DNA of 64,000 nucleotides, from the NCBI RefSeq assembly GCF_003725695.1, contig NZ_RJSE01000001.1, positions 124,001-188,000 on the forward strand, written 5' to 3'. Position 1 is the first letter of the stretch; the number at the start of each line of letters is the position of its first letter. Below, piece by piece: positions 1-64,000 of this stretch. The notes under the pieces are model-generated. The model saw only the letters and a program-made list of their open reading frames with translations, was not told the origin of the DNA and made no database searches. Source of the DNA: Nocardioides marmoriginsengisoli (GTDB lineage Bacteria; Actinomycetota; Actinomycetes; Propionibacteriales; Nocardioidaceae). Made by a program: the position numbers and the translations under genes.

Positions 1-507
1 GACAAGGGGCCGGGCGAGTACGGCGTCCTCGGCTCGACGCTCGCGCTCGGCTCGCTGACGGCGGCCCTGCTCGGCGCGCGACGGGTCGGCAAGCCGCGCC
101 CCCACTGGGTGATCTTCGCCGGCCTCGGGTTCGGTGCCGTCGAGGTCGGACTCGGCCTGATGCCGTCGTACCTCGCCTTCGCGGTGGCCACGCCGCTGCT
201 CGGCTTCTTCCTGCTGACGATGCTCAACTCTGCCAACACCAGCGTGCAGCTCAGCGTCGCCCCGGCGATGCGCGGCCGGGTGATGGCGCTGTACATGATG
301 GTGGTGATGGGCGGGACCCCGATCGGCGCGCCGATCGTCGGCTGGGTCGGCGCCGAGTTCGGTGCCCGCTGGACGCTGATCGGCGGGGGCGCGATGTCGA
401 TCCTCGGGGTGCTGATCGCGGCGGTGGTCTTCGGCGGCAGCTCGAACCCGTTGCGCCGGCGCCGCTCGGTCGCCTCCGAGGCCGAGGTCGAGGCGGCGCT
501 CGCCTAG
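1..507 (+). CDS. MFS transporter, C-terminal part (5' end outside window)
   Basis: The reading frame is open from base 1, so only the last 168 residues are visible. They hold about four to five hydrophobic helices, with the loop RGRVMALYMMV typical of the second half of 12-TM MFS exporters of the EntS/MFS_3 type, and end in an Arg-rich then Glu/Ala-rich cytoplasmic tail. The substrate cannot be told. The TAG stop is also the start of a TAGACT -10 box for the next small gene. Confidence 0.85.
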   Translation, partial: DKGPGEYGVLGSTLALGSLTAALLGARRVGKPRPHWVIFAGLGFGAVEVGLGLMPSYLAFAVATPLLGFFLLTMLNSANTSVQLSVAPAMRGRVMALYMMVVMGGTPIGAPIVGWVGAEFGARWTLIGGGAMSILGVLIAAVVFGGSSNPLRRRRSVASEAEVEAALA

Positions 508-510
508 ACT
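505..510 (+). promoter_or_regulatory. -10 box TAGACT for a leaderless transcript
   Basis: TAGACT lies exactly 6 nt before the ATG at 517 and shares its TAG with the stop codon of the upstream transporter. This TANNNT-N6-start layout recurs throughout the window and predicts transcription starting at the A of the ATG. Confidence 0.5.
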
Positions 511-516
511 CGCCGC

Positions 517-603
517 ATGAATCCCCGGTACCGACGCCTGGTGATCACGGGCGCCCTGGTGGGGCTGATCGTCATCGTCGTGGTCTCGAAGCTCGTCAGG
601 TGA
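517..603 (+). CDS. 28-residue single-pass membrane peptide
   Basis: A very short frame starting MNPRYRRLVITGAL and ending SKLVR. It has a basic N-terminus, one hydrophobic segment of about 17 residues (roughly 9-25) and a short basic tail, so it should sit in the membrane as a single helix. Its TGA stop overlaps the GTG start of the methyltransferase (GTGA, 600-603), implying translational coupling, and a leaderless -10 lies just upstream. Function unknown. Support is the promoter spacing, the coupling overlap and the positive-inside helix. Confidence 0.6.
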   Translation: MNPRYRRLVITGALVGLIVIVVVSKLVR

Positions 604-1787
604 TCGAGCCCCTCGCCCCCGCGCTGGACCGGGTCCGGGACCGGCTGCTCGACCCGGACTCGCTGATCCGGGCGCTGGCCGGCGGTCGCCGCAAGGGCCA
701 GCGGCCGTCCTGGACCCGGGTCGAGCTGCGCTACGTCGACCTGAAGGCCGGACGCCGCCTCCAGATCACCCGGTACGACGACACCCAGGCCCACGTCGCC
801 AACCACGGGCCGGAGGACGCTCCGCGTGCGGTGGACGAGCTGCTGGCCGAGCCGTTCGGCAACTGGCACGTCGAGACGGCCGCCGAGACGCTCCAGCTGC
901 GGGTGACCAAGGGCGGTGAGGCTGCGGTCGGGACCACCGCCGGACCCGGGTCGGTCCCGGAGCGCAGCCACGACCGCAGCAAGGCCCGGATGCTCCCCGA
1001 GGACGACCCGGTCCTGGTCGCGCTCGGGATCAGTGACGCGGACGGCCGGGTCAAGCCGTCGCGGCGGGCCAAGTACCGCCAGGTGGAGGAGTTCCTCCGC
1101 GAGCTCGGGGCGAGCATCGACGACGCCCTGGCGGCGGTCCGGCTCCGGCCCACCGCCGAGTCCCCGCTGCAGGTCGTCGACCTCGGGTGCGGCAACGCCT
1201 ACCTCACGTTCGCGGCGCACGCCTGGCTGACGCGGGTGCGCGGCCTGCCGGTGCGCCTGGTCGGCGTGGACGTCAAGGAGCAGTCCCGGGCGCACAACAC
1301 CGGGGTCGCCGAACGGCTCGGCGTCGCCGACCAGGTCACCTTCGTGGTGGCCGGGATCGACGACGTCGTGCTGGAGACCGCGCCGGACGTGGTGCTGGCG
1401 CTGCACGCCTGCGACACCGCCACCGATGACGCGCTGGCCCGCGGGATCGGCTGGGAGGCGACGCTCATCCTGGCCGCGCCGTGCTGTCACAAGGACATCT
1501 CCCGGCAGCTGCGGGAACGGCCGGCCCCGGCGCCGTACACGTTGCTGACCCGGGACGGGATCCTGCGCGAGCGGCTGGCGGACACGCTCACCGACGCCCT
1601 GCGCGCCGCCCTCCTGCGGACGCGCGGCTACCGGACCGACGTGGTCGAGTTCGTCGACAGCGAGCACACGCCGCGCAACACCCTGATCCGGGCCGTGGCG
1701 ACCGGGTCGAGCGCCCCTGACGACGAGTACGTCGCGCTGACCAGCGCCTGGCAGGTCCGGCCCCGGCTGGCGGAGCTGCTCGGATGA
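600..1787 (+). CDS. Class I SAM-dependent methyltransferase, METTL25/GSTCD-like
   Basis: A 395-aa protein. The C-terminal half carries a class I methyltransferase fold with motif I VDLGCGNAYLTF near residues 195-206 and, further on, LAAPCCHKDISRQL, the Pro-Cys-Cys-His signature of the Methyltransf_32 group that includes eukaryotic METTL25 and GSTCD. The N-terminal about 130 residues look like a separate accessory domain. The substrate is unknown; the group is suspected to act on RNA or protein. It overlaps the 28-aa peptide upstream and the secreted protein downstream by 4 bp each, so the three form one operon. Confidence 0.75.
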   Translation: MIEPLAPALDRVRDRLLDPDSLIRALAGGRRKGQRPSWTRVELRYVDLKAGRRLQITRYDDTQAHVANHGPEDAPRAVDELLAEPFGNWHVETAAETLQLRVTKGGEAAVGTTAGPGSVPERSHDRSKARMLPEDDPVLVALGISDADGRVKPSRRAKYRQVEEFLRELGASIDDALAAVRLRPTAESPLQVVDLGCGNAYLTFAAHAWLTRVRGLPVRLVGVDVKEQSRAHNTGVAERLGVADQVTFVVAGIDDVVLETAPDVVLALHACDTATDDALARGIGWEATLILAAPCCHKDISRQLRERPAPAPYTLLTRDGILRERLADTLTDALRAALLRTRGYRTDVVEFVDSEHTPRNTLIRAVATGSSAPDDEYVALTSAWQVRPRLAELLG

Positions 1788-2722
1788 CCGTTGCCGGCGG
1801 CCTGCTCGGCGCCGTCCTGGTGGCTGCCGTCGCGGGAACACCGGTCTTCGCGTTCGACGACCCGGAGATCTCCGAGTCCAGCGGCCTGGTCGACCTCGGC
1901 GCGCTGATGGTCACCACCAACGACTCCGGCGGCGGTCCGCTGGTCTACGTGGTCGACAAGGCCGGGCGGACGGTCGGGCGGACCACGTACACCGACGAGG
2001 TCGTCGACGTCGAGGCGTTGGCGCCGGCCGGTCCGGACGAGGTCTGGGTCGGCGACATCGGCGACAACCGGGAGGCCCGGTCGCGGGTGCAGGTCTACCG
2101 GGTGCCGGTCGGGCGCGGCGACCGCACGGTCGCGGCGCCGTCGTACGACCTGGTCTATCCGGACGGTCCGCACGACGCCGAGTCGCTGCTGTACGGCCCC
2201 GACGGCCGGCTCCGGATCGTGACCAAGGGCATCATCGGCGGCCAGGTCTACGTGGCGCCGAAGAAGCTCGACCCGGACCGGCCGAACCGGCTCCGGGCCG
2301 GCCCGGACGTGTCGCTCTGGGCTACCGACGCGGCCCTGTTCCCCGACGGGAAGCACGTGATCGTGCGCGGCTACGGCAGCGCGATGGTCGCGAGGTTCCC
2401 GTCGTTCGAGCCGCTCGGGATGTTCGGCCTGCCGAACCAGGAGCAGGGCGAGGGGATCTCGGTCGGGAGTTCCGGCCGGATCCGGGTGAGCTCGGAGGGC
2501 GTGCACAGCCGGGTGCTCCAGGTCCGGTTGCCGGCGGAGATCCGGGCGAAGCTGGCGGACCGCCCCGAGTCGTCGCCCGGCCAGGACGCCACCCCGGCCA
2601 CGGGGCACGACGACGCGGTGAGCCTGACCGAACGCTGGGCGCTCCCGGTGGTCGGCGGAGTCCTGCTCGGAGGGGCGATCCTGACCGGGGTCCTCGGCTG
2701 GCTGATCCGGCGGCGCCACTAG
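1784..2722 (+). CDS. Membrane-anchored extracytoplasmic protein, probable beta-propeller
   Basis: A 312-aa protein with a hydrophobic signal (residues 1-23), an extracytoplasmic body and a C-terminal helix near 288-308 followed by RRRH, giving type I topology. The body has repeated short beta motifs (DEVWVGDIGDN, DGRLRIVTKG, DGKHVIVRGYG) reminiscent of NHL or SdiA-regulated-type propellers that monitor or bind ligands outside the cell. No catalytic motif is evident. The start overlaps the methyltransferase stop by ATGA. Confidence 0.65.
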   Translation: MTVAGGLLGAVLVAAVAGTPVFAFDDPEISESSGLVDLGALMVTTNDSGGGPLVYVVDKAGRTVGRTTYTDEVVDVEALAPAGPDEVWVGDIGDNREARSRVQVYRVPVGRGDRTVAAPSYDLVYPDGPHDAESLLYGPDGRLRIVTKGIIGGQVYVAPKKLDPDRPNRLRAGPDVSLWATDAALFPDGKHVIVRGYGSAMVARFPSFEPLGMFGLPNQEQGEGISVGSSGRIRVSSEGVHSRVLQVRLPAEIRAKLADRPESSPGQDATPATGHDDAVSLTERWALPVVGGVLLGGAILTGVLGWLIRRRH

Positions 2723-2774
2723 GGCGGGATCGGCGTACCTGTCGGTAGTCGCAGGCTCCGTTAAGGTGCGATCC

Positions 2775-3458
2775 GTGGACGCGAGTATGCAGCCCAAGCC
2801 GCCGAAGGGCCTCCGCGCGAGGCTCAACGCGAAGCTGAAGGCCAGGGTGCGCTACTGGGTGGACGGCGCGGAGATCGTGCACTGGGACGATCCACGGCAG
2901 CGGATCACCTGGGACGCCCCGTCGTACCCGACGGTCAAGCTGCTCGAGTCCTTCCGGGGCAAGGGGTCGGCCGTCCACCTCGGCGCGTACTCGGGCATGC
3001 ACTACACCGCCGTGGTGATCACCGGGGGCCAGCACCACCTCGACTGGGTGAGCATCATGCACGCCCACGAGGAGGACGGCCAGTGGTCGGTCCAGGAGGA
3101 GAACCTCATCGAACGCGGCCCGGTGCAGGTCGGCTCCGACGTCTGGGTCGGGTTCGAGGCGCTGATCATGTCCGGCGTCACCATCGGGCACGGTGCGGTC
3201 GTCGGAGCACGGGCCGTGGTGGCGAGCGACGTCGAGCCGTACTCGGTCGTCGTCGGCAACCCGGCCCGGCACGTGAAGTACCGCTTCGACGAGCCGACCC
3301 GCGAGGCCCTGCTCCGGATCTGCTGGTGGGACTGGGACAAGCGGAAGGTCGCCGCGCACAAGGACCAGATCCACGGCCCCGAGGTGGCGGCGTTCGTCGC
3401 CGCCCACGACCCGGCCCTCGGCACGCCGTCGTGCCCGGTCTGCGCCGCCGGCTGGTAG
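2775..3458 (+). CDS. CatB-type left-handed beta-helix O-acyltransferase
   Basis: About 227 aa. The centre has hexapeptide-repeat turns (VGSDVWVGFEALIMSGVTIGHGAVVGARAVV) and the C-terminus VVGNPARHVKYRF, the classic end of xenobiotic/CatB-type and sugar O-acetyltransferases using acetyl-CoA. A conserved-looking His lies at HAHEED. The acceptor is unknown; cell-surface sugars are as likely as antibiotics. I chose GTG 2775 because TAAGGT (2762-2767) stands 7 nt upstream; the alternative GTG at 2766 would lie inside that -10 box. Confidence 0.8.
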   Translation: MDASMQPKPPKGLRARLNAKLKARVRYWVDGAEIVHWDDPRQRITWDAPSYPTVKLLESFRGKGSAVHLGAYSGMHYTAVVITGGQHHLDWVSIMHAHEEDGQWSVQEENLIERGPVQVGSDVWVGFEALIMSGVTIGHGAVVGARAVVASDVEPYSVVVGNPARHVKYRFDEPTREALLRICWWDWDKRKVAAHKDQIHGPEVAAFVAAHDPALGTPSCPVCAAGW

Positions 3459-3460
3459 TC

Positions 3461-3540
3461 CCCGGGCATCGAGCTGTCCCCGGACAACGAGCAGGCCCCC
3501 GGGCATCGAGCAGTCCCCGGACATCGAGCTTGTCGAGATG
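3461..3540. repeat. Intergenic cluster of CATCGAGC repeats ending in a dispersed palindrome
   Basis: After the acyltransferase stop, the unit CCCCGGGCATCGAGC (or CCCCGGACATCGAGC) occurs about four times in variant form, ending in CATCGAGCTTGTCGAGATG (3522-3540). That last element is a copy of the dispersed inverted repeat also found near 22353, 22396, 29742 and 56142. No gene is seen here. Confidence 0.7.
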
Positions 3541-3560
3541 CCTGAACGTCGGGCAGGAAC

Positions 3561-4193
3561 TCAGCCCCCGGCAGCCGGCTTCGGCGCCTTCGGCGGCGGC
3601 TCGGCCAGCACCTCCATCGACCCCGGGATGATTCCCCGGCGCTCGGCCACCTTGCGGGCCGGGACGCCGAAGACGCAGGCGAAGTCGGCGACGTCGGAGA
3701 GCACCACCGAGTTCGCGCCCACCTGGGCGTAGTTGCCGATCGTCACCGGGCCGACCAGGACCGCGTTCGCGAGCACGATCGCGCCGTCGCCGACGACCGG
3801 GTAGTCGTCCTCGCCGGCGGGGGTGTCCGGCTGCTTCACGCCGGCGGTGACCGCGCCCCCGAAGGTGACGTTCGCCCCCATCCGCAGACCGTTGCCGATC
3901 ACGGTGCCGCTCGGGTGCGGCAGGAAGAAGCCGGGGCCGATGTCCATCCCGGGGACGAAGTCCGCGCTGAACAGGTACATCCCGACCGAGCGCCACAGGA
4001 ACGGTCGCCGGACCTTGCCCTTGCGGAAGCCGACCTGCTGGGCGCGTAGCACGACGCAGGCGAAGAGGCCCGGGTTGGAGATGCCGCGCAGGATGACCCG
4101 CAACCAGCCGCGCTCACCGGGGCGGTACCGGCCGAGGTCGGAGAAGACGAGATCTCGGAAGCTGAGGCCCTCGGAAGAGGTCACGATCGCCAT
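3561..4193 (-). CDS. Serine acetyltransferase-like hexapeptide acyltransferase
   Basis: About 210 aa. The core shows left-handed beta-helix turns (DIGPGFFLPHPSGTVIGNGLRMGANVTFGGAVTAG) as in CysE/serine O-acetyltransferase and NeuD/WcaF-type enzymes, with the His of LPHPSGTVIG in the catalytic place. The N-terminal helical region is shorter than in CysE, so a sugar or polyketide O-acyltransferase is possible. ATG 4193 is preferred because TACGGT lies 7 nt upstream on this strand; the GTG at 4202 overlaps that box. It lies downstream of serC in the same direction, separated by a large hairpin. Confidence 0.75.
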   Translation of the reverse strand: MAIVTSSEGLSFRDLVFSDLGRYRPGERGWLRVILRGISNPGLFACVVLRAQQVGFRKGKVRRPFLWRSVGMYLFSADFVPGMDIGPGFFLPHPSGTVIGNGLRMGANVTFGGAVTAGVKQPDTPAGEDDYPVVGDGAIVLANAVLVGPVTIGNYAQVGANSVVLSDVADFACVFGVPARKVAERRGIIPGSMEVLAEPPPKAPKPAAGG

Positions 4194-4206
4194 GGCGGAC
4201 ACCGTA

Positions 4207-4301
4207 GTCGAGTAGGCCCTTCTGGTCAGTCGAGTGGGCCCGTTCTGGTCGCAGGGGCGGACAGAACGGGCCCACTCAACGGGTATTAGGGCCTACTCGA
4301 C
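4207..4301 (-). terminator. Nested double inverted repeat between serC and the acyltransferase
   Basis: Two perfect stems lie one inside the other: outer GTCGAGTAGGCCCT (4207-4220) with 4288-4301, and inner GAGTGGGCCCGTTCTG (4232-4247) with 4262-4277. The two arms are related to each other (GTCGAGTRGGCCC), so the structure looks like a duplicated element inverted on itself. It fills the whole spacer after the serC stop and could terminate or attenuate serC transcription. There is no poly-T tract. Confidence 0.6.
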
Positions 4302-4306
4302 GTTGC

Positions 4307-5503
<1,197 letters not shown>

Positions 5504-5526
5504 CTAGGCATAACGGATAGGACCCG

Positions 5527-6021
5527 ATGGACGCGCACGACGCCGGCTGGCGCATCGAGCAGTGCCTGATCACCGACCCGGACGCCGCTCGCCTGGTCGA
5601 GGAGGTCCAGCTCGAGTACGTCGCCCGCTACGGCAGCCGGGACGACACCCCGCTGCTTCCCGGTTATTTCGAGCCGCCCTCGGGGGCGTTCTTCGTCGGC
5701 TACCTCGCGGACGTCCCGATCGCCACCGGTGCCTGGCGGCAGCGCGACGACGTCGACGCGCTCGGCAGCTCCCGGTCCGCCGAGGTCAAGCGGATGTACG
5801 TCGCCCCGGCCGGTCGCGGGCGCGGCCTCGCTCGGGCGGTGCTCGCCCACCTGGAAGCGACCGCGCGGGCGGCCGGTGCGGAGGTGATGGTCCTGGAGAC
5901 CGGGACCGGGCAGCCGGAGGCGCTGGCGCTCTACGCGTCCTCGGGGTACCAGCCGATCCCGGGCTTCGGCTACTACCGGAACTCGCCGCTGAACCGCTGC
6001 CTGGCACGGCGCCTGGACTGA
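5527..6021 (+). CDS. GNAT-family N-acetyltransferase
   Basis: 164 aa with a single GNAT fold. Motif A reads VKRMYVAPAGRGRGLARAVLAHLE, containing the R/Q-x-x-G-x-G/A acetyl-CoA loop, and motif B-like VLETGTGQPEALALYASSGY follows. An acidic early segment (LVEEVQLEYV) resembles enzymes acting on small amines or toxins. The substrate is unknown. It is divergent from serC with a spacer of about 100 bp that should hold both promoters. Confidence 0.85.
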   Translation: MDAHDAGWRIEQCLITDPDAARLVEEVQLEYVARYGSRDDTPLLPGYFEPPSGAFFVGYLADVPIATGAWRQRDDVDALGSSRSAEVKRMYVAPAGRGRGLARAVLAHLEATARAAGAEVMVLETGTGQPEALALYASSGYQPIPGFGYYRNSPLNRCLARRLD

Positions 6022-6071
6022 CGGCCCGGACGGACGGCCCGGGTCTACCAGCGGTCCGGCACACTGGCCCG

Positions 6072-6722
6072 GTGCCCGGCCTCCCCGACGTGAACAGCCT
6101 CGACCCCTACCTGGTCGTCGGCATCGCGGTCGCGCTGGTGCTGGTGCAGACGGCGCTGGTGATCGGCTTCCTGGTGCCGGGCGGCAAGGCGGCGGTGCTG
6201 ACCGGTGTCCTCGCCGGCCTCGGTCACGTCCCGGTGCTGGCGGCGCTCGCCGGCATCGTCGGCGCGGCGATCCTCGGGGCGGCCGTCGGCTACCTCCTCG
6301 GGCGGCGGTACGGCGACCGGATCTTCGAGCACCGCTGGCTCACCGGCCAGCGCCCGCGGATCGACGCGGCCCGGGACCTGCTCCGGCAGCGGGCCGGGTT
6401 CGCCCTGATGGCGGGCCGTTCGGTGGCGGTGCTGCGGGCCACCTCACCGGCACTGGCCGGCGCGTCCGGGGTGCCGGCGCGGCAGTTCCTGCTCTGGAAC
6501 GTCGCCGGTGCGCTGGTCTGGGGGAGCGCCATGGTGGGGCTCGGCTACCTCGGCGGCTCGTCGCTCGCGGGTGTCGTCGGCGATCTCCCGCCGGCCGTGC
6601 TGGCCGGGCTGGTGGTCGCGCTGCTCCTCGGCTCGCTGCTGGCCGTACGTCGTCGCGCCGGCCGTCGCGGCGCCTCGGGTCCCGACCGGGCGGCTCCGGC
6701 CGGGACCTCGGCCACGTCCTAG
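6072..6722 (+). CDS. DedA-family membrane protein (first copy)
   Basis: About 216 aa with five to six hydrophobic segments and the DedA/SNARE-associated region: FLVPGGKAAVLTGVLAGLG near the N-terminus and GRSVAVLRATSPALAGASG in the middle (the usual motif is F-x-R-F-x-P-x-x-R-x-x-x-P-x-x-A-G). Family members are linked to polyprenyl-phosphate recycling and membrane homeostasis. GTG 6072 has CACACT 6 nt upstream; GTG 6090 is an alternative. A second DedA gene lies at 11408. It overlaps the ABC permease gene by 4 bp at the 3' end. Confidence 0.85.
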   Translation: MPGLPDVNSLDPYLVVGIAVALVLVQTALVIGFLVPGGKAAVLTGVLAGLGHVPVLAALAGIVGAAILGAAVGYLLGRRYGDRIFEHRWLTGQRPRIDAARDLLRQRAGFALMAGRSVAVLRATSPALAGASGVPARQFLLWNVAGALVWGSAMVGLGYLGGSSLAGVVGDLPPAVLAGLVVALLLGSLLAVRRRAGRRGASGPDRAAPAGTSATS

Positions 6723-7614
6723 ACGACGTCGCGCCGTCGAACCAGCCAGAGGGCGATCAGCGGCAGCAGCACCAGGTAGCCGATCGTCGTCCAGAGCGCC
6801 TGCCCGGAGCCGACGGTGTCGAGCAGGCCCGGTGTGGTGTCCGGCCCGTCGACGCCGACCAGCTGGCCGACCAGCGAACCCATGACGGTCCCCGGCAGCA
6901 CGTGGGTGAAGGCCTCCACCCAGGAGAGCGAGCTGCCGACGCCGCGGAGCAGGTTCTCGATCACCAGACCCCAGACCAGGCCGAGGCCGACCGAGACCGC
7001 CGGGCCGCGGGCCAGCGTGCCGAGCAGGTAGCCGGCCATCGCCCAGGTCTCCATCACGAGCAGAGCGATGCCGTAGGAGTGCAGCATCTCGCCGAGCCCG
7101 GGCAGCGCCGTCGAGCCCGACTCGGCAAGGGCGACCGCGAGCGACATCGCGTAGTCGGTGACCAGCGTCGCGGTCACCACGCCCGCCACCAGGGTGCCCA
7201 GCGCGGCCAGCGATCCGATCGCGGTGCTGGTCCGGGAAGGTCCCTGGGTCAGCACGGTCTTCCACGAGCCCCAGCCGTAGCCGTTGCCGGCGACGATGGC
7301 GCCGAGCACCATCATGATCGCGCCGCCGAACATCGGCATCCCCTGCGGCAGGCTGGTCGGCAGGGCCGCCGGCAGCATGTCCGCCAGCAGGTCGGCACGG
7401 CTCTGGCCCTCGGTGGAGAAGTTGCTCTCGCCGCTGCTGTAGGTGAGGTAGTTGAAGAGGTAGGCGAACATCGCGTTCATCGCCAGCCAGGACCCGATGG
7501 TCACCCAGACTGCCGGCCACTTGCGTAGCCGGAGCAGCTCGGCCCGGGTGCTGCGGGCGATCTCGACGGGAGTGTCTGCCGCCGCGGTGGCGGCGCGGGG
7601 TGCGGTGGTCGTGC

Positions 7615-7618
<4 letters not shown>
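6719..7618 (-). CDS. ABC-2 type exporter permease
   Basis: 299 aa with about six hydrophobic helices and a start (EIARSTRAELLRLRKWPAVW) typical of ABC-2 permeases paired with a separate ATPase. Its start overlaps the stop of the ATPase gene by 4 bp (7615-7618), so the two are co-translated and form a full exporter. The divergent histidine kinase/response regulator pair is its likely regulator. The substrate is unknown; peptide antibiotics or lipids are plausible. Confidence 0.85.
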
Positions 7619-8568
<950 letters not shown>

Positions 8569-8698
8569 GGCACCACCCTGGCTCCGGCGCGGCCGGCCGG
8601 CGTCCGCCCGCAAGCGGGTCCGGCGTACGCAGGTTTGCGTACGCCGGGTACGCCGTTCAGGGGGCGCGGAGCCGGCCGGTCCGCCCTAGGGTCGAGGA

Positions 8699-9883
8699 GT
8701 GGACTTCCTGACGACCCGGTTGCGACGCGACTGGTGGCTGCTGCCGGTGCTGGCGATCTGCCTGATCGGCACCCTCAAGCGCGACGACGCCCACTTCACC
8801 CAGCCGACGAAGTACGCCGCGGTGCTGATCGTCGTCGCGGTGCTGGCGCTGCTGCTGCGCGAGGAGCTCCCCGAGGTGACCGTGCTGGTCAATGCCGGCG
8901 CCGTCGCTCTGTTCTTCGCGGCCAGCTTCGCCGACGGCCCGGTCTACCTGACCGTGCTGCTCAGCACCTTCGCACTCGCCTCCCGCAGGCCGCCCCGCTC
9001 CTGGCTCCCGTACGTCGGCGCCGCGCTCGTGCTGATCGTCGTCGGCCTGATCCACCGCGAGATCAGCATGAGCGTGAAGAGCACGCTCGGCAGCGTCGGC
9101 TGGATCAGCTGGTTCGTCACCATCGACCTGGCCGCGGCGGTGCTGGCGATGGCGATCCGCAACCGTCGCGAGACCAGCACCGAACGGGTCCGCCGGACCG
9201 AGACCGAGGAGCGGCTGCGGATGGCGCAGGACCTGCACGACGGGGTCGGGCACGGGCTGGCGGTGATCGCCATGCAGGCCGGGGTGGCGCTGCACGTGCT
9301 CGACCGAGACCCGGCCGCGGCCCGGCGTTCGCTGGAGGCGATCCGGGACACCAGCCGGGAGTCGCTGGACGCGCTCCGCGACGAGCTGACTCGGCTGGCG
9401 CCGCGGACCGCGCCCGGCTTGGTGGCGGGACCGATGGCGGGGGCCGCGACCGGCCCTGCCGGCACCGAGCCGGCGCCCCGGACGCCCCGCAACGGGCTCG
9501 CCGAGCTGGAGACCCTCGCGTCGCGGATCCGAGCCGGCGGGCTGGAGGTCGAGCTCGACATCGACGGCAGGGGTGCTGGACCTGGCGCCGAGGCCGTCGC
9601 CTACACGGTCGTCCAGGAGGCGCTGACCAACGTCCTGCGGCACGCGGGCGCCGGCACGGCGCGGGTGCGGGTCCGAGCCGGCGCCTCCCTGGAGGTCACC
9701 GTCGAGGACGACGGCAGCGGTCCGACGCCCGAGGCGCTCGACAGCTCCGGACTGGGTATTTCCGGGCTGGGTATTTCTGGGATGCGGTCCCGGGTGCAGG
9801 CCCTCGGCGGCACCCTGGAGACCGGGCCGGCCCCGGGCGGCGGGTTCCGGGTGCACGCGGTGATCCCGGGGGAGGCGCCGTGA
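8699..9883 (+). CDS. NarL-type sensor histidine kinase
   Basis: 394 aa. Four to five N-terminal membrane helices (residues 10-155) are followed by a HisKA_3 dimerisation helix with phospho-acceptor His180 in AQDLHDGVGHGL and an HATPase domain (N-box VVQEALTNVLRHA). A 15-bp in-frame tandem duplication repeats GLGIS just before GMRSRVQ, lengthening the ATP-lid region. The GTG start has TAGGGT 6 nt upstream. It overlaps the response regulator by GTGA and is divergent from the ABC exporter it probably controls. Confidence 0.92.
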   Translation: MDFLTTRLRRDWWLLPVLAICLIGTLKRDDAHFTQPTKYAAVLIVVAVLALLLREELPEVTVLVNAGAVALFFAASFADGPVYLTVLLSTFALASRRPPRSWLPYVGAALVLIVVGLIHREISMSVKSTLGSVGWISWFVTIDLAAAVLAMAIRNRRETSTERVRRTETEERLRMAQDLHDGVGHGLAVIAMQAGVALHVLDRDPAAARRSLEAIRDTSRESLDALRDELTRLAPRTAPGLVAGPMAGAATGPAGTEPAPRTPRNGLAELETLASRIRAGGLEVELDIDGRGAGPGAEAVAYTVVQEALTNVLRHAGAGTARVRVRAGASLEVTVEDDGSGPTPEALDSSGLGISGLGISGMRSRVQALGGTLETGPAPGGGFRVHAVIPGEAP

Positions 9884-10539
9884 TCAGGGTCGTGGTGGTC
9901 GACGACCAGGCCGTGGTCCGGATGGGTCTCGCGACGCTGATCGGGTCCGAGGACGGGGTCGAGTTGGTCGGCGAGGCGGCCGACGGCCGGGCCGGGCTCG
10001 CGATGATCCGGGCGCAGCGGCCCGACGTGGTGCTCAGCGACATCCGGATGCCGGTCCTGGACGGGCTCGGCCTGCTCCGCGACGTGGTCGCCGACCCGGA
10101 GCTGGGACACGTGCGGGTGGTGATGCTGACGACCTTCGAGCTCGACGAGTACGTCTTCGAGGCGCTCCGGCTCGGCGCCAGCGGGTTCCTGCTCAAGGAC
10201 GCCGACCCGGTCAGCCTGCTGGACGCGATCCGGGTGGTCGCCGACGGCGGCTCGTTGCTGGCGCCGTCGGTGACCCGGCGGGTGATCGAGCAGTTCGGCG
10301 CGGTCACCGCGACCCCGGACGCGAACCCCGACCTGACCGCCCGGATCGCCGAGCTCACCGAGCGCGAGCGGGAGATCGTCGGCTGGGTCGCGACCGGGCG
10401 CTCCAACCAGGAGATCGCCGCCGAGCTGGTGCTGAGTCCGGACACCGTGCGGACCCACGTCAGCCGGGCGATGGTGAAGCTTCGGGCACGCGACCGCGCC
10501 CAGCTGGTGGTCTTCGCGATCCAGTCCGGCCTCAGCTGA
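9880..10539 (+). CDS. NarL/LuxR-type response regulator
   Basis: 219 aa. The receiver domain has acidic pair DDQ, phospho-acceptor Asp54 in VVLSDIRMP and the conserved Lys in FLLKD. The LuxR HTH follows (ELTEREREIVGWVATGRSN and DTVRTHVSRAMVKL). The GTG start overlaps the kinase stop (GTGA), as usual for cognate pairs. It ends 8 bp inside the convergent PEP mutase-like gene. Confidence 0.93.
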   Translation: MIRVVVVDDQAVVRMGLATLIGSEDGVELVGEAADGRAGLAMIRAQRPDVVLSDIRMPVLDGLGLLRDVVADPELGHVRVVMLTTFELDEYVFEALRLGASGFLLKDADPVSLLDAIRVVADGGSLLAPSVTRRVIEQFGAVTATPDANPDLTARIAELTEREREIVGWVATGRSNQEIAAELVLSPDTVRTHVSRAMVKLRARDRAQLVVFAIQSGLS

Positions 10540-11338
10540 GCCGGGCCTGCAGGTCGCCGTACGGGATCGCGCCGTCGACGAAGCCGAAGGTGCCCTCGAG
10601 CATCTCCCGGCCGGCACGCTCCACCAGGGTCAGGACCGCGCGGGTCAGGCTGCCGCCGATGCTGATCCGGGCCACCCCGGCGGCCCGGAGCGCGGCGGCG
10701 TCGTGGGTCGGGCCCGCCAGGCCGGCGACGACGTTGACCGGGGCTCCGATCTCCGCAGTCAGCCGGCCGATCTCGGCGAGGTCGGTGACGCCGGGCACGA
10801 AGACGCAGTCGGCCCCGGCCTCGACGTACCGGTGGGCTCGGCGCACGGTCTCGGCGAACGCGTCCGGGTGCCCGGTGAGGTAGGTGTCGGTGCGTGCATT
10901 CAGCACGAAGGCGCCGACAGGAGCGCAGCTGCGGGCGGCCGCGACCCGGTCGGCCGCGTCCTCGACGTCGCGCAGCGCGCCCGCGGCGTCCAGGTCCTCG
11001 AGGTTCGCACCGACGACGCCGACGGCGATCGCGGCGGCCACGGTGTCCGCCACGCCGGCCGGGTCCTCGGCGTAGTCGGACTCCAGGTCCGCGGTGACCG
11101 GGCAGTCCACCGCCGCGGTGATCCGGGTGATCGCGGCGAGCATCGCCGGCCAGCCCAGGGTGCTGTCCGCGACCCCGTGGCTGAAGGCGATCCCCGCACT
11201 GGTGGTCGCCAGCGCCGGGAAGCCGACCTGGGCGAGGATCCGCGCGGACCCGGCGTCCCACACGTTCGGCAGCACGAAGCTGGCACCCGGGCGGTGCAGC
11301 GCGAGGAAGGCAGCGGCCTGGTCTGGTGAAGGGCTCAT
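10532..11338 (-). CDS. Isocitrate lyase/PEP mutase superfamily protein
   Basis: 268 aa, the size of the short PEP-mutase/2-methylisocitrate-lyase-like TIM barrels. Characteristic stretches are LPNVWDAGSARIL, PVTADLESDYAED with the Mg-binding acidic residues, and FVLNARTDTYL. The KKCGH catalytic loop of true isocitrate lyase is absent, so the reaction (C-C or P-C lyase or hydrolase on a 2-oxo acid) is not known. A leaderless TAGATT box sits 6 nt before the ATG. Confidence 0.85.
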   Translation of the reverse strand: MSPSPDQAAAFLALHRPGASFVLPNVWDAGSARILAQVGFPALATTSAGIAFSHGVADSTLGWPAMLAAITRITAAVDCPVTADLESDYAEDPAGVADTVAAAIAVGVVGANLEDLDAAGALRDVEDAADRVAAARSCAPVGAFVLNARTDTYLTGHPDAFAETVRRAHRYVEAGADCVFVPGVTDLAEIGRLTAEIGAPVNVVAGLAGPTHDAAALRAAGVARISIGGSLTRAVLTLVERAGREMLEGTFGFVDGAIPYGDLQARLS

Positions 11339-11407
11339 GGCGTCAATCTAGGTGCCCGCGCCGACGACTCCCAGGGCCGGCGCGGGCCGGTCGGGCAGAC
11401 TGGCGGC

Positions 11408-12037
11408 GTGACCGGCGTCCTGGACAACCTCCTCACCCTGAACCCGGTCTGGTTGCTGAGCGTCGCGGCGCTGCTGGTCTTCCTCGAGGACGCGATCTTC
11501 GTCGGCTTCGTGATCCCCGGCGAGACGGCCGCGGTCCTGGCCGGGGTCGGTTCCTCGCTGCAGCACCTCTCGCTCGCGGTCTCGATCGTGGTGATCGTCG
11601 TGGCCGCGGTCGTCGGCGACTCGGTCGGCTACGAGGTCGGCAAGAAGTTCTTCGGGCCGCGGGTGATGGCCAGCAAGCTGCTCGCCCAGCACCAGGTCCG
11701 GGTCGGACGGGCCCAGGAATTCCTCCGCCGACGCGGTGGCATCGCCGTCTTCCTCGGTCGGTTCACCGCGTTCTTCCGGGCGATGATGCCGGCGCTCGCC
11801 GGCGCCTCCGGGATGCCGTACCGGACGTTCCTGGCGTGGAACGCGATCGGCGGGATCGTCTGGGGCGCCGCGTTCGTGGTGCTCGGCTACGCCGCCGGCA
11901 GCTCCTACCACCGGGTCGAGCACCAGGTCGGCCGCGGGCTCGCGATCGGGTTGGTCGGGGTGGTGGTCGCCCTGCTCGTGGTCTGGCGGGTCCGTTCCGA
12001 GCGGGAGCCGAGGAACGCCGAAGGCCCGGACGTCTGA
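11408..12037 (+). CDS. DedA-family membrane protein (second copy)
   Basis: 209 aa. This copy keeps the full DedA signature: FVIPGETAAVLAGV and FLGRFTAFFRAMMPALAGASGMPYRTF, with the arginines thought to be needed for transport, unlike the degenerate first copy at 6072. Its role is probably in undecaprenyl-phosphate or phospholipid flipping at the membrane. The GTG has CAGACT 6 nt upstream. Confidence 0.9.
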   Translation: MTGVLDNLLTLNPVWLLSVAALLVFLEDAIFVGFVIPGETAAVLAGVGSSLQHLSLAVSIVVIVVAAVVGDSVGYEVGKKFFGPRVMASKLLAQHQVRVGRAQEFLRRRGGIAVFLGRFTAFFRAMMPALAGASGMPYRTFLAWNAIGGIVWGAAFVVLGYAAGSSYHRVEHQVGRGLAIGLVGVVVALLVVWRVRSEREPRNAEGPDV

Positions 12038-12048
12038 GCATCCGGGCC
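12023..12048. terminator. Bidirectional hairpin between dedA and citrate synthase
   Basis: GGCCCGGA (12023-12030) pairs with TCCGGGCC (12041-12048) across the DedA stop codon, in the 32-bp gap of two convergent genes. No U-tract. Confidence 0.55.
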
Positions 12049-12069
12049 CTCGTCGTACGGGTCAGCAGG

Positions 12070-13176
12070 TCAGCTGAGCGCCCACTCCTCGTGGTAGCCC
12101 TCGACCTCGGACGCGCTGCGTGCGGCCGGGCCGGTGTAGATCGCCGAGGGGCGGATCAGCCGTCCGGTGCGCTTCTGCTCCAGGATGTGCGCCGACCAGC
12201 CGGCGGTACGGGCGCAGGTGAACATCGAGGTGAACATGTGCGGCGGGACCTGCGCGAAGTCCAGGACGATGGCCGCCCAGAACTCGACGTTGGTCTCCAG
12301 CACCCGGTCCGGCCGGCGCTCGCGCAGCTCGGCGAGGGCGGCCTTCTCGAGCGCCTCGGCGACCTCGTAGCGCGGCGCGTTCAGCTCGCGCGCCGTCCGC
12401 CGGAGCACCCGGGCGCGCGGGTCCTCGGCCCGGTAGACCCGGTGGCCGAAGCCCATCAGCCGCTCGCCGTCGTCGAGCAGCTTCTTGACGTAGGTCGAGG
12501 CGTCGCCGATCCGCTCGACGTCCTCGATCATGCTCAGCACCCGGGCCGGCGCGCCGCCGTGCAGCGGGCCGCTCATCGCCCCGACGGCACCGGAGAGCGC
12601 GGCGCAGGCGTCGGCTCCGGTCGAGGTGATCACCCGGGCGGTGAAGGTGGAGGCGTTCATGCCGTGCTCGGCGGCCGAGGACCAGTAGGCGTCGATCGCC
12701 TTGACGTGCAGCGGGTCGGGCTCGCCCTGCCAGCGGATCATGAACCGCTCGGCGATCGTCGAGGCCTTGTCGACCTCCTTCTGCGGGATCATCGGCTGGC
12801 CGACGCCGCGGGCCGCCTGGGCGACGTACGAGAGCACCATCACGGCCGCACGGCCGACGTCCTCGCGGACCTGGGCGTCGTCGATGTCGTAGGTCTGCTG
12901 GATGCCCCAGGCGGGGGCGAGCATCGCGATCGCGGACTGCACGTCGACCCGGATGTCGCCGGAGTGGACCGGGAGCGGATACGGCTCGGCGGGCGGCAGG
13001 CCCGGTTCGTAGGCGCCGTCGACCAGCAGGCCCCAGACCTTCTCGAACGGGATCCGTCCGACGATCTCCTCGATGTCGACACCGCGGTAGCGGAGCGCCG
13101 ACCCTTCCTTGTCCGGCTCTGCGATCTGCGTCTCGAAGGCGATCACGCCTTCCAGTCCGTGGTGCACCTCGGTCAT
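12070..13176 (-). CDS. citA: Citrate synthase, short type (citrate synthase 2)
   Basis: 368 aa. It condenses acetyl-CoA with oxaloacetate. The catalytic residues appear in SGPLHGGAP (His), GFGHRVYRAEDPRA (His) and NVEFWAA (Asp/Glu region). The sequence is of the actinobacterial second citrate synthase/2-methylcitrate synthase branch, so propionyl-CoA use cannot be excluded; no prpB/prpD genes are nearby. It is divergent from pdxH, a common actinobacterial arrangement. Confidence 0.92.
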   Translation of the reverse strand: MTEVHHGLEGVIAFETQIAEPDKEGSALRYRGVDIEEIVGRIPFEKVWGLLVDGAYEPGLPPAEPYPLPVHSGDIRVDVQSAIAMLAPAWGIQQTYDIDDAQVREDVGRAAVMVLSYVAQAARGVGQPMIPQKEVDKASTIAERFMIRWQGEPDPLHVKAIDAYWSSAAEHGMNASTFTARVITSTGADACAALSGAVGAMSGPLHGGAPARVLSMIEDVERIGDASTYVKKLLDDGERLMGFGHRVYRAEDPRARVLRRTARELNAPRYEVAEALEKAALAELRERRPDRVLETNVEFWAAIVLDFAQVPPHMFTSMFTCARTAGWSAHILEQKRTGRLIRPSAIYTGPAARSASEVEGYHEEWALS

Positions 13177-13244
13177 CTGGAACTCCTTCGTTCGGCTCAG
13201 GCGGAGCCGGGAGGGGATCGCCCTGGCCGGACCCAGCCAGATCT

Positions 13245-13250
13245 TAGGGT
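13245..13250 (+). promoter_or_regulatory. -10 box TAGGGT for leaderless pdxH
   Basis: TAGGGT is followed by exactly 6 nt and the GTG start at 13257. The spacer is shared with the divergent citrate synthase promoter. No Shine-Dalgarno sequence precedes the GTG. Confidence 0.55.
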
Positions 13251-13256
13251 AGTGGG

Positions 13257-13898
13257 GTGACTCCTGATGACCTGGCCGCCCTGCGCGCCGAGTACGAGCT
13301 GGGCGGCCTCGACGAGGCCGACCTGGACGCCGACCCGTTGACGATGTTCTCGCGCTGGTTCGCGGAGGCGCGAGCAGCGGGACTGGTCGAGGCGAACGCG
13401 ATGGTCCTCGCCACCAGCACCCCGACCGGTCCGAGCACGCGCACGGTGCTGCTCAAGGGCCTGGACCCGGGCGGCTTCGTCTTCTTCACCAACTACGAGT
13501 CCCGCAAGGCTGCTGAGCTCGCGGTCTCCCCGGCCTGCGCGCTGCTCTTCGGCTGGTACCCGCTGCAGCGCCAGGTCCGGATCGAGGGCGTCGCCGAGAA
13601 GGTCGCCCGGGCGGAGACCGAGGAGTACTTCGCGTCCCGCCCCCGCGACTCGCAGCTGGGGGCGTGGGCCTCGCGGCAGTCGGCGGAGGTCGGGTCCCGC
13701 GAGGACCTCGATGCCGCGTACGCCGAGGCGGAGCAGCGGTTCGCGGGCCAGGAGATCCCGGCGCCGCCGTTCTGGGGCGGCTACCGGGTCGTCCCCACCC
13801 GGATCGAGTTCTGGCAGGGCCGGCGCGGACGGATGCACGACCGGCTCGTCTATCTCGACGGCCCGGAGGGGTGGCGCAGCGCCCGGCTCGCACCTTAG
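13257..13898 (+). CDS. pdxH: Pyridoxamine 5'-phosphate oxidase
   Basis: 213 aa, normal for PdxH. The FMN enzyme oxidises PMP/PNP to PLP. Typical stretches are NAMVLATSTPTGPSTRTVLLKG, GFVFFTNYESRKAAEL, the tail WQGRRGRMHDRLVY and a C-terminal end RLAP. It supplies PLP for enzymes such as SerC nearby. The start is set by the leaderless -10 at 13245. Confidence 0.95.
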   Translation: MTPDDLAALRAEYELGGLDEADLDADPLTMFSRWFAEARAAGLVEANAMVLATSTPTGPSTRTVLLKGLDPGGFVFFTNYESRKAAELAVSPACALLFGWYPLQRQVRIEGVAEKVARAETEEYFASRPRDSQLGAWASRQSAEVGSREDLDAAYAEAEQRFAGQEIPAPPFWGGYRVVPTRIEFWQGRRGRMHDRLVYLDGPEGWRSARLAP

Positions 13899-13902
13899 GT
13901 TC

Positions 13903-13939
13903 GAGAGGAGCGGACGGCATCGGGTCGCCCGCTCTTCTC
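13903..13939 (+). terminator. Hairpin after pdxH
   Basis: GAGAGGAGCGG (13903-13913) pairs with CCGCTCTTCTC (13929-13939) with one G-U pair and a 15-nt loop, just after the pdxH TAG and before the ribosome site GGAGG (13940-13944) of the protease. It could end pdxH mRNA or form the protease leader. Confidence 0.5.
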
Positions 13940-13952
13940 GGAGGTATTCGCC

Positions 13953-15674
13953 ATGCGCAGAAGTCACACCTCGGCAGCCGTCACCTCGGCCGCCGTTCTG
14001 CTCGCCGCGACGGTCGCAGGAACAGCCTCGACCTCGTCCGCGAGCCCGTCCCAGGTCCGGCAGCAGGCAGCGACGTCGTACGTCGTCCTCGCCGACCAGG
14101 GCGCGTCCGTCGACCAGCTCGCCGGCCGGCTCCGTGCCGCCGGGGCGAAGGTCACCTCGGTCAACCGGGCGATCGGGATGGTCTCGGTCGAGTCCGCCGA
14201 TGCCGGGTTCCGGGCATCGGCCGCGAAGGTCAGCGGAGTCGACGGCGTCGCCGCCGACCGGAGGATCGGGTACTCCCCGAGCAGGCGCCCGCTGGGCGTC
14301 GAGCGCGAGAACCTCGGCACCGCCCGGCAGGGGAAGGCGGCGCGGGCCAAGCACGCGAAGGCGCCGAAGACCGATCCGTTCGACTCCCAGCTGTGGGGGA
14401 TGAAGATGATCGGCGCCGACCGGGCGCACCGGATCACGCTCGGCTCCAAGAAGGTCCGGGTCGGCATCATGGACACCGGTGTCCAGGGCGACCACCCGGA
14501 CATCCACGTCAACTTCGACACCAAGCGCTCGCGCAACTTCGTCACCGACATCCCGGCGATCGACGGTCCCTGCGAGAACGCGAGCTGCGTCGACCCGGTC
14601 GGTGAGGACGACAACGGCCACGGCACCCACGTCGCCGGCACGATCGGTGCCGCGATGAACGGCCTCGGGGTCAGCGGGGTCGCGCCGAAGGTGGACCTCG
14701 TCGAGGTGCGCGCCGGCCAGGACAGCGGCTACTTCTTCCTGCAGCCGACCGTGGACGCGCTCACCTACTCCGCGGACGCGGGGCTGGACGTCGTCAACAT
14801 GAGCTTCTACGTCGACCCGTGGCTCTACAACTGCGCTGGCGGTGCGCCGGAGGACACCCCGGAGCAGGCGGCCGAGCAGGGCGTCATCATCGAGGCGATG
14901 AACCGGGCGCTGGCCTACGCGCACCGGAAGAACGTCACCCTGGTGGCCGCGACCGGCAACAACCACGAGGACCTGGCGAACCCGCGTACCGACATCAGCA
15001 GCCCGGACTACGGCGCCGACCCGCACGACCGGACGATCGACAACGCCAAGTGCCTCGACCTGCCGGTCGAGGGCCGCAACGTGATCGGCGTGAACGCGCT
15101 CGGGCCGTCGGGCACGAAGTCGGACTACTCCAACTACACGACCGACCTGCGGTCCGGCGAGGTCGAGGTCTCGGCGCCGGGCGGGTACTTCCGGGACGGG
15201 CTCGGGACGCCGTCGTACCGGGTCAACGGGAACATGATCCTGTCGACGGTGCCGCTGGTCTCGCTGCAGGACACCGGGGAGGTCGACGCCGACGGCAACA
15301 TCACGCCGGACGGGGTGGCCACCGGGGTGCAGAAGGTCTGCCCGGCGAAGCCGGCCAAGGGCACCTCCGCCTGCGGTTACTACGCCTTCTACCAGGGCAC
15401 CTCGATGGCGACGCCGCACGCTGCCGGTGTGGCCGCGCTCGCCGTCGGCGCGCACGGCCGCAACCTCGGGCACGGTGACTTCGGGCTGCGACCGGACGTG
15501 GTCCGGGCGCTGCTGCTCGGCACTGCCACCGACCACGCCTGCCCGGCGGGCGGGTTCCAGAGCTACGTCGACGTCGGCCGGTCGGCGGAGTTCGACGCGA
15601 CCTGCGTCGGGACCGCTCGGCACAACGGGTTCTACGGTCACGGCATCGTGAACGCCTACCGCGTCGTGCGGTAG
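13953..15674 (+). CDS. Secreted subtilisin-like (S8) serine protease
   Basis: 573 aa. Signal peptide (residues 1-30, RRSHTSAAV then a hydrophobic core ending ASA), an I9-type inhibitor prodomain (about 40-110, SYVVLADQG... VSVESADAG), then the S8 catalytic domain with Asp174 in GIMDTGVQGDH, His223 in NGHGTHVAGT and Ser484 in GTSMATPHAAG. There is no C-terminal anchor. It probably degrades extracellular protein. A strong ribosome site GGAGG precedes the ATG. Confidence 0.93.
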   Translation: MRRSHTSAAVTSAAVLLAATVAGTASTSSASPSQVRQQAATSYVVLADQGASVDQLAGRLRAAGAKVTSVNRAIGMVSVESADAGFRASAAKVSGVDGVAADRRIGYSPSRRPLGVERENLGTARQGKAARAKHAKAPKTDPFDSQLWGMKMIGADRAHRITLGSKKVRVGIMDTGVQGDHPDIHVNFDTKRSRNFVTDIPAIDGPCENASCVDPVGEDDNGHGTHVAGTIGAAMNGLGVSGVAPKVDLVEVRAGQDSGYFFLQPTVDALTYSADAGLDVVNMSFYVDPWLYNCAGGAPEDTPEQAAEQGVIIEAMNRALAYAHRKNVTLVAATGNNHEDLANPRTDISSPDYGADPHDRTIDNAKCLDLPVEGRNVIGVNALGPSGTKSDYSNYTTDLRSGEVEVSAPGGYFRDGLGTPSYRVNGNMILSTVPLVSLQDTGEVDADGNITPDGVATGVQKVCPAKPAKGTSACGYYAFYQGTSMATPHAAGVAALAVGAHGRNLGHGDFGLRPDVVRALLLGTATDHACPAGGFQSYVDVGRSAEFDATCVGTARHNGFYGHGIVNAYRVVR

Positions 15675-15689
15675 GCGCCCGGAAGCACG

Positions 15690-15725
15690 CAGCGACCCTC
15701 GCCGACTGCCCGGCGAGGGTCGCTG
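15690..15725. terminator. Bidirectional terminator between the protease and MFS genes
   Basis: A perfect 15-bp stem: CAGCGACCCTCGCCG (15690-15704) with 15711-15725, loop of 6 nt. It lies between convergent genes. Confidence 0.75.
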
Positions 15726-15743
15726 TGCGTCCGAGGTCGTCGC

Positions 15744-17207
15744 TCAGACCCGGCTCGGCCGCCGTACCCAGAGCGTGGCGAGCGAGGCCAGCACTCCGAC
15801 CGCGGTGATCGCGACGATCACGCGCAGCCCCGGCAGCATCCCCGGGATCAGCTGGTCGGTCAGCGCCGGGCCCTCGCTGGCCGCAGAGCTGGCCAGGATC
15901 GCGGAGACCACGGCGAGCACGACGGCACCGCCGAGCTGGACCGAGGTGTTGACCAGTCCCGAGGCGAGCCCCTGCTCGTGGTCGGCGACGCCGGCGGTGG
16001 CCTGGGCGTTGATCGACGGGAACGCGGTCGCGAACCCGACGCCGAGCAGCAGCATCGTCGGGAGCAGCAGCACCGTGTAGCCGAGGCCGGGGTCGACCCG
16101 CAGGAACAGCGCGTACGCCGCCAGGAAGGACACCAGGCCGATCGCGATCAGCGCCTGGGTGCTGACCCGCTCGAGCACCCGGTCCATCCGGGTCGAGCTG
16201 GCGATCACCAGGACGCCCGCCGGCAGGAAGCCGAGCGCCATCGCCATCGGCGACCAGCCCAGCGAGTCCTGCAGGTAGAGCGTCACCAGGAACTGGAAGG
16301 AGAAGTACCCGCCGGCCATGATCGCGCCGGCCGCGTTGGCGTGCACCAGGTGCCACGACCGGAGGATCCCGAGCCGCACCAGCGGGGCCGGGTGCCGGAG
16401 CTCGACCGCGACGAACACCGCGGCCAGCGCCAGCGAGACCGCGAAGAGGCCGAGCACCAGGCCGCTGGTCCAGCCGTGGTCCGGCGCCTCGACGACCGCG
16501 ACCACCAGGGTGAGCAGCGAGGCGGTGCTGGTCAGCGCGCCGACGAGGTCGAACTCGGCGATCGAGCGCAGCGTCCGGGCCGCCGTCGGGATCACCTTGG
16601 CGCCGACCAGGACGAGCAGCAGCGACACCGGGCCGGGGAGCAGGAAGGTGGCCCGCCAGCCGATCTCGGTCAGGATGCCGCCGAAGACCAGGCCCAGCGA
16701 GAAGCCGCTCGCCCCGACCACGGTGTAGATGCTCAGCGCCTTGTTGCGCGCCGGTCCCTCGGCGAAGGTCGTGGTGATGATCGAGAGGCCGGCCGGCACG
16801 GTGAAGGCCGCGGCAACGCCCTTGACGAAGCGCAGCGCGATGATCGCCTCCGGGCTGCTCAGCGTCGCGCTGACCACCGAGGCGATGCCGAAGACGGCGA
16901 CCGCGGTGAGGAAGACCTGGCGCCGGCCGAGCAGGTCGGCCGCGCGGCCGCCGAGCAGCAGCAGGCCGCCGTACCCGAGGACGTAGCCGCTGACGATCCA
17001 TTGCAGCGCGGACGGCGACATCGCCAGCTCGGAGCCGATCGACGGGAGCGCGACGCCGACCATCGAGATGTCGAGGCCGTCGAGGAACAGGGCGCCGCAG
17101 AGGACGACGAGCAGGAGCCAGGTGCGGGAGGACCAGTCGTGGGCGTCGGAGACGGTGGCCGTGGTCTCGCGGCGCGTGGGGAGGGCGGTGGTTGTCATGC
17201 TCGCCAT
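15744..17207 (-). CDS. DHA2-family multidrug MFS exporter (14 TM)
   Basis: About 487 aa with 14 hydrophobic segments. Motif C-like GASGFSLGLVFGGIL and the first-helix motif FLDGLDISMVGVALPSIG identify the EmrB/QacA drug:H+ antiporter class. The start is taken as MASMTTT (17207); upstream in-frame codons overlap the operator region. It is divergent from a MarR regulator, the usual repressor arrangement, with an AT-rich palindrome at its start codon. Confidence 0.9.
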   Translation of the reverse strand: MASMTTTALPTRRETTATVSDAHDWSSRTWLLLVVLCGALFLDGLDISMVGVALPSIGSELAMSPSALQWIVSGYVLGYGGLLLLGGRAADLLGRRQVFLTAVAVFGIASVVSATLSSPEAIIALRFVKGVAAAFTVPAGLSIITTTFAEGPARNKALSIYTVVGASGFSLGLVFGGILTEIGWRATFLLPGPVSLLLVLVGAKVIPTAARTLRSIAEFDLVGALTSTASLLTLVVAVVEAPDHGWTSGLVLGLFAVSLALAAVFVAVELRHPAPLVRLGILRSWHLVHANAAGAIMAGGYFSFQFLVTLYLQDSLGWSPMAMALGFLPAGVLVIASSTRMDRVLERVSTQALIAIGLVSFLAAYALFLRVDPGLGYTVLLLPTMLLLGVGFATAFPSINAQATAGVADHEQGLASGLVNTSVQLGGAVVLAVVSAILASSAASEGPALTDQLIPGMLPGLRVIVAITAVGVLASLATLWVRRPSRV

Positions 17208-17208
17208 A

Positions 17209-17258
17209 CTTATGCACATGCATAAGATGCGCAAGCAAATAATGCAGAAACATATTAT
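17209..17258. promoter_or_regulatory. Probable MarR operator region between the exporter and its regulator
   Basis: A local AT-rich island in otherwise GC-rich DNA. CTTATGCACATGCATAAG (17209-17226) has 7-bp perfect arms. A second imperfect site, ATAAT (17239-17243) with ATTAT (17254-17258), follows. Binding here would cover both divergent promoters. Confidence 0.6.
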
Positions 17259-17284
17259 GCGCCAGAATGTGTTACCCTCCGAGC

Positions 17285-17683
17285 ATGTCCGCGCGTACCG
17301 ATGACGCCCTCGCGGCCGAGTGGCACCGCCTGATGGGGCGCTACCAGCGGCTGATGTGCGTCCTCGACCGCGAGCTCGGCGCCGAGCACGGCCTGAGTGC
17401 CAGTGAGTTCGAGGTGCTCCAGCAGCTGGAGCAGGCCGAGGAGTGCAGCCTGCGGATGTCGGTGCTCGCCGACGGCGTCCACCTCTCGCAGAGCGCGCTG
17501 TCCCGCCTGGTCACCCGGCTCGAGCGCGACGGCCTGATCGAGCGCAAGTCCTGCTCCCAGGACCGCCGGTCGCTGTTCGTCGCGCTGACCGACGCCGGTC
17601 GCACTCGGTACGCCGACGCCCGCCCGACCCAGCGCCGGGTGCTGCGCGAGGAGGGCTCGGACTGCCTGGAGCAGCCGGCCTGA
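17285..17683 (+). CDS. MarR-family repressor
   Basis: 132 aa with a winged HTH: LRMSVLADGVHLSQSALSRLVTRLERDGLIERK then the wing QDRRSLFVALTDAGR. It likely binds the palindromes at 17209-17258 and represses both itself and the divergent MFS exporter until a drug-like ligand binds. ATG 17285 is the first start that leaves the operator outside the gene. Confidence 0.88.
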   Translation: MSARTDDALAAEWHRLMGRYQRLMCVLDRELGAEHGLSASEFEVLQQLEQAEECSLRMSVLADGVHLSQSALSRLVTRLERDGLIERKSCSQDRRSLFVALTDAGRTRYADARPTQRRVLREEGSDCLEQPA

Positions 17684-17708
17684 CCGCGGGCAGCGGAAAA
17701 TGCAGTTG

Positions 17709-17734
17709 TGAGTGAGTGCTCACTCATCTAGCCT
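17709..17734 (+). promoter_or_regulatory. TetR operator and -10 box of the ABC exporter operon
   Basis: TGAGTGAGTGCTCACTCA (17709-17726) has 7-bp perfect arms. TAGCCT (17729-17734) follows by 2 nt and lies 6 nt before the GTG at 17741. The repressor site therefore covers the -35 area of a leaderless promoter. Confidence 0.65.
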
Positions 17735-17740
17735 GGCGCG

Positions 17741-18361
17741 GTGACCCCTCGTGCCCCCGCCCTGCCTCCCCGTGAGCGGCGCCTCGCCCTGATCGAAGCG
17801 ACCCTGCCGCTGCTGCACGAGCACGGCCGCGCGGTCACCACCCGCCAGATCGCCGATGCCGCCGGGGTCGCGGAGGGCACCATCTTCCGGGTCTTCACCA
17901 GCAAGGACGAGCTGGTCGACGAGGCCGTCATCCATGCGTTCCGGTCGGGGACCTTCGTCACCGAGCTCGAGACCGTCGACCGGGACCTGCCGCTGCGGGA
18001 GCGGCTGATCGAGATCGCCCGGCTGCTCCAGGAGCGCTTCATCTCCTCGTTCGGGTTGATCCGGGCGCTCGGCATGATGGGCCCGCCGGATGCCGTCAAG
18101 GCCGACCACGACCGCCGCCGCGACTGGCGCGCGCACGTCGCGTACGCCATCACCGCTCTGATCGAACCGGACGCCGAGCTGCTCCGGGTCCCGCCCGCCG
18201 AGGTCACCCGGGTGCTGCGGCTGCTGGTGTTCGCCGGCAGCCACGCCGAGATAACCGATGGCGAGCTGCTGTCTCCGACGGAGATAGTCGACATCGTCCT
18301 GGTCGGACTGCTCGCCGACCCCGTCGCCGAGAACCCGACCGTCCTGAAGGAGAAGTCCTGA
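17741..18361 (+). CDS. TetR-family repressor of the ABC exporter operon
   Basis: 206 aa. The N-terminal HTH reads AVTTRQIADAAGVAEGTIFRVFTSKDELVDEAV. The C-terminal ligand domain has no recognisable specificity. Its stop overlaps the ATG of the first ABC gene, so it is the first gene of a repressor-exporter operon and probably autoregulates through the operator just upstream. Confidence 0.9.
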   Translation: MTPRAPALPPRERRLALIEATLPLLHEHGRAVTTRQIADAAGVAEGTIFRVFTSKDELVDEAVIHAFRSGTFVTELETVDRDLPLRERLIEIARLLQERFISSFGLIRALGMMGPPDAVKADHDRRRDWRAHVAYAITALIEPDAELLRVPPAEVTRVLRLLVFAGSHAEITDGELLSPTEIVDIVLVGLLADPVAENPTVLKEKS

Positions 18362-20094
18362 TGCTGTTCCGCCTGATCAAGGAGCATCTCCGCCCCTACC
18401 GCCGACCGCTCGCGATCGTGGTCGCGCTGCAGTTCGTCGGCACCGGGGCGATGCTCTACCTGCCCAGCATCAACGCCGACATCATCGACTTCGGCGTCGT
18501 CCCCGGCGACACCGGCTACATCCTGCGGCACGGTGGGTTGATGCTGGCGATCTCGTTGTTGCAGATCGCCTGCTCGGTGGTGGCGGTCTGGTTCTCGGCC
18601 CGGACGGCGATGGCCTTCGGGCGTGACGTCCGCGCCGCGCTCTTCCACCGGGTCGGCGGGTTCTCGGCGCGCGAGGTCCAGCACTTCGGTGCGCCGTCGC
18701 TGATCACCCGCGAGACCAACGACGTCCAGCAGGTCCAGATGCTGGTGCTGATGGGCGGCACCCTGATGGTCTCCGCGCCGATCATGATGGTCGGCGGCAT
18801 CGCGATGGCGATCCACGTCAACGTCGGCCTCTCCTGGCTGGTGGCCCTGGTGGTCCCGGTGCTGGCCGGGTCGATCGGCTTCATCGTGACCCGGATGATT
18901 CCCAGCTTCCGGGTGATGCAGGAGCGCATCGACGAGGTCAACCGGCTGCTGCGCGAGCAGATCACCGGGGTCCGGGTGGTGCGCGCGTTCGTCCGGGAGG
19001 ACCGCGAGACCAAGCGCTTCGCCGCGGCGAACAAGGACCTGACCGAGGTCTCGATCAGTGCCGGCCGCTGGCAGGCGGGGATGTTCCCGACGGTGATGCT
19101 GGTCGCGAACGTCGCGTCGGTGGCGGTGCTCTGGTTCGGCGGCCACCGGGTCGAGTCCGGGCAGATGCAGGTCGGCGACCTGACGGCCTACCTGTCCTAC
19201 CTGATGCAGATCGTGATGAGCGTGATGATGGCGACCTTCATGATGATGATGATCCCGCGCTCCGCGGTCTGCGCGGACCGGATCGTGGAGGTGCTCGACA
19301 CCGAGTCCTCGGTGGTCCCGCCCGCGCACGGCGTCACCGTCGAGACCGAGCCGGGGGTGCTCCGGTTCGAGGACGTCGGCTTCACCTACCCGGGCGCCGA
19401 CGTCGGCGTCGTCCGGGACGTCTCCTTCGAGGCGCGTCCCGGCCAGACGGTGGCGATCATCGGCTCCACCGGCGCCGGCAAGTCCACGATGGTGAACCTG
19501 GTGCCGCGGCTCTTCGACGCCACCGAGGGCCGGGTGCTGGTCGGCGGGGTCGACGTCCGGGACCTGGATCCGGAGACCCTCTGGGCCCGGCTCGGCCTGA
19601 TCCCGCAGAAGGGCTTCCTGTTCAGCGGCACCATCGCCAGCAACCTGCGGTACGGCAAGGCGGACGCGACCGACGAGGAGATGTGGGCGGCCCTCGAGGT
19701 GGCCCAGGGCCGGGACTTCGTCGCGGCGATGCCCGAAGGCCTGGAGGCGCCGATCGCGCAGGGCGGTACCAACGTCAGCGGCGGCCAGCGGCAACGGCTG
19801 GCGATCGCCCGGGCGCTGATCCGCAGACCGGACATCTACCTCTTCGACGACTCGTTCTCGGCGCTCGACCTGGCCACCGATGCCCGGCTGCGCGCCGCGC
19901 TCAAGCCGGTGACCGCCGAGGCGACCGTGGTGATCGTCGCGCAGCGGGTCTCCACCATCCGCGACGCCGACCTGATTCTGGTCGTCGAGGACGGCGAGAT
20001 CGTCGGCCGCGGCACGCACGCCTCGCTGATCGAGGAGTGCCAGACCTACCAGGAGATCGTCGCGTCCCAGATGAGTGCGGAGGAGGCAGCATGA
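18361..20094 (+). CDS. ABC exporter half-transporter with degenerate ATP site
   Basis: 577 aa: six-helix exporter domain (about 1-310) and NBD (about 330-577). Walker A is GSTGAGKST and the signature NVSGGQRQRLAIARA is canonical, but Walker B ends FDDSFSALD (Asp in place of the catalytic Glu) and the switch residue is Gln (VAQRVSTI) rather than His. This is the hallmark of the degenerate subunit of TM287/288-, BmrCD- and LmrCD-like heterodimers. It overlaps the partner gene by ATGA. Confidence 0.92.
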   Translation: MLFRLIKEHLRPYRRPLAIVVALQFVGTGAMLYLPSINADIIDFGVVPGDTGYILRHGGLMLAISLLQIACSVVAVWFSARTAMAFGRDVRAALFHRVGGFSAREVQHFGAPSLITRETNDVQQVQMLVLMGGTLMVSAPIMMVGGIAMAIHVNVGLSWLVALVVPVLAGSIGFIVTRMIPSFRVMQERIDEVNRLLREQITGVRVVRAFVREDRETKRFAAANKDLTEVSISAGRWQAGMFPTVMLVANVASVAVLWFGGHRVESGQMQVGDLTAYLSYLMQIVMSVMMATFMMMMIPRSAVCADRIVEVLDTESSVVPPAHGVTVETEPGVLRFEDVGFTYPGADVGVVRDVSFEARPGQTVAIIGSTGAGKSTMVNLVPRLFDATEGRVLVGGVDVRDLDPETLWARLGLIPQKGFLFSGTIASNLRYGKADATDEEMWAALEVAQGRDFVAAMPEGLEAPIAQGGTNVSGGQRQRLAIARALIRRPDIYLFDDSFSALDLATDARLRAALKPVTAEATVVIVAQRVSTIRDADLILVVEDGEIVGRGTHASLIEECQTYQEIVASQMSAEEAA

Positions 20095-22091
20095 GCGACA
20101 CCAAGCCCGCCGGCCAGCTCAAGGAGACCGAGCGCGTTCAGGCCGGACCGGGCGGTCCCGGTCGCGGTCCGTTCGGCGGCGGCATGGTCGGCCAGAAGGC
20201 CTCCACCTTCAAGCCTTCGGCGAAGCGGCTGCTCGCCCGGATGCGCCCCTACCGGATCAAGGCGGGGGCGGTGGTGGCGCTCACCGTGGTCAGCGTGGTG
20301 CTCAGTGCCGTGGGCCCGCGGATCCTCGGCAAGGCCACCGACCTGATCTTCGCCGGCCTGCTCGGCGGCAACCTCGGCCGCAGCCCGGAGTTCCGTCCGG
20401 GGGAGACCCGGGCCGAGGTCGTCGAACGCCTCCGAGCCGCCGGGGAGGACAAGCAGGCGGACCTGATCGCCTCGATGAAGGACCTGGTCCCCGGCCAGGG
20501 CGTCGACTTCGACAAGGTCGGCCAGGTGCTCCTGGTGGTGCTCGCCATCTACGTGCTCGGCTCCGCGCTGGCCTGGCTGGCCGGCTACCTGCTCAACGAC
20601 GTCGTCCAGGGCACCGTCCTGACGATGCGCTCGGACGTCGAGGACAAGGTCAACCGGCTGCCGCTGAGCTACTTCGACTCGCAGCCGCGCGGCGAGCTGC
20701 TCAGTCGGGTCACCAACGACATCGACAACATCAGCCAGTCGTTGCAGCAGACGATGAGCCAGCTGCTCACCTCGGTGCTCACCGTCTTCGCGGTGCTCGG
20801 CATGATGATCTGGATCTCGCCGCTGCTGGCGATCGTCGCGGTCGTCACGGTGCCGGTCTCGATGGTGGTCACCGGGCGGGTGATGAAGCGCTCGCAGGGC
20901 ATGTTCGTGCAGCAGTGGCGTCGTACCGGACGGTTGAACGCGCACATCGAGGAGACCTTCTCCGGCCACTCGCTGGTCAAGGTCTTCGGCCGGCAGGCGG
21001 ACTCGGAGCGAGTCTTCGCCGAGGAGAACGAGGAGCTCTACAAGGCCTCCTTCTCGGCGCAGTTCGTCAGCGGCCTGATCATGCCGATCATGATGTTCAT
21101 CGGGAACCTCAACTACGTGATCGTGGCCGTGCTCGGCGGGTTGCGGGTCGCCAGCGGCTCGCTGTCGCTGGGCGAGGTGCAGGCCTTCATCCAGTACACC
21201 CGGCAGTTCACCCAGCCGCTCTCCCAGGTCGCCTCGATGGCCAACCTGATGCAGTCCGGGGTGGCCTCGGCGGAGCGGGTCTTCGAGCTGCTGGATGCGC
21301 CGGAGGAGCCGCTCGAGGGCAGCACCGCGCCGGTGGACCCGAGCCTGCGCCGCGGGGAGGTCCGCTTCGAGAACGTGACCTTCAGCTACCACCCGGACAA
21401 GCCGCTGATCGGCGACCTCTCGCTGGTCGCCGACCCCGGGCACACCGTCGCGATCGTCGGACCGACCGGCGCCGGCAAGACCACCCTGGTCAACCTGGTG
21501 ATGCGGTTCTACGACGTGCAGAGCGGCCGGATCACGCTGGACGGCGTGGACATCTCCTCGATGCCGCGCGCCGCCCTCCGGTCGCAGACCGGGATGGTGC
21601 TGCAGGACACCTGGCTCTTCGAGGGCACCATCCGCGACAACATCGCGTACGGCGCCCCGGACGCCTCCGAGGAGCAGATCCTGGAGGCTGCCCGGGCGAC
21701 CTTCGTGGACCGGTTCGTGCACTCGCTGCCGGACGGGTACGACACCGTGATCGACGAGGAGGGGTCGAACCTGTCGGCCGGCGAGCGCCAGCTCGTCACG
21801 ATCGCGCGGGCGTTCCTCTCCGATCCGGCGCTGCTGATCCTGGACGAGGCCACCAGCTCGGTCGACACCCGCACCGAGCTGCTCCTGCAGAAGGCGATGG
21901 CGGCGCTGCGCACCGACCGGACCTCGTTCGTGATCGCGCACCGGCTCTCCACGATCCGGGACGCCGACCTGATCCTGGTGATGGAGGACGGTGCCATCGT
22001 CGAGCAGGGCACCCACGACGAGCTGCTGCTCGCGGACGGCGCCTACGCCCGGCTCTACAACGCCCAGTTCGCGGCTGCGGTGGCGGGTTGA
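20091..22091 (+). CDS. ABC exporter half-transporter, catalytic partner
   Basis: 666 aa. A Gly/Pro-rich N-terminal tail (GPGGPGRGPFGGG) precedes the six-helix domain, which has a long extracytoplasmic insertion near residues 95-135, and the NBD has Walker A GPTGAGKTT, a normal Walker B LLILDEATSSVD and switch His AHRLST. Its signature is NLSAGERQ, with Ala and Glu replacing Gly and Gln. With the upstream gene this gives one consensus and one degenerate ATP site. Substrate: probably drugs or lipids. Confidence 0.92.
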   Translation: MSDTKPAGQLKETERVQAGPGGPGRGPFGGGMVGQKASTFKPSAKRLLARMRPYRIKAGAVVALTVVSVVLSAVGPRILGKATDLIFAGLLGGNLGRSPEFRPGETRAEVVERLRAAGEDKQADLIASMKDLVPGQGVDFDKVGQVLLVVLAIYVLGSALAWLAGYLLNDVVQGTVLTMRSDVEDKVNRLPLSYFDSQPRGELLSRVTNDIDNISQSLQQTMSQLLTSVLTVFAVLGMMIWISPLLAIVAVVTVPVSMVVTGRVMKRSQGMFVQQWRRTGRLNAHIEETFSGHSLVKVFGRQADSERVFAEENEELYKASFSAQFVSGLIMPIMMFIGNLNYVIVAVLGGLRVASGSLSLGEVQAFIQYTRQFTQPLSQVASMANLMQSGVASAERVFELLDAPEEPLEGSTAPVDPSLRRGEVRFENVTFSYHPDKPLIGDLSLVADPGHTVAIVGPTGAGKTTLVNLVMRFYDVQSGRITLDGVDISSMPRAALRSQTGMVLQDTWLFEGTIRDNIAYGAPDASEEQILEAARATFVDRFVHSLPDGYDTVIDEEGSNLSAGERQLVTIARAFLSDPALLILDEATSSVDTRTELLLQKAMAALRTDRTSFVIAHRLSTIRDADLILVMEDGAIVEQGTHDELLLADGAYARLYNAQFAAAVAG

Positions 22092-22099
22092 TAAACCCG

Positions 22100-22128
22100 T
22101 TGTCCGGGCCCGGCGGCCGACGTACCGT
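22100..22128 (+). promoter_or_regulatory. Probable promoter of the 22.16-kb small transcript
   Basis: TTGTCC (22100-22105), a 17-bp spacer and TACCGT (22123-22128) make a good housekeeping-type promoter directly after the ABC operon. Transcription would start near 22135, a few bases before an extended ribosome-binding sequence. Confidence 0.5.
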
Positions 22129-22159
22129 GGTCGCACACGGAAAGGAGGTGGTCCCAGAA

Positions 22160-22198
22160 ATGCATTCTTCTAGGACGAGTGAGGTGGCTGCTAGCTAG
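22160..22198 (+). CDS. 12-codon ORF behind an extreme Shine-Dalgarno sequence
   Basis: AAAGGAGGTGGTCC (22141-22154) can pair over 14 nt, with one G-U, to the standard 3' end of 16S rRNA (GGATCACCTCCTTT). ATG 22160 opens MHSSRTSEVAAS and stops at TAG 22196-22198. A 16-bp perfect palindrome, GCTGCTAGCTAGCAGC (22187-22202), covers the stop codon. The unit has its own promoter. It may be a leader peptide, a ribosome-pausing element or a small regulatory RNA. Coding status is not proven. Confidence 0.45.
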   Translation: MHSSRTSEVAAS

Positions 22199-22276
22199 CA
22201 GCACCCGAGCCCCTTCCGCTCCTTGAGCCGACCGGGGCGATCGCTGGCGGCTGCCGGCGAATCCACAGCAGCCACC

Positions 22277-22337
22277 CGACCCGCAGGCGCGCCGGTAGTC
22301 CACCGGCCCGGGCCCTTCGGCCCACGCCTGCGGGTCG
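22277..22337 (+). other. Three-way-junction-like RNA structure or complex terminator
   Basis: A 13-bp perfect outer stem (22277-22289 with 22325-22337; core GACCCGCAGGCG) encloses two hairpins: GCCGGT/ACCGGC (22291-22296, 22302-22307) and GGGCC/GGCCC (22310-22314, 22319-22323, loop CTTC). It follows the 12-codon ORF by about 80 nt. It could be the 3' end of that transcript. No U-tract. Confidence 0.5.
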
Positions 22338-22343
22338 CTGCGT

Positions 22344-22429
22344 TCCCGGACGTCGAGCCTGTCGAGACGAGGTGAGCCGCCTCGACTCCCGGACGTCGAG
22401 CCTGTCGAGACGAGGTGAGCCGCCTCACA
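22344..22429. repeat. Two tandem 43-bp repeats containing the dispersed palindrome
   Basis: The units 22344-22386 and 22387-22429 match except at the last few bases. Each has CGTCGAGCCTGTCGAGACG, the same inverted repeat seen at 3522, 29742 and 56142. Confidence 0.8.
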
Positions 22430-22433
22430 GACG

Positions 22434-22459
22434 GTTGCGCAACGCAACTAAATAGTTGC
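22434..22459. promoter_or_regulatory. Probable MarR operator upstream of the second MFS exporter
   Basis: GTTGCGCAAC (22434-22443) and GCAACTAAATAGTTGC (22444-22459) are two abutting perfect palindromes sharing the half-site GCAAC/GTTGC. They end 11 bp before the exporter ATG at 22471. The MarR encoded at the end of this two-gene operon is the likely binder. Confidence 0.6.
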
Positions 22460-22470
22460 AGAATACAACT

Positions 22471-24087
22471 ATGACTTCCACCCTTCCGTCTGAAGTGCGG
22501 GCACCGGCCGGCGATCCCGGCCCGATGTCGCACCGCGAGATCCTCGAGGCCCTCTCCGGCCTCCTCCTGGCGATGTTCGTCGCGATGCTCTCGAGCACCG
22601 TCGTCTCCAACGCCCTGCCCAGCATCGTCAGCGACCTGAACGGCAGCCAGTCCGGCTACACCTGGGTCGTCGTGGCCACCCTGCTGACCATGACCGCGTC
22701 GACCCCGATCTGGGGCAAGCTGGCCGACCTCTTCGACAAGAAGCTGCTCGTCCAGTCCGCCCTCGTCATCTACGTGATCGGGTCGCTGATCGCGGCACTG
22801 GCCCCGTCGATGGGCGTCCTCATCGGCGCCCGCGCCTTCCAGGGCCTCGGCGTCGGCGGTCTCACCGCCCTGGTCCAGGTCGTGATCGCCTCGATGGTCG
22901 CGCCCCGCGAGCGCGGCCGGTACTCCGGCTACATCGGTGCCGTGTTCGCGATCGCCACCGTCAGCGGGCCGCTGATCGGCGGCCTCCTCGTCGACGTGCC
23001 CGGCCTCGGCTGGCGCTCCTGCTTCTACGTCGGCATCCCGATCGCGGCGATCGCCTTCGTGGTGCTGCAGAAGACCCTGCACCTGCCCGTCGTACGGCGC
23101 CAGGTCAGCATCGACTACCTCGGCGCCGGCCTGATCGCCGGTGGCGTCTCGACCCTGCTGATCTGGGTGTCGCTGGCCGGCAACGACTTCGGCTGGACCT
23201 CGGGCACCAGCTACCTGCTGGTCGCGCTCGGCGTGCTGCTGCTCGCAGCCGCCGTGTACGTCGAGGCCAAGGTCGCCGTCGAGCCGATCATCCCGGTGCA
23301 CCTGTTCGCCGACCGGACCACGTCGCTGGCGGTGACCGCGAGCATCTTCGTCGGTGTCGCGATGTTCGGCGCCACCGTCTACCTGTCGCAGTACTTCCAG
23401 ATCGCCCGCGGGATGACCCCGACGCACGCCGGGCTGATGTCGATCGCGATGGTCGGCGGCCTGCTGGTCTCCAGCATCGTCAGCGGCCGGGTGATCACCG
23501 CGACCGGTCGCTGGAAGGGCTTCCTGGTCGGCGGCATGGTCCTGGTGATCGCCGGCCTGGTCCTGCTCAGCACCATCGACGAGCGGACGCCGCTGGTGGT
23601 CGTCGGGCTCTTCATGGCCGTGGTCGGCGTCGGCCTCGGGTCGACGATGCAGAACCTGGTGCTGGCCGTCCAGAACAACGCGGCCGAGTCGGACATCGGC
23701 TCGGCGAGCGCCGTGGTGACCTTCTTCCGGTCGATGGGCGGCTCGATCGGCGTGTCCGCCCTCGGCGCGCTGCTCAGTGCCCAGGTCGCCGACAAGGTGA
23801 GCACCGGCTTGGCCCACCTGGGCATCCGCGACACCGGCCACCAGAGCCACGAGATCCCGGACCTGTCGTCGCTGCCGGCGCCCGTTCGCGAGGTCTTCGA
23901 GCACGCCTTCGGGTCGGCCACCGGCGAGCTGTTCCTGGTCGCCACCCCGTTCGCGGTGCTCGCGCTGGTCGCGGTGCTGTTCATCAAGGAGGTGCCGCTG
24001 CGGACCACGGTGTCCGTACCGGAGCCGCTGCTGGAGCCGGTGGTCGACGAGGTCGTCGAGGCCGAGGTCGTCAGGGTCGCCCGATGA
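22471..24087 (+). CDS. DHA2-family multidrug MFS exporter (14 TM)
   Basis: 538 aa with 14 hydrophobic segments. The first helix motif is LSSTVVSNALPSIVSDL, motif A GKLADLFDKK, and the drug-antiporter motif C region reads AVFAIATVSGPLIGGLL. It belongs to the EmrB/QacA antiporters. ATG 22471 was chosen over TTG 22456 because the latter lies in the operator. The stop overlaps the MarR start (ATGA), so the pump and its regulator are co-translated. Confidence 0.9.
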   Translation: MTSTLPSEVRAPAGDPGPMSHREILEALSGLLLAMFVAMLSSTVVSNALPSIVSDLNGSQSGYTWVVVATLLTMTASTPIWGKLADLFDKKLLVQSALVIYVIGSLIAALAPSMGVLIGARAFQGLGVGGLTALVQVVIASMVAPRERGRYSGYIGAVFAIATVSGPLIGGLLVDVPGLGWRSCFYVGIPIAAIAFVVLQKTLHLPVVRRQVSIDYLGAGLIAGGVSTLLIWVSLAGNDFGWTSGTSYLLVALGVLLLAAAVYVEAKVAVEPIIPVHLFADRTTSLAVTASIFVGVAMFGATVYLSQYFQIARGMTPTHAGLMSIAMVGGLLVSSIVSGRVITATGRWKGFLVGGMVLVIAGLVLLSTIDERTPLVVVGLFMAVVGVGLGSTMQNLVLAVQNNAAESDIGSASAVVTFFRSMGGSIGVSALGALLSAQVADKVSTGLAHLGIRDTGHQSHEIPDLSSLPAPVREVFEHAFGSATGELFLVATPFAVLALVAVLFIKEVPLRTTVSVPEPLLEPVVDEVVEAEVVRVAR

Positions 24088-24530
24088 GCACCGCCGACCG
24101 CGACGAGGCGACCGCCTCGCTGGAGCACCAGATCGCGATGCTGCTGCGCCGGGTACGCCGGGGGACGGCCGAGCGGGCCGCGCTGGTGCACCCGGACCTG
24201 CACCCGACGTCGTACTCGCTGCTCTTCACGCTGGTCGACTTCGGGCCGCGGCGGGCCCGCGAGCTGGCGGAGATGTTCGCGCTCGACAAGGGCGCCGTCA
24301 GCCGGGTGGTGCACCAGCTGGTCGAGCTCGGGTTCGTCGAGCGGACGCCGGACCCGGACGACGGCCGGGCCCAGATCCTGGCCGCCACCCCGGCCGCGCT
24401 GACCCGGTTCGAGGAGGCCCGGGCCGGTCGCCGCAAGCACCTCGACCAGCGGCTCTCGGACTGGGGGACCGACGAGATCGCCGAGCTCGCCGCCGGCCTG
24501 GCCCGGTTCAACGACGTCAGCCCGGAGTGA
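24084..24530 (+). CDS. MarR-family repressor
   Basis: 148 aa. The winged HTH reads RARELAEMFALDKGAVSRVVHQLVELGFVERT with wing DPDDGRAQILAATPAA. As the second gene of the exporter operon it probably binds the GTTGC/GCAAC palindromes at 22434-22459 and autoregulates the pair. Confidence 0.88.
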   Translation: MSTADRDEATASLEHQIAMLLRRVRRGTAERAALVHPDLHPTSYSLLFTLVDFGPRRARELAEMFALDKGAVSRVVHQLVELGFVERTPDPDDGRAQILAATPAALTRFEEARAGRRKHLDQRLSDWGTDEIAELAAGLARFNDVSPE

Positions 24531-24577
24531 CCCGCGGCGACGGACCGGTTTCGGCTGCGAAACGGACGGAACGGACA

Positions 24578-24583
24578 TAGAGT
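24578..24583 (+). promoter_or_regulatory. -10 box TAGAGT for a leaderless kinase gene
   Basis: TAGAGT lies 6 nt before the GTG at 24590; there is no ribosome-binding sequence in the gap. Confidence 0.5.
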
Positions 24584-24589
24584 CGTCCG

Positions 24590-26182
24590 GTGGACGACGA
24601 CTCTGGACTCGCCGGGCGACGCGAGACCTCCAGCCTGCTGGACGCGGTCCTGCTGATCAGCTCCGACCTGGACCTGCGAGGCGCCCTGGAGCGGCTGGTC
24701 CGCGCCTCGTGCACGCTGACCGGCGCGCGGTACGGCTTCCTGGGCCTGTTGGACGAGAACGGTGAGATCGCGGACTTCGTGATCCACGGCCTGGCCGACG
24801 AGGAGATCGCGGCGATCTCCTCGCTGCCGACCGGCAAGGGCATCCTCGGGGTGCTGATCGAGGACCCGCAGCCGCTGCGCCTCGACGTCCTCTCCGACCA
24901 CGAGCGGTCGGTCGGCTTCCCGGCCAACCACCCGCCGATGACGACCTTCCTCGGGGTGCCGGTCCGGGTCGACGGCCGCGTCTACGGCAACCTCTACCTG
25001 ACCGAGAAGGCCGGCGGCGCGTCGTTCACCGAGTCCGACGAGGGGCTCCTCGAGGTGCTCGCCCAGGTCGCCGGCTTCGTGATCGGCAACGCCCGGACCC
25101 ATGCGGCCGCGCAGCAGCGGCACCGCTGGCTCGAGGCCAGCGTCGCGATGTCGGACCAGCTGCAGGACGCGGCCCGGTCCGCGCACGCGCTCGCCGGGGT
25201 GGCCGCGCACCTGCGCGCGGTCGCGGACGCGCTGCTGGTCGTCGTGGTCCGCGACGCCGACGACGGTCCGGTCGTGGTCGGCGTCGACCGCGCCGCGTCC
25301 GAGGCCGCTACCGGGATCTCCGTGGGCGAGCTCGTCGACGGGATGCGCGCGGCCCTGGCCACGGCGAGCACGACCTCGGAGGCGGCGATCGTCGGGAGGG
25401 TCGGCGGGACTACCCGGCTGGTCGTCCCGGTGCTCTCCCAGGTCGCCCCCGACCACCTGCTCGTCGTCGTCCTCGACGATGCCGCGCTCGGGGTAGAGGG
25501 CCCCGACCTCGACCTGTTCGTGGCCTTCGCCGGCCAGGCCTCGCTCGCGCTGGACCGGACCCAGGCGCTCGCCGACCGCCAGGACCACGTGCTGATCGCC
25601 GACCGCGACCGGATCGCCCGCGACCTCCACGACACCGTGATCCAGCGGCTCTTCGCGACCGCGCTCCAGCTCCAGGGCCTCCGTCGTACGGTGCTGCTGG
25701 ACGAGGCGAAGGTCCGGCTCGGCGAGGCGGTCAGCGAGCTCAACGCGACCATCCGGGACATCCGCTCGACCATCTTCGAGCTGCGCCACGACGACGGCGG
25801 GTCGCTGAAGACCGAGATCAGGACCCTGGCCAAGGAGTACGTCCAGATCCTCGGCTTCACGCCCTTCGTCCGGATCCGCGGCCCGGTCGACGTCGCCGTA
25901 CCGGTGGAGGTCGCCGAGAACCTGATCGCCACGATGCGCGAGGCGCTCTCCAACGTGGCGCGTCACGCCGAGGCGGACGCCTGCGTCGTGGAGGTGGAGG
26001 TCTCCCAGGGGAGGTTGCTCCTCCGGATCACCGACAACGGGCGCGGGATCGACGGCGAGGTCGCCGAGAGCGGGTTGCGCAACATGCGGGACCGGGCCGT
26101 CGAGGCCGGCGGAGGGTTCCGGATCGGGCTCGAGGAACCGCACGGGACACTGCTGGAGTGGCACGTCCCCTTGGAAGCCTGA
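24590..26182 (+). CDS. GAF-domain sensor histidine kinase, DevS/DosT-like
   Basis: 530 aa, no membrane helix. GAF-A (about 15-172) reads GFPANHPPMTTFLGVPVRVDGRVYGNLYLTEK in two conserved blocks; His114 and Tyr136 are 22 apart, the spacing of haem ligand His149 and distal Tyr171 in mycobacterial DevS. A weaker second GAF-like region (about 175-325) follows, then HisKA_3 with His347 in RDLHDTVIQRLFA and an HATPase domain. It probably senses O2, NO or redox state. No response regulator is adjacent. Confidence 0.9.
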   Translation: MDDDSGLAGRRETSSLLDAVLLISSDLDLRGALERLVRASCTLTGARYGFLGLLDENGEIADFVIHGLADEEIAAISSLPTGKGILGVLIEDPQPLRLDVLSDHERSVGFPANHPPMTTFLGVPVRVDGRVYGNLYLTEKAGGASFTESDEGLLEVLAQVAGFVIGNARTHAAAQQRHRWLEASVAMSDQLQDAARSAHALAGVAAHLRAVADALLVVVVRDADDGPVVVGVDRAASEAATGISVGELVDGMRAALATASTTSEAAIVGRVGGTTRLVVPVLSQVAPDHLLVVVLDDAALGVEGPDLDLFVAFAGQASLALDRTQALADRQDHVLIADRDRIARDLHDTVIQRLFATALQLQGLRRTVLLDEAKVRLGEAVSELNATIRDIRSTIFELRHDDGGSLKTEIRTLAKEYVQILGFTPFVRIRGPVDVAVPVEVAENLIATMREALSNVARHAEADACVVEVEVSQGRLLLRITDNGRGIDGEVAESGLRNMRDRAVEAGGGFRIGLEEPHGTLLEWHVPLEA

Positions 26183-26197
26183 GCGAGCTCAGGCTTC
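26174..26197. terminator. Bidirectional hairpin between the kinase and the methyltransferase
   Basis: GAAGCCTGAG (26174-26183) pairs perfectly with CTCAGGCTTC (26188-26197) with a 4-nt loop, overlapping the 3' ends of both convergent genes. Confidence 0.65.
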
Positions 26198-26908
26198 GGG
26201 GAGCCAGACCTTCTTGGCCAGCAGGAGCCCGTCGCCCACGGGGAGCAGGGCGGGGACGAGGGATTCGTGCTCGTTGACGACCCGGCAGAGCTCGCGGATC
26301 GCGATCGTCTCGGGGTCGCGCTGGGCGGGGTCGGCGACCCGGTCGTGCCAGAGCGCGTTGTCGAACGCCACCACACCGCCGGGGCGGAGCAGGCGGAGCG
26401 CCTCGCCGAGGTATTCCGGGTACTCCTGCTTGTCGCCGTCGGCGAACACGATGTCGTAGTGCCCGTCGGTCAGCCGGGGCAGGACCTCCAGGGCCGCGCC
26501 GGGGATGAGCCGGGCGCGCTGGGACGGGATGCCGGCCTCGGTGAAGGTCTCCTTCGCGAGCCGCTGGTGCTCGGCCTCGGTGTCGACCGAGGTCAGGACC
26601 CCGTCGGGACGCATCCCGCGCAGCATCCACAACCCGGAGACGCCGGTGCCGGTGCCGATCTCGACGACGGCCCGGGCATCGAGGACCGAGGCGAGGAAGC
26701 GCAGGGCTGCGCCGCTGCCGGCACCGATCGGGTCGACCCCGACCTCCTCCGCACGCGCCCGAGCATTCGCCAGGACGGTGTCCTCGGCGACGTACTCCTC
26801 GGAGTAGCTCCAGCTCGCGGGCTTCGGTGCGGTGACGATGACGTCCTCCTGGTCGGATGTGCGTTGGGTGGACTGTACCGCCGCCACCGGGTCGGATCGC
26901 GGGAACAC
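26189..26908 (-). CDS. Class I O-methyltransferase (Rv1220c-like)
   Basis: 239 aa. SAM motif VVEIGTGTGVSGLWML, acidic LTSVDTEAEH and the metal/catalytic-type stretch IVFADGDKQEYPEY place it in the catechol-O-methyltransferase-like Methyltransf_3 family. It is divergent from a SigE-type sigma factor, exactly as in mycobacteria. The substrate is unknown. GTG 26908 is the only usable start upstream of the conserved region, although the first 25 residues look poorly conserved. Confidence 0.85.
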   Translation of the reverse strand: MFPRSDPVAAVQSTQRTSDQEDVIVTAPKPASWSYSEEYVAEDTVLANARARAEEVGVDPIGAGSGAALRFLASVLDARAVVEIGTGTGVSGLWMLRGMRPDGVLTSVDTEAEHQRLAKETFTEAGIPSQRARLIPGAALEVLPRLTDGHYDIVFADGDKQEYPEYLGEALRLLRPGGVVAFDNALWHDRVADPAQRDPETIAIRELCRVVNEHESLVPALLPVGDGLLLAKKVWLPEA

Positions 26909-26928
26909 TTCGGCGTTCCCAGCCGTTC
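26901..26928 (+). promoter_or_regulatory. Candidate ECF (SigE-type) promoter upstream of sigE
   Basis: GGGAAC (26901-26906) and CGTTC (26924-26928) are 17 bp apart, matching the GGAAC/CGTT layout of SigE-like ECF promoters. GGGAAC and GTTCCC (26915-26920) also form an inverted repeat. It would let SigE activate itself. The leader to the ATG would be about 145 nt. Confidence 0.35.
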
Positions 26929-27081
26929 TTCTTCCGACGTGACCGTGGTCGCACGAGGTGAGACGATTGATTGTCGACCCTCAGGGCGGTCTCAGGTCGC
27001 TCTCAACTTCAGTTCCTAGCGTGGAGGTCCCAGCAGTCGATGGTCCGTCGTCTCGACACGAACCGAACCAAGGAGCCCGCC

Positions 27082-27678
27082 ATGAGCCAGTCCTCGAGTG
27101 AGCACCTGGGCACGGACGCGCCCGCCGTTCCGTCCTGGGACCAGATCGTCGAGGACCACTCGGCCCGGGTGTACCGGCTCGCCTACCGGCTGACCGGCAA
27201 CCCGTACGACGCCGAGGACCTGACCCAGGAGGTCTTCGTCCGGGTCTTCCGCTCGCTGCATACCTACACCCCGGGGACCTTCGAGGGCTGGATCCACCGG
27301 ATCACCACCAACCTCTTCCTCGACCAGGCCCGGCGCAAGAGCCGGATCCGCTTCGACGCGCTGCCCGAGGACGCCGACAACCGGCTGCCGAGCCCGGTCG
27401 CGACCCCGGACGCGGCCTACCTGAACCAGATGTTCGACGCCGACGTCGAGGCCGCCCTCGCCGCGCTGGCCCCGGACTTCCGCGCGGCCGTCGTGCTCTG
27501 CGACGTCGAGGGCCTTTCCTACGAGGAGATCGCCGACGTCCTCGGCGTCAAGATGGGCACCGTCCGCTCGCGCATCCACCGCGGTCGTTCGATGCTGCGC
27601 AAGGCGCTGGCGCACCGGGCCCCGACCCCTGGCCGGGTGCGCGTCTCCGGCCCGCAGCTGGTGGGCCGAGCGCAGTGA
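27082..27678 (+). CDS. sigE: ECF sigma factor SigE
   Basis: 198 aa. Region 2 ([32 protein letters not shown] split around residues 30-65) and region 4 ([28 protein letters not shown]) are complete. The order methyltransferase/sigE/anti-sigma/htrA/tatB/mrp is that of mycobacterial SigE, the envelope-stress sigma factor. ATG 27082 has AAGGAG 6 nt upstream. Confidence 0.92.
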
Positions 27679-27765
27679 TCCTCGCTTCGCTCGTCAACGC
27701 CACGTCGCCGCACCCCGGTGACCGCACCGCAGTGCCGCTGGCGGGGCCTCGAGCAAGCTCGGGCG
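27677..27765 (+). repeat. Dispersed intergenic repeat, family 2, copy 1
   Basis: The spacer between sigE and the anti-sigma gene begins GTGATCCTCGCTTCGCTCGT and later has CTCGAGCAAGCTCGGGCGC. Both blocks recur in inverted orientation at 33300-33366 (GTGATCCTCACTTCGTTCGT and CTCGAGCCAGCTCGGGCGC). Confidence 0.6.
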
Positions 27766-27781
27766 CTCGGAGGCTCGCGCC

Positions 27782-28264
27782 GTGATCCTCAAGCTCCACG
27801 GCCACATCGGGTCGAGCGCTTCGGCGCTCGTCGACGGTCAGCTCTCCGCGGCGGAGGAGGAGCGGGCCTGGAGCCACATCCTCGGCTGCCCCGGCTGCCG
27901 TCGCCTGGTCGAGCGCGAGGGCTGGATCAAGCAGCGCCTCGCCGGCCTCGGTGCCGGTCCCAGTCAGGTGGCCGCGCCGGCCGGACTGCTCGGCACCCTG
28001 TACGACGTGGACGCCTGGGCGGCCGTCGACGAGATCGAGCGCCGCTCCACCCGCCGCCGGGCCGCGGTCGCCGTGGCCGGCGCCAGCTCGGTCGGGATCG
28101 CCGTGATCGCGCTGATGACGGTGACCGCTCCGCCGGTCAGCCGCGGCGAGGTTCCCGGCCAGCCGAGCCCCGCGATGATCGGCAACGGCGTCCCCCGGAA
28201 CGCCCCCGGCACCGGGTTGAGCGCGGACATCGAGAACGCCGCCTTCGGCGGTAGGTCAAGATAG
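27782..28264 (+). CDS. rseA: Zinc-type anti-sigma factor (RseA-like)
   Basis: 160 aa. The N-terminal anti-sigma domain has the H-x3-C-x2-C zinc motif in SHILGCPGC (about residues 36-44), preceded by the helix ALVDGQLSAAEEERA. One hydrophobic segment near 98-118 could anchor it in the membrane. It is between sigE and htrA and should hold SigE inactive until stress; redox release at the Cys pair or phosphorylation-driven proteolysis are the known routes in relatives. Confidence 0.88.
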   Translation: MILKLHGHIGSSASALVDGQLSAAEEERAWSHILGCPGCRRLVEREGWIKQRLAGLGAGPSQVAAPAGLLGTLYDVDAWAAVDEIERRSTRRRAAVAVAGASSVGIAVIALMTVTAPPVSRGEVPGQPSPAMIGNGVPRNAPGTGLSADIENAAFGGRSR

Positions 28265-28268
28265 GCGT

Positions 28269-29702
28269 GTGAGCGACACCGACAACACCGGGCCGGCCTC
28301 CGACGACGCGCCGGCCGGGTTCCCGTACGAGGCCCCGATCGAGTACGAGCCGACCACGCCGTACGAGCTGCCGGAGGAGATGACGCCTCCCGGCGGGGAC
28401 GAGACCCGTGCGGACACGCAGCCGCCGCCGTACGAGAGCCCGTACGGCGTGCAGCCGGCGGTCGCTCCGTACCCCGAGCAGACGCCCCCGCAGCCCTACG
28501 CCGAGCAGCCCACCTACGCCGGCCAGCCGCAGTACCAGCAGCAGTACCCGCCGCAGCAGGCCTGGGGCGCGCCGGTGCCGCCGCCGTACCTGTCGGTCCC
28601 GGCCCCGCCGAAGCCCGAGCGCGCCCGCGTCCCCGGGTGGACCTGGCCGCTGGTGAGCGTCCTGGCGCTGCTGCTCGGCATCGGCGGCGGTTTCCTCGGC
28701 GGCACCCTGGCCAACGACGACAACAACTCCTCCGGCGGGGTGCTGAAGGTCGAGCGGCGTACCGCGCAGCCGCTCCCGGACGACAACGCCAGTGTCGCCA
28801 CCGTCGCCCAGAAGCTGCTGCCGAGCACCGTGCAGATCGTCGCCGAGTTCGGCGGTCGCGCCCAGGGGGCGACCGGTTCCGGGTTCGTCTTCGACAAGCA
28901 GGGCCACGTGATCACCAACAACCACGTCGTCGCCGAGGCCGCCGAGGACGACGGCCCGATCGACGTGATCGACCAGGACGGCGTGCACCACAAGGCGACC
29001 GTGGTCGGGCGCAGCCCCGTCTACGACCTGGCCGTGCTCAAGGTGGACGACTCCGCGAACCTGCAGCCCGCCGCGATCGGCTCGGCCGACCAGATGCGCG
29101 TCGGCGAGACCGTGATCGCCTTCGGGTCGCCGCTCTCGCTGTCCGCTTCGGTGACCAGCGGCATCATCAGCGCCGTGCACCGCCCGGTCAGCACCGGCGA
29201 CGGGGACGACGCCTCGTTCATCAACGCGATCCAGACCGACGCCGCGATCAACCCCGGCAACTCCGGCGGGCCGCTCGCGAACCTCCAGGGCGAGGTGATC
29301 GGGGTGAACTCGGCCATCGCCACCCTGGGCGCCAGCGCCGGTCAGGAGGGGTCCAACATCGGCATCGGCTTCGCCATCCCGATCGAGCAGGTCCAGGTCA
29401 CCGCCGACCAGATCCTGCGCACCGGGAAGGCCCAGTACCCGGTCATCGGCGTCAGCGTCCGCGGGACCGAGGGCGGCGGCGGTGCCGAGGTCAAGGAGAT
29501 CACCGCCGGTACGCCGGCCGCGAGCTCGGACCTCAAGGTCGGCGACGTGATCACCGCGGTCGACGGGGATCGGGTCACCAACCAGACCGACGTGGTGGTC
29601 GCGATCCGCTCGCACCTGGTCACCGACACGGTGGAGCTGACGGTGAAGCGGGGGAGCAAGACCCTCAAGATCAAGGTCGGTCTGGTCGCGAAGACCGGGT
29701 GA
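28269..29702 (+). CDS. htrA: HtrA/DegP-type membrane-anchored serine protease with PDZ domain
   Basis: 477 aa. A cytoplasmic Pro/Tyr/Gln-rich tail (1-120), one TM helix (about 125-147), trypsin-like domain with His219 (ITNNHVV), Asp253 (VYDLAVLKV) and Ser332 (NPGNSGGPL), and a C-terminal PDZ domain (about 385-470). It handles misfolded extracytoplasmic protein under SigE control. It starts 4 bp after the anti-sigma gene stop, so the two are co-transcribed. Confidence 0.95.
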   Translation: MSDTDNTGPASDDAPAGFPYEAPIEYEPTTPYELPEEMTPPGGDETRADTQPPPYESPYGVQPAVAPYPEQTPPQPYAEQPTYAGQPQYQQQYPPQQAWGAPVPPPYLSVPAPPKPERARVPGWTWPLVSVLALLLGIGGGFLGGTLANDDNNSSGGVLKVERRTAQPLPDDNASVATVAQKLLPSTVQIVAEFGGRAQGATGSGFVFDKQGHVITNNHVVAEAAEDDGPIDVIDQDGVHHKATVVGRSPVYDLAVLKVDDSANLQPAAIGSADQMRVGETVIAFGSPLSLSASVTSGIISAVHRPVSTGDGDDASFINAIQTDAAINPGNSGGPLANLQGEVIGVNSAIATLGASAGQEGSNIGIGFAIPIEQVQVTADQILRTGKAQYPVIGVSVRGTEGGGGAEVKEITAGTPAASSDLKVGDVITAVDGDRVTNQTDVVVAIRSHLVTDTVELTVKRGSKTLKIKVGLVAKTG

Positions 29703-29714
29703 GCCCGGACTGAC

Positions 29715-29742
29715 GCGGTGACCTCTGCGCGTTCGTCACCGC
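29715..29742 (+). terminator. Hairpin after htrA
   Basis: GCGGTGAC (29715-29722) pairs with GTCACCGC (29735-29742), 12-nt loop, in the gap between htrA and the convergent tatB. Confidence 0.55.
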
Positions 29743-29789
29743 ATCTCGACAGGCTCGATGTCCGGGACGGCGATGTCCGGGACGCGGGC
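29742..29789. repeat. Dispersed palindrome plus two GATGTCCGGGACG copies
   Basis: CATCTCGACAGGCTCGATG (29742-29760) is the inverse form of the family also found at 3522 and 22353. It is followed by GATGTCCGGGACG repeated with a 15-bp period. Confidence 0.65.
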
Positions 29790-29800
29790 CCGTTCGGCGA

Positions 29801-30148
29801 CTAGGTCGCGTCGACGTCGTAGGGAGGGCGCTCGCCGGGCTCCAGGGCGGGACCGCCGTTCCCGGGCGACGCCATCGCCGCCTGGGCGGTGGCGAGGTCG
29901 TCCTCGTCCATCGCCTCGAGGATGTGCTTGCGGATCGCCACCCGCGGGTCGAGGTCGGTCAGCTTGAGGTCGGCGAACTCCGGACCGAGCTCGTTGCGCA
30001 GGTCGGACTGGGCCGACTGGGCGAAGGTGCGCAGCTGCCGCACCATCCGGCCGGCCTGGCGGGCGTAGTCCGGGAGCTTGTCTGGACCGAAAACGATGAT
30101 CCCGATCACCATGATGACCGCCAGCTCCGGCAGTCCTACTCCGAACAT
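29801..30148 (-). CDS. tatB: Sec-independent protein translocase subunit TatB
   Basis: 115 aa. A short N-terminal TM helix ([25 protein letters not shown]) with the conserved Glu and FGP hinge, then an amphipathic helix ([14 protein letters not shown]) and an acidic tail, as in TatB. It works with TatA and TatC (not in the window) to export folded proteins. TAGACT lies 6 nt before the ATG. In mycobacteria tatB also sits after htrA, but in the same direction; here it is convergent. Confidence 0.92.
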
Positions 30149-30183
30149 GCAGCGAGTCTAGAGCGTGGCCCCTGGGCCGTCCC

Positions 30184-31356
30184 TCAGAACCGGGACGACG
30201 GCGTCAGCCCGAGCTGCAGGCCGGCGAGCCCGCGCCCGCGACCGGAGAGGTCGGCGGCGATCTTGTGCAGCACCCGCGCGGCCGGTGAGGTCGGGTCGGC
30301 CTCGACGACCGGCTTGCCGGCGTCGCCGCCCTCGCGCAGCGAGATGTCCAGGGGGATCTCGCCGAGCACCGGGACGTCGTACCCGAAGCGCTCGCTCAGG
30401 GTCTTCGCGACCCGGGCGCCGCCGCCGGAGCCGAACAGGTCGATCCGGTGGTCCTTGCCCTCGGACAGGCAGTGCGGGCAGGCCAGGTAGCTCATGTTCT
30501 CGATCACGCCGATGACGCGCTGGTGCATCATCGACGCCATCGTGCCGGCGCGCTCGGCGACCTCGGCGGCGGCCTCCTGCGGCGTGGTCACCACGATGAC
30601 CTCGGCACTGGGCAGGTGCTGGCCGAGCGAGATCGCGACGTCGCCGGTGCCCGGCGGGAGGTCCAGGACCAGCGCGTCCAGGTCGCCCCAGTACACGTCG
30701 GCGAGCATCTGCACGAGGGCCCGGTCGAGCATCGGGCCGCGCCAGGCGACGACCTGGTCGCGGCGGGGCTTGAGCATCCCGATCGAGATCACCGAGACGC
30801 CGCTGGCGGTCGGGACCGGCATGATCAGGTCCTCGACCTGGGTCGGCTGGGAGTCGGCGATGCCGAACATCGCCGGGATCGAGTGGCCGTAGATGTCGGC
30901 GTCGAGCACGCCGACCTTGAGCCCCTGGGCGGCGAGGCCGAGAGCCAGGTTCACGGTGACCGAGGACTTGCCGACGCCGCCCTTGCCGGAGGCGATCGCG
31001 TAGACCTTGGTCAGCGAGTCCGGCTTGCCGAACGGGATCTCGCGCTGGGCCTGGCCGGCCTGGCCGCCGGACAGGATGTCCTTGAGGCCCGAGCGCTGCT
31101 CGGCCGTCATCACGCCGAGCTCGAGGTCCACGGCGGTGACGCTGGCGACCTTCGAGACCGCGGCCGTCACGTCCCTGGTGATGGTGTCCTTCAGCGGGCA
31201 GCCGGCGACCGTCAGCAGCACCTTGACGGACACCTTGCCGGTGTCGTCGATGTCGACGGACTCGACCATCCCGAGATCGGTGATCGGACGCTTGATCTCG
31301 GGGTCGTTCACGGTCGCCAGGGCGGCCTGGATCTGCTCGAGGACAGGGGAAGTCAT
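30184..31356 (-). CDS. mrp: Mrp/ApbC iron-sulfur cluster carrier ATPase
   Basis: 390 aa. N-terminal MIP18/DUF59 domain (1-85, with CPLKDTI) and a deviant P-loop ATPase domain with SGKGGVGKSS at 123-132. The bridging Fe-S motif CPHC is present in MSYLACPHCLSEG. It assembles or transfers [4Fe-4S] clusters. ATG 31356 has TAGACT 7 nt upstream; an extension to 31428 is unlikely. Confidence 0.95.
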   Translation of the reverse strand: MTSPVLEQIQAALATVNDPEIKRPITDLGMVESVDIDDTGKVSVKVLLTVAGCPLKDTITRDVTAAVSKVASVTAVDLELGVMTAEQRSGLKDILSGGQAGQAQREIPFGKPDSLTKVYAIASGKGGVGKSSVTVNLALGLAAQGLKVGVLDADIYGHSIPAMFGIADSQPTQVEDLIMPVPTASGVSVISIGMLKPRRDQVVAWRGPMLDRALVQMLADVYWGDLDALVLDLPPGTGDVAISLGQHLPSAEVIVVTTPQEAAAEVAERAGTMASMMHQRVIGVIENMSYLACPHCLSEGKDHRIDLFGSGGGARVAKTLSERFGYDVPVLGEIPLDISLREGGDAGKPVVEADPTSPAARVLHKIAADLSGRGRGLAGLQLGLTPSSRF

Positions 31357-31375
31357 GGCCCCCAGTCTACGTCCG

Positions 31376-32035
31376 TCAGCCGGAGGCCCTGTCCGGATCC
31401 TGGTCCGCGGGGGCATGAACCTGGTCACCCTCGGGTTCCGGGCCAGGATCGGGCTCCGGATCGGGCTCCGGTTCGGGCTCGCGCTGGTCCAGGTCGGCGA
31501 GCAGGCCGCGCAGCTCGGAGCGGAGGAAGTCCCGGGTCGCGACCTCGCCGAGCGCCATCCGCAGGGAGGCGACCTCGCGGGCCAGGAACTCCATGTCGGC
31601 GTGCGCTCGGGTGTTGGCCTGCCGGTCCTGCTCGGTCATCACCCGGTCGCGCAGCTCCTGGCGGTTCTGCGCGAGCAGGATCAGCGGGGCGGCGTACGAC
31701 GCCTGCAGGCTGAGCATCAGGGTCAGGAAGATGAACGGGTAGTCGTCGAACCGGATGTCCTGGGGCGCCGCCAGGTTCCAGACGATCCAGATCAGCACGA
31801 ACATCGTCATGTAGATCAGGAAGCGCGCGGTGCCCATGAACCGGGCGAACTGCTCGGCGAACGAGCCGAACCGGTCCTGGTCGCCCGCGGGGCGTCGTGC
31901 CAGGGAACGGCCGACCAACGAGCGCCGGACCTCCTGGGGCTGGTCCAGGCGTGCCCGCAGCCGGTCGTCGACCTTCTTGTCGACGACCTTCTTCTCGGTC
32001 GCGCGGCGCTCCGGCTTCCGCGGCTCCGGCGTCAT
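31376..32035 (-). CDS. DUF1003 membrane protein
   Basis: 219 aa. A basic N-terminus, two hydrophobic helices (FLIYMTMFVLIWIVWNLAA and FIFLTLMLSLQASYAAPLILL) typical of DUF1003, a helical segment and an acidic Glu/Pro/Asp tail built from 12-bp repeats (EPDPEPDPGPEPEGD). Its start overlaps the MgtE-like gene stop by ATGA. Pairing with an MgtE-type protein suggests a role in metal or envelope homeostasis. Function unproven. Confidence 0.85.
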   Translation of the reverse strand: MTPEPRKPERRATEKKVVDKKVDDRLRARLDQPQEVRRSLVGRSLARRPAGDQDRFGSFAEQFARFMGTARFLIYMTMFVLIWIVWNLAAPQDIRFDDYPFIFLTLMLSLQASYAAPLILLAQNRQELRDRVMTEQDRQANTRAHADMEFLAREVASLRMALGEVATRDFLRSELRGLLADLDQREPEPEPDPEPDPGPEPEGDQVHAPADQDPDRASG

Positions 32036-33291
32036 CACGCGGACCCCGCTTGCTCGATCCGGCGGTCGCGCCAGCCGTCCGGGAGCAGGTGGTCGAGCAG
32101 GTCGTCGACGGTGACGGTGCCGAGCAGCCGGCCCTCGTCGTCGACCACCGGCGCCGCGACCAGGTTGTAGGTGGCCAGGAAGGTGGCCACGTCCTCCAGG
32201 CTGGCGTCGGCGTGCAGGTAGGTCAGGCCGGTGTCCAGGACGCCGGCGACCAGCTCGGAGGGCGGCTCGCGGAGCAGCCGCTGGATGTGCGCGACGCCGA
32301 TCAGCTTGCCGGTGGGGGTCTCCAGCGGCGGCCGGCAGACGTGCACCAGGGCGGCCAGCGACGGGGTCAGCTCCTCGCTGCGGACGCGGGCCAGCGCCTC
32401 GGCGACGGTGGCGTCGGGGGAGAGGATCACCGGCTCCGGCGTCATCATGCCGCCGGCGGTCTCCTCGCCGTACTCGAGCAGCCGGCGGACGTCCTCGGCC
32501 TCGTCCGGCTCCATCAGCTCCAGCAGCCGGGCAGCGGTCTCCGGCGGCAGGTCCGCGATCAGGTCGGCGGCGTCGTCCGGGGACATCTCCTCGAGCACGT
32601 CCGCCGCACGCTCCTGGGAGAGCGCGGCGAAGATCTCGACCTGGTCCTCCTCGGGCAGCTCCTCGATGACCTCGGCCAGCCGCTCGTCGTCGAGGGCCGC
32701 GACCAGCTCGGCGCGACGCTCCGGCGGCAGCTCGTGGATCACGTTGGCGGCGTCGGCCGGCTTCAGGTCGGAGAGCGCCGCGATCAGGTGGGTGGTGCCC
32801 TGGTTGGCCTCGCGCCGGTGCAGGCCGTCGATGTCGCTCCACTCGACGACGTGGGTCTGGCCGCGGCGTCGGAAGCCCTTGCTGGTCTCCTGCAGCGCCA
32901 CCCGGGAGAGCACCCAGTCACGCGTCCGGGCCTGCTCCATCGCGACGTCGAAGACCATCCCCTCGACGCCGGTGCTCTTCACCTTGACCTTGCGGTCGAG
33001 CATCTGGCCGATCACCAGGGTCTCGGCGGCGCGGAGCTCGAAGCGGCGCATGTTCAGCAGGCCGGTGGTGATCACCTGGCCGGAGTCGATGTTGGTGACC
33101 CGGGTCATCGGCGCGAAGATCCGCCGGCGCCCGAAGACCTCCACCACCAGGCCGACCACCCGGGGCTGGCGGACGTCGGCACGGAGCACCACCACGACGT
33201 CGCGGACCTTGCCGACCTGGTCGCCCTGGGGGTCGAACACCGGCAGCCCGGCGAGCCGGGCTGCGAAGACGCGGGTCGGTGTCGTGCTCAC
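32035..33291 (-). CDS. Soluble MgtE N-domain/CBS protein with PRC-barrel-like start
   Basis: 418 aa, no TM segments. The N-terminal about 150 residues look like a PRC-barrel pair (LPVFDPQGDQVGKVRDVVVVL), then MgtE_N superhelical repeats (LPPERRAELVAALDDERLAEVIEELPEEDQ in register), then two CBS domains (about 285-405). MgtE channels have the same regulatory half followed by five TM helices, which are missing here. It may be a Mg or nucleotide sensor acting on the overlapping DUF1003 protein. Confidence 0.85.
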   Translation of the reverse strand: MSTTPTRVFAARLAGLPVFDPQGDQVGKVRDVVVVLRADVRQPRVVGLVVEVFGRRRIFAPMTRVTNIDSGQVITTGLLNMRRFELRAAETLVIGQMLDRKVKVKSTGVEGMVFDVAMEQARTRDWVLSRVALQETSKGFRRRGQTHVVEWSDIDGLHRREANQGTTHLIAALSDLKPADAANVIHELPPERRAELVAALDDERLAEVIEELPEEDQVEIFAALSQERAADVLEEMSPDDAADLIADLPPETAARLLELMEPDEAEDVRRLLEYGEETAGGMMTPEPVILSPDATVAEALARVRSEELTPSLAALVHVCRPPLETPTGKLIGVAHIQRLLREPPSELVAGVLDTGLTYLHADASLEDVATFLATYNLVAAPVVDDEGRLLGTVTVDDLLDHLLPDGWRDRRIEQAGSA

Positions 33292-33299
33292 ACGCGGAG

Positions 33300-33366
33300 C
33301 CTACCGAGCGCCCGAGCTGGCTCGAGCGGTCGACAGCGCGTGGACGAACGAAGTGAGGATCACGAG
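33300..33366 (-). repeat. Dispersed intergenic repeat, family 2, copy 2
   Basis: Read on the minus strand, this spacer contains GTGATCCTCACTTCGTTCGT and CTCGAGCCAGCTCGGGCGC, matching the two blocks at 27677-27765 but closer together. Confidence 0.6.
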
Positions 33367-33461
33367 AGACCAGCCTATCGGTGGTGACGCCTTGTGACGG
33401 GTCGCCACGTCGGCCCGGCTCCGGGCAGGACAGACCGGTGCCCGGCGGGCAGGATGGGCCC

Positions 33462-34358
33462 ATGACGGACACCGTGCTCTCCTACGACGTCGTCGACGTC
33501 TTCGCCGAGACCCCCTTCGCCGGCAACCAGCTGGCCGTGGTGCACGGCGCGGCCGGGCTGACCGACGCGCAGCTGCTGGCGATCACCCGGGAGTTCAACT
33601 ACTCCGAGACGACCTTCCCGACCCCGGTCGGGCCGGACCGGTACCGGGTCCGGATCTTCACCCCGGGCGGCGAGATCCCGTTCGCCGGGCACCCGACCCT
33701 GGGCACCGCCTGGGTGCTGCGCGCCCAAGGCGCGCTGGCCGGCGGTACGGCGACCCAGGAGTGCGCAGCCGGCGAGGTCGGGATCCGGTTCCTCGACGAC
33801 CTGGTCGAGCTGACCGCCGCCCCGCGCGACCTGGTCGGCCCGCTGGAGGACGCCGCCGTCGAGGCGCTGCTCGCCGAGATCGGCCTGACTTCGGCGGACC
33901 AGGCCGGTGAGGCGTGGGTGGCCGGGACCGGGCTCTCCTTCGTGCACCTCCCGGTCTCCGAGGACGCGGTCACCCGGGCCCGGCTCGGGTCCCGGCGGCT
34001 GCGCGAGGTGGTGGCGCTGCCGGAGACCCTCGACCCGCTGGAGGGGATCAACCTGCACGCGGTCGGCGACGGCGCGCCGCTGCCGGTGCACAGCCGGGTG
34101 TTCGTGCCCGGGCTGGCCGGCGCCGAGGACCCGGCCACCGGGTCGGCGGCGGCCGGACTCGGGATGGCGCTCGTCGCCCGCGGGATCCCGCTGCCGGCGG
34201 GGTACCGGATCCGCCAGGGCCTGGAGATCGGCCGGCCGTCGGTCCTGACCGGCGCGGTGGAGGTGGCCGACGGGACCGCCGCGAGGGTCCGGGTCGCCGG
34301 CCAGGTGCACCCGGTGGCGCACGGCGAGATCCGGCGACCGACGGCGCGCACGCCGTGA
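33462..34358 (+). CDS. PhzF-family isomerase/epimerase-like protein
   Basis: 298 aa with the PhzF/diaminopimelate-epimerase double fold. Signatures: VDVFAETPFAGNQLAVV, EFNYSETTFP (with the catalytic Glu), GHPTLGTAWVL and EDPATGSAAAGL. No phenazine genes are nearby, so the substrate is unknown. ATG 33462 has CAGGAT 6 nt upstream. The stop overlaps a small Gly/Phe ORF by GTGA. Confidence 0.9.
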   Translation: MTDTVLSYDVVDVFAETPFAGNQLAVVHGAAGLTDAQLLAITREFNYSETTFPTPVGPDRYRVRIFTPGGEIPFAGHPTLGTAWVLRAQGALAGGTATQECAAGEVGIRFLDDLVELTAAPRDLVGPLEDAAVEALLAEIGLTSADQAGEAWVAGTGLSFVHLPVSEDAVTRARLGSRRLREVVALPETLDPLEGINLHAVGDGAPLPVHSRVFVPGLAGAEDPATGSAAAGLGMALVARGIPLPAGYRIRQGLEIGRPSVLTGAVEVADGTAARVRVAGQVHPVAHGEIRRPTARTP

Positions 34359-34447
34359 GCGGCGCCCTCGCTCGGGGCGGGTTCGGCGGGGCTGGATTCG
34401 GCGGGGTCGGATTCGGCGGGGCCGGGTTCGGCCGGGGCGCCCGGTGA
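34355..34447 (+). CDS. 30-residue Gly/Phe repeat peptide (possible)
   Basis: A frame of 30 codons with GTG overlapping the PhzF stop and TGA overlapping the EamA GTG start, both as GTGA. The product is four copies of roughly GFGGA/V (GGFGGAGFGGVGFGGAGFG) from a 15-bp tandem DNA repeat. The double overlap suggests a translated coupling peptide; it may instead be a repeat expansion in a spacer. No similarity is recognised. Confidence 0.4.
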   Translation: MSGALARGGFGGAGFGGVGFGGAGFGRGAR

Positions 34448-35331
34448 CGCTGACCCCGCGCACCCTCGCCCTGCTCGCCGTCGGGGTCGCCGCGGTCTCG
34501 CTGGCCGCACCGCTGATGGCCCAGCTGGCAGTGCCGGCGCTGGCGATCGCGTTCTGGCGCAACGCGCTCTCGACGGGCGTCCTCGTCCCGGTGGTCGTGG
34601 CCCGCCGGCGCGCCGAGGTCGCCGGGCTCGCCCGCCGCGACCTGGTGCTGATCGTCGTGGCCGGAGCCTGCCTGGCGGCGCACTTCGGGTTCTGGATCAC
34701 CTCGCTGGGGATGACCTCGGTCGCGTCGAGCACCGCGATCGTCTCGCTCCAGGTGATCTGGGTGGTCGGCTGGGACCTGGTCACCGGGCGGCCGGTCCCG
34801 GCCCGGGTCGTGCTCGGGGTCCTGGTCGCCACCGTCGGCGCGATCGTGGTCTCCGGCGTCGACCTCTCGGTGTCCTCGCGGGCGCTCGCCGGCGACGGGC
34901 TCGCCCTGGTCGGCTCGGCCGCGGTGGCGGCGTACGCGATCCTCGGCGGGCGGCTGCGGCAGCGGGTCAGCACGACGACCTACACCGCCGGCGTGTACGG
35001 GGTCGCGGCGCTCGTCCTGCTGGTGGCCGCGCTCGTCGCCGGTCAGCGCCTTGGTGGCTACGGCGCCGAGCAGTGGGCCTGGCTGGCGCTGCTGGCCGCG
35101 ACGGCGCAGCTGCTCGGCCACTCGGTCTTCAACCACCTGCTGGCCACGGTGACCCCGACGGTGGTGTCGCTGGCGCTGCTGCTGGAGATCCCGGGCGCGG
35201 CGCTGATCGCCGGCGTCTGGCTCGACCAGGTGCCCGGCTGGGGCGCCGTCGCCGGGCTGCTGCTGATCCTCGGCGGGATGGCTGCGGTGGTGCTCAGCGA
35301 GCCTGCTGGGCGGTCCATTCCTCCCGGGTGA
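34444..35331 (+). CDS. EamA/DMT-family transporter
   Basis: 295 aa with about ten hydrophobic helices in two EamA repeats, including FWRNALSTGVLVPVVV, SSTAIVSLQVIWVVGWDL and LLLEIPGAALIAGVWLDQ. Members export amino acids, drugs or metabolites. It overlaps the convergent GNAT gene by 38 bp at the 3' end. Confidence 0.88.
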   Translation: MTLTPRTLALLAVGVAAVSLAAPLMAQLAVPALAIAFWRNALSTGVLVPVVVARRRAEVAGLARRDLVLIVVAGACLAAHFGFWITSLGMTSVASSTAIVSLQVIWVVGWDLVTGRPVPARVVLGVLVATVGAIVVSGVDLSVSSRALAGDGLALVGSAAVAAYAILGGRLRQRVSTTTYTAGVYGVAALVLLVAALVAGQRLGGYGAEQWAWLALLAATAQLLGHSVFNHLLATVTPTVVSLALLLEIPGAALIAGVWLDQVPGWGAVAGLLLILGGMAAVVLSEPAGRSIPPG

Positions 35332-35839
35332 GCCGGTAGTGCTGGGACGGGTCGTCGTACCACTTGTCGGTGGTGCCGAGGTGCACCATCCCGATCTTCC
35401 GGCAGACCGTCATCGACTTGTCGTTGGTCAGGTGGGTGACGGCGTGGATCTCGGGCAGGCCGCCGGCGAATCCGCGTGCCAGGACCGCCCGGGCGGCCTC
35501 CGGGGCGTAGCCGTGCCCCCAGGCGTCCGGGTGCAGGTGCCAGCCGATCTCCACCTCGCCGTCGCTGTTCGGCAGCGTCAGCAGCAGCACCGTGCCGATC
35601 ACCCGGCCGTGCAGCGGTCCGCCGTCGGTGACCTCGCAGGCCCAGTGCCCCAGCGGCGGGTCGTCGCGACCGCGCCAGCGCTCGATCTTCTCGGTCGCCT
35701 CGGCGAGGTCCTTGGTCAGCACCGGCTCGCCGTCGCCGAGCCACTTGACCACCTCGACGCGGCTGAGGATGTCGAGGGCGACGGGCGCCTCCTCGAGCGC
35801 CCAGTCGCGGATCGTCAGCCGGTCGGTCTGCAGCAGCAT
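35294..35839 (-). CDS. RimJ/RimL-type GNAT acetyltransferase
   Basis: 181 aa from ATG 35839. Start LLQTDRLTIRDW, central VEIGWHLHPDAWGHGYAPEAARAVL (acetyl-CoA loop) and THLTNDKSMTVCRKIGMVHLG identify the Acetyltransf_3 group that modifies ribosomal protein N-termini or small molecules. CAGAGT lies 6 nt before the ATG, so the longer form to 35875 is unlikely. Confidence 0.87.
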   Translation of the reverse strand: MLLQTDRLTIRDWALEEAPVALDILSRVEVVKWLGDGEPVLTKDLAEATEKIERWRGRDDPPLGHWACEVTDGGPLHGRVIGTVLLLTLPNSDGEVEIGWHLHPDAWGHGYAPEAARAVLARGFAGGLPEIHAVTHLTNDKSMTVCRKIGMVHLGTTDKWYDDPSQHYRLTREEWTAQQAR

Positions 35840-35953
35840 CGAGCCACTCTGACACGGCCCGGAGCCAGGCGACACCTGGTTTTCCGGGCTCTCGTCCTAG
35901 GATGTCTCGGATCGCTCGCAGCCGGGCGACGCAACTCCGAAAGGGAGGGCCGC

Positions 35954-36652
35954 GTGGCCATCCAGGTAGTCATCCTCGCCGCCGGTCTGGGCACCCGCCT
36001 CGGCAAGCCGCACCCCAAGCCGCTCACGCCGCTGACCTCCGGCGAGAGCATCATGCGCCGAGCCGTGAACTCGCTGCGGGACGCGTACGGCGAGGAAGTC
36101 TTCGTGACCGCGGTCGTCGGCTTCAAGCTCGACCTGGTGATCGAGGCGATGCCGGACATCTCCTTCGTCTACAACGAGGTCTACGACTCCACCAACACCT
36201 CCAAGAGCCTGCTCAAGGCGCTCCGGCTCAGCCAGCCCGGGGGCGTCCTGTGGCTCAACGGCGACGTCGTCTTCGACCCGCGGGTCCTCGGCCTGATCCA
36301 CGAGAAGATCGAGGCCGGGCACTCCTTCGTCGCGGTGAACACCGAGTCGGTCGCTGAGGAGGAGGTCAAGTACACCCTCGACGCGGACGGCTACATCGCC
36401 GAGCTCTCCAAGACCGTCGTCGGCGGCCTCGGCGAGGCGGTCGGCATCAACTACATCTCGGCGGACCAGAAGGCGGCGCTGATCGCGCGGCTGGAGGAGG
36501 CCGGCGAGCAGGACTACTTCGAGCGCGGTCTGGAGCTGGCGATCGAGAAGGACGGCATCCGGATCGAGGCCGTCGACATCTCCCAGTACCAGGTGGTCGA
36601 GGTCGACTTCGACGACGACCTCACCCGCGCCAACGCCTTCGTTCAGGGCTGA
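35954..36652 (+). CDS. LicC-like nucleotidyltransferase (probable CTP:phosphocholine or related cytidylyltransferase)
   Basis: 232 aa. The nucleotide-binding loop VVILAAGLGTRLGKPHPKPL starts the protein, followed by YNEVYDSTNTSKSLLKAL, which resembles the N-x-x-Y-x-x-T/N-N-x-x-S-L substrate-binding stretch of LicC and phospho-amino-alcohol cytidylyltransferases, and WLNGDVVFDPRVL (metal Asp). It should activate a phospho-alcohol as a CDP ester. GTG 35954 has AAGGGAGGG upstream. It lies 7 bp before the LicD-like fusion gene, its likely partner. Confidence 0.75.
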   Translation: MAIQVVILAAGLGTRLGKPHPKPLTPLTSGESIMRRAVNSLRDAYGEEVFVTAVVGFKLDLVIEAMPDISFVYNEVYDSTNTSKSLLKALRLSQPGGVLWLNGDVVFDPRVLGLIHEKIEAGHSFVAVNTESVAEEEVKYTLDADGYIAELSKTVVGGLGEAVGINYISADQKAALIARLEEAGEQDYFERGLELAIEKDGIRIEAVDISQYQVVEVDFDDDLTRANAFVQG

Positions 36653-36659
36653 GACGCCG

Positions 36660-38234
36660 TTGTCCGCCGTGGCGCCCAAGGTCGAGGCGATCCGGGTCGA
36701 CGACCGCGGGATCACCTTTCGGGCGACCGAGGACGACGTCGTCGACGTCCGCCTCGACGGCCGCCGGGTGTGGTCGTTCTGGTTGCAGCGCGATAGCGTG
36801 CCCGAGGCCGGCGGCCGGTACGTCGCTTGGCCGAACGCGCTGCGCCGCTTCCTGGACGGCGTCACCCGGCTGAGCCTGGTCGCGCACGTCACCGAGACCA
36901 CGCTCTTCGACGAGGAGCTCACCTTCGGCACCGGCGGCGACCGGATCGCGGTGGTCAACGAGAAGGGCCAGCCGCTCGGCCTCGACAAGACCAACAAGCT
37001 GATGCTGACCTTCGACACCCGCAGCGCCGAGCACGTCGCGCCGCTGCTGGACTCCCTCGAGGAGGTCCTCGGGGTCATCAAGGAAGCCGGGATCGAGGCG
37101 TTCCCGGCGTACGGGACCCTGCTCGGCGCGGTCCGCGCCGGCAAGCTGATCGGCCACGACAGCGACGCCGACCTCGGCTACGTCAGCAAGCACAGCCACC
37201 CGGTGGACGTGATCCGGGAGTCGTTCCAGGTCCAGCGCCGGATCACCGAGCGCGGCTACGACACCTACCGCTACTCCGGGATCGCGTTCCGGATCGACGT
37301 GCTCGAGGGCGACGGCTCCAAGCGCGGCCTGGACGTCTTCGGCGGCTTCATCGCGGCCCCGTACGGCGACAACCCGGCGATGCTGTACCTGATGGGCGAG
37401 GTGGGCGCGCCGTTCGAGCTGGAGTGGATCTACCCGCTCGGAACCACCGTCCTCGAAGGGCGCACGCTGCCGGCGCCGGCCCGGCCGGAGAAGCTGCTCG
37501 AGGCGATGTACGGCCCGGGCTGGAAGGTGCCCGACCCGGCGTACCACTTCACCACGCCGCGGACGACGTACCGGCGCCTGAACGGCTGGTTCCGCGGCAT
37601 CCGGGTGCTGCGCAACGAGTGGGAGCGCCGGTTCAGCACCACCCGGAACAAGCTGCCCGAGGACGGCCCGAGCGCGCTGGCCCAGCTGCTGGTCGAGCGC
37701 GAGGGGATGCCCGAGCTGCTGGTCGACCTCGGCGCCGGTCGCGGCGGGGACAGCCTCTGGTTCGCCCGGCAGGGTGCCCGGGTGCGGGCGCTGGACTTCG
37801 TCAAGCAGGCCTCGCTGGCGGTGCAGAAGGTCGCCGGGGACGAGCAGCTCGACCTGGTCGTCAAGGACGTCAACCTGAACTCGCTGCGGAGCTGGATGAG
37901 CGAGGCCATCCGACTGGCGCACACGCCCGGGCCCAAGGTGATCCTGGCCCGGAACCTGATCGACGCCCAGTCCGAGGTGTCGCGCGAGGCGACCTGGCGG
38001 CTCTGCGAGCTGGCGCTGCGCGACGGCGGCCGGCTCTACCTGGAGTTCCTGCGCGGGCAGCGTCGTGAGCGCACCGAGAAGGCGCTGCTCACCCCGCTTC
38101 CGGTGGCGGAGATCGTCGCGGAGCTGGAGCGGCACGGAGCCGTTATCGTTCATCAGGAGAACACCCACGAGGTGAAGCCGTCCGGAGCTCCCGGCCGGCC
38201 GTTGGCACGATTGGTGGCGGAGTGGCAAAGGTGA
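36660..38234 (+). CDS. LicD-like phosphotransferase fused to a SAM methyltransferase (copy 1)
   Basis: 524 aa. An N-terminal beta-rich domain (1-120) shared with the paralogue at 41182 is followed by a LicD/fukutin-type nucleotidyltransferase-fold domain with AYGTLLGAVRAGKLIGHDSDADL (150-172) and GLDVFGGF, then a class I methyltransferase domain (about 350-524) with LVDLGAGRGGDSLWFARQG. LicD enzymes transfer phosphocholine from CDP-choline to glycans. The fusion suggests transfer and methylation of a surface group. TTG start at 36660 (GTG 36669 possible). Confidence 0.75.
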   Translation: MSAVAPKVEAIRVDDRGITFRATEDDVVDVRLDGRRVWSFWLQRDSVPEAGGRYVAWPNALRRFLDGVTRLSLVAHVTETTLFDEELTFGTGGDRIAVVNEKGQPLGLDKTNKLMLTFDTRSAEHVAPLLDSLEEVLGVIKEAGIEAFPAYGTLLGAVRAGKLIGHDSDADLGYVSKHSHPVDVIRESFQVQRRITERGYDTYRYSGIAFRIDVLEGDGSKRGLDVFGGFIAAPYGDNPAMLYLMGEVGAPFELEWIYPLGTTVLEGRTLPAPARPEKLLEAMYGPGWKVPDPAYHFTTPRTTYRRLNGWFRGIRVLRNEWERRFSTTRNKLPEDGPSALAQLLVEREGMPELLVDLGAGRGGDSLWFARQGARVRALDFVKQASLAVQKVAGDEQLDLVVKDVNLNSLRSWMSEAIRLAHTPGPKVILARNLIDAQSEVSREATWRLCELALRDGGRLYLEFLRGQRRERTEKALLTPLPVAEIVAELERHGAVIVHQENTHEVKPSGAPGRPLARLVAEWQR

Positions 38235-38476
38235 CCGACAAGACAGGCCTGCGGAAGCGGGTGGCCCGCAAGGTCGCGAACGCGGCCGGCGGCGGCATCG
38301 TCGACGAGCTGTTCCAGCGGATCACCGAGCTCGAGGCCGAAGTCCAGGAGAACCGCAACCTCAACGTCCGGGTGGGCGAGCTCGTCGACCTGGTCTCCGA
38401 GCTGATGGCGCCGGTGGCCTCGCAGGACCCGGCCCGGATCGAGGCGGCGCTGGCGAAGTTCGAGCGCTCGCTCTGA
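38222..38476 (+). CDS. Small coiled-coil protein (copy 1)
   Basis: 84 aa. A basic N-terminus (LRKRVARKVANAA) leads to a heptad-like helix (DELFQRITELEAEVQENRNL) and an acidic end. It overlaps the LicD-methyltransferase gene by 13 bp. A related 73-aa protein follows the second LicD-methyltransferase gene, with the shared pattern ELxxxVxENRxLNxRxxxxxDxxxELxxPxxxxDxxRxxAAL. It may tether or oligomerise the enzyme. Function unknown. Confidence 0.75.
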   Translation: MAKVTDKTGLRKRVARKVANAAGGGIVDELFQRITELEAEVQENRNLNVRVGELVDLVSELMAPVASQDPARIEAALAKFERSL

Positions 38477-38490
38477 CTGAGGCCTGAGCC

Positions 38491-39639
38491 ATGGCTGCGA
38501 AGGTCTTCCTGCACCTCGGGTTGCCGAAGACGGCGACCACCTACCTCCAGACGCTGATGTGGGCCGATCGCGACCTGATGCGCTCCCAGGGGGTGCTGCT
38601 CCCCGGGCGCGAGCGTCGTGACCACCTCTGGTCGTCGCGGATCGTGCGCGAGGACCCGAACCTCGCCGGGTACGACGAGCGCCGGCGGACGGCGTGGGAC
38701 CGGCTTCGCGCCGAGATCGCCGCCTGGGACGGCAATGCCGTGATCAGCCACGAGTTCTTCGCCGGCGCCTCCGCCGAGCAGGCGGTCGCGATGATCGACG
38801 CGCTCGCCCCGGCCGAGGTGCACCTCGTGGTGACGGCCCGGGAGCCGGTCGGGCTCTTCGCCAGCAGCTGGCAGGAGAGCCTGAAGAACCGCGAGACGGC
38901 GACGATGGCGGAGTACGCGACCGCACCCGTCTCGGAGAGCTCGCAGGCGATCTGGAACTGGCGCACCCTCGACGTCCGGCTGGTCCTGGAGCGGTGGGCA
39001 CCGGCGCTGCCGCCGGCGCAGGTGCACGTGCTGCCGCTGCCCGGGGCGGAGTCGCCGCGATCGCTGATCTGGGAGCGGTTCGCCGCGCTGATCGGGCTCG
39101 ACCCGGCCGCGTTCGACCTGTCGGCGAGCTTCCCGAACGAGTCGATGGGCGTCGTCGAGGCCGAGACGCTGCGCCGGATCAACCTGCACCTGCAGGACGA
39201 CGACTTCGACAAGCCGTTCGACAAGGGCGTCTACATCCGGACCTTCCTGGCCGACCAGCGGCTGGTGCCGCGCGGCGGCGACCGGTTCTGGCCGGACCCG
39301 GACGCGATCGCCGACTGCCGGGCGCGCGGCGAGGCGGCGGTGGCGCACATCCGGGAGGCCGGGTACGACGTGGTCGGCGACCTGGAGAGCCTGCGGGTCC
39401 CCGCCGAGCTGCCGGAGCGCCGTACCGTCGGCACGGTGACCGAGGCCGAGGTGGCCGCGACGGCGACCGCCCTCGCCGGCCGGATGCTGCACGACGTCCG
39501 GGACCTGACCAAGGAGCGGAACCGGCTCCAGCGGCAGCTGGCCAAGGCTCAGGCCGAGCCGCCGCTGCGGGCTGCGCTGGTGCACCGCTGGCCGTGGCTG
39601 GGCCGGGTGCTGTCCCGCTCGGACACGCCCTCGCCGTGA
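38491..39639 (+). CDS. PAPS-dependent sulfotransferase-like protein
   Basis: 382 aa. The 5'-phosphosulfate loop LHLGLPKTATTYLQ (about residues 6-19) and the 3'-phosphate motif VVTAREPVGLFASSWQ (about 110-125) are those of PAPS sulfotransferases; His91 in ISHEFF may be the base. The C-terminus has a coiled-coil stretch (TKERNRLQRQLAKAQAE), recalling the small proteins nearby. Co-directional with the LicC/LicD genes; a surface glycan is the likely acceptor. Confidence 0.78.
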   Translation: MAAKVFLHLGLPKTATTYLQTLMWADRDLMRSQGVLLPGRERRDHLWSSRIVREDPNLAGYDERRRTAWDRLRAEIAAWDGNAVISHEFFAGASAEQAVAMIDALAPAEVHLVVTAREPVGLFASSWQESLKNRETATMAEYATAPVSESSQAIWNWRTLDVRLVLERWAPALPPAQVHVLPLPGAESPRSLIWERFAALIGLDPAAFDLSASFPNESMGVVEAETLRRINLHLQDDDFDKPFDKGVYIRTFLADQRLVPRGGDRFWPDPDAIADCRARGEAAVAHIREAGYDVVGDLESLRVPAELPERRTVGTVTEAEVAATATALAGRMLHDVRDLTKERNRLQRQLAKAQAEPPLRAALVHRWPWLGRVLSRSDTPSP

Positions 39640-39683
39640 CCTGTGTCATGGTCGGCGAGGCTCCACACACCGGTACCGACGGG

Positions 39684-39711
39684 TAATATCGGGCGGTGCC
39701 TGCGCGGCACC
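39684..39711 (+). promoter_or_regulatory. -10-like TAATAT and GGTGCC/GGCACC hairpin before the acyl-CoA dehydrogenase
   Basis: TAATAT (39684-39689) is an AT-rich -10 candidate. GGTGCC (39695-39700) pairs with GGCACC (39706-39711) in the leader. The ribosome site GGAAGGA is at about 39721-39727. Confidence 0.45.
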
Positions 39712-39738
39712 AACCGTCACCGGAAGGACGTCATCACC

Positions 39739-40938
<1,200 letters not shown>

Positions 40939-40947
40939 CCTTGACGG

Positions 40948-40982
40948 GCAGCGCGTCACCGACCTAGTCGGTGGCGCGCTGC
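40948..40982. terminator. Bidirectional terminator overlapping the coiled-coil gene stop
   Basis: GCAGCGCGTCACCGAC (40948-40963) pairs with GTCGGTGGCGCGCTGC (40967-40982) over 16 bp with a single mismatch (T-G) and a 3-nt loop. The minus-strand gene at 40964 reads into this stem for its last codons. Confidence 0.75.
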
Positions 40983-41185
40983 TTGCCTTTTCCGAGCGCG
41001 TCCAGCGCCGCCTTCAGCCGTTCGTCGTCGCGGTCGACCGCCGGCACCAGCAGCTCGGTCATCACGTCGAGGACGTCGGAGAGGCGCTCGTTGAGGCGGC
41101 GGTTCTCCTCGACCGCCCCCATCAGCTCGGTGACCCGCGCCTCCAGCTTGGCGATCCGGTTGTCCCTGCTCAGCGGGTTCTTCAC
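40964..41185 (-). CDS. Small coiled-coil protein (copy 2)
   Basis: 73 aa from GTG 41185, starting MKNPLSRDNRIAKLEARVTEL and ending GKGKQRATD. Its GTG overlaps the stop of the second LicD-methyltransferase gene (41182-41185). The helix pattern and the motif VEENRRLNERLSDVLDVMTELLVPAVDRDDERL match the 84-aa protein at 38222. It is a probable accessory subunit of the enzyme. Confidence 0.75.
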   Translation of the reverse strand: MKNPLSRDNRIAKLEARVTELMGAVEENRRLNERLSDVLDVMTELLVPAVDRDDERLKAALDALGKGKQRATD

Positions 41186-42750
41186 CGACCCACTCCTTCC
41201 TTGGTCCAGCTCACGACGAGACGACAGATGACCGGGTTCTCCTTGCCGAGCGGCGCCAGGCCGCGACCGGTCGTCTGCTCGACGACCCGGCCCCCGTGCC
41301 GCTCGATCTCGGCGACGATCGCCGCCGGACGGGCGAAGGTGCGGGCGTGCTTGCCGAAGTGCTTGCGCGCGCCCCGCTCGGCGTCGGTGCGGAACTCCAG
41401 GAAGGTCAGCCCGCCGCGGCGCCCGGCGATCGCGCAGAACCGCCACAGGCCGATCCGGCCGGAGGGTGCCAGCGCGTCGATCAGGCCGCGCGCGTAGATG
41501 TGCCGGGGGTGCGGGTCGTGGGCGAACTTGGTGGCGGTGGTCAGCACCGAGTGCAGCGACTCCGGGTTGATCGGTCGGTACCGGATTTTCAGGCCGGCCT
41601 TCGCGGTGGCCTGCTTGGCCGCCGTCCGGGCGGAGCCGCAGTAGTCCGACCCGACGGTCCCGTGACCCTCCTGGGTGAACCAGATCGCGTCCCGGCCGGT
41701 GCCGGAGCCGAGCTCGATGATCCGGTCCTTCGGCTCCATCCGCTCGGCGGCCCAGCGGGCGAACAGCGACGGCTCGGAGGGGACCTCGCGGTGGGGGCCC
41801 TTGTAGAACTCCTGCCAGTGCGGCAGCCGGCTCCGGGTGCCGCGGAACCAGTGCGACATCCGGCGTACGTTCGCCGGCGGGTGGCCGAAGTGGAAGGCCG
41901 GGTCGGGGACCTTCCAGCCGGGTCCGTAGGTGAACTCGAGGAAGCGGGGTACGTCGGCCGGGGCCGGGAAGCTGACGCCTTCGAGGTCGATCTCGCCGAA
42001 CGGCAGGATCGCGTCCCGGTCCAGCGTCCCGGTCAGCGAGCCGGTGATGTTGAAGGTGTCGCCGATGTGGAAGGACCCGAAGACGTCGACGCCGGCGCGC
42101 TTGCCGCTGGGCAGCGGCACCCAGATCTTGAAGTTCGCCGAGGACATCCGGATCACCTGCCAGCCGAGCCGGGCCATCGTCTTCTCGGCCCTGCGGGACT
42201 CCTGGATGATGTCGAACGGGTGCGTGTAGGCGCTCAGGAAGGCCAGGTCGAGGTCCGAGTCGTGGCCGATCATCGCCCCGGACCGGGCCGCGCCGAGCAG
42301 GCCGCCGTAGCAGAGGTAGGCGTCCAGGCCGCACGCGTCGCGCAGGTCGACGAGGACCCGCTTCGCCGCCGAGATCAGCTCGGCCCGGGCGTCGCCGGCG
42401 TAGTCCTCGAAGGTGCGCTGGAGCCGGCCGCCCTTGTCCAGCGACAGCGGGTTGCCGAGGTCGTCGACCAGGACCAGCGGGTCGCCGGAGCGGCCGAACT
42501 TGACCGCACCCTCGAAGACGACGCTGCCGCCGTTGTGCGGGACCAGCTCGACCTGGGCGATCCCGTCGAGCCGGGACGCGATCGGCTTCGGCCAGGTGAC
42601 GAGGATCGCCGGACCGAGGCGGTGGCCGTCCCGTTCCGGGGTGAAGGACCAGATCCGGTGGCCGCCGAACTTCAGGTCGAGCGGGACGTCGGCGATGCCG
42701 TCGAGGGAGCCGGTCAGGCGGATGCCCCGGCTGTCGATGTGAACGCCCAC
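41182..42750 (-). CDS. LicD-like phosphotransferase fused to a SAM methyltransferase (copy 2)
   Basis: 522 aa, a diverged paralogue of the protein at 36660 with the same three parts: beta-rich N-terminus (1-115, HRIWSFTPERDG), LicD-type domain with CYGGLLGAARSGAMIGHDSDLDL (147-169), and methyltransferase domain with RIIELGSGTGRDAIWFTQEG (about 350 onward). The linking block GPGWKVPDPAFHF is nearly identical to that of copy 1. Substrate specificity may differ between copies. Co-translated with coiled-coil copy 2. Confidence 0.75.
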   Translation of the reverse strand: MGVHIDSRGIRLTGSLDGIADVPLDLKFGGHRIWSFTPERDGHRLGPAILVTWPKPIASRLDGIAQVELVPHNGGSVVFEGAVKFGRSGDPLVLVDDLGNPLSLDKGGRLQRTFEDYAGDARAELISAAKRVLVDLRDACGLDAYLCYGGLLGAARSGAMIGHDSDLDLAFLSAYTHPFDIIQESRRAEKTMARLGWQVIRMSSANFKIWVPLPSGKRAGVDVFGSFHIGDTFNITGSLTGTLDRDAILPFGEIDLEGVSFPAPADVPRFLEFTYGPGWKVPDPAFHFGHPPANVRRMSHWFRGTRSRLPHWQEFYKGPHREVPSEPSLFARWAAERMEPKDRIIELGSGTGRDAIWFTQEGHGTVGSDYCGSARTAAKQATAKAGLKIRYRPINPESLHSVLTTATKFAHDPHPRHIYARGLIDALAPSGRIGLWRFCAIAGRRGGLTFLEFRTDAERGARKHFGKHARTFARPAAIVAEIERHGGRVVEQTTGRGLAPLGKENPVICRLVVSWTKEGVGR

Positions 42751-42818
42751 TGTGCCCCTTCCGGCTGTCGTCTGCCTGACAGGCCACCCTACCGGCGCGG
42801 ACGGGTGCGGGAACGCAG

Positions 42819-42855
42819 CCGGCCCGGACCCGTCGTACGACGTGGTCCGGGCCGG
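42819..42855 (-). terminator. Strong hairpin after the secreted FN3 protein gene
   Basis: CCGGCCCGGACC (42819-42830) pairs perfectly with GGTCCGGGCCGG (42844-42855); the loop contains the palindrome GTCGTACGAC. On the minus strand it follows the stop at 42865, separating this gene from the LicD gene. Confidence 0.7.
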
Positions 42856-42864
42856 AGCGTGCGG

Positions 42865-43953
42865 TCAGCGCAGGGTGCGGTTGACCTTCGGCGCTTCGCC
42901 GAGGTTGAAGCCGTTGTCGAAAGCAGCGGCCTCGACGTGCAGCTTGCCCTTGCGCAGGCCCCTGATCGCCGGGGTCTGCCAGGCGCCGGCCGCGTTCACC
43001 CGCATGCTGGCCGGGCGGGCCTTGCTCTTGCGGAGGGTCTTGGTGAGGCCGGAGTAGCCCTTGAGCCACTTCCGCTTGTGGAAGTCGTAGGCGTACCAGA
43101 CGCCGCCGCGCTTCTGGACGACGAAGGCCATCGCGCCGCTGACTCCGGTCTCGGCATCGGTGGCGGTGCCCTTGATCCGGCGCCAGGAGGCGACCTTGGT
43201 CGGGTTGGCCGGGGTGGTGATCCGGACCCGGGGGTTCGTCACGTCGCGCTTCACCGTCAGCGCCGGCAGGTTGACGGTCGTGACGTTGCCGAACTGGTCG
43301 GTCAGGCGCACCTTCGGGGTGAAGGTGCCGGGCCGGTGGTACTTCAGCTTGTAGGTGGGCTTGGTCCAGGTGGTCGGGGGCGAGCCGTCGCCGGCCTGGA
43401 TGGTCCGGGTGATGGAACCGCCCGGGGTGTTGTCCGACAGGCTGGTCTGGGTGACGGTGAAGGCCGCCGCCTCGATCTCGTCGAAGCTCTGCGCGTCGAA
43501 GTCGATCGTCATGAAGGCCGACGTCCGGTTCACCGTGTAGGTGCCGGTCGGGCCGGTGCTGTCGAGGGTGATCGCGGTGAACGGCACGGACTCCACTGCG
43601 CCGAGGGTTTCGCCGCTCTTCGCGCGCACCGCGAGCCAGTACTCGCCACCGGAGACGAGGTCGGCGGTAGCGAGGTCGGCGGTAGCGGGGGCACCCGCGT
43701 TCGCGGCGAAGTCCTTGCTCTTGACGACGGAGGTGGCTGCCTCGTCGTCGGTGATGAGCACCTTGTAGGTGGTCGCCGTGTCGTTCGCGGTCCAGGATGC
43801 GTTGACAACCCACTCCTGGCCGACCTGGCTCTGCGAGACGGCCAGGTTGGTGACCGGATCGGTCGGGGCGGCCTGAGCCGGCGCGATCACCGTCAGGCTG
43901 ATCGCGGCGGTCGCAAAGGCGGCGACGGTCGCGGCGTACGGGCGGAACTTCAC
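42865..43953 (-). CDS. Secreted FN3/Ig-like domain protein
   Basis: 362 aa. Signal peptide (1-28, ending AQAAP), a fibronectin-III-like domain (about 33-125, WTANDTATTYKVLI... YWLAVRAKSG), then two bacterial Ig-like modules (DSTGPTGTYTVNRTSAF; TNPRVRITTPANPTKV) and a basic C-terminus. A 15-bp tandem duplication gives LATADLATADL. No enzyme motif; it is probably a surface or matrix protein. Confidence 0.8.
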   Translation of the reverse strand: MKFRPYAATVAAFATAAISLTVIAPAQAAPTDPVTNLAVSQSQVGQEWVVNASWTANDTATTYKVLITDDEAATSVVKSKDFAANAGAPATADLATADLVSGGEYWLAVRAKSGETLGAVESVPFTAITLDSTGPTGTYTVNRTSAFMTIDFDAQSFDEIEAAAFTVTQTSLSDNTPGGSITRTIQAGDGSPPTTWTKPTYKLKYHRPGTFTPKVRLTDQFGNVTTVNLPALTVKRDVTNPRVRITTPANPTKVASWRRIKGTATDAETGVSGAMAFVVQKRGGVWYAYDFHKRKWLKGYSGLTKTLRKSKARPASMRVNAAGAWQTPAIRGLRKGKLHVEAAAFDNGFNLGEAPKVNRTLR

Positions 43954-44034
43954 GGGTACCTCCGAGGGGGTGTTCGGGCCCGCAGGGCGTGCGGGCGCTC
44001 ATTGATCAGACCCGATCCGGGGGTGGCTGTCACG

Positions 44035-44050
44035 CGAATACCGATATTCG
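44035..44050. promoter_or_regulatory. Palindrome CGAATACCGATATTCG
   Basis: Six-bp perfect arms around CCGA, in the 184-bp spacer between the FN3 protein gene and the DUF5302 gene. A second small palindrome TCGGACCCGA overlaps it. It may be an operator; no regulator is adjacent. Confidence 0.35.
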
Positions 44051-44137
44051 GACCCGAAGGGAGCCGGAAACCTCCTCGACGGGCCGCGGGCCGGATGACA
44101 TGGTGGTCACCGAAGTCGACGACGGAGGACGTACCCC

Positions 44138-44320
44138 ATGGCTGAGCAGAATTCGAACGACGACCTCAAGGCGAAGATGCGCGAGGCGCTCGACCGCAAG
44201 AAGGCGAACGACCGCGGGGTCCCGAAGGACGCCCCGGGCAAGGAGAAGGCGCACGGCTCCGAGGTGGTCGGCGGCGCTCCGAAGATGCATCGCCGCAAGG
44301 CCGGGGGTGGCGGGTCGTGA
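44138..44320 (+). CDS. Small hydrophilic DUF5302-type protein
   Basis: 60 aa, mostly charged: DDLKAKMREALDRKKAND, then KEKAHGSEVVGG and the end RRKAGGGGS. This pattern matches the actinobacterial DUF5302 family of small disordered proteins of unknown function. Confidence 0.75.
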   Translation: MAEQNSNDDLKAKMREALDRKKANDRGVPKDAPGKEKAHGSEVVGGAPKMHRRKAGGGGS

Positions 44321-44417
44321 GGAATGCCACGCCTGCCGGGCTCGCCTGAACGGCCCGCTTTCGGCACGATGGGACGGCCCCCGGAACGGGGAGCCGCCCC
44401 TGACGAAAGAGTGAGCC

Positions 44418-44948
44418 ATGCAGTTCGGTCGTAGCTACGAGGAGTTCGAGGTCGGTGCGACCTACAAGCACTGGCCCGGCAAGACGGTCACCGAGTACGA
44501 CGACCACCTGTTCTGCCTGCTCACGATGAACCATCACCCGCTGCACCTGGACGTCAACTACGCCGAGAAGACGACGCAGTTCGGCAAGAACGTCGTGGTC
44601 GGCAACTACGTGTACTCGATCCTGCTCGGCATGTCCGTCGCGGACATCTCCGGCAAGGCGATCGCGAACCTCGAGGTCGAGTCGCTGCGCCACGTCGCGC
44701 CGACCTTCCACGGCGACACCCTGTACGGCGAGACCACCGTGCTGGAGAAGACCGAGTCGAAGTCGAAGGACGACCGCGGCGTCGTCTACGTCGAGACCAT
44801 CGGCTACAACCAGGACGGGAAGATCGTCTGCGTCTTCCGCCGCAAGGTGATGGTGCCGAAGAACAGCTACCTGGAGTCGCGCGGCGGCGAGCAGCCGGGT
44901 CGCCCGGTTCCGGTCCCGGACAAGAACTGGGCGGGTCCGAGCGCCTAG
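44418..44948 (+). CDS. MaoC-family hot-dog dehydratase
   Basis: 176 aa with a MaoC fold. Start YEEFEVGATYKHWPGKTVTEYDDHLF, active-site region TMNHHPLHLDVNYAE (Asp and His of the hydratase) and SLRHVAPTFHGDTLYGETTVLEK. It hydrates an enoyl-CoA; relatives act on mesaconyl- or other C4-C5 acyl-CoAs. It overlaps the convergent MFS gene by 4 bp. Confidence 0.85.
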   Translation: MQFGRSYEEFEVGATYKHWPGKTVTEYDDHLFCLLTMNHHPLHLDVNYAEKTTQFGKNVVVGNYVYSILLGMSVADISGKAIANLEVESLRHVAPTFHGDTLYGETTVLEKTESKSKDDRGVVYVETIGYNQDGKIVCVFRRKVMVPKNSYLESRGGEQPGRPVPVPDKNWAGPSA

Positions 44949-46132
44949 CGCCCCCGCGCGAAGGCTCGGGCCAGCGGCAGGATGCCGAGGATCAGCACCA
45001 TCGGCACCGCGAACCCGATCCTCAGGTCGTTGTTGCCGACGGCACCGGTGAGCACGGAGCCGAGCAGGGCGCCGAGGTAGTTGAACTGGTTGAACCGGGC
45101 GATCACCGCATCGACGCGGGCCTGCCGGGTCACCGGGTCCTCGTCGACCCCGCCGGCGATCCGGGCGGCGGCGGAGAAGCTCAGCGGGGCGATCACGCCG
45201 ACGCCGCTGCCGAGGATCAGGAAGCCGAGCACGGCCACCGGCCAGGTCGGCGCGAACACCACGATCGCCAGCGCGAGCGCAGCGACCACACCGCCGATGC
45301 GGAGGATGACGACCTCGCCGTACCGCCCCACCAGGTTGTCGCCGGCCAGGCGCATCCCGCCGCTGGAGATCAGGTACGGGACGACCGCCAGGGCGAAGAG
45401 CCCGGACGGGGTGTCGTCGAAGACGTGCTCCAGGTACAGCGGCCCCCAGGTGAACGCGGCCGTGTCGACCATGTAGAAGAGCACCATCCCCAGCCCCACC
45501 AGCAGGATCGGCCGCCACGGGATCTCCAGCTTCGGCGCGTCGGCGGCGGGGTCGCCGACCCGGCGCAGGAACGGGCGGGTCAGGACGATCAGCGGCACCA
45601 CCGCGAGCACCGCCCCGGCCCCGATCGCCAGGTGCGAGGTGGCGAGGGTGACGCCCGCGCCGAGCAGCCCGCCGACCGTCCATGCGCCGTGGAAGGACGG
45701 CAGGATCGGCCGCCCGTACCGGTGCTCCAGGGCGACGCCCTGCATGTTGGTGGTGGCATCGACCATCCCGAGGGCGACGCCGTACACGGCCATCGACGCC
45801 GCGAAGAACCCGAACTCCGGCGCCAGCGACATCACCGGTACGGCGAGCGTGATCAGCGCCAGACCGGTGCGCAGCAGCGTCGCCGAGTCCCGGGTCCTGG
45901 CCAGCGTCTCGGCCAGGACCGAACCGGCGCCGGCGAGCAGCACCATCATCAGCAGCAGCAGGGTGAGCTCGTTGTCGGAGAGGTCCCACTTGTCGGTGAA
46001 GTCGGGCAACCGGGTGGTCAGGTTGATGAACACCATGCCCTGGGTCGCGAACGCGGCCGCCACCGCGAGCCGGGCGCGGCGGAGCTCGGGGCCGATCGTC
46101 GCGGGGGTGTCCGAGAAGTGGGGACTTGTCAC
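44945..46132 (-). CDS. MFS transporter (12 TM)
   Basis: 395 aa with 12 hydrophobic segments. FINLTTRLPDFTDKWDLSDNEL at the first loop and SFHGAWTVGGLLGAG in the middle resemble the YbjJ/FucP-like MFS branch. Substrate unknown. GTG 46132 leaves a short spacer to the divergent phosphatase gene. Confidence 0.85.
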   Translation of the reverse strand: MTSPHFSDTPATIGPELRRARLAVAAAFATQGMVFINLTTRLPDFTDKWDLSDNELTLLLLMMVLLAGAGSVLAETLARTRDSATLLRTGLALITLAVPVMSLAPEFGFFAASMAVYGVALGMVDATTNMQGVALEHRYGRPILPSFHGAWTVGGLLGAGVTLATSHLAIGAGAVLAVVPLIVLTRPFLRRVGDPAADAPKLEIPWRPILLVGLGMVLFYMVDTAAFTWGPLYLEHVFDDTPSGLFALAVVPYLISSGGMRLAGDNLVGRYGEVVILRIGGVVAALALAIVVFAPTWPVAVLGFLILGSGVGVIAPLSFSAAARIAGGVDEDPVTRQARVDAVIARFNQFNYLGALLGSVLTGAVGNNDLRIGFAVPMVLILGILPLARAFARGR

Positions 46133-46161
46133 CGAGCCAGGATCGCAGAAGGCTCGGGGCC

Positions 46162-46734
46162 ATGAGTGCGAATGCAGCCGGTGAGCTCTGGGTCGTCCGG
46201 CACGGCGAGACCGAGTGGAGCGCGAGCGGCCGGCACACCTCGACGACCGACGTCCCGCTGACCGCGGCCGGCGAGGAGTCGGCCCGCGGGCTGGCGGCCA
46301 GGCTCTCCGGGACGGCGTTCGACCTGGTGCTGACCAGCCCGCGGCAACGGGCCCGTCGTACGGCGGAGCTGGCGGGGTTCGCGGACGCGGTCGTCTCCGC
46401 GGACCTGGTCGAGTGGGACTACGGCGACTACGAGGGCATCACCACGGCGCAGATCCGGGAGAGCGTGCCCGGCTGGACGGTGTGGAGCCATCCCTGCCCG
46501 GGCGGGGAGGACGCGGCCCGGGTGACGGCGCGGCTGGACCGGGTGGTGGCCGACGTACGGGCCCGCGGCGGCCGGGTGCTGGTCTTCGGCCACGGACACG
46601 CCTCCCGCGCGCTCGCTTGCCGCTGGCTGGACCAGCCGGTGACGGAGGGGCGGCTCTTCCGGCTCGACACCGCGACGGTCTCGGTCCTCGGGTACGAGCG
46701 GGAGTCGCCGGTCGTGGCGCGCTGGAACGCCTAG
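46162..46734 (+). CDS. Histidine phosphatase (phosphoglycerate mutase family)
   Basis: 190 aa. Catalytic LWVVRHGETEWS, LTSPRQRARRTAEL, Glu in VEWDYGDYEG and second His in VFGHGHASRA. These mark a broad-specificity acid phosphatase, like mycobacterial Gpm2/Rv3214, which lies in the same gene neighbourhood. Its stop codon is part of the -10 box of the next gene. Confidence 0.9.
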   Translation: MSANAAGELWVVRHGETEWSASGRHTSTTDVPLTAAGEESARGLAARLSGTAFDLVLTSPRQRARRTAELAGFADAVVSADLVEWDYGDYEGITTAQIRESVPGWTVWSHPCPGGEDAARVTARLDRVVADVRARGGRVLVFGHGHASRALACRWLDQPVTEGRLFRLDTATVSVLGYERESPVVARWNA

Positions 46735-46737
46735 GCT
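46732..46737 (+). promoter_or_regulatory. -10 box TAGGCT built on the upstream stop codon
   Basis: TAGGCT starts with the TAG stop of the phosphatase gene and lies 6 nt before GTG 46744, the same arrangement as at 505-517. Confidence 0.5.
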
Positions 46738-46743
46738 TCAGCC

Positions 46744-47376
46744 GTGTCACTCGTGGCTTCCTGTCCCCGCTGCACGTCCGCCATCGTCGAGGCCGACGAC
46801 GCCTGGACCTGCCCGGTGCACGGCACCATCCACCCGCTGTGGCGTCCGGACACGGCCGACTACGAGACCTTCGCCGAGCTGGTCGGCCGCTCCGCCGACC
46901 TGCCGACGTACCTGCCGTGGCCGATGAGCCCGGGCTGGTCGATCGCCGACTTCGGCTGCGTCGAGGGCGGCGACCGGACCTACGCGACGGTGACCACCAC
47001 GGTCGGCACCAGCGACCTCGACGGACCGGTGGAGGTCACCGTGATCTCCGAGGACCCCGGAGTGGGGCTGGGGGCGCGATGCGCCGGGACCGCGTACGAC
47101 GACCCGGGCGAGCAGATCGGGCTGGGACCGCACGCGATCCACGTCCGGGCCGGCGGGCGGGCGGTGCCGATGTGGGCCGTCGACCCGTCGATCGAGGACG
47201 ACCTGCTGGCCAAGTCGGTCTTCGCCGGTGAGGCGGACGGCCGGTGGTTGTGGCTGGTGATCCGGCCGGCCTCGGCGGCGCTGCTGCTCCGCGACGACTG
47301 GCTGCTGGCCGACGTCACCGGGTTCGGCCCGGAGGCGCTGGAGATGCCGTTCGGCGGTGCCCGGCCGAGCTGGTGA
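46744..47376 (+). CDS. Conserved hypothetical protein with N-terminal zinc ribbon
   Basis: 210 aa. The start ASCPRCTSAIVEADDAWTCPVHG has the Cys/His spacing of a small zinc ribbon; the rest is a beta-rich globular domain without recognised motifs (LPWPMSPGWSIADFG, VHVRAGG, WLWLVIRPASAALLL). Similar proteins are common in Actinobacteria. It does not look like an enzyme. Confidence 0.75.
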   Translation: MSLVASCPRCTSAIVEADDAWTCPVHGTIHPLWRPDTADYETFAELVGRSADLPTYLPWPMSPGWSIADFGCVEGGDRTYATVTTTVGTSDLDGPVEVTVISEDPGVGLGARCAGTAYDDPGEQIGLGPHAIHVRAGGRAVPMWAVDPSIEDDLLAKSVFAGEADGRWLWLVIRPASAALLLRDDWLLADVTGFGPEALEMPFGGARPSW

Positions 47377-47380
47377 CGGG

Positions 47381-47872
47381 CTACTGCACCGGCTTGCAGT
47401 CGTAGACGCCGCCGCACCAGACCTTGCGCGCACCGGAGTCGCCGACCCGGAACACCTGGTAGGCGGTCGCGAGCGAGGCGACGATCGCCAGCGCGGCGAC
47501 CACCTTGATCGCGGTGGAGGGCGTCGAGCTGCCGCTCTCCGAGGCCGGCGCGGCCTCCCGGCGGTCGAGGACGACCAGGGCGATCAGCAGGGCCAGCAGC
47601 GGCAGCGCGAACCAGATCAGCTGGTCGCCGAGCTGCTGGTGCTTGCCGACATCGAGCTGGAGGGTCTTCTCGAACTTCTTGCCGCTCTGGGTCGCGACCG
47701 GGACCAGCGCGGTGGCGACCACGCCGATACCGACCACCAGCGGCCCGTAGGTCCGGCGCCAGGCCGGCCGGAGCGCGATCGCCAGGGTGCCGAGCACCGT
47801 GAGCGGGAGCAGGACGACGACGCCGTGCACGACGAGCGGGTGCAGCGGGATCCCGGTGATGGTGTCGAACAT
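47381..47872 (-). CDS. DUF2231 membrane protein
   Basis: 163 aa with four hydrophobic helices. The N-terminus ITGIPLHPLVVHGVVVLLPL is the DUF2231 signature, with His residues that might bind metal or haem. ATG 47872 has CAGGCT 6 nt upstream. Convergent with the zinc-ribbon gene. Confidence 0.85.
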   Translation of the reverse strand: MFDTITGIPLHPLVVHGVVVLLPLTVLGTLAIALRPAWRRTYGPLVVGIGVVATALVPVATQSGKKFEKTLQLDVGKHQQLGDQLIWFALPLLALLIALVVLDRREAAPASESGSSTPSTAIKVVAALAIVASLATAYQVFRVGDSGARKVWCGGVYDCKPVQ

Positions 47873-47976
47873 GGTCCCAGCCTGACTCACGGAGCCTGAA
47901 AAGCCGAGCACCCGGCGCTGTCGGTCCTCCGGCTCGCGGTTCGTCAGGGATGCCTCGGCGGCTCTACCCTCAGGGC

Positions 47977-48582
47977 ATGGAATTGGCCCTGTTCACGAGC
48001 GTCTTCGTGACACTTTTCGTGATCATGGATCCGGTCGGCACCATCCCGATCTTCCTCTCGCTCACCGGCGGCCGGTCGCCGCAGGTTGCCCGGCGGCTCG
48101 CCTGGCAGGCGGTCACGGTCTCGTTCGGCGTGATCAGCGCGTTCGCGTTCTTCGGCCAGCAGATCCTCGGCTACCTGCACATCTCGCTGCCGGCGCTGCA
48201 GTGCGCCGGCGGTCTGCTGCTGCTCCTGGTCGCCCTGGAGCTGCTCACCGGCAAGGAGTCCGAGCAGGTGGCGAGCGGCGAGACCAACGTCGCGCTGGTG
48301 CCGCTGGGCACGCCGCTGCTCGCCGGACCGGGCGCGATCGTGGCGACGATGGTGTTCAGCAAGCAGGTCGACGGGTGGGGGCAGTTCTCGGCGGTGGCGC
48401 TCGGCGTGATCGGCGTGCACCTGACGATCTGGCTGGCGATGCGGTTCTCGCTGCCGATCCTGCGGTTGATCCGGGAGAGCGGCGTGATGCTGGTGACGCG
48501 GATCGCCGGTCTGCTGCTCTCCGCGATCGCGGTGCAGATGGTGGCGAACGCAGTGCGGGCGTTCATCGCGGGCGAGGGGTAG
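47977..48582 (+). CDS. MarC-family integral membrane protein
   Basis: 201 aa with six helices. FVTLFVIMDPVGTIPIFLSLT and LVPLGTPLLAGPGAIVATMV are MarC/UPF0056 signatures. Despite its name the family has no proven drug-resistance role; amino-acid export has been suggested. ATG 47977 has TACCCT 6 nt upstream. It abuts the convergent SDR gene. Confidence 0.9.
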   Translation: MELALFTSVFVTLFVIMDPVGTIPIFLSLTGGRSPQVARRLAWQAVTVSFGVISAFAFFGQQILGYLHISLPALQCAGGLLLLLVALELLTGKESEQVASGETNVALVPLGTPLLAGPGAIVATMVFSKQVDGWGQFSAVALGVIGVHLTIWLAMRFSLPILRLIRESGVMLVTRIAGLLLSAIAVQMVANAVRAFIAGEG

Positions 48583-49356
48583 CTACCTACGTCCCATGCT
48601 CTGGAACCGCTGCAGCAACCCGCCCGGCACGTACTTCGCCCCGGTGACGATCGCCTTGTAGCGCAGGGTCGGGACGCTGATCGCCTTGCCGGCGTCCAGG
48701 TCGGCGAGGGCGGCGCGCACGAACTCCTCGGCGTCCAACCACAGGAAGTCCGGGGCGGAGTCGCGGCCGACCTCCATCCGCTCGTGGAACTCGGTGCGGA
48801 CGAACCCGGGGCAGAGCGCCATCACGTGCACCCCCTGCGGCTTGTACTCGTTGTGCGCCCACTCGCTGAACCGGGTGACGTAGGCCTTGGCGGCGGAGTA
48901 CGTCCCGCGGGGGAGGTAGCCGGCGACCGAGGAGACGTTGACGATCTGGCCGCTGCCGCGCTCCACCATCGGCCCGAGGGCGGCGTGCGTCAGCCGCATC
49001 GGCGCGACCACCAGGACGTCGAGGTGCGCTTGCTCCTGCTCGACGGTGTTGTCCAGGAAGCGGCCCTTGAGGCCGAACCCGGCGTTGTTGACCAGCAGGT
49101 CGACCGGCCGGTACGCGTCGGCCAGCCGCTCCTCCACGACCTCCAGCGCCGCCCGGTCGGTCAAATCGGCAGCAATCACCTCGGTCCGGACACCGAACTC
49201 CTGGGTGAGCTGGAGAGCGACCTCGCCGAGCCGCTCCTCGTTGCGGGCGACCAGCACGATGTCGGTGCCGCGCGCGGCCAGCTGGCGGGCGAGCTCCAGG
49301 CCGATGCCGGCGGTGGCTCCGGTGATCAGGGCGGTACGAGAATTCGAGGGCGACAT
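48583..49356 (-). CDS. Short-chain dehydrogenase/reductase
   Basis: 257 aa. Cofactor loop ALITGATAGIGLELA, LVNNAGFG, and the catalytic Ser-Tyr-Lys in NVSSVAGYLPRGTYSAAKAYV; the Arg in LVARNEERL suggests NADPH. The C-terminal end (RYKAIVTGAKYVPGGLLQRF) resembles the DltE-like SDR group. Substrate unknown. The ATG at 49368 is an alternative start. Confidence 0.9.
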   Translation of the reverse strand: MSPSNSRTALITGATAGIGLELARQLAARGTDIVLVARNEERLGEVALQLTQEFGVRTEVIAADLTDRAALEVVEERLADAYRPVDLLVNNAGFGLKGRFLDNTVEQEQAHLDVLVVAPMRLTHAALGPMVERGSGQIVNVSSVAGYLPRGTYSAAKAYVTRFSEWAHNEYKPQGVHVMALCPGFVRTEFHERMEVGRDSAPDFLWLDAEEFVRAALADLDAGKAISVPTLRYKAIVTGAKYVPGGLLQRFQSMGRR

Positions 49357-49418
49357 GCGCCACAGCATTCCCGGCAGTGGTCAACGGACACAAGGGGCGG
49401 CTGGCATGATGGTCCGTG

Positions 49419-50183
49419 ATGTCCACGACCCGCGTGATCGCCGTCGCCAACCAGAAGGGTGGCGTCGCCAAGACGACCACTGTTGCCTCCCTCGGCACCG
49501 CGTTCGCCGAGCTGGGTCAGCGGGTGCTGCTCGTCGACCTGGATCCGCAGGCGTGCCTGACGTTCAGCCTCGGCATCGATCCGGAGGACCTGGACCTCTC
49601 GATCCACCACGTGCTGACCAAGGGGCTGCCGGTCACCGAGGTGATGGCCACCACCGAGGACGGCGTCGACCTGGTCCCGGCGACGATCGAGCTCGCCCGG
49701 GCGGAGGCCGACCTGCTCACCCGGACCGGCCGCGAGTACGTGATCCGCTCGATGGTCGAGGACCTCGACGGCGAGTACGACTGGGTCCTGCTGGACTGCC
49801 CGCCGTCGCTAGGCGTCCTCACCGTCGCCGCGCTGACCGCGGCGACCGGCGTCCTGATCCCGTTGCAGTGCGAGACGCTCTCGCACCGGGGCGTGGGGCA
49901 GCTGCTCGACACCGTCCACGACGTCCGCCGGTTCACCAACCGCGAGCTCGAGGTCTGGGGCGTCCTGCCCACCCTGTACGACGGCCGCACCACCCACGCG
50001 CGCGCGGTCCTGGACACCATCTCCGAGACTTACGACCTGGCCGTCATCGAGCCGCCGATCCCGAAGTCGATCCGGTTCGCCGAGGCCCCGGCCGCCGGCC
50101 GCTCGATCCTCACCACGGCGCGCTCCACCAAGGGCGCCGAGGCCTACCGCGCGGTCGCCAAGAACCTGGTCGAGCGAGGCTGA
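49419..50183 (+). CDS. ParA-family ATPase (orphan, Rv3213c-like)
   Basis: 254 aa. Deviant Walker A NQKGGVAKTTT, with Ala where chromosomal ParA has Gly, as in the actinobacterial Soj-like branch represented by Rv3213c; Walker B-like VLLDCPPSLGVL. No ParB gene or parS-like site is adjacent, so it probably positions something other than the chromosome. Seven bp separate it from the L,D-transpeptidase-like gene. Confidence 0.88.
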   Translation: MSTTRVIAVANQKGGVAKTTTVASLGTAFAELGQRVLLVDLDPQACLTFSLGIDPEDLDLSIHHVLTKGLPVTEVMATTEDGVDLVPATIELARAEADLLTRTGREYVIRSMVEDLDGEYDWVLLDCPPSLGVLTVAALTAATGVLIPLQCETLSHRGVGQLLDTVHDVRRFTNRELEVWGVLPTLYDGRTTHARAVLDTISETYDLAVIEPPIPKSIRFAEAPAAGRSILTTARSTKGAEAYRAVAKNLVERG

Positions 50184-50189
50184 TCGGCC

Positions 50190-50915
50190 GTGAGCAAGCA
50201 CCGCCTCGAGCCTCCGCCGCGGGTACGCCCCCGGGTCGGTCGGATCGCCGCGGCGGTGGTCTCGCTGACGGTGACGGTTGTCGCGCTGCTCGGCGGGCTC
50301 GACGTGATCCCGCTCGGCGGGGCCGGATCGGCGCTCGAGGGCGACCAGACGCCGACCTCGGCGACCGCTGACCTCAAGGCCGACCCGCCCACCGGCTCCG
50401 ACCCGGTGACCCCGAAGTCGACGCCGTCCTCGACCCCGACGCCGGCCGCCCCGAAGACGACCACGACCAGCGAGCAGCCGCCGTCGGACTCCTCGGCGCG
50501 GACCTCCGGCACGGCGCTGCCCGCCGGCTCCGGGTCCGGCCGCCGGGTGGTGTTCTCGATGAGCGGCCAGCGGGTCTGGCTGGTCGATGCGAAGGGCGCC
50601 ACGATCTCGACGTACCTGGTCTCCGGCAGCCTCACGAACAACCTGAAGCCCGGCAAGTACGACGTGTACTCGCGGTCGCGCTGGGCCGTCGGCATCGACG
50701 ACTCCGGGGTGATGCAGTACTTCGTCCGCTTCACCCGGGGCGACAACGCCGCGATCGGCTTCCACAGCATCCCGACCAAGGACGGCAAGGCGCTGCAGAC
50801 CGAGAAGCAGCTGGGCACGCCGCAGTCGCACGGCTGCATCCGGCAGAAGCTGAGTGACGCCGTACGGATGTGGGGCTTCGCGCAGGACGGCACCGACGTG
50901 GTGGTCCTGGCGTAG
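50190..50915 (+). CDS. Membrane-anchored L,D-transpeptidase-like (YkuD) protein
   Basis: 241 aa. A basic cytoplasmic start, one TM segment (about 20-42), a Ser/Thr/Pro linker (about 50-110) and a YkuD domain with IGFHSIP and the catalytic QSHGCIRQKLSDA. These enzymes make 3-3 peptidoglycan crosslinks or attach proteins to the wall. It is co-directional with the ParA-like gene, hinting at localised wall synthesis. Confidence 0.87.
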   Translation: MSKHRLEPPPRVRPRVGRIAAAVVSLTVTVVALLGGLDVIPLGGAGSALEGDQTPTSATADLKADPPTGSDPVTPKSTPSSTPTPAAPKTTTTSEQPPSDSSARTSGTALPAGSGSGRRVVFSMSGQRVWLVDAKGATISTYLVSGSLTNNLKPGKYDVYSRSRWAVGIDDSGVMQYFVRFTRGDNAAIGFHSIPTKDGKALQTEKQLGTPQSHGCIRQKLSDAVRMWGFAQDGTDVVVLA

Positions 50916-50999
50916 GTCACCGGGCGCGGCGTGCGGGGACGCCCGCGCAGGCGCGGCGCCTGGTTGGCCGGCTACGCCCCGCTCGCCACTGCGGTGCTG

Positions 51000-52457
51000 C
51001 TACTCGGCGGCAGCCGCGGACGACCCGCCACCACCGCGGGTGCGGCGCCGGTTGCGGTTGCGCCGCGGGCGGGAGGCAGCGTCGCCGTCGGCCGCCGGGG
51101 CGGACGATCCGGCCTCGGTGCGCTCGCCGCGGCCCTCGCCACGGGAGCGCCCGCCGCCACGGCTGCCACCGTCACGTCCGCGACCACCGTCACGGCCGCC
51201 ACGGTCGTCCTTGCGCGGCTGGCGCGGGATCACGATCTGACCCTCGGGAATGACGCGGCCCTTGGTGCCGGGCACGATGCCCATGTCGTGGAAGAAGTGC
51301 TCGGAGCTCGAGTAGGTCTCCGGCGGGTCCTCGAACGGCAGGTCGAGCGCCTTGTTGATCATCTTCCAGCGGTGCAGGTCCGCCCAGTCGACGAAGGTCA
51401 CCGCGACCCCGGTGGCGCCGGCCCGGCCGGTCCGGCCGATCCGGTGGACGTAGGTCTTCTCGTCCTCGGGGCAGGTGTAGTTGATGACGTGGGTGACGCC
51501 GGTGACGTCGATGCCGCGGGCGGCGACGTCGGTCGCGACCAGGACCCGGAGCTTGCCCTCGCGGAACTTGGCCAGCGCCTTCTCGCGGGCGGCCTGGGCC
51601 ATGTCGCCGTGCAGCGGGCTGGCGTCGAAGCCGCGCTCGGTCAGGTCGTCGGCGACCCGCTGCGACTGGCGCTTGGTGCGGGTGAAGACGATCGTCAGCC
51701 CGGAGCCCTCGGCCTGCAGCATCCGGCCGATCATCTCGGGCTTGTCGAGGTCGTGGGCCTGGTAGATGAACTGGGCCGTGGCCGGCACCGTCTGGTTGTC
51801 GTACGACGACTCGGCCCGGATGTTCATCGGGTGCCGCATGTGGGTGCGGGCCAGCGAGACGATCGCGGACGGCATCGTCGCCGAGAACAGCATCGTCTGC
51901 CGGGTCTCCGGCGTCTTGGCGAGCAGCCGCTCCACGTCGGGGAGGAAGCCGAGGTCGAGCATCTCGTCCGCCTCGTCGAGCACCAGGCTCTTGACGTGCG
52001 AGATGTCCAGCGCCCGGCGGTTCATCAGGTCGATCAGGCGGCCCGGCGTTCCGACGACCACCTCGACGCCGGTCTCGAGCGCCTCGAGCTGCGGCTCGTA
52101 GGGGACGCCGCCGTACACGGTGAGCACGCGGATGCCGCGGTCCGCACCGGCCAGCTGCAGGTCGCTGGAGACCTGGAGCGCGAGCTCGCGGGTCGGGGCG
52201 ACGATCAGGGCCTGGGGCTTGCCCGGGGCGACCAGCTCGTCGTAGTCCGGGTCGTGCGGCGCGACGGAGCGCTGCAGCACCGGGATGCCGAAGGCCAGCG
52301 TCTTGCCGGTTCCGGTGCGGGCCTGGCCGATCAGGTCGGTCCCCATCAGGGCGACCGACAGGGTCATCTCCTGGATGGCGAAGGGAGTGGTGATGCCGCC
52401 GCGCTCAAGCGCGTCGCAAATCTCGGGGAGTACCCCGAGCTCTCGGAAGGTAGTCAG
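51000..52457 (-). CDS. DEAD-box RNA helicase (RhlE-like)
   Basis: About 485 aa. Motifs in order: Q motif GITTPFAIQEMTL, I ARTGTGKT, Ia PTRELALQ, II VLDEADEML, III SATMP, and HRIGRTGRAG. The tail is RGG/Arg-rich (GGRDGGRGRDGGSRGGG), suited to RNA binding. It helps ribosome assembly or mRNA decay. I find no in-frame ATG, GTG or TTG close to the conserved start; CTG 52457 (LTTFRELGVL) is the nearest candidate, so the 5' end is uncertain. Confidence 0.88.
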   Translation of the reverse strand: MTTFRELGVLPEICDALERGGITTPFAIQEMTLSVALMGTDLIGQARTGTGKTLAFGIPVLQRSVAPHDPDYDELVAPGKPQALIVAPTRELALQVSSDLQLAGADRGIRVLTVYGGVPYEPQLEALETGVEVVVGTPGRLIDLMNRRALDISHVKSLVLDEADEMLDLGFLPDVERLLAKTPETRQTMLFSATMPSAIVSLARTHMRHPMNIRAESSYDNQTVPATAQFIYQAHDLDKPEMIGRMLQAEGSGLTIVFTRTKRQSQRVADDLTERGFDASPLHGDMAQAAREKALAKFREGKLRVLVATDVAARGIDVTGVTHVINYTCPEDEKTYVHRIGRTGRAGATGVAVTFVDWADLHRWKMINKALDLPFEDPPETYSSSEHFFHDMGIVPGTKGRVIPEGQIVIPRQPRKDDRGGRDGGRGRDGGSRGGGRSRGEGRGERTEAGSSAPAADGDAASRPRRNRNRRRTRGGGGSSAAAAE

Positions 52458-52613
52458 GATCTTGCCGTTCTGTGTGCTCGAATTTCTCGAGGGGTCGAAG
52501 GCGCGGCTGCCTCCCCGTTCGCCTGAGCGGTGTCGTCCAGGTGTATTCCCCGGTCGTGTCCGGGCGCTGACGGGGGCCGTCTGCCGTCCACAGTCTATCG
52601 GTACCCTGCCCTC

Positions 52614-53351
52614 ATGACCGAAATCCCCGCTTCTGAGTCGACTTCTGGACCGACTTCTGGGCCCGCGACCGACGTCCCCGTGGCCTTCCAGGACTCCGGC
52701 TACCGAGCGGCCGTGGTGGACCTCCTCGGCGCGATCGCGTACGGCGAGATCTCGGCGTTCGAGCGGCTCGCCGAGGACGCCAAGCTGTCGCCGACGCTCG
52801 CCGACAAGCTGGCGCTGGGGAAGATGGCGACGATCCAGTTCAACCACGTCGAGCCGCTGATCGCCCGGATCGCCGACCTGGGGTCGGAGCCGATGGAGGC
52901 GATGGCGCCGTTCGTGAAGCCGTTCGACGCGTTCCACGCGAAGACCGCCCCGAGCAACTGGCTCGAAGGGCTGGCCAAGGCGTACGTCGGCGACGGGCTG
53001 GCCTCGGACTTCTACCGGGAGGTGGCCGCGTTCCTAGACGCGGACACCCGCAACCTGATCGTCACCTCGCTCGCCGACTCGGGGCACGCGAGCTTCGTGG
53101 TCGAGCGGGTCCGGGAGGCGATCGCGGCCGACGGCCGGGTCGCCGGGCCGCTGGCCCTGTGGGGGCGCCGGCTGATGGGGGAGGCGCTCTCCCAGGCGCA
53201 GCGCGTGGTGGCCGAGCGGGACTCCCTGGCGGCGCTGCTGGCCGGCGGGGTCGACCGGCCCGGCCTGGACCTGGTCGCGCTCGGCAGGATGTTCAACCGG
53301 CTCACCGAGAACCACGCCAACCGGATGGCGGAGCTGGGGCTGGCCTCCTAG
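52614..53351 (+). CDS. Ferritin-like fold protein
   Basis: 245 aa, mainly helical. AIAYGEISAFERLAEDAKL and MATIQFNHVEPLIARI supply Glu and Glu/His residues at ferritin-like spacing, and the equivalent gene in mycobacteria (Rv3210c) also sits beside rhlE. The N-terminus holds a 12-bp repeat (STSGPTSGP). TACCCT lies 6 nt before the ATG. Metal content and function unknown. Confidence 0.8.
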   Translation: MTEIPASESTSGPTSGPATDVPVAFQDSGYRAAVVDLLGAIAYGEISAFERLAEDAKLSPTLADKLALGKMATIQFNHVEPLIARIADLGSEPMEAMAPFVKPFDAFHAKTAPSNWLEGLAKAYVGDGLASDFYREVAAFLDADTRNLIVTSLADSGHASFVVERVREAIAADGRVAGPLALWGRRLMGEALSQAQRVVAERDSLAALLAGGVDRPGLDLVALGRMFNRLTENHANRMAELGLAS

Positions 53352-53368
53352 AGACCAGCCCCGCTCGC

Positions 53369-53683
53369 TCAGGCCTTCTTGGCGCGCCCGGTCGCAGTGG
53401 CCGCGACCACGACCAGGACCGCAGCGGCGCCGATCTGCCAGACGTGCCGCCACCAGTCGACGCCCTTGCTGGTGTTCAGCCAGTCGTAGTCCGCGTTGTT
53501 CTTGACGTTGTCGGCGACGTCGAAGATCGCGAAGTAGAGGTAGCTGCCCAGGAAGATGCCGCCGATGCCGCAGAGCACGGTCAGCCACAGCGGGATGCTG
53601 TCCCGGTTGCCCGGTGCCACGAATTTGCCGAGAAGACCGATGATGACACCACCGATGATTGAGCCCACGATCGTCCAGAACAT
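53369..53683 (-). CDS. GlsB/YeaQ-type small membrane protein
   Basis: 104 aa. The N-terminal TIVGSIIGGVIIGLLGKFVAPG is the transglycosylase-associated (GlsB/YeaQ/YmgE) signature, with three helices in total plus an unusual hydrophilic loop (ADYDWLNTSKGVDWWRH) before the last one. Probably a stress-linked membrane protein. ATG 53683 follows GAAGGGA. Confidence 0.85.
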   Translation of the reverse strand: MFWTIVGSIIGGVIIGLLGKFVAPGNRDSIPLWLTVLCGIGGIFLGSYLYFAIFDVADNVKNNADYDWLNTSKGVDWWRHVWQIGAAAVLVVVAATATGRAKKA

Positions 53684-53776
53684 GATGAGTTCCCTTCGTG
53701 TCGTGCGACGGCCTGAACCGCCGCTGGGACTCACTATGCCGCTAAACGACCCCGAGAGGGCGTAGCCGGCGGCCGA

Positions 53777-53998
53777 TCAGGAGCGGAAGCCGACCTGTCC
53801 GGCGGTGCTGGTCGAGATCTCGATGTAGGCGATCTTCTCGGCGGGGACGACGATCCGGCGGCCCTTCGCGTCGGTCAGGCTCAGCACGCCACCGTCGGTG
53901 AGCGCGCCGCGGACCTGATCCTCGACCGCGGCCGCGTCCAGGTCGGTGTCGACGACGAGCTCGCGGTTGGCGTGGGTCACGCCGATCTTGACCTCCAT
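53777..53998 (-). CDS. DUF3107 protein (TB9.4-like)
   Basis: 73 aa. Starts MEVKIGVTHANRELVVDTD and ends EKIAYIEISTSTAGQVGF, the DUF3107 pattern found next to a tetR gene and moeZ in mycobacteria (Rv3208A, TB9.4). A ribosome site AGGAGG precedes the ATG. Function unknown. Confidence 0.9.
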   Translation of the reverse strand: MEVKIGVTHANRELVVDTDLDAAAVEDQVRGALTDGGVLSLTDAKGRRIVVPAEKIAYIEISTSTAGQVGFRS

Positions 53999-54058
53999 GC
54001 GGAGGACCTCCTGTGTTGTTCCGGTGTGGGTGGTGCGGTGGTTCGGGCGGACGCGGTC

Positions 54059-54718
54059 TCAGCCGGGTTCGTCGGTCCGCGGGTATCCGCGGATCCCGCG
54101 CCACGCGAGTCCGGCGACCAGGCTCGCGGCGTCCGCCTGCTCCATCGTGTCATTGCCCTGCAAACGGCTCTCCAGCCAGAACCGCGCGCTGACCTGGCCC
54201 ATTCCCACCAGTGCCACGGCGAGCAGCCGGGAGGCCTCGTCGGGGAGGCCGGTGTCGTCGTGGATGACGTGCGCGATCAGCTCGGCGCACTCCAGGGTGA
54301 CCCGGTCGATCCGCTCCCGGACGGCAGGCTCGTTGGTCAGGTCGGACTCGAAGACCAGCCGGAACTCGCCCTGCTCGCTGGCCACGTAGGTGTAGAACGC
54401 GGTCATCGTGGCCGCGACCCGCTGCTTGTTGTCCTCGGTCGACTCCAGTGCCTCGCGGGTGCCGGCGATCACCTTCTCGACGGCCTGGTCGAGGAGCGCC
54501 AGGTAGAGGTCGAGCTTGCCCGGGAAGTGCTGGTAGAGCACCGGCTTGGAGACGCCGGCGCTCTCGGCGATGTCGTCCATCGCGGCCGAGTGGTAGCCCT
54601 GGGCGACGAAGACCTCCAGTGCCGACTCCAGCAGCTGGGCGCGGCGGGCGCGCCGGGGCAGGCGCGCACCACGAGCGGGTTGGTCGCCGCTGGTCGAGCG
54701 GGTGGCCGGGGTGGTCAC
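54059..54718 (-). CDS. TetR-family regulator (Rv3208-like)
   Basis: 219 aa from GTG 54718. HTH: YHSAAMDDIAESAGVSKPVLYQHFPGKLDLYLALLD. The C-terminal domain includes YTYVASEQGEFRLVFESDLTNEPAVRERI. The palindrome CAGACCGGTCTG lies 52 bp upstream and is a probable autoregulatory site. Neighbour order matches mycobacteria. Confidence 0.88.
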   Translation of the reverse strand: MTTPATRSTSGDQPARGARLPRRARRAQLLESALEVFVAQGYHSAAMDDIAESAGVSKPVLYQHFPGKLDLYLALLDQAVEKVIAGTREALESTEDNKQRVAATMTAFYTYVASEQGEFRLVFESDLTNEPAVRERIDRVTLECAELIAHVIHDDTGLPDEASRLLAVALVGMGQVSARFWLESRLQGNDTMEQADAASLVAGLAWRGIRGYPRTDEPG

Positions 54719-54769
54719 GCGAAGCCTCCGTGCGGTTCTGGTCAGGGGTGGGCGGTCCTGACTAGCGTC

Positions 54770-54781
54770 CAGACCGGTCTG
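54770..54781. promoter_or_regulatory. Perfect palindrome CAGACCGGTCTG, probable TetR operator
   Basis: A 12-bp perfect palindrome in the spacer between tetR and moeZ, so it could control both. The form NAGACNNGTCTN is common for TetR sites. Confidence 0.5.
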
Positions 54782-54941
54782 CGGGGAGCCTACTCTCACG
54801 TACTGCCGGGTAGACGGAGGTTCCGGGGGTTCCAGATGGCGGACCCGGGGGTCTGCCGCCCGCCGGGGCGGGGAACACTGGAGGCTACGGCGGTGTTGCA
54901 CCGGCGTACCGAGTTCCAGAAGATTCGCACCGAGGAGTGTC

Positions 54942-56141
54942 GTGTCCCTGCCCGCACTGGTCGAGCCGGCCGCTGAGCTGACCATCGACGAAGTACGCCG
55001 TTACAGCCGCCACCTGATCATCCCCGACGTGGGCATGACCGGGCAGAAGCGGCTCAAGAACGCCAAGGTCCTGGTGATCGGCGCCGGCGGACTCGGCAGC
55101 CCGGCGCTGCTGTACCTGGCCGCGGCCGGAGTCGGCACCCTCGGCATCGCCGAGTTCGACACCGTCGACGAGTCCAACCTGCAGCGCCAGGTGATCCACG
55201 GCGTCAGCGACATCGACAAGCCGAAGGGGCTCTCCGCGAAGGAGTCGATCGCCGAGATCAACCCGTACGTCGAGGTGATCCTGCACGAGGAGCGCCTCGA
55301 CAACGACAACGTCTTCGACGTCTTCCGCGGCTACGACCTGATCGTCGACGGCACCGACAACTTCGCGACCCGCTACATGGTCAACGACGCGGCGTACTTC
55401 CTGAAGATCCCGTACATCTGGGGCTCGATCTACCGCTTCGACGGCCAGGCCAGCGTGTTCGCGCCGAACCTGGTCGACGACGCGCCCTGCTACCGCTGCC
55501 TCTACCCGGAGCCGCCCCCGCCGGGGATGGTCCCGAGCTGCGCCGAGGGCGGCGTGCTCGGCGTGCTCTGCGCGAGCATCGGCTCGATCCAGGTCAACGA
55601 GGCGATCAAGCTGCTGACCGGCATCGGCGACCCGCTGGTCGGGAAGCTGATGATCTACGACGCCCTGGAGATGGAGTACCGCAAGCTGAAGGTCCGCAAG
55701 GACCCGAACTGCGCGCTCTGCGGTGAGCACGCGACCGTCACCGAGCTGATCGACTACGACGCGTTCTGCGGCGCCGTCTCCGAGGAGGCCGCCGACGCCG
55801 CGGCCGACGCCACCATCTCGGTGGTGACGCTGGAGCACATGCTCAAGGAGCGTGAGGAGGGCACCCGGGACTTCGTCCTAGTCGACGTCCGCGAGCCGAA
55901 CGAGTACGAGATCAACTCGATCCCGGGCTCGGTGCTGATCCCGAAGGGTGATTTCCTCAACGGGTCCGCGCTGGAGCAGCTGCCGTCCGACAAGCAGGTC
56001 GTGCTGCACTGCAAGAGCGGTGTCCGGTCGGCCGAGTGCCTCGCGATCGTGAAGGGCGCCGGGTACGCCGACGCCGTGCACGTGGGCGGTGGCGTGGTGG
56101 CGTGGGTCAACCAGATCGACCCGAGCCAGCCTTCCTACTGA
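54942..56141 (+). CDS. moeZ: Adenylyltransferase/sulfurtransferase MoeZ
   Basis: 399 aa. E1-like ThiF/MoeB domain with ATP loop VLVIGAGGLGSPALLYLAA split at residues 44-62, RQVIHG, zinc cysteines CYRCLYP and CALCGE, then a rhodanese domain (about 280-399) with active Cys in LHCKSGVRS. MoeZ adenylates and thiocarboxylates MoaD/ThiS/CysO-type carriers for molybdopterin, thiamine or cysteine synthesis. GTG 54942 follows GAGGAG. Confidence 0.95.
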   Translation: MSLPALVEPAAELTIDEVRRYSRHLIIPDVGMTGQKRLKNAKVLVIGAGGLGSPALLYLAAAGVGTLGIAEFDTVDESNLQRQVIHGVSDIDKPKGLSAKESIAEINPYVEVILHEERLDNDNVFDVFRGYDLIVDGTDNFATRYMVNDAAYFLKIPYIWGSIYRFDGQASVFAPNLVDDAPCYRCLYPEPPPPGMVPSCAEGGVLGVLCASIGSIQVNEAIKLLTGIGDPLVGKLMIYDALEMEYRKLKVRKDPNCALCGEHATVTELIDYDAFCGAVSEEAADAAADATISVVTLEHMLKEREEGTRDFVLVDVREPNEYEINSIPGSVLIPKGDFLNGSALEQLPSDKQVVLHCKSGVRSAECLAIVKGAGYADAVHVGGGVVAWVNQIDPSQPSY

Positions 56142-56202
56142 CGTCTCGACGAGCTCGACGTCCGAGCCTGACGCGCCCGCCCTCGTGACCGAGGGCGGGC
56201 GC
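56142..56202 (+). terminator. Dispersed palindrome and strong terminator after moeZ
   Basis: CGTCTCGACGAGCTCGACG (56142-56160) is another copy of the dispersed palindrome family. GCGCCCGCCCTCG (56173-56185) pairs perfectly over 13 bp with 56190-56202, loop TGAC, followed by TGTCGTTGTT, the most T-rich tail seen at any hairpin here. Confidence 0.8.
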
Positions 56203-56244
56203 TGTCGTTGTTCAGGGCCTCAACGTCGTCACGGGGGTTCCTGA

Positions 56245-57099
56245 ATGCCTGCTCTGCCGAAACGCCTGCTCGCCGTCCTGCTCGGGCTGGTGACGGCAGC
56301 CGTCGTCCTGGTTCCGGCCGCCTCCACGCAGGCCGCCCGTGCCTGGGCGCCGGAGTCGACGGCGGTGATCAAGCCGGGCGTGCAGATGCTCACCGCGGGG
56401 GCGCAGTGCACCGCGAACTTCGTCTTCAGGGACGCCGCCGGGAACGTCTACGTCGGGTACGCCGCGCACTGCGCCGGCAAGGGCAAGTCCGACGACGTGA
56501 ACGGCTGCACCACGCCGAGCCTGCCGATGGGCACGGCGGTCCAGTTCGTGACCGGCGGCAACTTCTTCCGGCCGGGCAAGGTCGTCGGCACCGGCCGGCT
56601 GGCCTACTCCTCGTGGGCGAGCATGCAGAAGCTCCGGACGAAGGACGCGAACCGCTGCGCGCTCAACGACTTCGCGCTGGTCCGGGTCGACCGGGCCAGC
56701 GTCGCCAAGGTGAACCCGACGATGCCGGTCTGGGGCGGGCCGAGCAGGATCGTCTCGGGAACGCTCGCGACCGGATCGGCGATCTACACCGTCGGCAACT
56801 CCTCGATGCGCACCGGCAAGGCGGTCGCCAAGACCGGCAAGATCCTCGGCTCGGCCGGCGGTGGACTCGGCTACCACATCCGGACCGGCAACCCGGGCAT
56901 CCCCGGAGACTCCGGCAGCGGCTTCCTCGACGCCCAGGGCCGGGCCGCCGGGGTGCTCTCCACCCTCAACATCGGCATCTCGCTGATGCCGGTGACCAAC
57001 ACGATGGGCAACCTCGGCGCCGAGCTGGCCTGGGCGCAGCGGTACGCCGGCATCAAGGGCCTGGTCCTGGTGCCCGGCACCCGGCCGTTCAAGCGGTAG
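56245..57099 (+). CDS. Secreted chymotrypsin-like (S1) serine protease
   Basis: 284 aa. Signal peptide (1-31), then a trypsin-fold domain with His75 (GYAAHCAG), Asp142 (LNDFALVRV) and Ser223 (PGDSGSGF). Three Cys near the active site may form disulfides. No prodomain is obvious. It is probably an extracellular protease of the alpha-lytic/trypsin-like group. Confidence 0.88.
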   Translation: MPALPKRLLAVLLGLVTAAVVLVPAASTQAARAWAPESTAVIKPGVQMLTAGAQCTANFVFRDAAGNVYVGYAAHCAGKGKSDDVNGCTTPSLPMGTAVQFVTGGNFFRPGKVVGTGRLAYSSWASMQKLRTKDANRCALNDFALVRVDRASVAKVNPTMPVWGGPSRIVSGTLATGSAIYTVGNSSMRTGKAVAKTGKILGSAGGGLGYHIRTGNPGIPGDSGSGFLDAQGRAAGVLSTLNIGISLMPVTNTMGNLGAELAWAQRYAGIKGLVLVPGTRPFKR

Positions 57100-57107
57100 C
57101 GCCCGTC

Positions 57108-57113
57108 TAGGCT
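57108..57113 (+). promoter_or_regulatory. -10 box TAGGCT of the ATL gene
   Basis: TAGGCT lies 7 nt before ATG 57121, again a leaderless layout. Confidence 0.45.
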
Positions 57114-57120
57114 TCCGGGC

Positions 57121-57450
57121 ATGGCCCGGCGTCTCGACCCCGACGACTACGTCGAGGCGGTGCTCTCGATCGTCGAGCAGGTGCCGCCGGGGATGGTGAC
57201 GACGTACGGGCTGATCGCCGTGGCGATCGGTCAGGGCGGTCCGCGCCAGGTCGGTGCGGTGATGGCCGGGTACGGCGGACCGGTGCCGTGGTGGCGGGTC
57301 GTCCGCGCCGACGGGTCGTTGCCGCCGTCGCACGACCACCGGGCACACCAGGAGTACCTCGGCGAGGGCACGCCCTTGCGGCCGAGCGGTGCCGTCGACC
57401 TCAAGAAGGCGGTCTGGATCCCGTCGGATATCCACAGGCCGCTGCCCTGA
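57121..57450 (+). CDS. Alkyltransferase-like (ATL) DNA-binding protein
   Basis: 109 aa, the size of the MGMT C-domain alone. The alkyl-acceptor motif PCHRVV is PWWRVV here, so the Cys is Trp, and the HTH/arginine-finger part GPRQVGAVM is kept. ATL proteins bind O6-alkylguanine without repairing it and hand the lesion to nucleotide excision repair. It is the last clearly chromosomal gene before the phage-like region. Confidence 0.9.
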   Translation: MARRLDPDDYVEAVLSIVEQVPPGMVTTYGLIAVAIGQGGPRQVGAVMAGYGGPVPWWRVVRADGSLPPSHDHRAHQEYLGEGTPLRPSGAVDLKKAVWIPSDIHRPLP

Positions 57451-57874
57451 TCGGTGGACAACTCGACGTTTCTGTGGACAGCGGGACGCGAACTGTGGAC
57501 GACACGCCGAGAAGCGAGATTTCCCTGAAATAGTTGGGGAAACCCCCTTGCGCCGGGGTCGAGAACTGGCATAGAACTTCTCTCACGCGAACCCTTCGGG
57601 GGGAGCCGATCAGCTAGGAGCAGGAGTTCCATCCGACGGGGCAACTCGTCGCCACGGCGGTGATGCGCGGTGGGGATCTCAGGCGAGCAGCAGGTCGATC
57701 GGAGGCATCACCCGAGGATCAACCCGAAGGCCCCGTCCAACTCATACTTGGACGGGGCCTTCACCCATTTGCGCTCAGTAGCCCTCGCTATGCATTGGTC
57801 GGGGAGCAACGGGGGAGCAACGCTGATCAGCGTTCCCTAGACGTGAAGCCCGCTCACCTGCAACGCTCGCAGCC
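57451..57874. other. 424-bp stretch without a convincing gene; possible island boundary
   Basis: The stretch has lower GC than its surroundings, no tRNA, and no ORF with a credible start. It includes a strong terminator (57727-57761) and a direct repeat GGGGAGCAAC (about 57799-57818). It separates core genes from phage-like genes, so an attachment site may lie here, but I could not identify a core repeat. Confidence 0.5.
57727..57761 (+). terminator. Strong terminator-like hairpin
   Basis: AAGGCCCCGTCCAA (57727-57740) pairs perfectly with TTGGACGGGGCCTT (57748-57761), loop CTCATAC. Confidence 0.8.
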
Positions 57875-58261
57875 ATGAAGTTCGCCCTCGTCGCCGCTCT
57901 GCTCGTCCTAGGTGCTGGTTGCGGAGGAGGCGCGGCCAAGTCTGACGGCGGGAACAACGAGAACCCGGCATCGTCGTCGTCGTTGCGGGAGACCTGTCCG
58001 TTGATCGAGGCTGCGATTCCAGCGGACGTGATGGCCGAACCATCTGTATGGACCAAGGCCGGCGCCGAGCTGCGCGAGCTCTCGTCATCGGGGGATGCCG
58101 AGACGAAGAACGCGATCGACATCCTGCTCCCTGCGATTGACGCCCTGGCGGCTGATCCGGCGCCAGGGGCGGACGCCCTGGCGGCCTTCGATGGCCTTAC
58201 GACTGCGATCAGGACGATGGCGGACCGTTGTGAGGCTGTCGGTTCATCAGCGCTGCAGTAG
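57875..58261 (+). CDS. Putative lipoprotein
   Basis: 128 aa. MKFALVAALLVLGAGCGGG has a lipobox LGAGC with Cys16, then a Gly/Asn/Ser linker and a helical domain with two more Cys. It could be a phage-encoded surface or superinfection-exclusion lipoprotein, which are common at prophage edges, but this is inference from position. Confidence 0.75.
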   Translation: MKFALVAALLVLGAGCGGGAAKSDGGNNENPASSSSLRETCPLIEAAIPADVMAEPSVWTKAGAELRELSSSGDAETKNAIDILLPAIDALAADPAPGADALAAFDGLTTAIRTMADRCEAVGSSALQ

Positions 58262-58273
58262 GTCGTCGTGGAG

Positions 58274-58426
58274 CTAGTCGCGGCGTACGGAGAGTAGGTG
58301 CCAGCCGTCGGGGACGCTGGCCTTGGCTTCGCCGACGAGGGTGTCGTAGTCGTCGCCTTCGAGGGTCCAGTGGTGGGCTTCGGCGGTGGTGTCGGCCGCC
58401 GGGCGGGAGGCGAAGTGCAGGATCAC
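58274..58426 (-). CDS. Small hypothetical protein (50 aa or longer)
   Basis: On the minus strand GTG 58426 opens a frame with ILHFASRPAADTTAEAHHW, then LEGDDYDTLVGEAKASVPDG and WHLLSVRRD before TAG. The composition looks protein-like and the upstream codons (LDPAYPHL) also look coding, so the true start may lie in the preceding gene. Function unknown. Confidence 0.45.
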   Translation of the reverse strand: MILHFASRPAADTTAEAHHWTLEGDDYDTLVGEAKASVPDGWHLLSVRRD

Positions 58427-58451
58427 CAGGTGAGGGTACGCAGGATCGAGA

Positions 58452-59054
58452 TCAAGCCTGGTCGGTGGGAGGCTCGTCGCCAGGCGCGTCTGCGGGCTTG
58501 GGCTGGGGCACGACGTACTCGGTCAGAGGCGGCATCGACTCGGTCGGATGGTCCGCGGGGCCCCCGATGATCGGCTGAGGGGGCGGGCCGGCCATGTGGA
58601 ACTCGCTGACCCACTGCTTGTTGTGCTGGCCCTCGATCTCGAGCTTCCAGTGGTAGGTGACGCCTGGCTCGAGCTGGATGCCGTTCGGGAACTGCATCAC
58701 GACCTGGACCCTGCCACCGAAATCGGGAGGCAGGTAGACCCCGGTGAGTCCGTTGGGCGATGCGCTCACCATCTGCTGGACTCGTAGCGAGTCTTGCTGC
58801 CCTGTAGGACCGATCATCTTCACGATTTGGTCGTTGTCGCTGCGCCGTAGTTCCAGCGAGATCGGGAACTGCTGGCCGATGTGCTTGGCGGGAACGTCGA
58901 TCATTACGACGACGGTCTGAGGGGCGCTCAGCCCGTTGGGATTCATGCCGACGACACGGAATCCGATGCCGAGGGCGCCGACTTTGCCGTTGCCTTCATC
59001 TGATGCGTAGTCGGCGATGAAGATGACGGCTCGCGAGTCGGTGAAGATGCTCAT
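58452..59054 (-). CDS. Hypothetical protein of the phage-like region
   Basis: 200 aa. The first about 150 residues are beta-rich, Ig-like (FRVVGMNPNGLSAPQTVVVMIDVP; FPISLELRRSDNDQIV; TYHWKLEIEGQHNK), and the last 50 are Pro-rich and probably disordered. No signal peptide. It may bind a surface or partner protein. Function unknown. The start overlaps the next upstream gene by ATGA. Confidence 0.7.
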   Translation of the reverse strand: MSIFTDSRAVIFIADYASDEGNGKVGALGIGFRVVGMNPNGLSAPQTVVVMIDVPAKHIGQQFPISLELRRSDNDQIVKMIGPTGQQDSLRVQQMVSASPNGLTGVYLPPDFGGRVQVVMQFPNGIQLEPGVTYHWKLEIEGQHNKQWVSEFHMAGPPPQPIIGGPADHPTESMPPLTEYVVPQPKPADAPGDEPPTDQA

Positions 59055-59269
59055 GCGTGCTGGGGTACCCCGGAAGTGACCGAGACTGTGTGCTGGAGCG
59101 GAGCTCCGCCGACGCGGGTGATGGTGTGTGCGCCGAAGGTCATAGGCTGGGAGAGACGTCCTCCGGCCGGGATCGTGGGACCAGTCGTTTCGACGGGATC
59201 GAGTGCCTCGAAGCGAGCGAGGGTCTCTTCGCGCGAAAGGTTCTCGTCGTCTGTCCAGTCCTGGTCCAT
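59051..59269 (-). CDS. Small hypothetical protein
   Basis: 72 aa, acidic N-terminal helix (DDENLSREETLARFEALDP) then a beta-like part ending SGVPQHA. It is co-translated with the 200-aa protein downstream (ATGA overlap). Function unknown. Confidence 0.6.
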   Translation of the reverse strand: MDQDWTDDENLSREETLARFEALDPVETTGPTIPAGGRLSQPMTFGAHTITRVGGAPLQHTVSVTSGVPQHA

Positions 59270-59330
59270 GTCCCCATTATGAGCACACGTTGGTAGCCGG
59301 GTGTAGACAGATGACCAAACGCGCGCCAGT

Positions 59331-59615
59331 TCAGCGCACCCAGCGCGCGGTCAGCACGACCCAGGTATCGGCGGCTGTCCCGGCCCAAGTTGGTACTGGA
59401 AGGAGGGTGGCGAGCACCGTGTCACCACACGCTGCAGTGCCGATGGCTACAACCCGCCACCCGTGTTCAGGGTGGGTCTCTTCAGCGGTGCGGGCCTTGG
59501 CGGGCCACTGGATGGCTTCCCTGACCTGCTCGAGCGTGATTGTGTGCTTCTCGTGGAGCTTGGCAACGACCGAGGGGTCCGCGATCACCAGTCCTAGGTA
59601 GATCGCTGGCCCCAT
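59331..59615 (-). CDS. Hypothetical protein, possibly toxin-like
   Basis: 94 aa: IADPSVVAKLHEKHTITLEQVREAIQWPAKART then EHGWRVVAIGTAACGDTVLATLLPVP and WVVLTARWVR. The order of helices and strands is reminiscent of BrnT/RelE-type mRNA-interferase toxins, but no antitoxin gene is adjacent and the key residues cannot be assigned. Its ATG overlaps, on the other strand, the rejected upstream start of the next gene. Confidence 0.6.
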   Translation of the reverse strand: MGPAIYLGLVIADPSVVAKLHEKHTITLEQVREAIQWPAKARTAEETHPEHGWRVVAIGTAACGDTVLATLLPVPTWAGTAADTWVVLTARWVR

Positions 59616-59647
59616 GGCGGCATCCTTCCATGACCGCGAGCCGTTTC

Positions 59648-59667
59648 TCGAACATCTGTTCTATCGT
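59648..59667 (+). promoter_or_regulatory. LexA (SOS) box overlapping a leaderless promoter
   Basis: TCGAACATCTGTTCTA (59648-59663) fits the actinobacterial LexA site CGAAC-N4-GTTC. TATCGT (59662-59667) is a -10 box 6 nt before ATG 59674. LexA binding would therefore block RNA polymerase. Confidence 0.65.
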
Positions 59668-59673
59668 GCGTTG

Positions 59674-59928
59674 ATGAAGACCCGGCACGTGTGGATGCTG
59701 CCGCCGCTCGATGTCGGGCTGCCGCGGCAGGGTCTGGTGCTGACCTGGCGGCGCCGGGTGGTGAACGCCTCGCCGCCAATGTGGGAGGCGTACGTGCTTT
59801 GGATCGACGAGCGCCGCGAGGAAGCCCGGGTCGAGTGGGTGCCGGCGTCGTACCTGCAGCCGGTCGAGTCGGAGGCCCCGTTGGCTGGACGTCAGCGTGG
59901 ACATCAAGGTGGTCCAGGAACGGGGTAG
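59674..59928 (+). CDS. SOS-controlled small protein
   Basis: 84 aa from the leaderless ATG 59674: MKTRHVWMLPPLDVGLPRQG, then LVLTWRRRVVNASPPMWEAY, VLWIDERREEARVEWVPASYL and a Gly/Gln-rich tail. A small beta-barrel fold is plausible. Short proteins with this kind of start are found near SOS mutagenesis genes in actinobacteria, but none of those genes is present here. Function unknown. Confidence 0.65.
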   Translation: MKTRHVWMLPPLDVGLPRQGLVLTWRRRVVNASPPMWEAYVLWIDERREEARVEWVPASYLQPVESEAPLAGRQRGHQGGPGTG

Positions 59929-60009
59929 ATAGCGCGTTCTTGCAGGTCAGGGCCGTACGTCGAGGGGACACTATCCGGGACATTCGGGGGCGCCCGAGCA
60001 CGACGAAAC

Positions 60010-60041
60010 GCCCCGCCGCTCTCCGAAGAGAGCGACGGGGC
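60010..60041. terminator. Hairpin between convergent genes
   Basis: A 14-bp stem with one mismatch and loop CGAA (60010-60023 with 60028-60041; GCCCCG and CGCTCTC blocks), between the SOS gene and the leftward tail operon. Confidence 0.7.
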
Positions 60042-60060
60042 AGCGTCGTACAGCGGCAGG

Positions 60061-60273
60061 CTAGGTGCGTGGTCGGCAGATGTGGACCCAGTAGCCGGCG
60101 GCCAGGGCGGCGAGCGCGACCGCGAGGACCTGGTCGCCGTACGGGATCTGGTCCTTCACCGATCGGGTGATCTCGCTGATCGTGTCGCCGTCAGCGTCAC
60201 CCCGGTTGCGGAGCAGGTTCCGGGCCCCGAGGTGGACGACGTCGAGGACGAGCTCGAGCGGCGGGGACTGCAT
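60061..60273 (-). CDS. Small phage membrane protein
   Basis: 70 aa from ATG 60273, overlapping the stop of the DUF6527-like gene. Basic and acidic N-terminal half, then one TM helix (VLAVALAALAAGYWVHIC) and a basic end. Its place at the end of the tail operon fits a lysis-related or anchoring protein, such as a holin-like product. Not proven. Confidence 0.65.
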   Translation of the reverse strand: MQSPPLELVLDVVHLGARNLLRNRGDADGDTISEITRSVKDQIPYGDQVLAVALAALAAGYWVHICRPRT

Positions 60274-60623
60274 CAGTCCTCCCGCCACGGCGGCAGGTCG
60301 ACGGTCTGGCCAGCGAGGCCGTGGGTGCAGTCGCCGAGGAACTCGATCCGGCCGCCGCGGACGAACGAGTGACACAGCGGCGTCATCGTGATGTTCTCCG
60401 GGGCGGTCAGCGCGTCACCGTCCAGGTCGCCGTTCACAAACGTCCGATGCGGGTGCACGAGCACGGACGGCTCGAACGTGGGCCGCTGCAGGTCACCGTT
60501 CCAGGTCCAGCTGTTCGGGGCATCGACGGTCACGCCGTGGACGGTGCCGCAGCCCGGGCATCGGAAGTGGACCCGGCGGCCGGGCGCGGTGCCGTTGGTG
60601 GCCGTCTTGGCGACGTCGACCAC
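60273..60623 (-). CDS. Phage DUF6527-type metal-binding protein
   Basis: 116 aa. RRVHFRCPGCGTVHGVTV, PTFEPSVLVH and LCHSFVRGGRIEFLGDCTHGLAGQTVDLP (Cys/His residues for a metal) match a small family encoded in phage tail/lysis regions and often misnamed ammonia monooxygenase. Function unknown. Confidence 0.8.
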   Translation of the reverse strand: MVDVAKTATNGTAPGRRVHFRCPGCGTVHGVTVDAPNSWTWNGDLQRPTFEPSVLVHPHRTFVNGDLDGDALTAPENITMTPLCHSFVRGGRIEFLGDCTHGLAGQTVDLPPWRED

Positions 60624-60626
60624 GGA

Positions 60627-60890
60627 TCAGTCCTGGAGCAGTGCCGGGTCGACGGGCTCGGGCCGGTTCCGGGCGGCGAGCAGGTCGGAGTCGAGCTTCC
60701 TCGTCGGGATGACCTTCCTCCGGGCGGTCTCGGCGCCGAAGATGATGAGCGCCGCGGCGCCGGCGAAGCGGACGTCGACCAGGTCGATCAGGCCGCGCTC
60801 GTGGAGGTACCCGGCGACCAGCACGGTCAGGCCGTAGATCCGGACCCGGATCGGCTCGTTGCGGAGGGCGTTCAGGATGGTCTTCAGCAT
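60627..60890 (-). CDS. Small phage membrane protein, possible holin
   Basis: 87 aa with two moderately hydrophobic segments (VRIYGLTVLVAGYLHERGL and VRFAGAAALIIFGAETA) and a charged tail. Size, topology and position between fibre genes and the end of the operon suit a holin or tail-end protein. Confidence 0.6.
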   Translation of the reverse strand: MLKTILNALRNEPIRVRIYGLTVLVAGYLHERGLIDLVDVRFAGAAALIIFGAETARRKVIPTRKLDSDLLAARNRPEPVDPALLQD

Positions 60891-60900
60891 GGGTGGCTCC

Positions 60901-61212
60901 TCAGTGCTCGATGATGTCGAAGTGCAGGGTCTGGTCCTCGCCGCGGCCTTGGGCGGTGGTGATCCGGTTGACGACCTCGTAGGACTGGCCGAGGGTGCCG
61001 CCGGAGAGCCAGATCGTGGCGGTGGTGTCGGTGTTGGCTTCGTCGGTCTTGGTCAGGCCGGCCGGGACGATCCACTCCGAGGTCGCGATGGTGTCGCCGT
61101 CCTTTAGCCACGGGCCCTTCGGCCCGGTCCCGGCCCAGTTCGCGAGGTAGTCGAGCTTGGAGTCCGGGTCCTTGGTGAAGTAGTTGTCGTCCTCCGGGCT
61201 GCAGGTACTCAC
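60901..61212 (-). CDS. Phage structural protein (head/tail fibre accessory)
   Basis: 103 aa. The stretch ATIWLSGGTLGQSYEVVNRITTAQGRGEDQTLHFDI is a beta-sandwich segment common to phage baseplate or fibre-associated proteins. It overlaps the fibre gene by 4 bp (61209-61212) and starts 1 codon after the fibre stop. Confidence 0.7.
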   Translation of the reverse strand: MSTCSPEDDNYFTKDPDSKLDYLANWAGTGPKGPWLKDGDTIATSEWIVPAGLTKTDEANTDTTATIWLSGGTLGQSYEVVNRITTAQGRGEDQTLHFDIIEH

Positions 61213-63080
61213 TGGACCTCCACGGTTCGGTTCTCGGCGGGCACGTTGTAGGTCCGGGGACGGGCGAGGACCTGGACGGTTCGGTTCTCGGCGGGCACGT
61301 TGTAGGTGCGCTCTGGGGGTGTCGGTGCTGCGGGGACGAGCACGACGCCGTTGGCGATGAGGGAGCTGGTCCCGGCGAGCAGGAGCGGGCCGCTGGCCAG
61401 GACGCTGGCCGCGGTGGCGAGGAGGGTGCCGAGTCCGGCGAGGGTGAGGTTGGCGGGGATCTCGGCCTTGGTGCTGGCGCTGAGGGTCCCGTGACCGGCG
61501 AGCACGACGGCCGCGAGCTCCTGTACGAGCCCGGAGACTGTCAGCGAGCTGGTGCCCGAGATGATGACGGCCGCGGGCCGTACGAGCGCGCCGCCGACCG
61601 CGAGGGTGCTGGTGCCGGTGAAGGTTGCCGGGGCGGACACGGATCCGGCCGAGTCGGTCGCCAGGGTGCTTTCCCCGGCGAGCACGATCGCGGCAGGGAT
61701 GCTCTGGTGACCGGCGACGGTGAGGCTGCTGGTTCCGGCGAGCACGACCGAGGCGGGCACCTCAGCGCGCGCGGTCGCCATGAGGGAACTGGTGCTGGCC
61801 AGCGCCACCGCGGCAGGGACGTCGACGCGCACCACGGCGGCCAGGGTGCTGGCCCCGGCCAGGATGAGAGCGCCGGTGATCGTCTGCTGTCCGGACGCCG
61901 CCAGAGACCCAGTTCCTACGAGCACGACCGAGGCGGGGACCTGCTGGGTGCTTCCCGCCGCCAGGGTGCTCGTGCCTGAGATCGCGATGGCCGCGGGGAT
62001 GTCCTGGCGGCCGGCCGCGGTCAGGGCGCTGGTGCTGGCGAGTACGACCGTGGCGGGGATGCTCTGGCGTGCAGCTGCGGCGAGCGAGCTCGTACCCGCC
62101 AGGGTGACGGCGGCGGGACGCTGGACGACCGGGGCCACCGCGAGCGAGCTCGTGCCCGCCAGGGTGGCGGCGGCGACTGCTGCGCTGCTCGCCGAGGCGG
62201 CCAGGGTGCCCGTGCCAGCGATCATGACATCGCCAGGCACGTCCTGGCGGCCGGTCACCGTCAGAGCGCTGGTGCCGGCGATCGTGACAGCAGACGCGGT
62301 GTCCTGACGCCCGCTCGCAGTGAGCGTGCTCGTCCCGGCGAACGCAACCGTGCCGGGGACGTCCTGTCGGCCAGCTGCGGCGAGGGTGCTGGTCCCGGCC
62401 ATCGTGACGGCGGCGGGGATGCTCTGCTGCCCGTTGGCCGCCAGGGTGCTGGTGCCTGCCAGCGTCGCAGCGGCGGTGACCGGCGCAGGAGGGTTGATCG
62501 AAGCCAGCAGGCCGGCCGTGACCGAGATCGTGGTCCAGGTCCACGTCCGGGTGCCGGTTGCTCCCGGTGTCGCGGTCTCGTGCGCGCCGGCGAACGACTG
62601 GGTGGAGTTGTCCTGGAAGTCCTGCGACATCGAGCCCGGCGGAGTCACCACGCCCGCCGACCCGACGCGGTAGAGGAGCGAGAGGAGGTAGGTGCCGGTG
62701 GCCACGGTGAGACCGGGGATCGCGTTGGAGGTCGCAGAGGCACCCTGCTGGAACGACGCGGCATCCCACGGTGAGATCGGGTCGGCGCCGGTGACGCAGT
62801 CGATCGCCGCGCGCAGGTTCGCCGTGCCGGAGGTGACCGAGAACGTGAACGACGACCCCTCGGACCCGTCCGCGATCCGGTAGAGGTACGCCGCCTGTGA
62901 ACCCGCCGAGGTCCCGGGGACCAGCGCCCACCCCGCGGGGATGTTCCAGGTCTTCGCGACGTTCGCCGACAGCGCGGCGATGAGCAGATCGCCGACAGCG
63001 GTACCGGTCGGCTTGTTGACCGTGACCGAGGTGACGATGTTGGCGGTGCCGACGGTCGGAGTCCGGTGCGCGATCGCCAC
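61209..63080 (-). CDS. Phage tail fibre/adhesin with nineteen 20-residue repeats
   Basis: 623 aa. Residues 1-200 form a beta-sandwich-like head (TVNKPTGTAVGDLLIAALSAN). Residues 201-580 are nineteen units of exactly 20 aa with consensus (I/V)PAAVxLAGTSxLAAxGRQD. The end has a duplicated RTYNVPAENRTV block. The regular T-S-x-L and V-P spacing suggests a beta-solenoid or stacked fibre shaft. Host-surface binding is likely. Confidence 0.85.
   Translation of the reverse strand: MAIAHRTPTVGTANIVTSVTVNKPTGTAVGDLLIAALSANVAKTWNIPAGWALVPGTSAGSQAAYLYRIADGSEGSSFTFSVTSGTANLRAAIDCVTGADPISPWDAASFQQGASATSNAIPGLTVATGTYLLSLLYRVGSAGVVTPPGSMSQDFQDNSTQSFAGAHETATPGATGTRTWTWTTISVTAGLLASINPPAPVTAAATLAGTSTLAANGQQSIPAAVTMAGTSTLAAAGRQDVPGTVAFAGTSTLTASGRQDTASAVTIAGTSALTVTGRQDVPGDVMIAGTGTLAASASSAAVAAATLAGTSSLAVAPVVQRPAAVTLAGTSSLAAAARQSIPATVVLASTSALTAAGRQDIPAAIAISGTSTLAAGSTQQVPASVVLVGTGSLAASGQQTITGALILAGASTLAAVVRVDVPAAVALASTSSLMATARAEVPASVVLAGTSSLTVAGHQSIPAAIVLAGESTLATDSAGSVSAPATFTGTSTLAVGGALVRPAAVIISGTSSLTVSGLVQELAAVVLAGHGTLSASTKAEIPANLTLAGLGTLLATAASVLASGPLLLAGTSSLIANGVVLVPAAPTPPERTYNVPAENRTVQVLARPRTYNVPAENRTVEVQ
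61341..62480 (-). repeat. Coding array of 19 degenerate 60-bp repeats
   Basis: Each 60-bp unit encodes one 20-residue repeat of the fibre. Units differ mostly at synonymous sites and at the last four codons, so expansion is old or under selection. No unit is broken. Confidence 0.85.
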
Positions 63081-63083
63081 GAG

Positions 63084-63155
63084 TCACCCCTCCACAGTGT
63101 CGACGGTCAGGTACCAGCGCAGGGCCCCGACCCGGGGCCCCGCGCGGTGGTGCAA
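63084..63155 (-). CDS. Possible 23-residue phage peptide
   Basis: TTG 63155 opens MHHRAGPRVGALRWYLTVDTVEG and stops 3 bp before the fibre GTG start. GAGG lies about 9 nt upstream. The spacing between two structural genes and the protein-like end suggest a small gene; a non-coding gap is equally possible. Confidence 0.35.
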   Translation of the reverse strand: MHHRAGPRVGALRWYLTVDTVEG

Positions 63156-63161
63156 CTGGTG

Positions 63162-63584
63162 CTACGCCTCGGTGCCGGTCAGCGACCCGGACGGGATCAT
63201 CGCGGTGTCGCCGGCGTTGACGGTCTTCGCGAGGTTCGTCCCGCCTCGGAACGTCATGTTCTTCGGGGTGCCGGTGGAGTCGGCGACGAACACGTCGTTC
63301 CAGGTGCACGCCGGCATGTTCGAGAACGTGATCGCCGCGTTGCTGGACTTCGACCCGGCCGAGGCCGCGGCCATCGACCCGGCGATCGACTGCCGGGCGT
63401 AGGACCCACCGGCGACCTCGGTGCCGGCCGCGCTGGCCGTGCACAGGGTCGTCGTGAGGGCGACCTTCATCGGCAGGGTGTAGTTGACCCGCGCCGAGAC
63501 CGGGCCCAGGGCGAGGGTGCCCGACGCGCCGGTGTCGTAGACCGCGTCGAGGACGTCGTTGGCGAAGGCGGTGAACTTGGACAT
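63162..63584 (-). CDS. Phage structural (tail/fibre-type) protein
   Basis: 140 aa from ATG 63584. MSKFTAFANDVLDAVYDTGA, then SARVNYTLPMKVALTTTLCTASAAGTEV and the end GTNLAKTVNAGDTAMIPSGSL. This layout is shared by small tail or decoration proteins of actinophages. The Thr/Ala/Gly-rich beta character fits a capsid or tail surface. Confidence 0.75.
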   Translation of the reverse strand: MSKFTAFANDVLDAVYDTGASGTLALGPVSARVNYTLPMKVALTTTLCTASAAGTEVAGGSYARQSIAGSMAAASAGSKSSNAAITFSNMPACTWNDVFVADSTGTPKNMTFRGGTNLAKTVNAGDTAMIPSGSLTGTEA

Positions 63585-63585
63585 C

Positions 63586-63879
63586 TCAGTTCTCCTCGAG
63601 GTCGTTGTCGTTGGGCTGGGCCTGGATGAACTCGCGCAGCGCCTCACCGCGGATCCCGGAGTGGGCGGCCTCGACGGCCGCCGCGGCGACCGCGTTCTGC
63701 GGGCCGACGAGCTCGGCCGCGAGCTCGTCCGGAAGGCAGTCGTGGTGGAACGAAGGCTCCGCGATCGTGGTCCGCTCGTCCTTCTTCCAGTTGATGAAGC
63801 CGACGTGGATCATCGGATCCGTGTCGGTCTGGCCGCAGCCGTCGCACGTGAACGGCTCGGGCGTCGGGGTCTCGCTCAT
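63586..63879 (-). CDS. Phage-region zinc-ribbon protein
   Basis: 97 aa. CDGCGQTD early and HHDCLP later give a possible Cys3-His zinc site; the second half is helical (NAVAAAAVEAAHSGIRGEAL) and acidic. Its stop is 1 bp from the next gene start. Function unknown. Confidence 0.7.
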   Translation of the reverse strand: MSETPTPEPFTCDGCGQTDTDPMIHVGFINWKKDERTTIAEPSFHHDCLPDELAAELVGPQNAVAAAAVEAAHSGIRGEALREFIQAQPNDNDLEEN

Positions 63880-63907
63880 CTGGATCTCCTTGCTTCGGGT
63901 ACGACGA

Positions 63908-63932
63908 AGGCCCAGCCGGAGCGACTGGGCCT
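63908..63932 (-). terminator. Small hairpin between phage genes
   Basis: AGGCCCAG (63908-63915) pairs with CTGGGCCT (63925-63932). It lies between two leftward genes and may attenuate expression. Confidence 0.5.
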
Positions 63933-63960
63933 GAAGAGGAATCGGTGGTGCGGGTGCGCG

Positions 63961-64000
63961 CTACTTGTTCTTCGGGGTAGCGGCCAGACCGACCCGGATG
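63961..64000 (-). CDS. C-terminal end of a phage gene (rest outside window)
   Basis: The minus-strand frame entering at 64000 reads IRVGLAATPKNK and stops at 63961. In this gene order a tail or capsid protein is likely, but nothing more can be said. Confidence 0.5.
   Translation of the reverse strand, partial: IRVGLAATPKNK

What the first reader, a model, noticed from the sequence alone, without database searches (positions are those of the whole stretch)
35954..42750. Candidate undescribed surface-decoration system: LicC-like enzyme, two LicD-methyltransferase fusions, sulfotransferase
Seen: a nucleotidyltransferase with LicC-like motifs is followed by a LicD-type domain fused to a SAM methyltransferase, a coiled-coil protein and a PAPS-sulfotransferase; a second LicD-methyltransferase/coiled-coil pair lies opposite. 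Known: LicC makes CDP-choline and LicD transfers phosphocholine to glycans. Inference: the cell makes a CDP-activated phospho-alcohol, transfers it to a surface glycan and methylates it in place or before transfer, for example phosphoethanolamine to phosphocholine. I know of no described system with LicD and methyltransferase in one chain.
Basis: partly seen in the sequence, partly recalled or inferred. Interest (0 to 1): 0.82.

Follow-up and report, generated by a model that had tools for sequence, protein, structure and literature searches.

The report
Methylating LicD module for surface glycans
Soil bacteria of the Nocardioides group carry two-in-one enzymes that look built to attach a phosphate-linked alcohol to a cell-surface sugar chain and then methylate it, nearly always beside the same small helper protein; the literature searches made here found no description of them.

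Summary
The genes are real and at the stated places. Two paralogous ~520-aa proteins join a LicD/fukutin-type phosphotransferase domain (profile match to FKRP, E=8e-11) to a class I SAM methyltransferase. Key residues of both active sites are kept in 102-103 of 103 fusion genes compared. The constant partner is the small DUF6752 protein: next gene in 97 of 103, fused in three genomes, and in a class-wide sample all 23 genomes with DUF6752 also have a LicD-MT match. A sulfotransferase-like gene follows in 74 of 103, but that label rests on a motif only. The LicC-like enzyme is a nucleotidyltransferase closest to PntC among solved structures, yet not a dedicated partner: 20 of 85 LicD-MT genomes in the family sample have it, and five genomes have it with no LicD found. 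Elsewhere LicD-MT sits beside other candidate donor makers (IspD-SDR, phosphonate and PF01467 types) and inside galactan loci. Best reading: a cytoplasmic decoration or capping module for wall glycopolymers, using phospho-polyols or phosphonates more likely than phosphocholine, with methylation of the product inferred. New variant of a known kind; chemistry untested.

The parts
35954..36652 (+). LicC/PntC-class nucleotidyltransferase (NTP_transf_3); equivalents of PntC Arg15, Lys25 and Lys153 present (R15, K22, K153), PntC Glu104 replaced by Asn102
   Evidence: residue roles from PMC6697681 passages
36660..38234 (+). LicD-methyltransferase A (TTG start at 36660, or GTG at 36669): N-terminal ~105-aa domain of unknown kind (36681-36992), LicD/FKRP-like domain (36993-37601), class I methyltransferase (37602-38231)
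38231..38476 (+). DUF6752 small partner A, overlaps the fusion stop by 4 nt
38491..39639 (+). sulfotransferase-like protein (PKTxTT motif only; no profile support)
   Evidence: its family is second gene after the fusion in 74 of 103
40964..41185 (-). DUF6752 small partner B
41182..42750 (-). LicD-methyltransferase B (37% identical to A): N domain 42430-42750, LicD 41836-42429, methyltransferase 41200-41835
39739..40938 (+). acyl-CoA dehydrogenase (named by eye, no profile run), conserved bystander between the two units. Listed as boundary, not as part of the system
42865..43953 (-). PKD-domain protein with a hydrophobic N-terminus upstream of copy B; membership doubtful (5 relatives in the loci compared)
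   Evidence: PKD 26.6 bits, cut-off 23.5

Best explanation
A cytoplasmic tailoring (possibly capping) module for a wall or surface glycopolymer. Step 1 (inferred from fold and residues): the LicD domain takes a CMP/CDP-activated phospho-alcohol or phosphonate and forms a phosphodiester to a glycan that is probably still lipid-linked inside the cell. Step 2 (inferred): the fused methyltransferase methylates the product, on the phosphoryl group, the new alcohol or the neighbouring sugar; the target is unknown. DUF6752 is a dedicated small subunit that probably holds the enzyme in an oligomer or recruits it to the polymer-making complex. The following sulfotransferase-like gene adds a further modification. 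The donor differs between genomes; in this genome the candidates are the product of the PntC/LicC-class enzyme at 35954 and CDP-ribitol from an IspD-SDR synthase-like gene elsewhere, rather than phosphocholine. Three old paralogues (A, B, C) suggest different acceptors or donors. Shown: domains, residues, partner linkage, distribution. Inferred: all chemistry and cellular location.
For: LicD profile to FKRP, E=8.4e-11. Of the four Asp that FKRP needs (PMC6965139, passages), the matching D169, D171 and D225 are kept in 103 of 103 fusions and D167 in 102. Methyltransferase motif: acidic 356 in 103, G358 in 103, G360 in 102, acidic 379 in 103 of 103. DUF6752: next gene on the same strand in 97 of 103; fused in G008, G020 and G237; 23 of 394 class genomes have DUF6752, all 23 among the 27 with a LicD-MT profile match (hypergeometric 2e-33, relatedness not corrected). 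LicD and MT occur as adjacent separate genes in G075 and G099. Candidate donor makers near LicD-MT: IspD+SDR proteins in G421 (4-nt overlap), G237, G111, G102; PEP mutase and phosphonopyruvate decarboxylase, both over NCBIfam cut-offs, in G026; a PF01467 cytidylyltransferase-like protein overlapping LicD-MT by 4 nt in G020. Polymer context: GlfT2, UDP-galactopyranose mutase and LCP profiles in G001, with the same gene set by BLAST in G007 and G018. No membrane segment in the window's two fusions or two small partners by a simple hydropathy scan.
Against: No biochemistry. No donor maker is constant: 45 of 85 LicD-MT genomes in the family sample have neither the PntC/LicC-like enzyme nor a full-length IspD-SDR protein, and IspD-SDR is if anything less common with LicD-MT (29 of 85 versus 34 of 64). 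Three of the four linked IspD-SDR proteins score higher against the plain MEP-pathway IspD model than against the ribitol-5-phosphate model, below both cut-offs. The G020 PF01467 protein scores higher against an RfaE-type adenylyltransferase model than against glycerol-3-phosphate cytidylyltransferase, below both cut-offs. The NTase profile also reaches sugar-1-phosphate nucleotidyltransferases and its best NCBIfam match is GlmU, far below cut-off, so even CTP use is not proved. I recognised no polymer synthesis or export gene near the module in the window (by eye). LicD relatives can also transfer mannosylphosphate in yeast (PMC4873967 passage), so the donor could be a common nucleotide sugar. 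The three galactan-linked LicD-MTs do not group together in the tree. The methyltransferase half is less conserved (mean column identity 40% versus 60% for LicD). My loci were picked by similarity to window proteins and are mostly Nocardioidaceae.
Confidence: 0.53

Rival explanations
1. Actinobacterial counterpart of the WbdD-type chain terminators: LicD-MT installs a methylated phospho-alcohol cap on the growing end of a wall glycan, stopping elongation, with DUF6752 setting geometry.
For: Same three elements (phosphoryl transfer, methyltransferase, coiled coil) as WbdD and Klebsiella O7 ORF6 (PMC3482155 and PMC11231755, passages). ABC-exporter-like genes (named by eye, no profile run) near LicD-MT in G001, G007, G018, G237. 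Constant DUF6752 partner.
Against: DUF6752 proteins were called at about 60 to 120 aa, short for a ruler; three full LicD-MT copies in this genome; no export gene recognised in the window locus; LicD unrelated to the kinases.
Confidence: 0.2
2. One reading: CDP-ethanolamine or CDP-choline made by the enzyme at 35954, LicD transfer, N-methylation to phosphocholine on a glycan.
For: NTase belongs to the LicC/PntC class and lies 7 nt upstream of copy A; the best NCBIfam match of the LicD half is a cholinephosphotransferase model, Mf1 (33.4 bits, far below its cut-off of 225); amine methyltransferases occur among the mixed PDB hits of the MT half.
Against: Amine-contacting acid replaced by Asn in 14 of 14; closest solved relative PntC; NTase absent from 65 of 85 LicD-MT genomes; no PF01633 match in G000, though 12 of 24 genus genomes have one.
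Confidence: 0.1
3. The LicD domain uses a common nucleotide sugar and transfers sugar-1-phosphate; the methyltransferase O-methylates that sugar. This would explain the missing constant donor maker.
For: 45 of 85 LicD-MT genomes lack both tested donor makers; LicD relatives transfer mannosylphosphate in yeast (PMC4873967 passage).
Against: In four genomes it lies near IspD-SDR proteins and in one next to a phosphonate set; best solved relative uses CDP-ribitol.
Confidence: 0.17

Closest known systems
Fukutin / FKRP with ISPD (CDP-ribitol, ribitol-phosphate transfer)
   Same: LicD-type nucleotidyltransferase domain; the four catalytic Asp positions kept; some relatives lie near an IspD-SDR protein
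   Different: The fused methyltransferase and DUF6752 are extra; FKRP's zinc-finger loop is said to be conserved only in FKRP orthologues (PMC6965139 passage); donor here unknown
Lic-1 pathway (LicA-LicD, phosphocholine)
   Same: LicD family member beside a LicC-class enzyme in the window
   Different: No choline kinase family match in the genome, amine-site acid changed, LicC-like gene not a constant partner, methyltransferase fused
PntC phosphonate tailoring
   Same: NTase closest to PntC; one relative locus (G026) carries PEP mutase beside LicD-MT
   Different: No PEP mutase match at E<=1e-30 in the window's genome; the word methyltransferase does not occur in the main text of PMC6697681
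WbdD and Klebsiella O7 ORF6 terminators
   Same: Phosphoryl transfer, methyl transfer and a coiled coil joined for a cell-surface glycan (passages)
   Different: Kinase instead of LicD; long coil in the same chain; Gram-negative O antigens

Membership tests
LicD family (PF04991) | Profile score above the curated cut-off | tested here: met
   33.0 and 24.7 bits versus 22.6; 20 of 20 members of A2 match at E<=0.01
LicD family (PF04991) | Catalytic Asp triad and second Asp as in FKRP | tested here: met
   102-103 of 103 at each of D167, D169, D171, D225
LicD family (PF04991) | Transfers a phospho-alcohol from a CDP conjugate | not testable with these tools
   needs enzyme assay
Lic-1 phosphocholine pathway | Choline kinase LicA | tested here: not met
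   no PF01633 match at E<=0.001 in G000; 12 of 24 genus genomes have one; 5 of 14 control genomes rang. LicA could lie outside this model
Lic-1 phosphocholine pathway | LicC-like enzyme as conserved partner | tested here: not met
   20 of 85 LicD-MT genomes; five with NTase and no LicD found
Lic-1 phosphocholine pathway | Choline permease LicB | not tested
   no search spent on it
LicC/PntC cytidylyltransferases (P0001) | GXG(T/S)RX4-8PK signature and the PntC Arg15, Lys25, Lys153 equivalents | tested here: met
   R15, K22, K153 invariant in 14 of 14
LicC/PntC cytidylyltransferases (P0001) | Acidic residue contacting the amine (Glu104 / Asp105) | tested here: not met
   Asn102 in 14 of 14; the second acid, Glu196 of PntC, is kept as E194
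LicC/PntC cytidylyltransferases (P0001) | Uses CTP | not testable with these tools
   profile also reaches sugar nucleotidyltransferases
Phosphonate (Pnt) tailoring | PEP mutase in the genome | tested here: not met
   none in G000 at E<=1e-30; 6 of 149 family genomes match, four of them over part of the query
WbdD-type chain terminators | Kinase plus methyltransferase plus coiled coil in one chain | tested here: not met
   LicD in place of kinase; DUF6752 a separate gene in most fusions compared
WbdD-type chain terminators | Cap on the non-reducing end that stops elongation | not testable with these tools
   needs polymer analysis of mutants
ISPD-FKRP ribitol-phosphate transfer | CDP-ribitol synthase present and linked | tested here: inconclusive
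   full-length IspD-SDR homologue in G000 at C2:419694-421049, not linked; linked in 4 other genomes, one of the four over the ribitol-5-phosphate model's cut-off; 9 of 24 genus genomes have one
DUF6752 | Profile score above cut-off | tested here: met
   80.5 and 57.9 bits versus 27
PAPS sulfotransferases (P0003) | Match to a sulfotransferase profile or structure | tested here: not met
   (12 members searched); only a motif remains

The most novel reading that the evidence does not exclude
LicD-MT plus DUF6752 is a previously undescribed class of Gram-positive glycan terminator: a donor-flexible enzyme that ends wall-polymer growth with a methylated phospho-polyol or phosphonate cap, convergent with WbdD, kept in several paralogues so that one cell caps several polymers differently.
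Probability: 0.2. Interest if true: 0.78.

Novelty: new variant of a known kind. Interest (0 to 1): 0.55.

Why it matters
It gives a testable entry point, spread through much of one bacterial family, to how Nocardioides and relatives modify their wall polymers; it assigns a likely partner to an orphan family (DUF6752); and it shows a LicD/fukutin-type transferase joined to a methyltransferase in one chain. If it caps polymers it would extend the terminator concept known from Gram-negative O antigens to actinobacterial walls; if it only decorates, it still predicts a methylated phospho-substituent that can be looked for directly by NMR.

Tried and rejected
Rejected: the LicC-like enzyme as dedicated partner. 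Rejected as general rule: CDP-ribitol synthase as universal donor maker; it is not enriched with LicD-MT. Rejected for this genome: phosphonate donor. Considered: the glycerol-1-phosphate dehydrogenase-like partner seen in G001, G007 and G018; no match in 7 other chosen genomes, a set without a positive control. The N-terminal domain gave no PDB profile hit with E below 0.49. Passages of a survey of phosphocholine genes (PMC10434233) treat LicD and N-methyltransferases as separate pathways; the words fused and fusion do not occur in it. Paper searches: 1 paper, listing only; 0; 15 of 82 listed; 0; 3 of 3; 10 of 80; 12 of 25. None of the listed titles or abstract starts names a LicD-methyltransferase fusion; they cover open-licence PubMed Central only and the lists were capped. 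Promoter and terminator scan uninformative.

Limits of the counts: one search took 20 regions, 18 chosen by me around match places in the genus plus G000:C14 and others, out of 48 match places in 24 genomes; one search kept the best 80 of 259 relatives. 115 fusion genes in these loci were reduced to 103 by dropping those with an identical 100-residue stretch. Gene calls are from my own GC-frame script, so starts are approximate, and many neighbour names are by eye. The class searches draw an even sample and score a limited number of candidates per genome (16, 3), so misses are possible; I treated the two 394-genome samples as the same draw. In one search the LicD family search missed two of nine genomes that do carry LicD-MT by other calls (G005, G237); the five NTase genomes without LicD are therefore supported also by the absence of a P0002 match. 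The tree (FastTree only, rooted on three distant members that I chose) used 112 sequences: 102 of the 103 fusion genes and 10 from later fetches.

Changed on checking: odds of the phosphocholine reading raised from 0.08 to 0.10 and of the best explanation lowered from 0.55 to 0.53, because amine methyltransferases do occur among the methyltransferase hits and the TagD-like label in G020 was weakened.
Full report
What is there. The window lies on contig 5 of a 4.46-Mb genome whose relatives in a named collection are mostly Nocardioides, Marmoricola and other Nocardioidaceae. On the + strand, with operon-like spacing, are a nucleotidyltransferase (35954-36652), a LicD-methyltransferase protein (36660-38234), a DUF6752 protein (38231-38476) and a sulfotransferase-like protein (38491-39639). 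After an acyl-CoA dehydrogenase gene (named by eye), a second LicD-methyltransferase (41182-42750) with its own DUF6752 protein (40964-41185) lies on the - strand. The two fusions are 37% identical. A third LicD-MT with DUF6752 lies near leuCD-like genes (by eye) on contig 14. The three DUF6752 matches found in the genome at E<=0.001 are thus all beside a LicD-MT.

Domains. The LicD half passes the Pfam cut-off in both copies. As a 20-sequence profile its only significant PDB match is fukutin-related protein, E=8.4e-11 over 154 positions. FKRP's Asp360, 362, 364 and 416 are reported as needed for activity (PMC6965139, passages); the aligned Asp are kept in 102 to 103 of 103 fusion genes. The methyltransferase half finds class I enzymes of mixed function: N-, O-, S- and halide methyltransferases, including phosphomethylethanolamine N-methyltransferase at E=1.8e-3, which does not settle the substrate. 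The SAM-motif residues are kept in 102 to 103 of 103 at four positions, 95 at G362 and 98 at D364. The first ~105 residues are conserved but match nothing solved. Mean column identity is 60% for LicD and 40% for the methyltransferase.

The constant partner. In 103 distinct fusion genes from 101 sources examined, the next gene on the same strand is DUF6752 in 97, and the one after is the sulfotransferase-like family in 74. Of the other six, two have DUF6752 two genes upstream (L044, L053), two have it fused (L045, L051), one has it on the opposite strand (L067) and one has none called (L047). In the class-wide sample 23 of 394 genomes have DUF6752 and 27 of 394 have a LicD-MT profile match; all 23 lie within the 27. 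The four exceptions are G075 and G099, where LicD and methyltransferase are adjacent separate genes, and G199 and G229, whose relatives match only from about residue 112 on. DUF6752 is fused to the end of LicD-MT in G008, G020 and G237. Free-standing methyltransferase relatives lie beside LicD-MT in G033, G077 and G251. The family profile of DUF6752 has a helical, coil-like period. I read DUF6752 as a subunit; its binding was not tested.

The LicC-like enzyme. A 14-sequence profile finds PntC over its full length (E=3.4e-7), and over parts an inositol-phosphate cytidylyltransferase (2.2e-5), sugar nucleotidyltransferases (from 4.4e-5) and LicC (5.6e-4). The signature and the Arg15, Lys25 and Lys153 equivalents are invariant, but the acid near the substrate amine (Glu104 in PntC, Asp105 in LicC; PMC6697681 passages) is Asn in 14 of 14. 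The enzyme is present in 25 of 149 family genomes against 85 with a full LicD-MT, 20 shared (Fisher p=0.014, relatedness not corrected). In the window's genus 19 of 24 have it. Five genomes have it with no LicD found by two searches; G036, G037 and G039 are incomplete or contaminated, and the family search missed two of nine known LicD-MT genomes. In G027, G036, G039 and G129, and in G020 (which has its LicD-MT elsewhere), the enzyme directly precedes the acyl-CoA dehydrogenase gene; in G037 other glycan genes lie between. The LicD-MT set therefore looks like a cassette placed between two older neighbours.

Other candidate donor makers. LicD-MT lies near IspD+SDR proteins in four genomes: overlapping by 4 nt in G421, convergent and 15 nt apart in G237, within about 6 kb in G111 and 1.2 kb in G102 (the G102 and G237 LicD-MTs are distant, 28-35% by BLAST). 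One of the four passes NCBI's ribitol-5-phosphate cytidylyltransferase cut-off (175 versus 166 bits); the other three score 147, 148 and 130 and score higher on the plain IspD model, below its cut-off too. G026 has PEP mutase and phosphonopyruvate decarboxylase (both over cut-off) and an iron alcohol dehydrogenase next to LicD-MT, DUF6752, the sulfotransferase-like gene and the NTase. G020 has a PF01467 protein overlapping a LicD-MT gene by 4 nt; it scores 71 bits on an RfaE-type adenylyltransferase model and 54 on glycerol-3-phosphate cytidylyltransferase, below both cut-offs. In G001 the unit lies among GlfT2, UDP-galactopyranose mutase and LCP genes, a dehydrogenase related to glycerol-1-phosphate dehydrogenase (262 bits, below the 413 cut-off) and ABC-exporter-like genes named by eye; G007 and G018 share this gene set by BLAST. 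No single donor maker is constant: 45 of 85 genomes have neither of the two I counted. The window's own genome has a full-length IspD-SDR homologue on contig 2, in a locus of large glycosyltransferase-like genes and a sulfotransferase-like gene (names by eye and BLAST), and no PEP mutase match at E<=1e-30.

Neighbours across the family. Phosphodiesterase-type proteins recur in the fetched loci: a PLD-like family (61 genes in 56 of 101 sources; hydrophobic N-terminus in 43 of 61), two endonuclease/exonuclease/phosphatase families (50 in 44, N-terminus hydrophobic in 44 of 50; 28 in 28, 14 of 28, the latter also with a type I phosphodiesterase domain), GT2-type transferases (17 in 15; 13 in 11) and an acyltransferase-SGNH family (10 in 10) (Pfam run on one representative each). 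I infer a variable surface-glycan island; these enzymes could trim phosphodiester substituents outside the cell, which is untested.

Paralogues. In a full-length FastTree of 112 sequences the copy-B and copy-C sets that I named are monophyletic (support 1.0 and 0.996), and the ten copy-A members fall in a clade of 27 (0.995). The three galactan-linked members do not group together. The single-domain trees agree for B (support 0.99 in both) and less well for A. So the copies look old and probably do different jobs.

Comparison. Joining phosphoryl transfer, methyl transfer and a coiled coil is the plan of the O-antigen terminators WbdD and Klebsiella O7 ORF6 (PMC3482155, PMC11231755; passages), but with a kinase in place of LicD and a long coil. 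Bacterial fusions of ISPD and LicD domains are mentioned in PMC4873967 (passage). A LicD protein acting as a polyol-phosphate polymerase is reported in PMC11666461 (passage). I found no report of LicD joined to a methyltransferase (searches, with the limits given under Tried and rejected).

Verdict. The strongest new facts are the LicD-MT/DUF6752 pairing and the spread through the family with varied candidate donor makers.

Noticed in passing
window 58000-64000: Lower GC (0.651 at 58-60 kb), a GC-skew shift and mostly short - strand genes suggest a prophage or other inserted element.
   Followed up: no
L141 8600-12161 (G026): A phosphonate set (PEP mutase with an N-terminal PF01467 cytidylyltransferase-like domain, phosphonopyruvate decarboxylase, Fe-alcohol dehydrogenase) beside LicD-MT: a candidate methylated phosphonoglycan locus.
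   Followed up: partly
L088 7916-9784 and relatives (28 genes in 28 loci): Large protein joining an endonuclease/exonuclease/phosphatase domain to a type I phosphodiesterase domain (Pfam on one member), in loci with LicD-MT; putative phosphodiester remodelling enzyme.
   Followed up: partly
window 38491-39639 and its cluster (154 genes in 87 loci): Sulfotransferase-like family with an HxGxPKTxTT motif; 12 members searched gave no significant sulfotransferase match in Pfam, NCBIfam or PDB sequences.
   Followed up: partly
window 36681-36992 and 42430-42750: Conserved ~105-residue N-terminal domain (WSF...WP...LxG motif) of the fusions with no PDB sequence match; may bind the glycan acceptor.
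   Followed up: partly
L196 6312-6965, L201 1681-2361, L188 3216-3803: Free-standing methyltransferases related to the fused one, next to LicD-MT and DUF6752 genes.
   Followed up: no
window 39739-40938: Acyl-CoA dehydrogenase gene (named by eye) conserved as the boundary of a hot spot where glycan-modification cassettes differ between genomes.
   Followed up: partly
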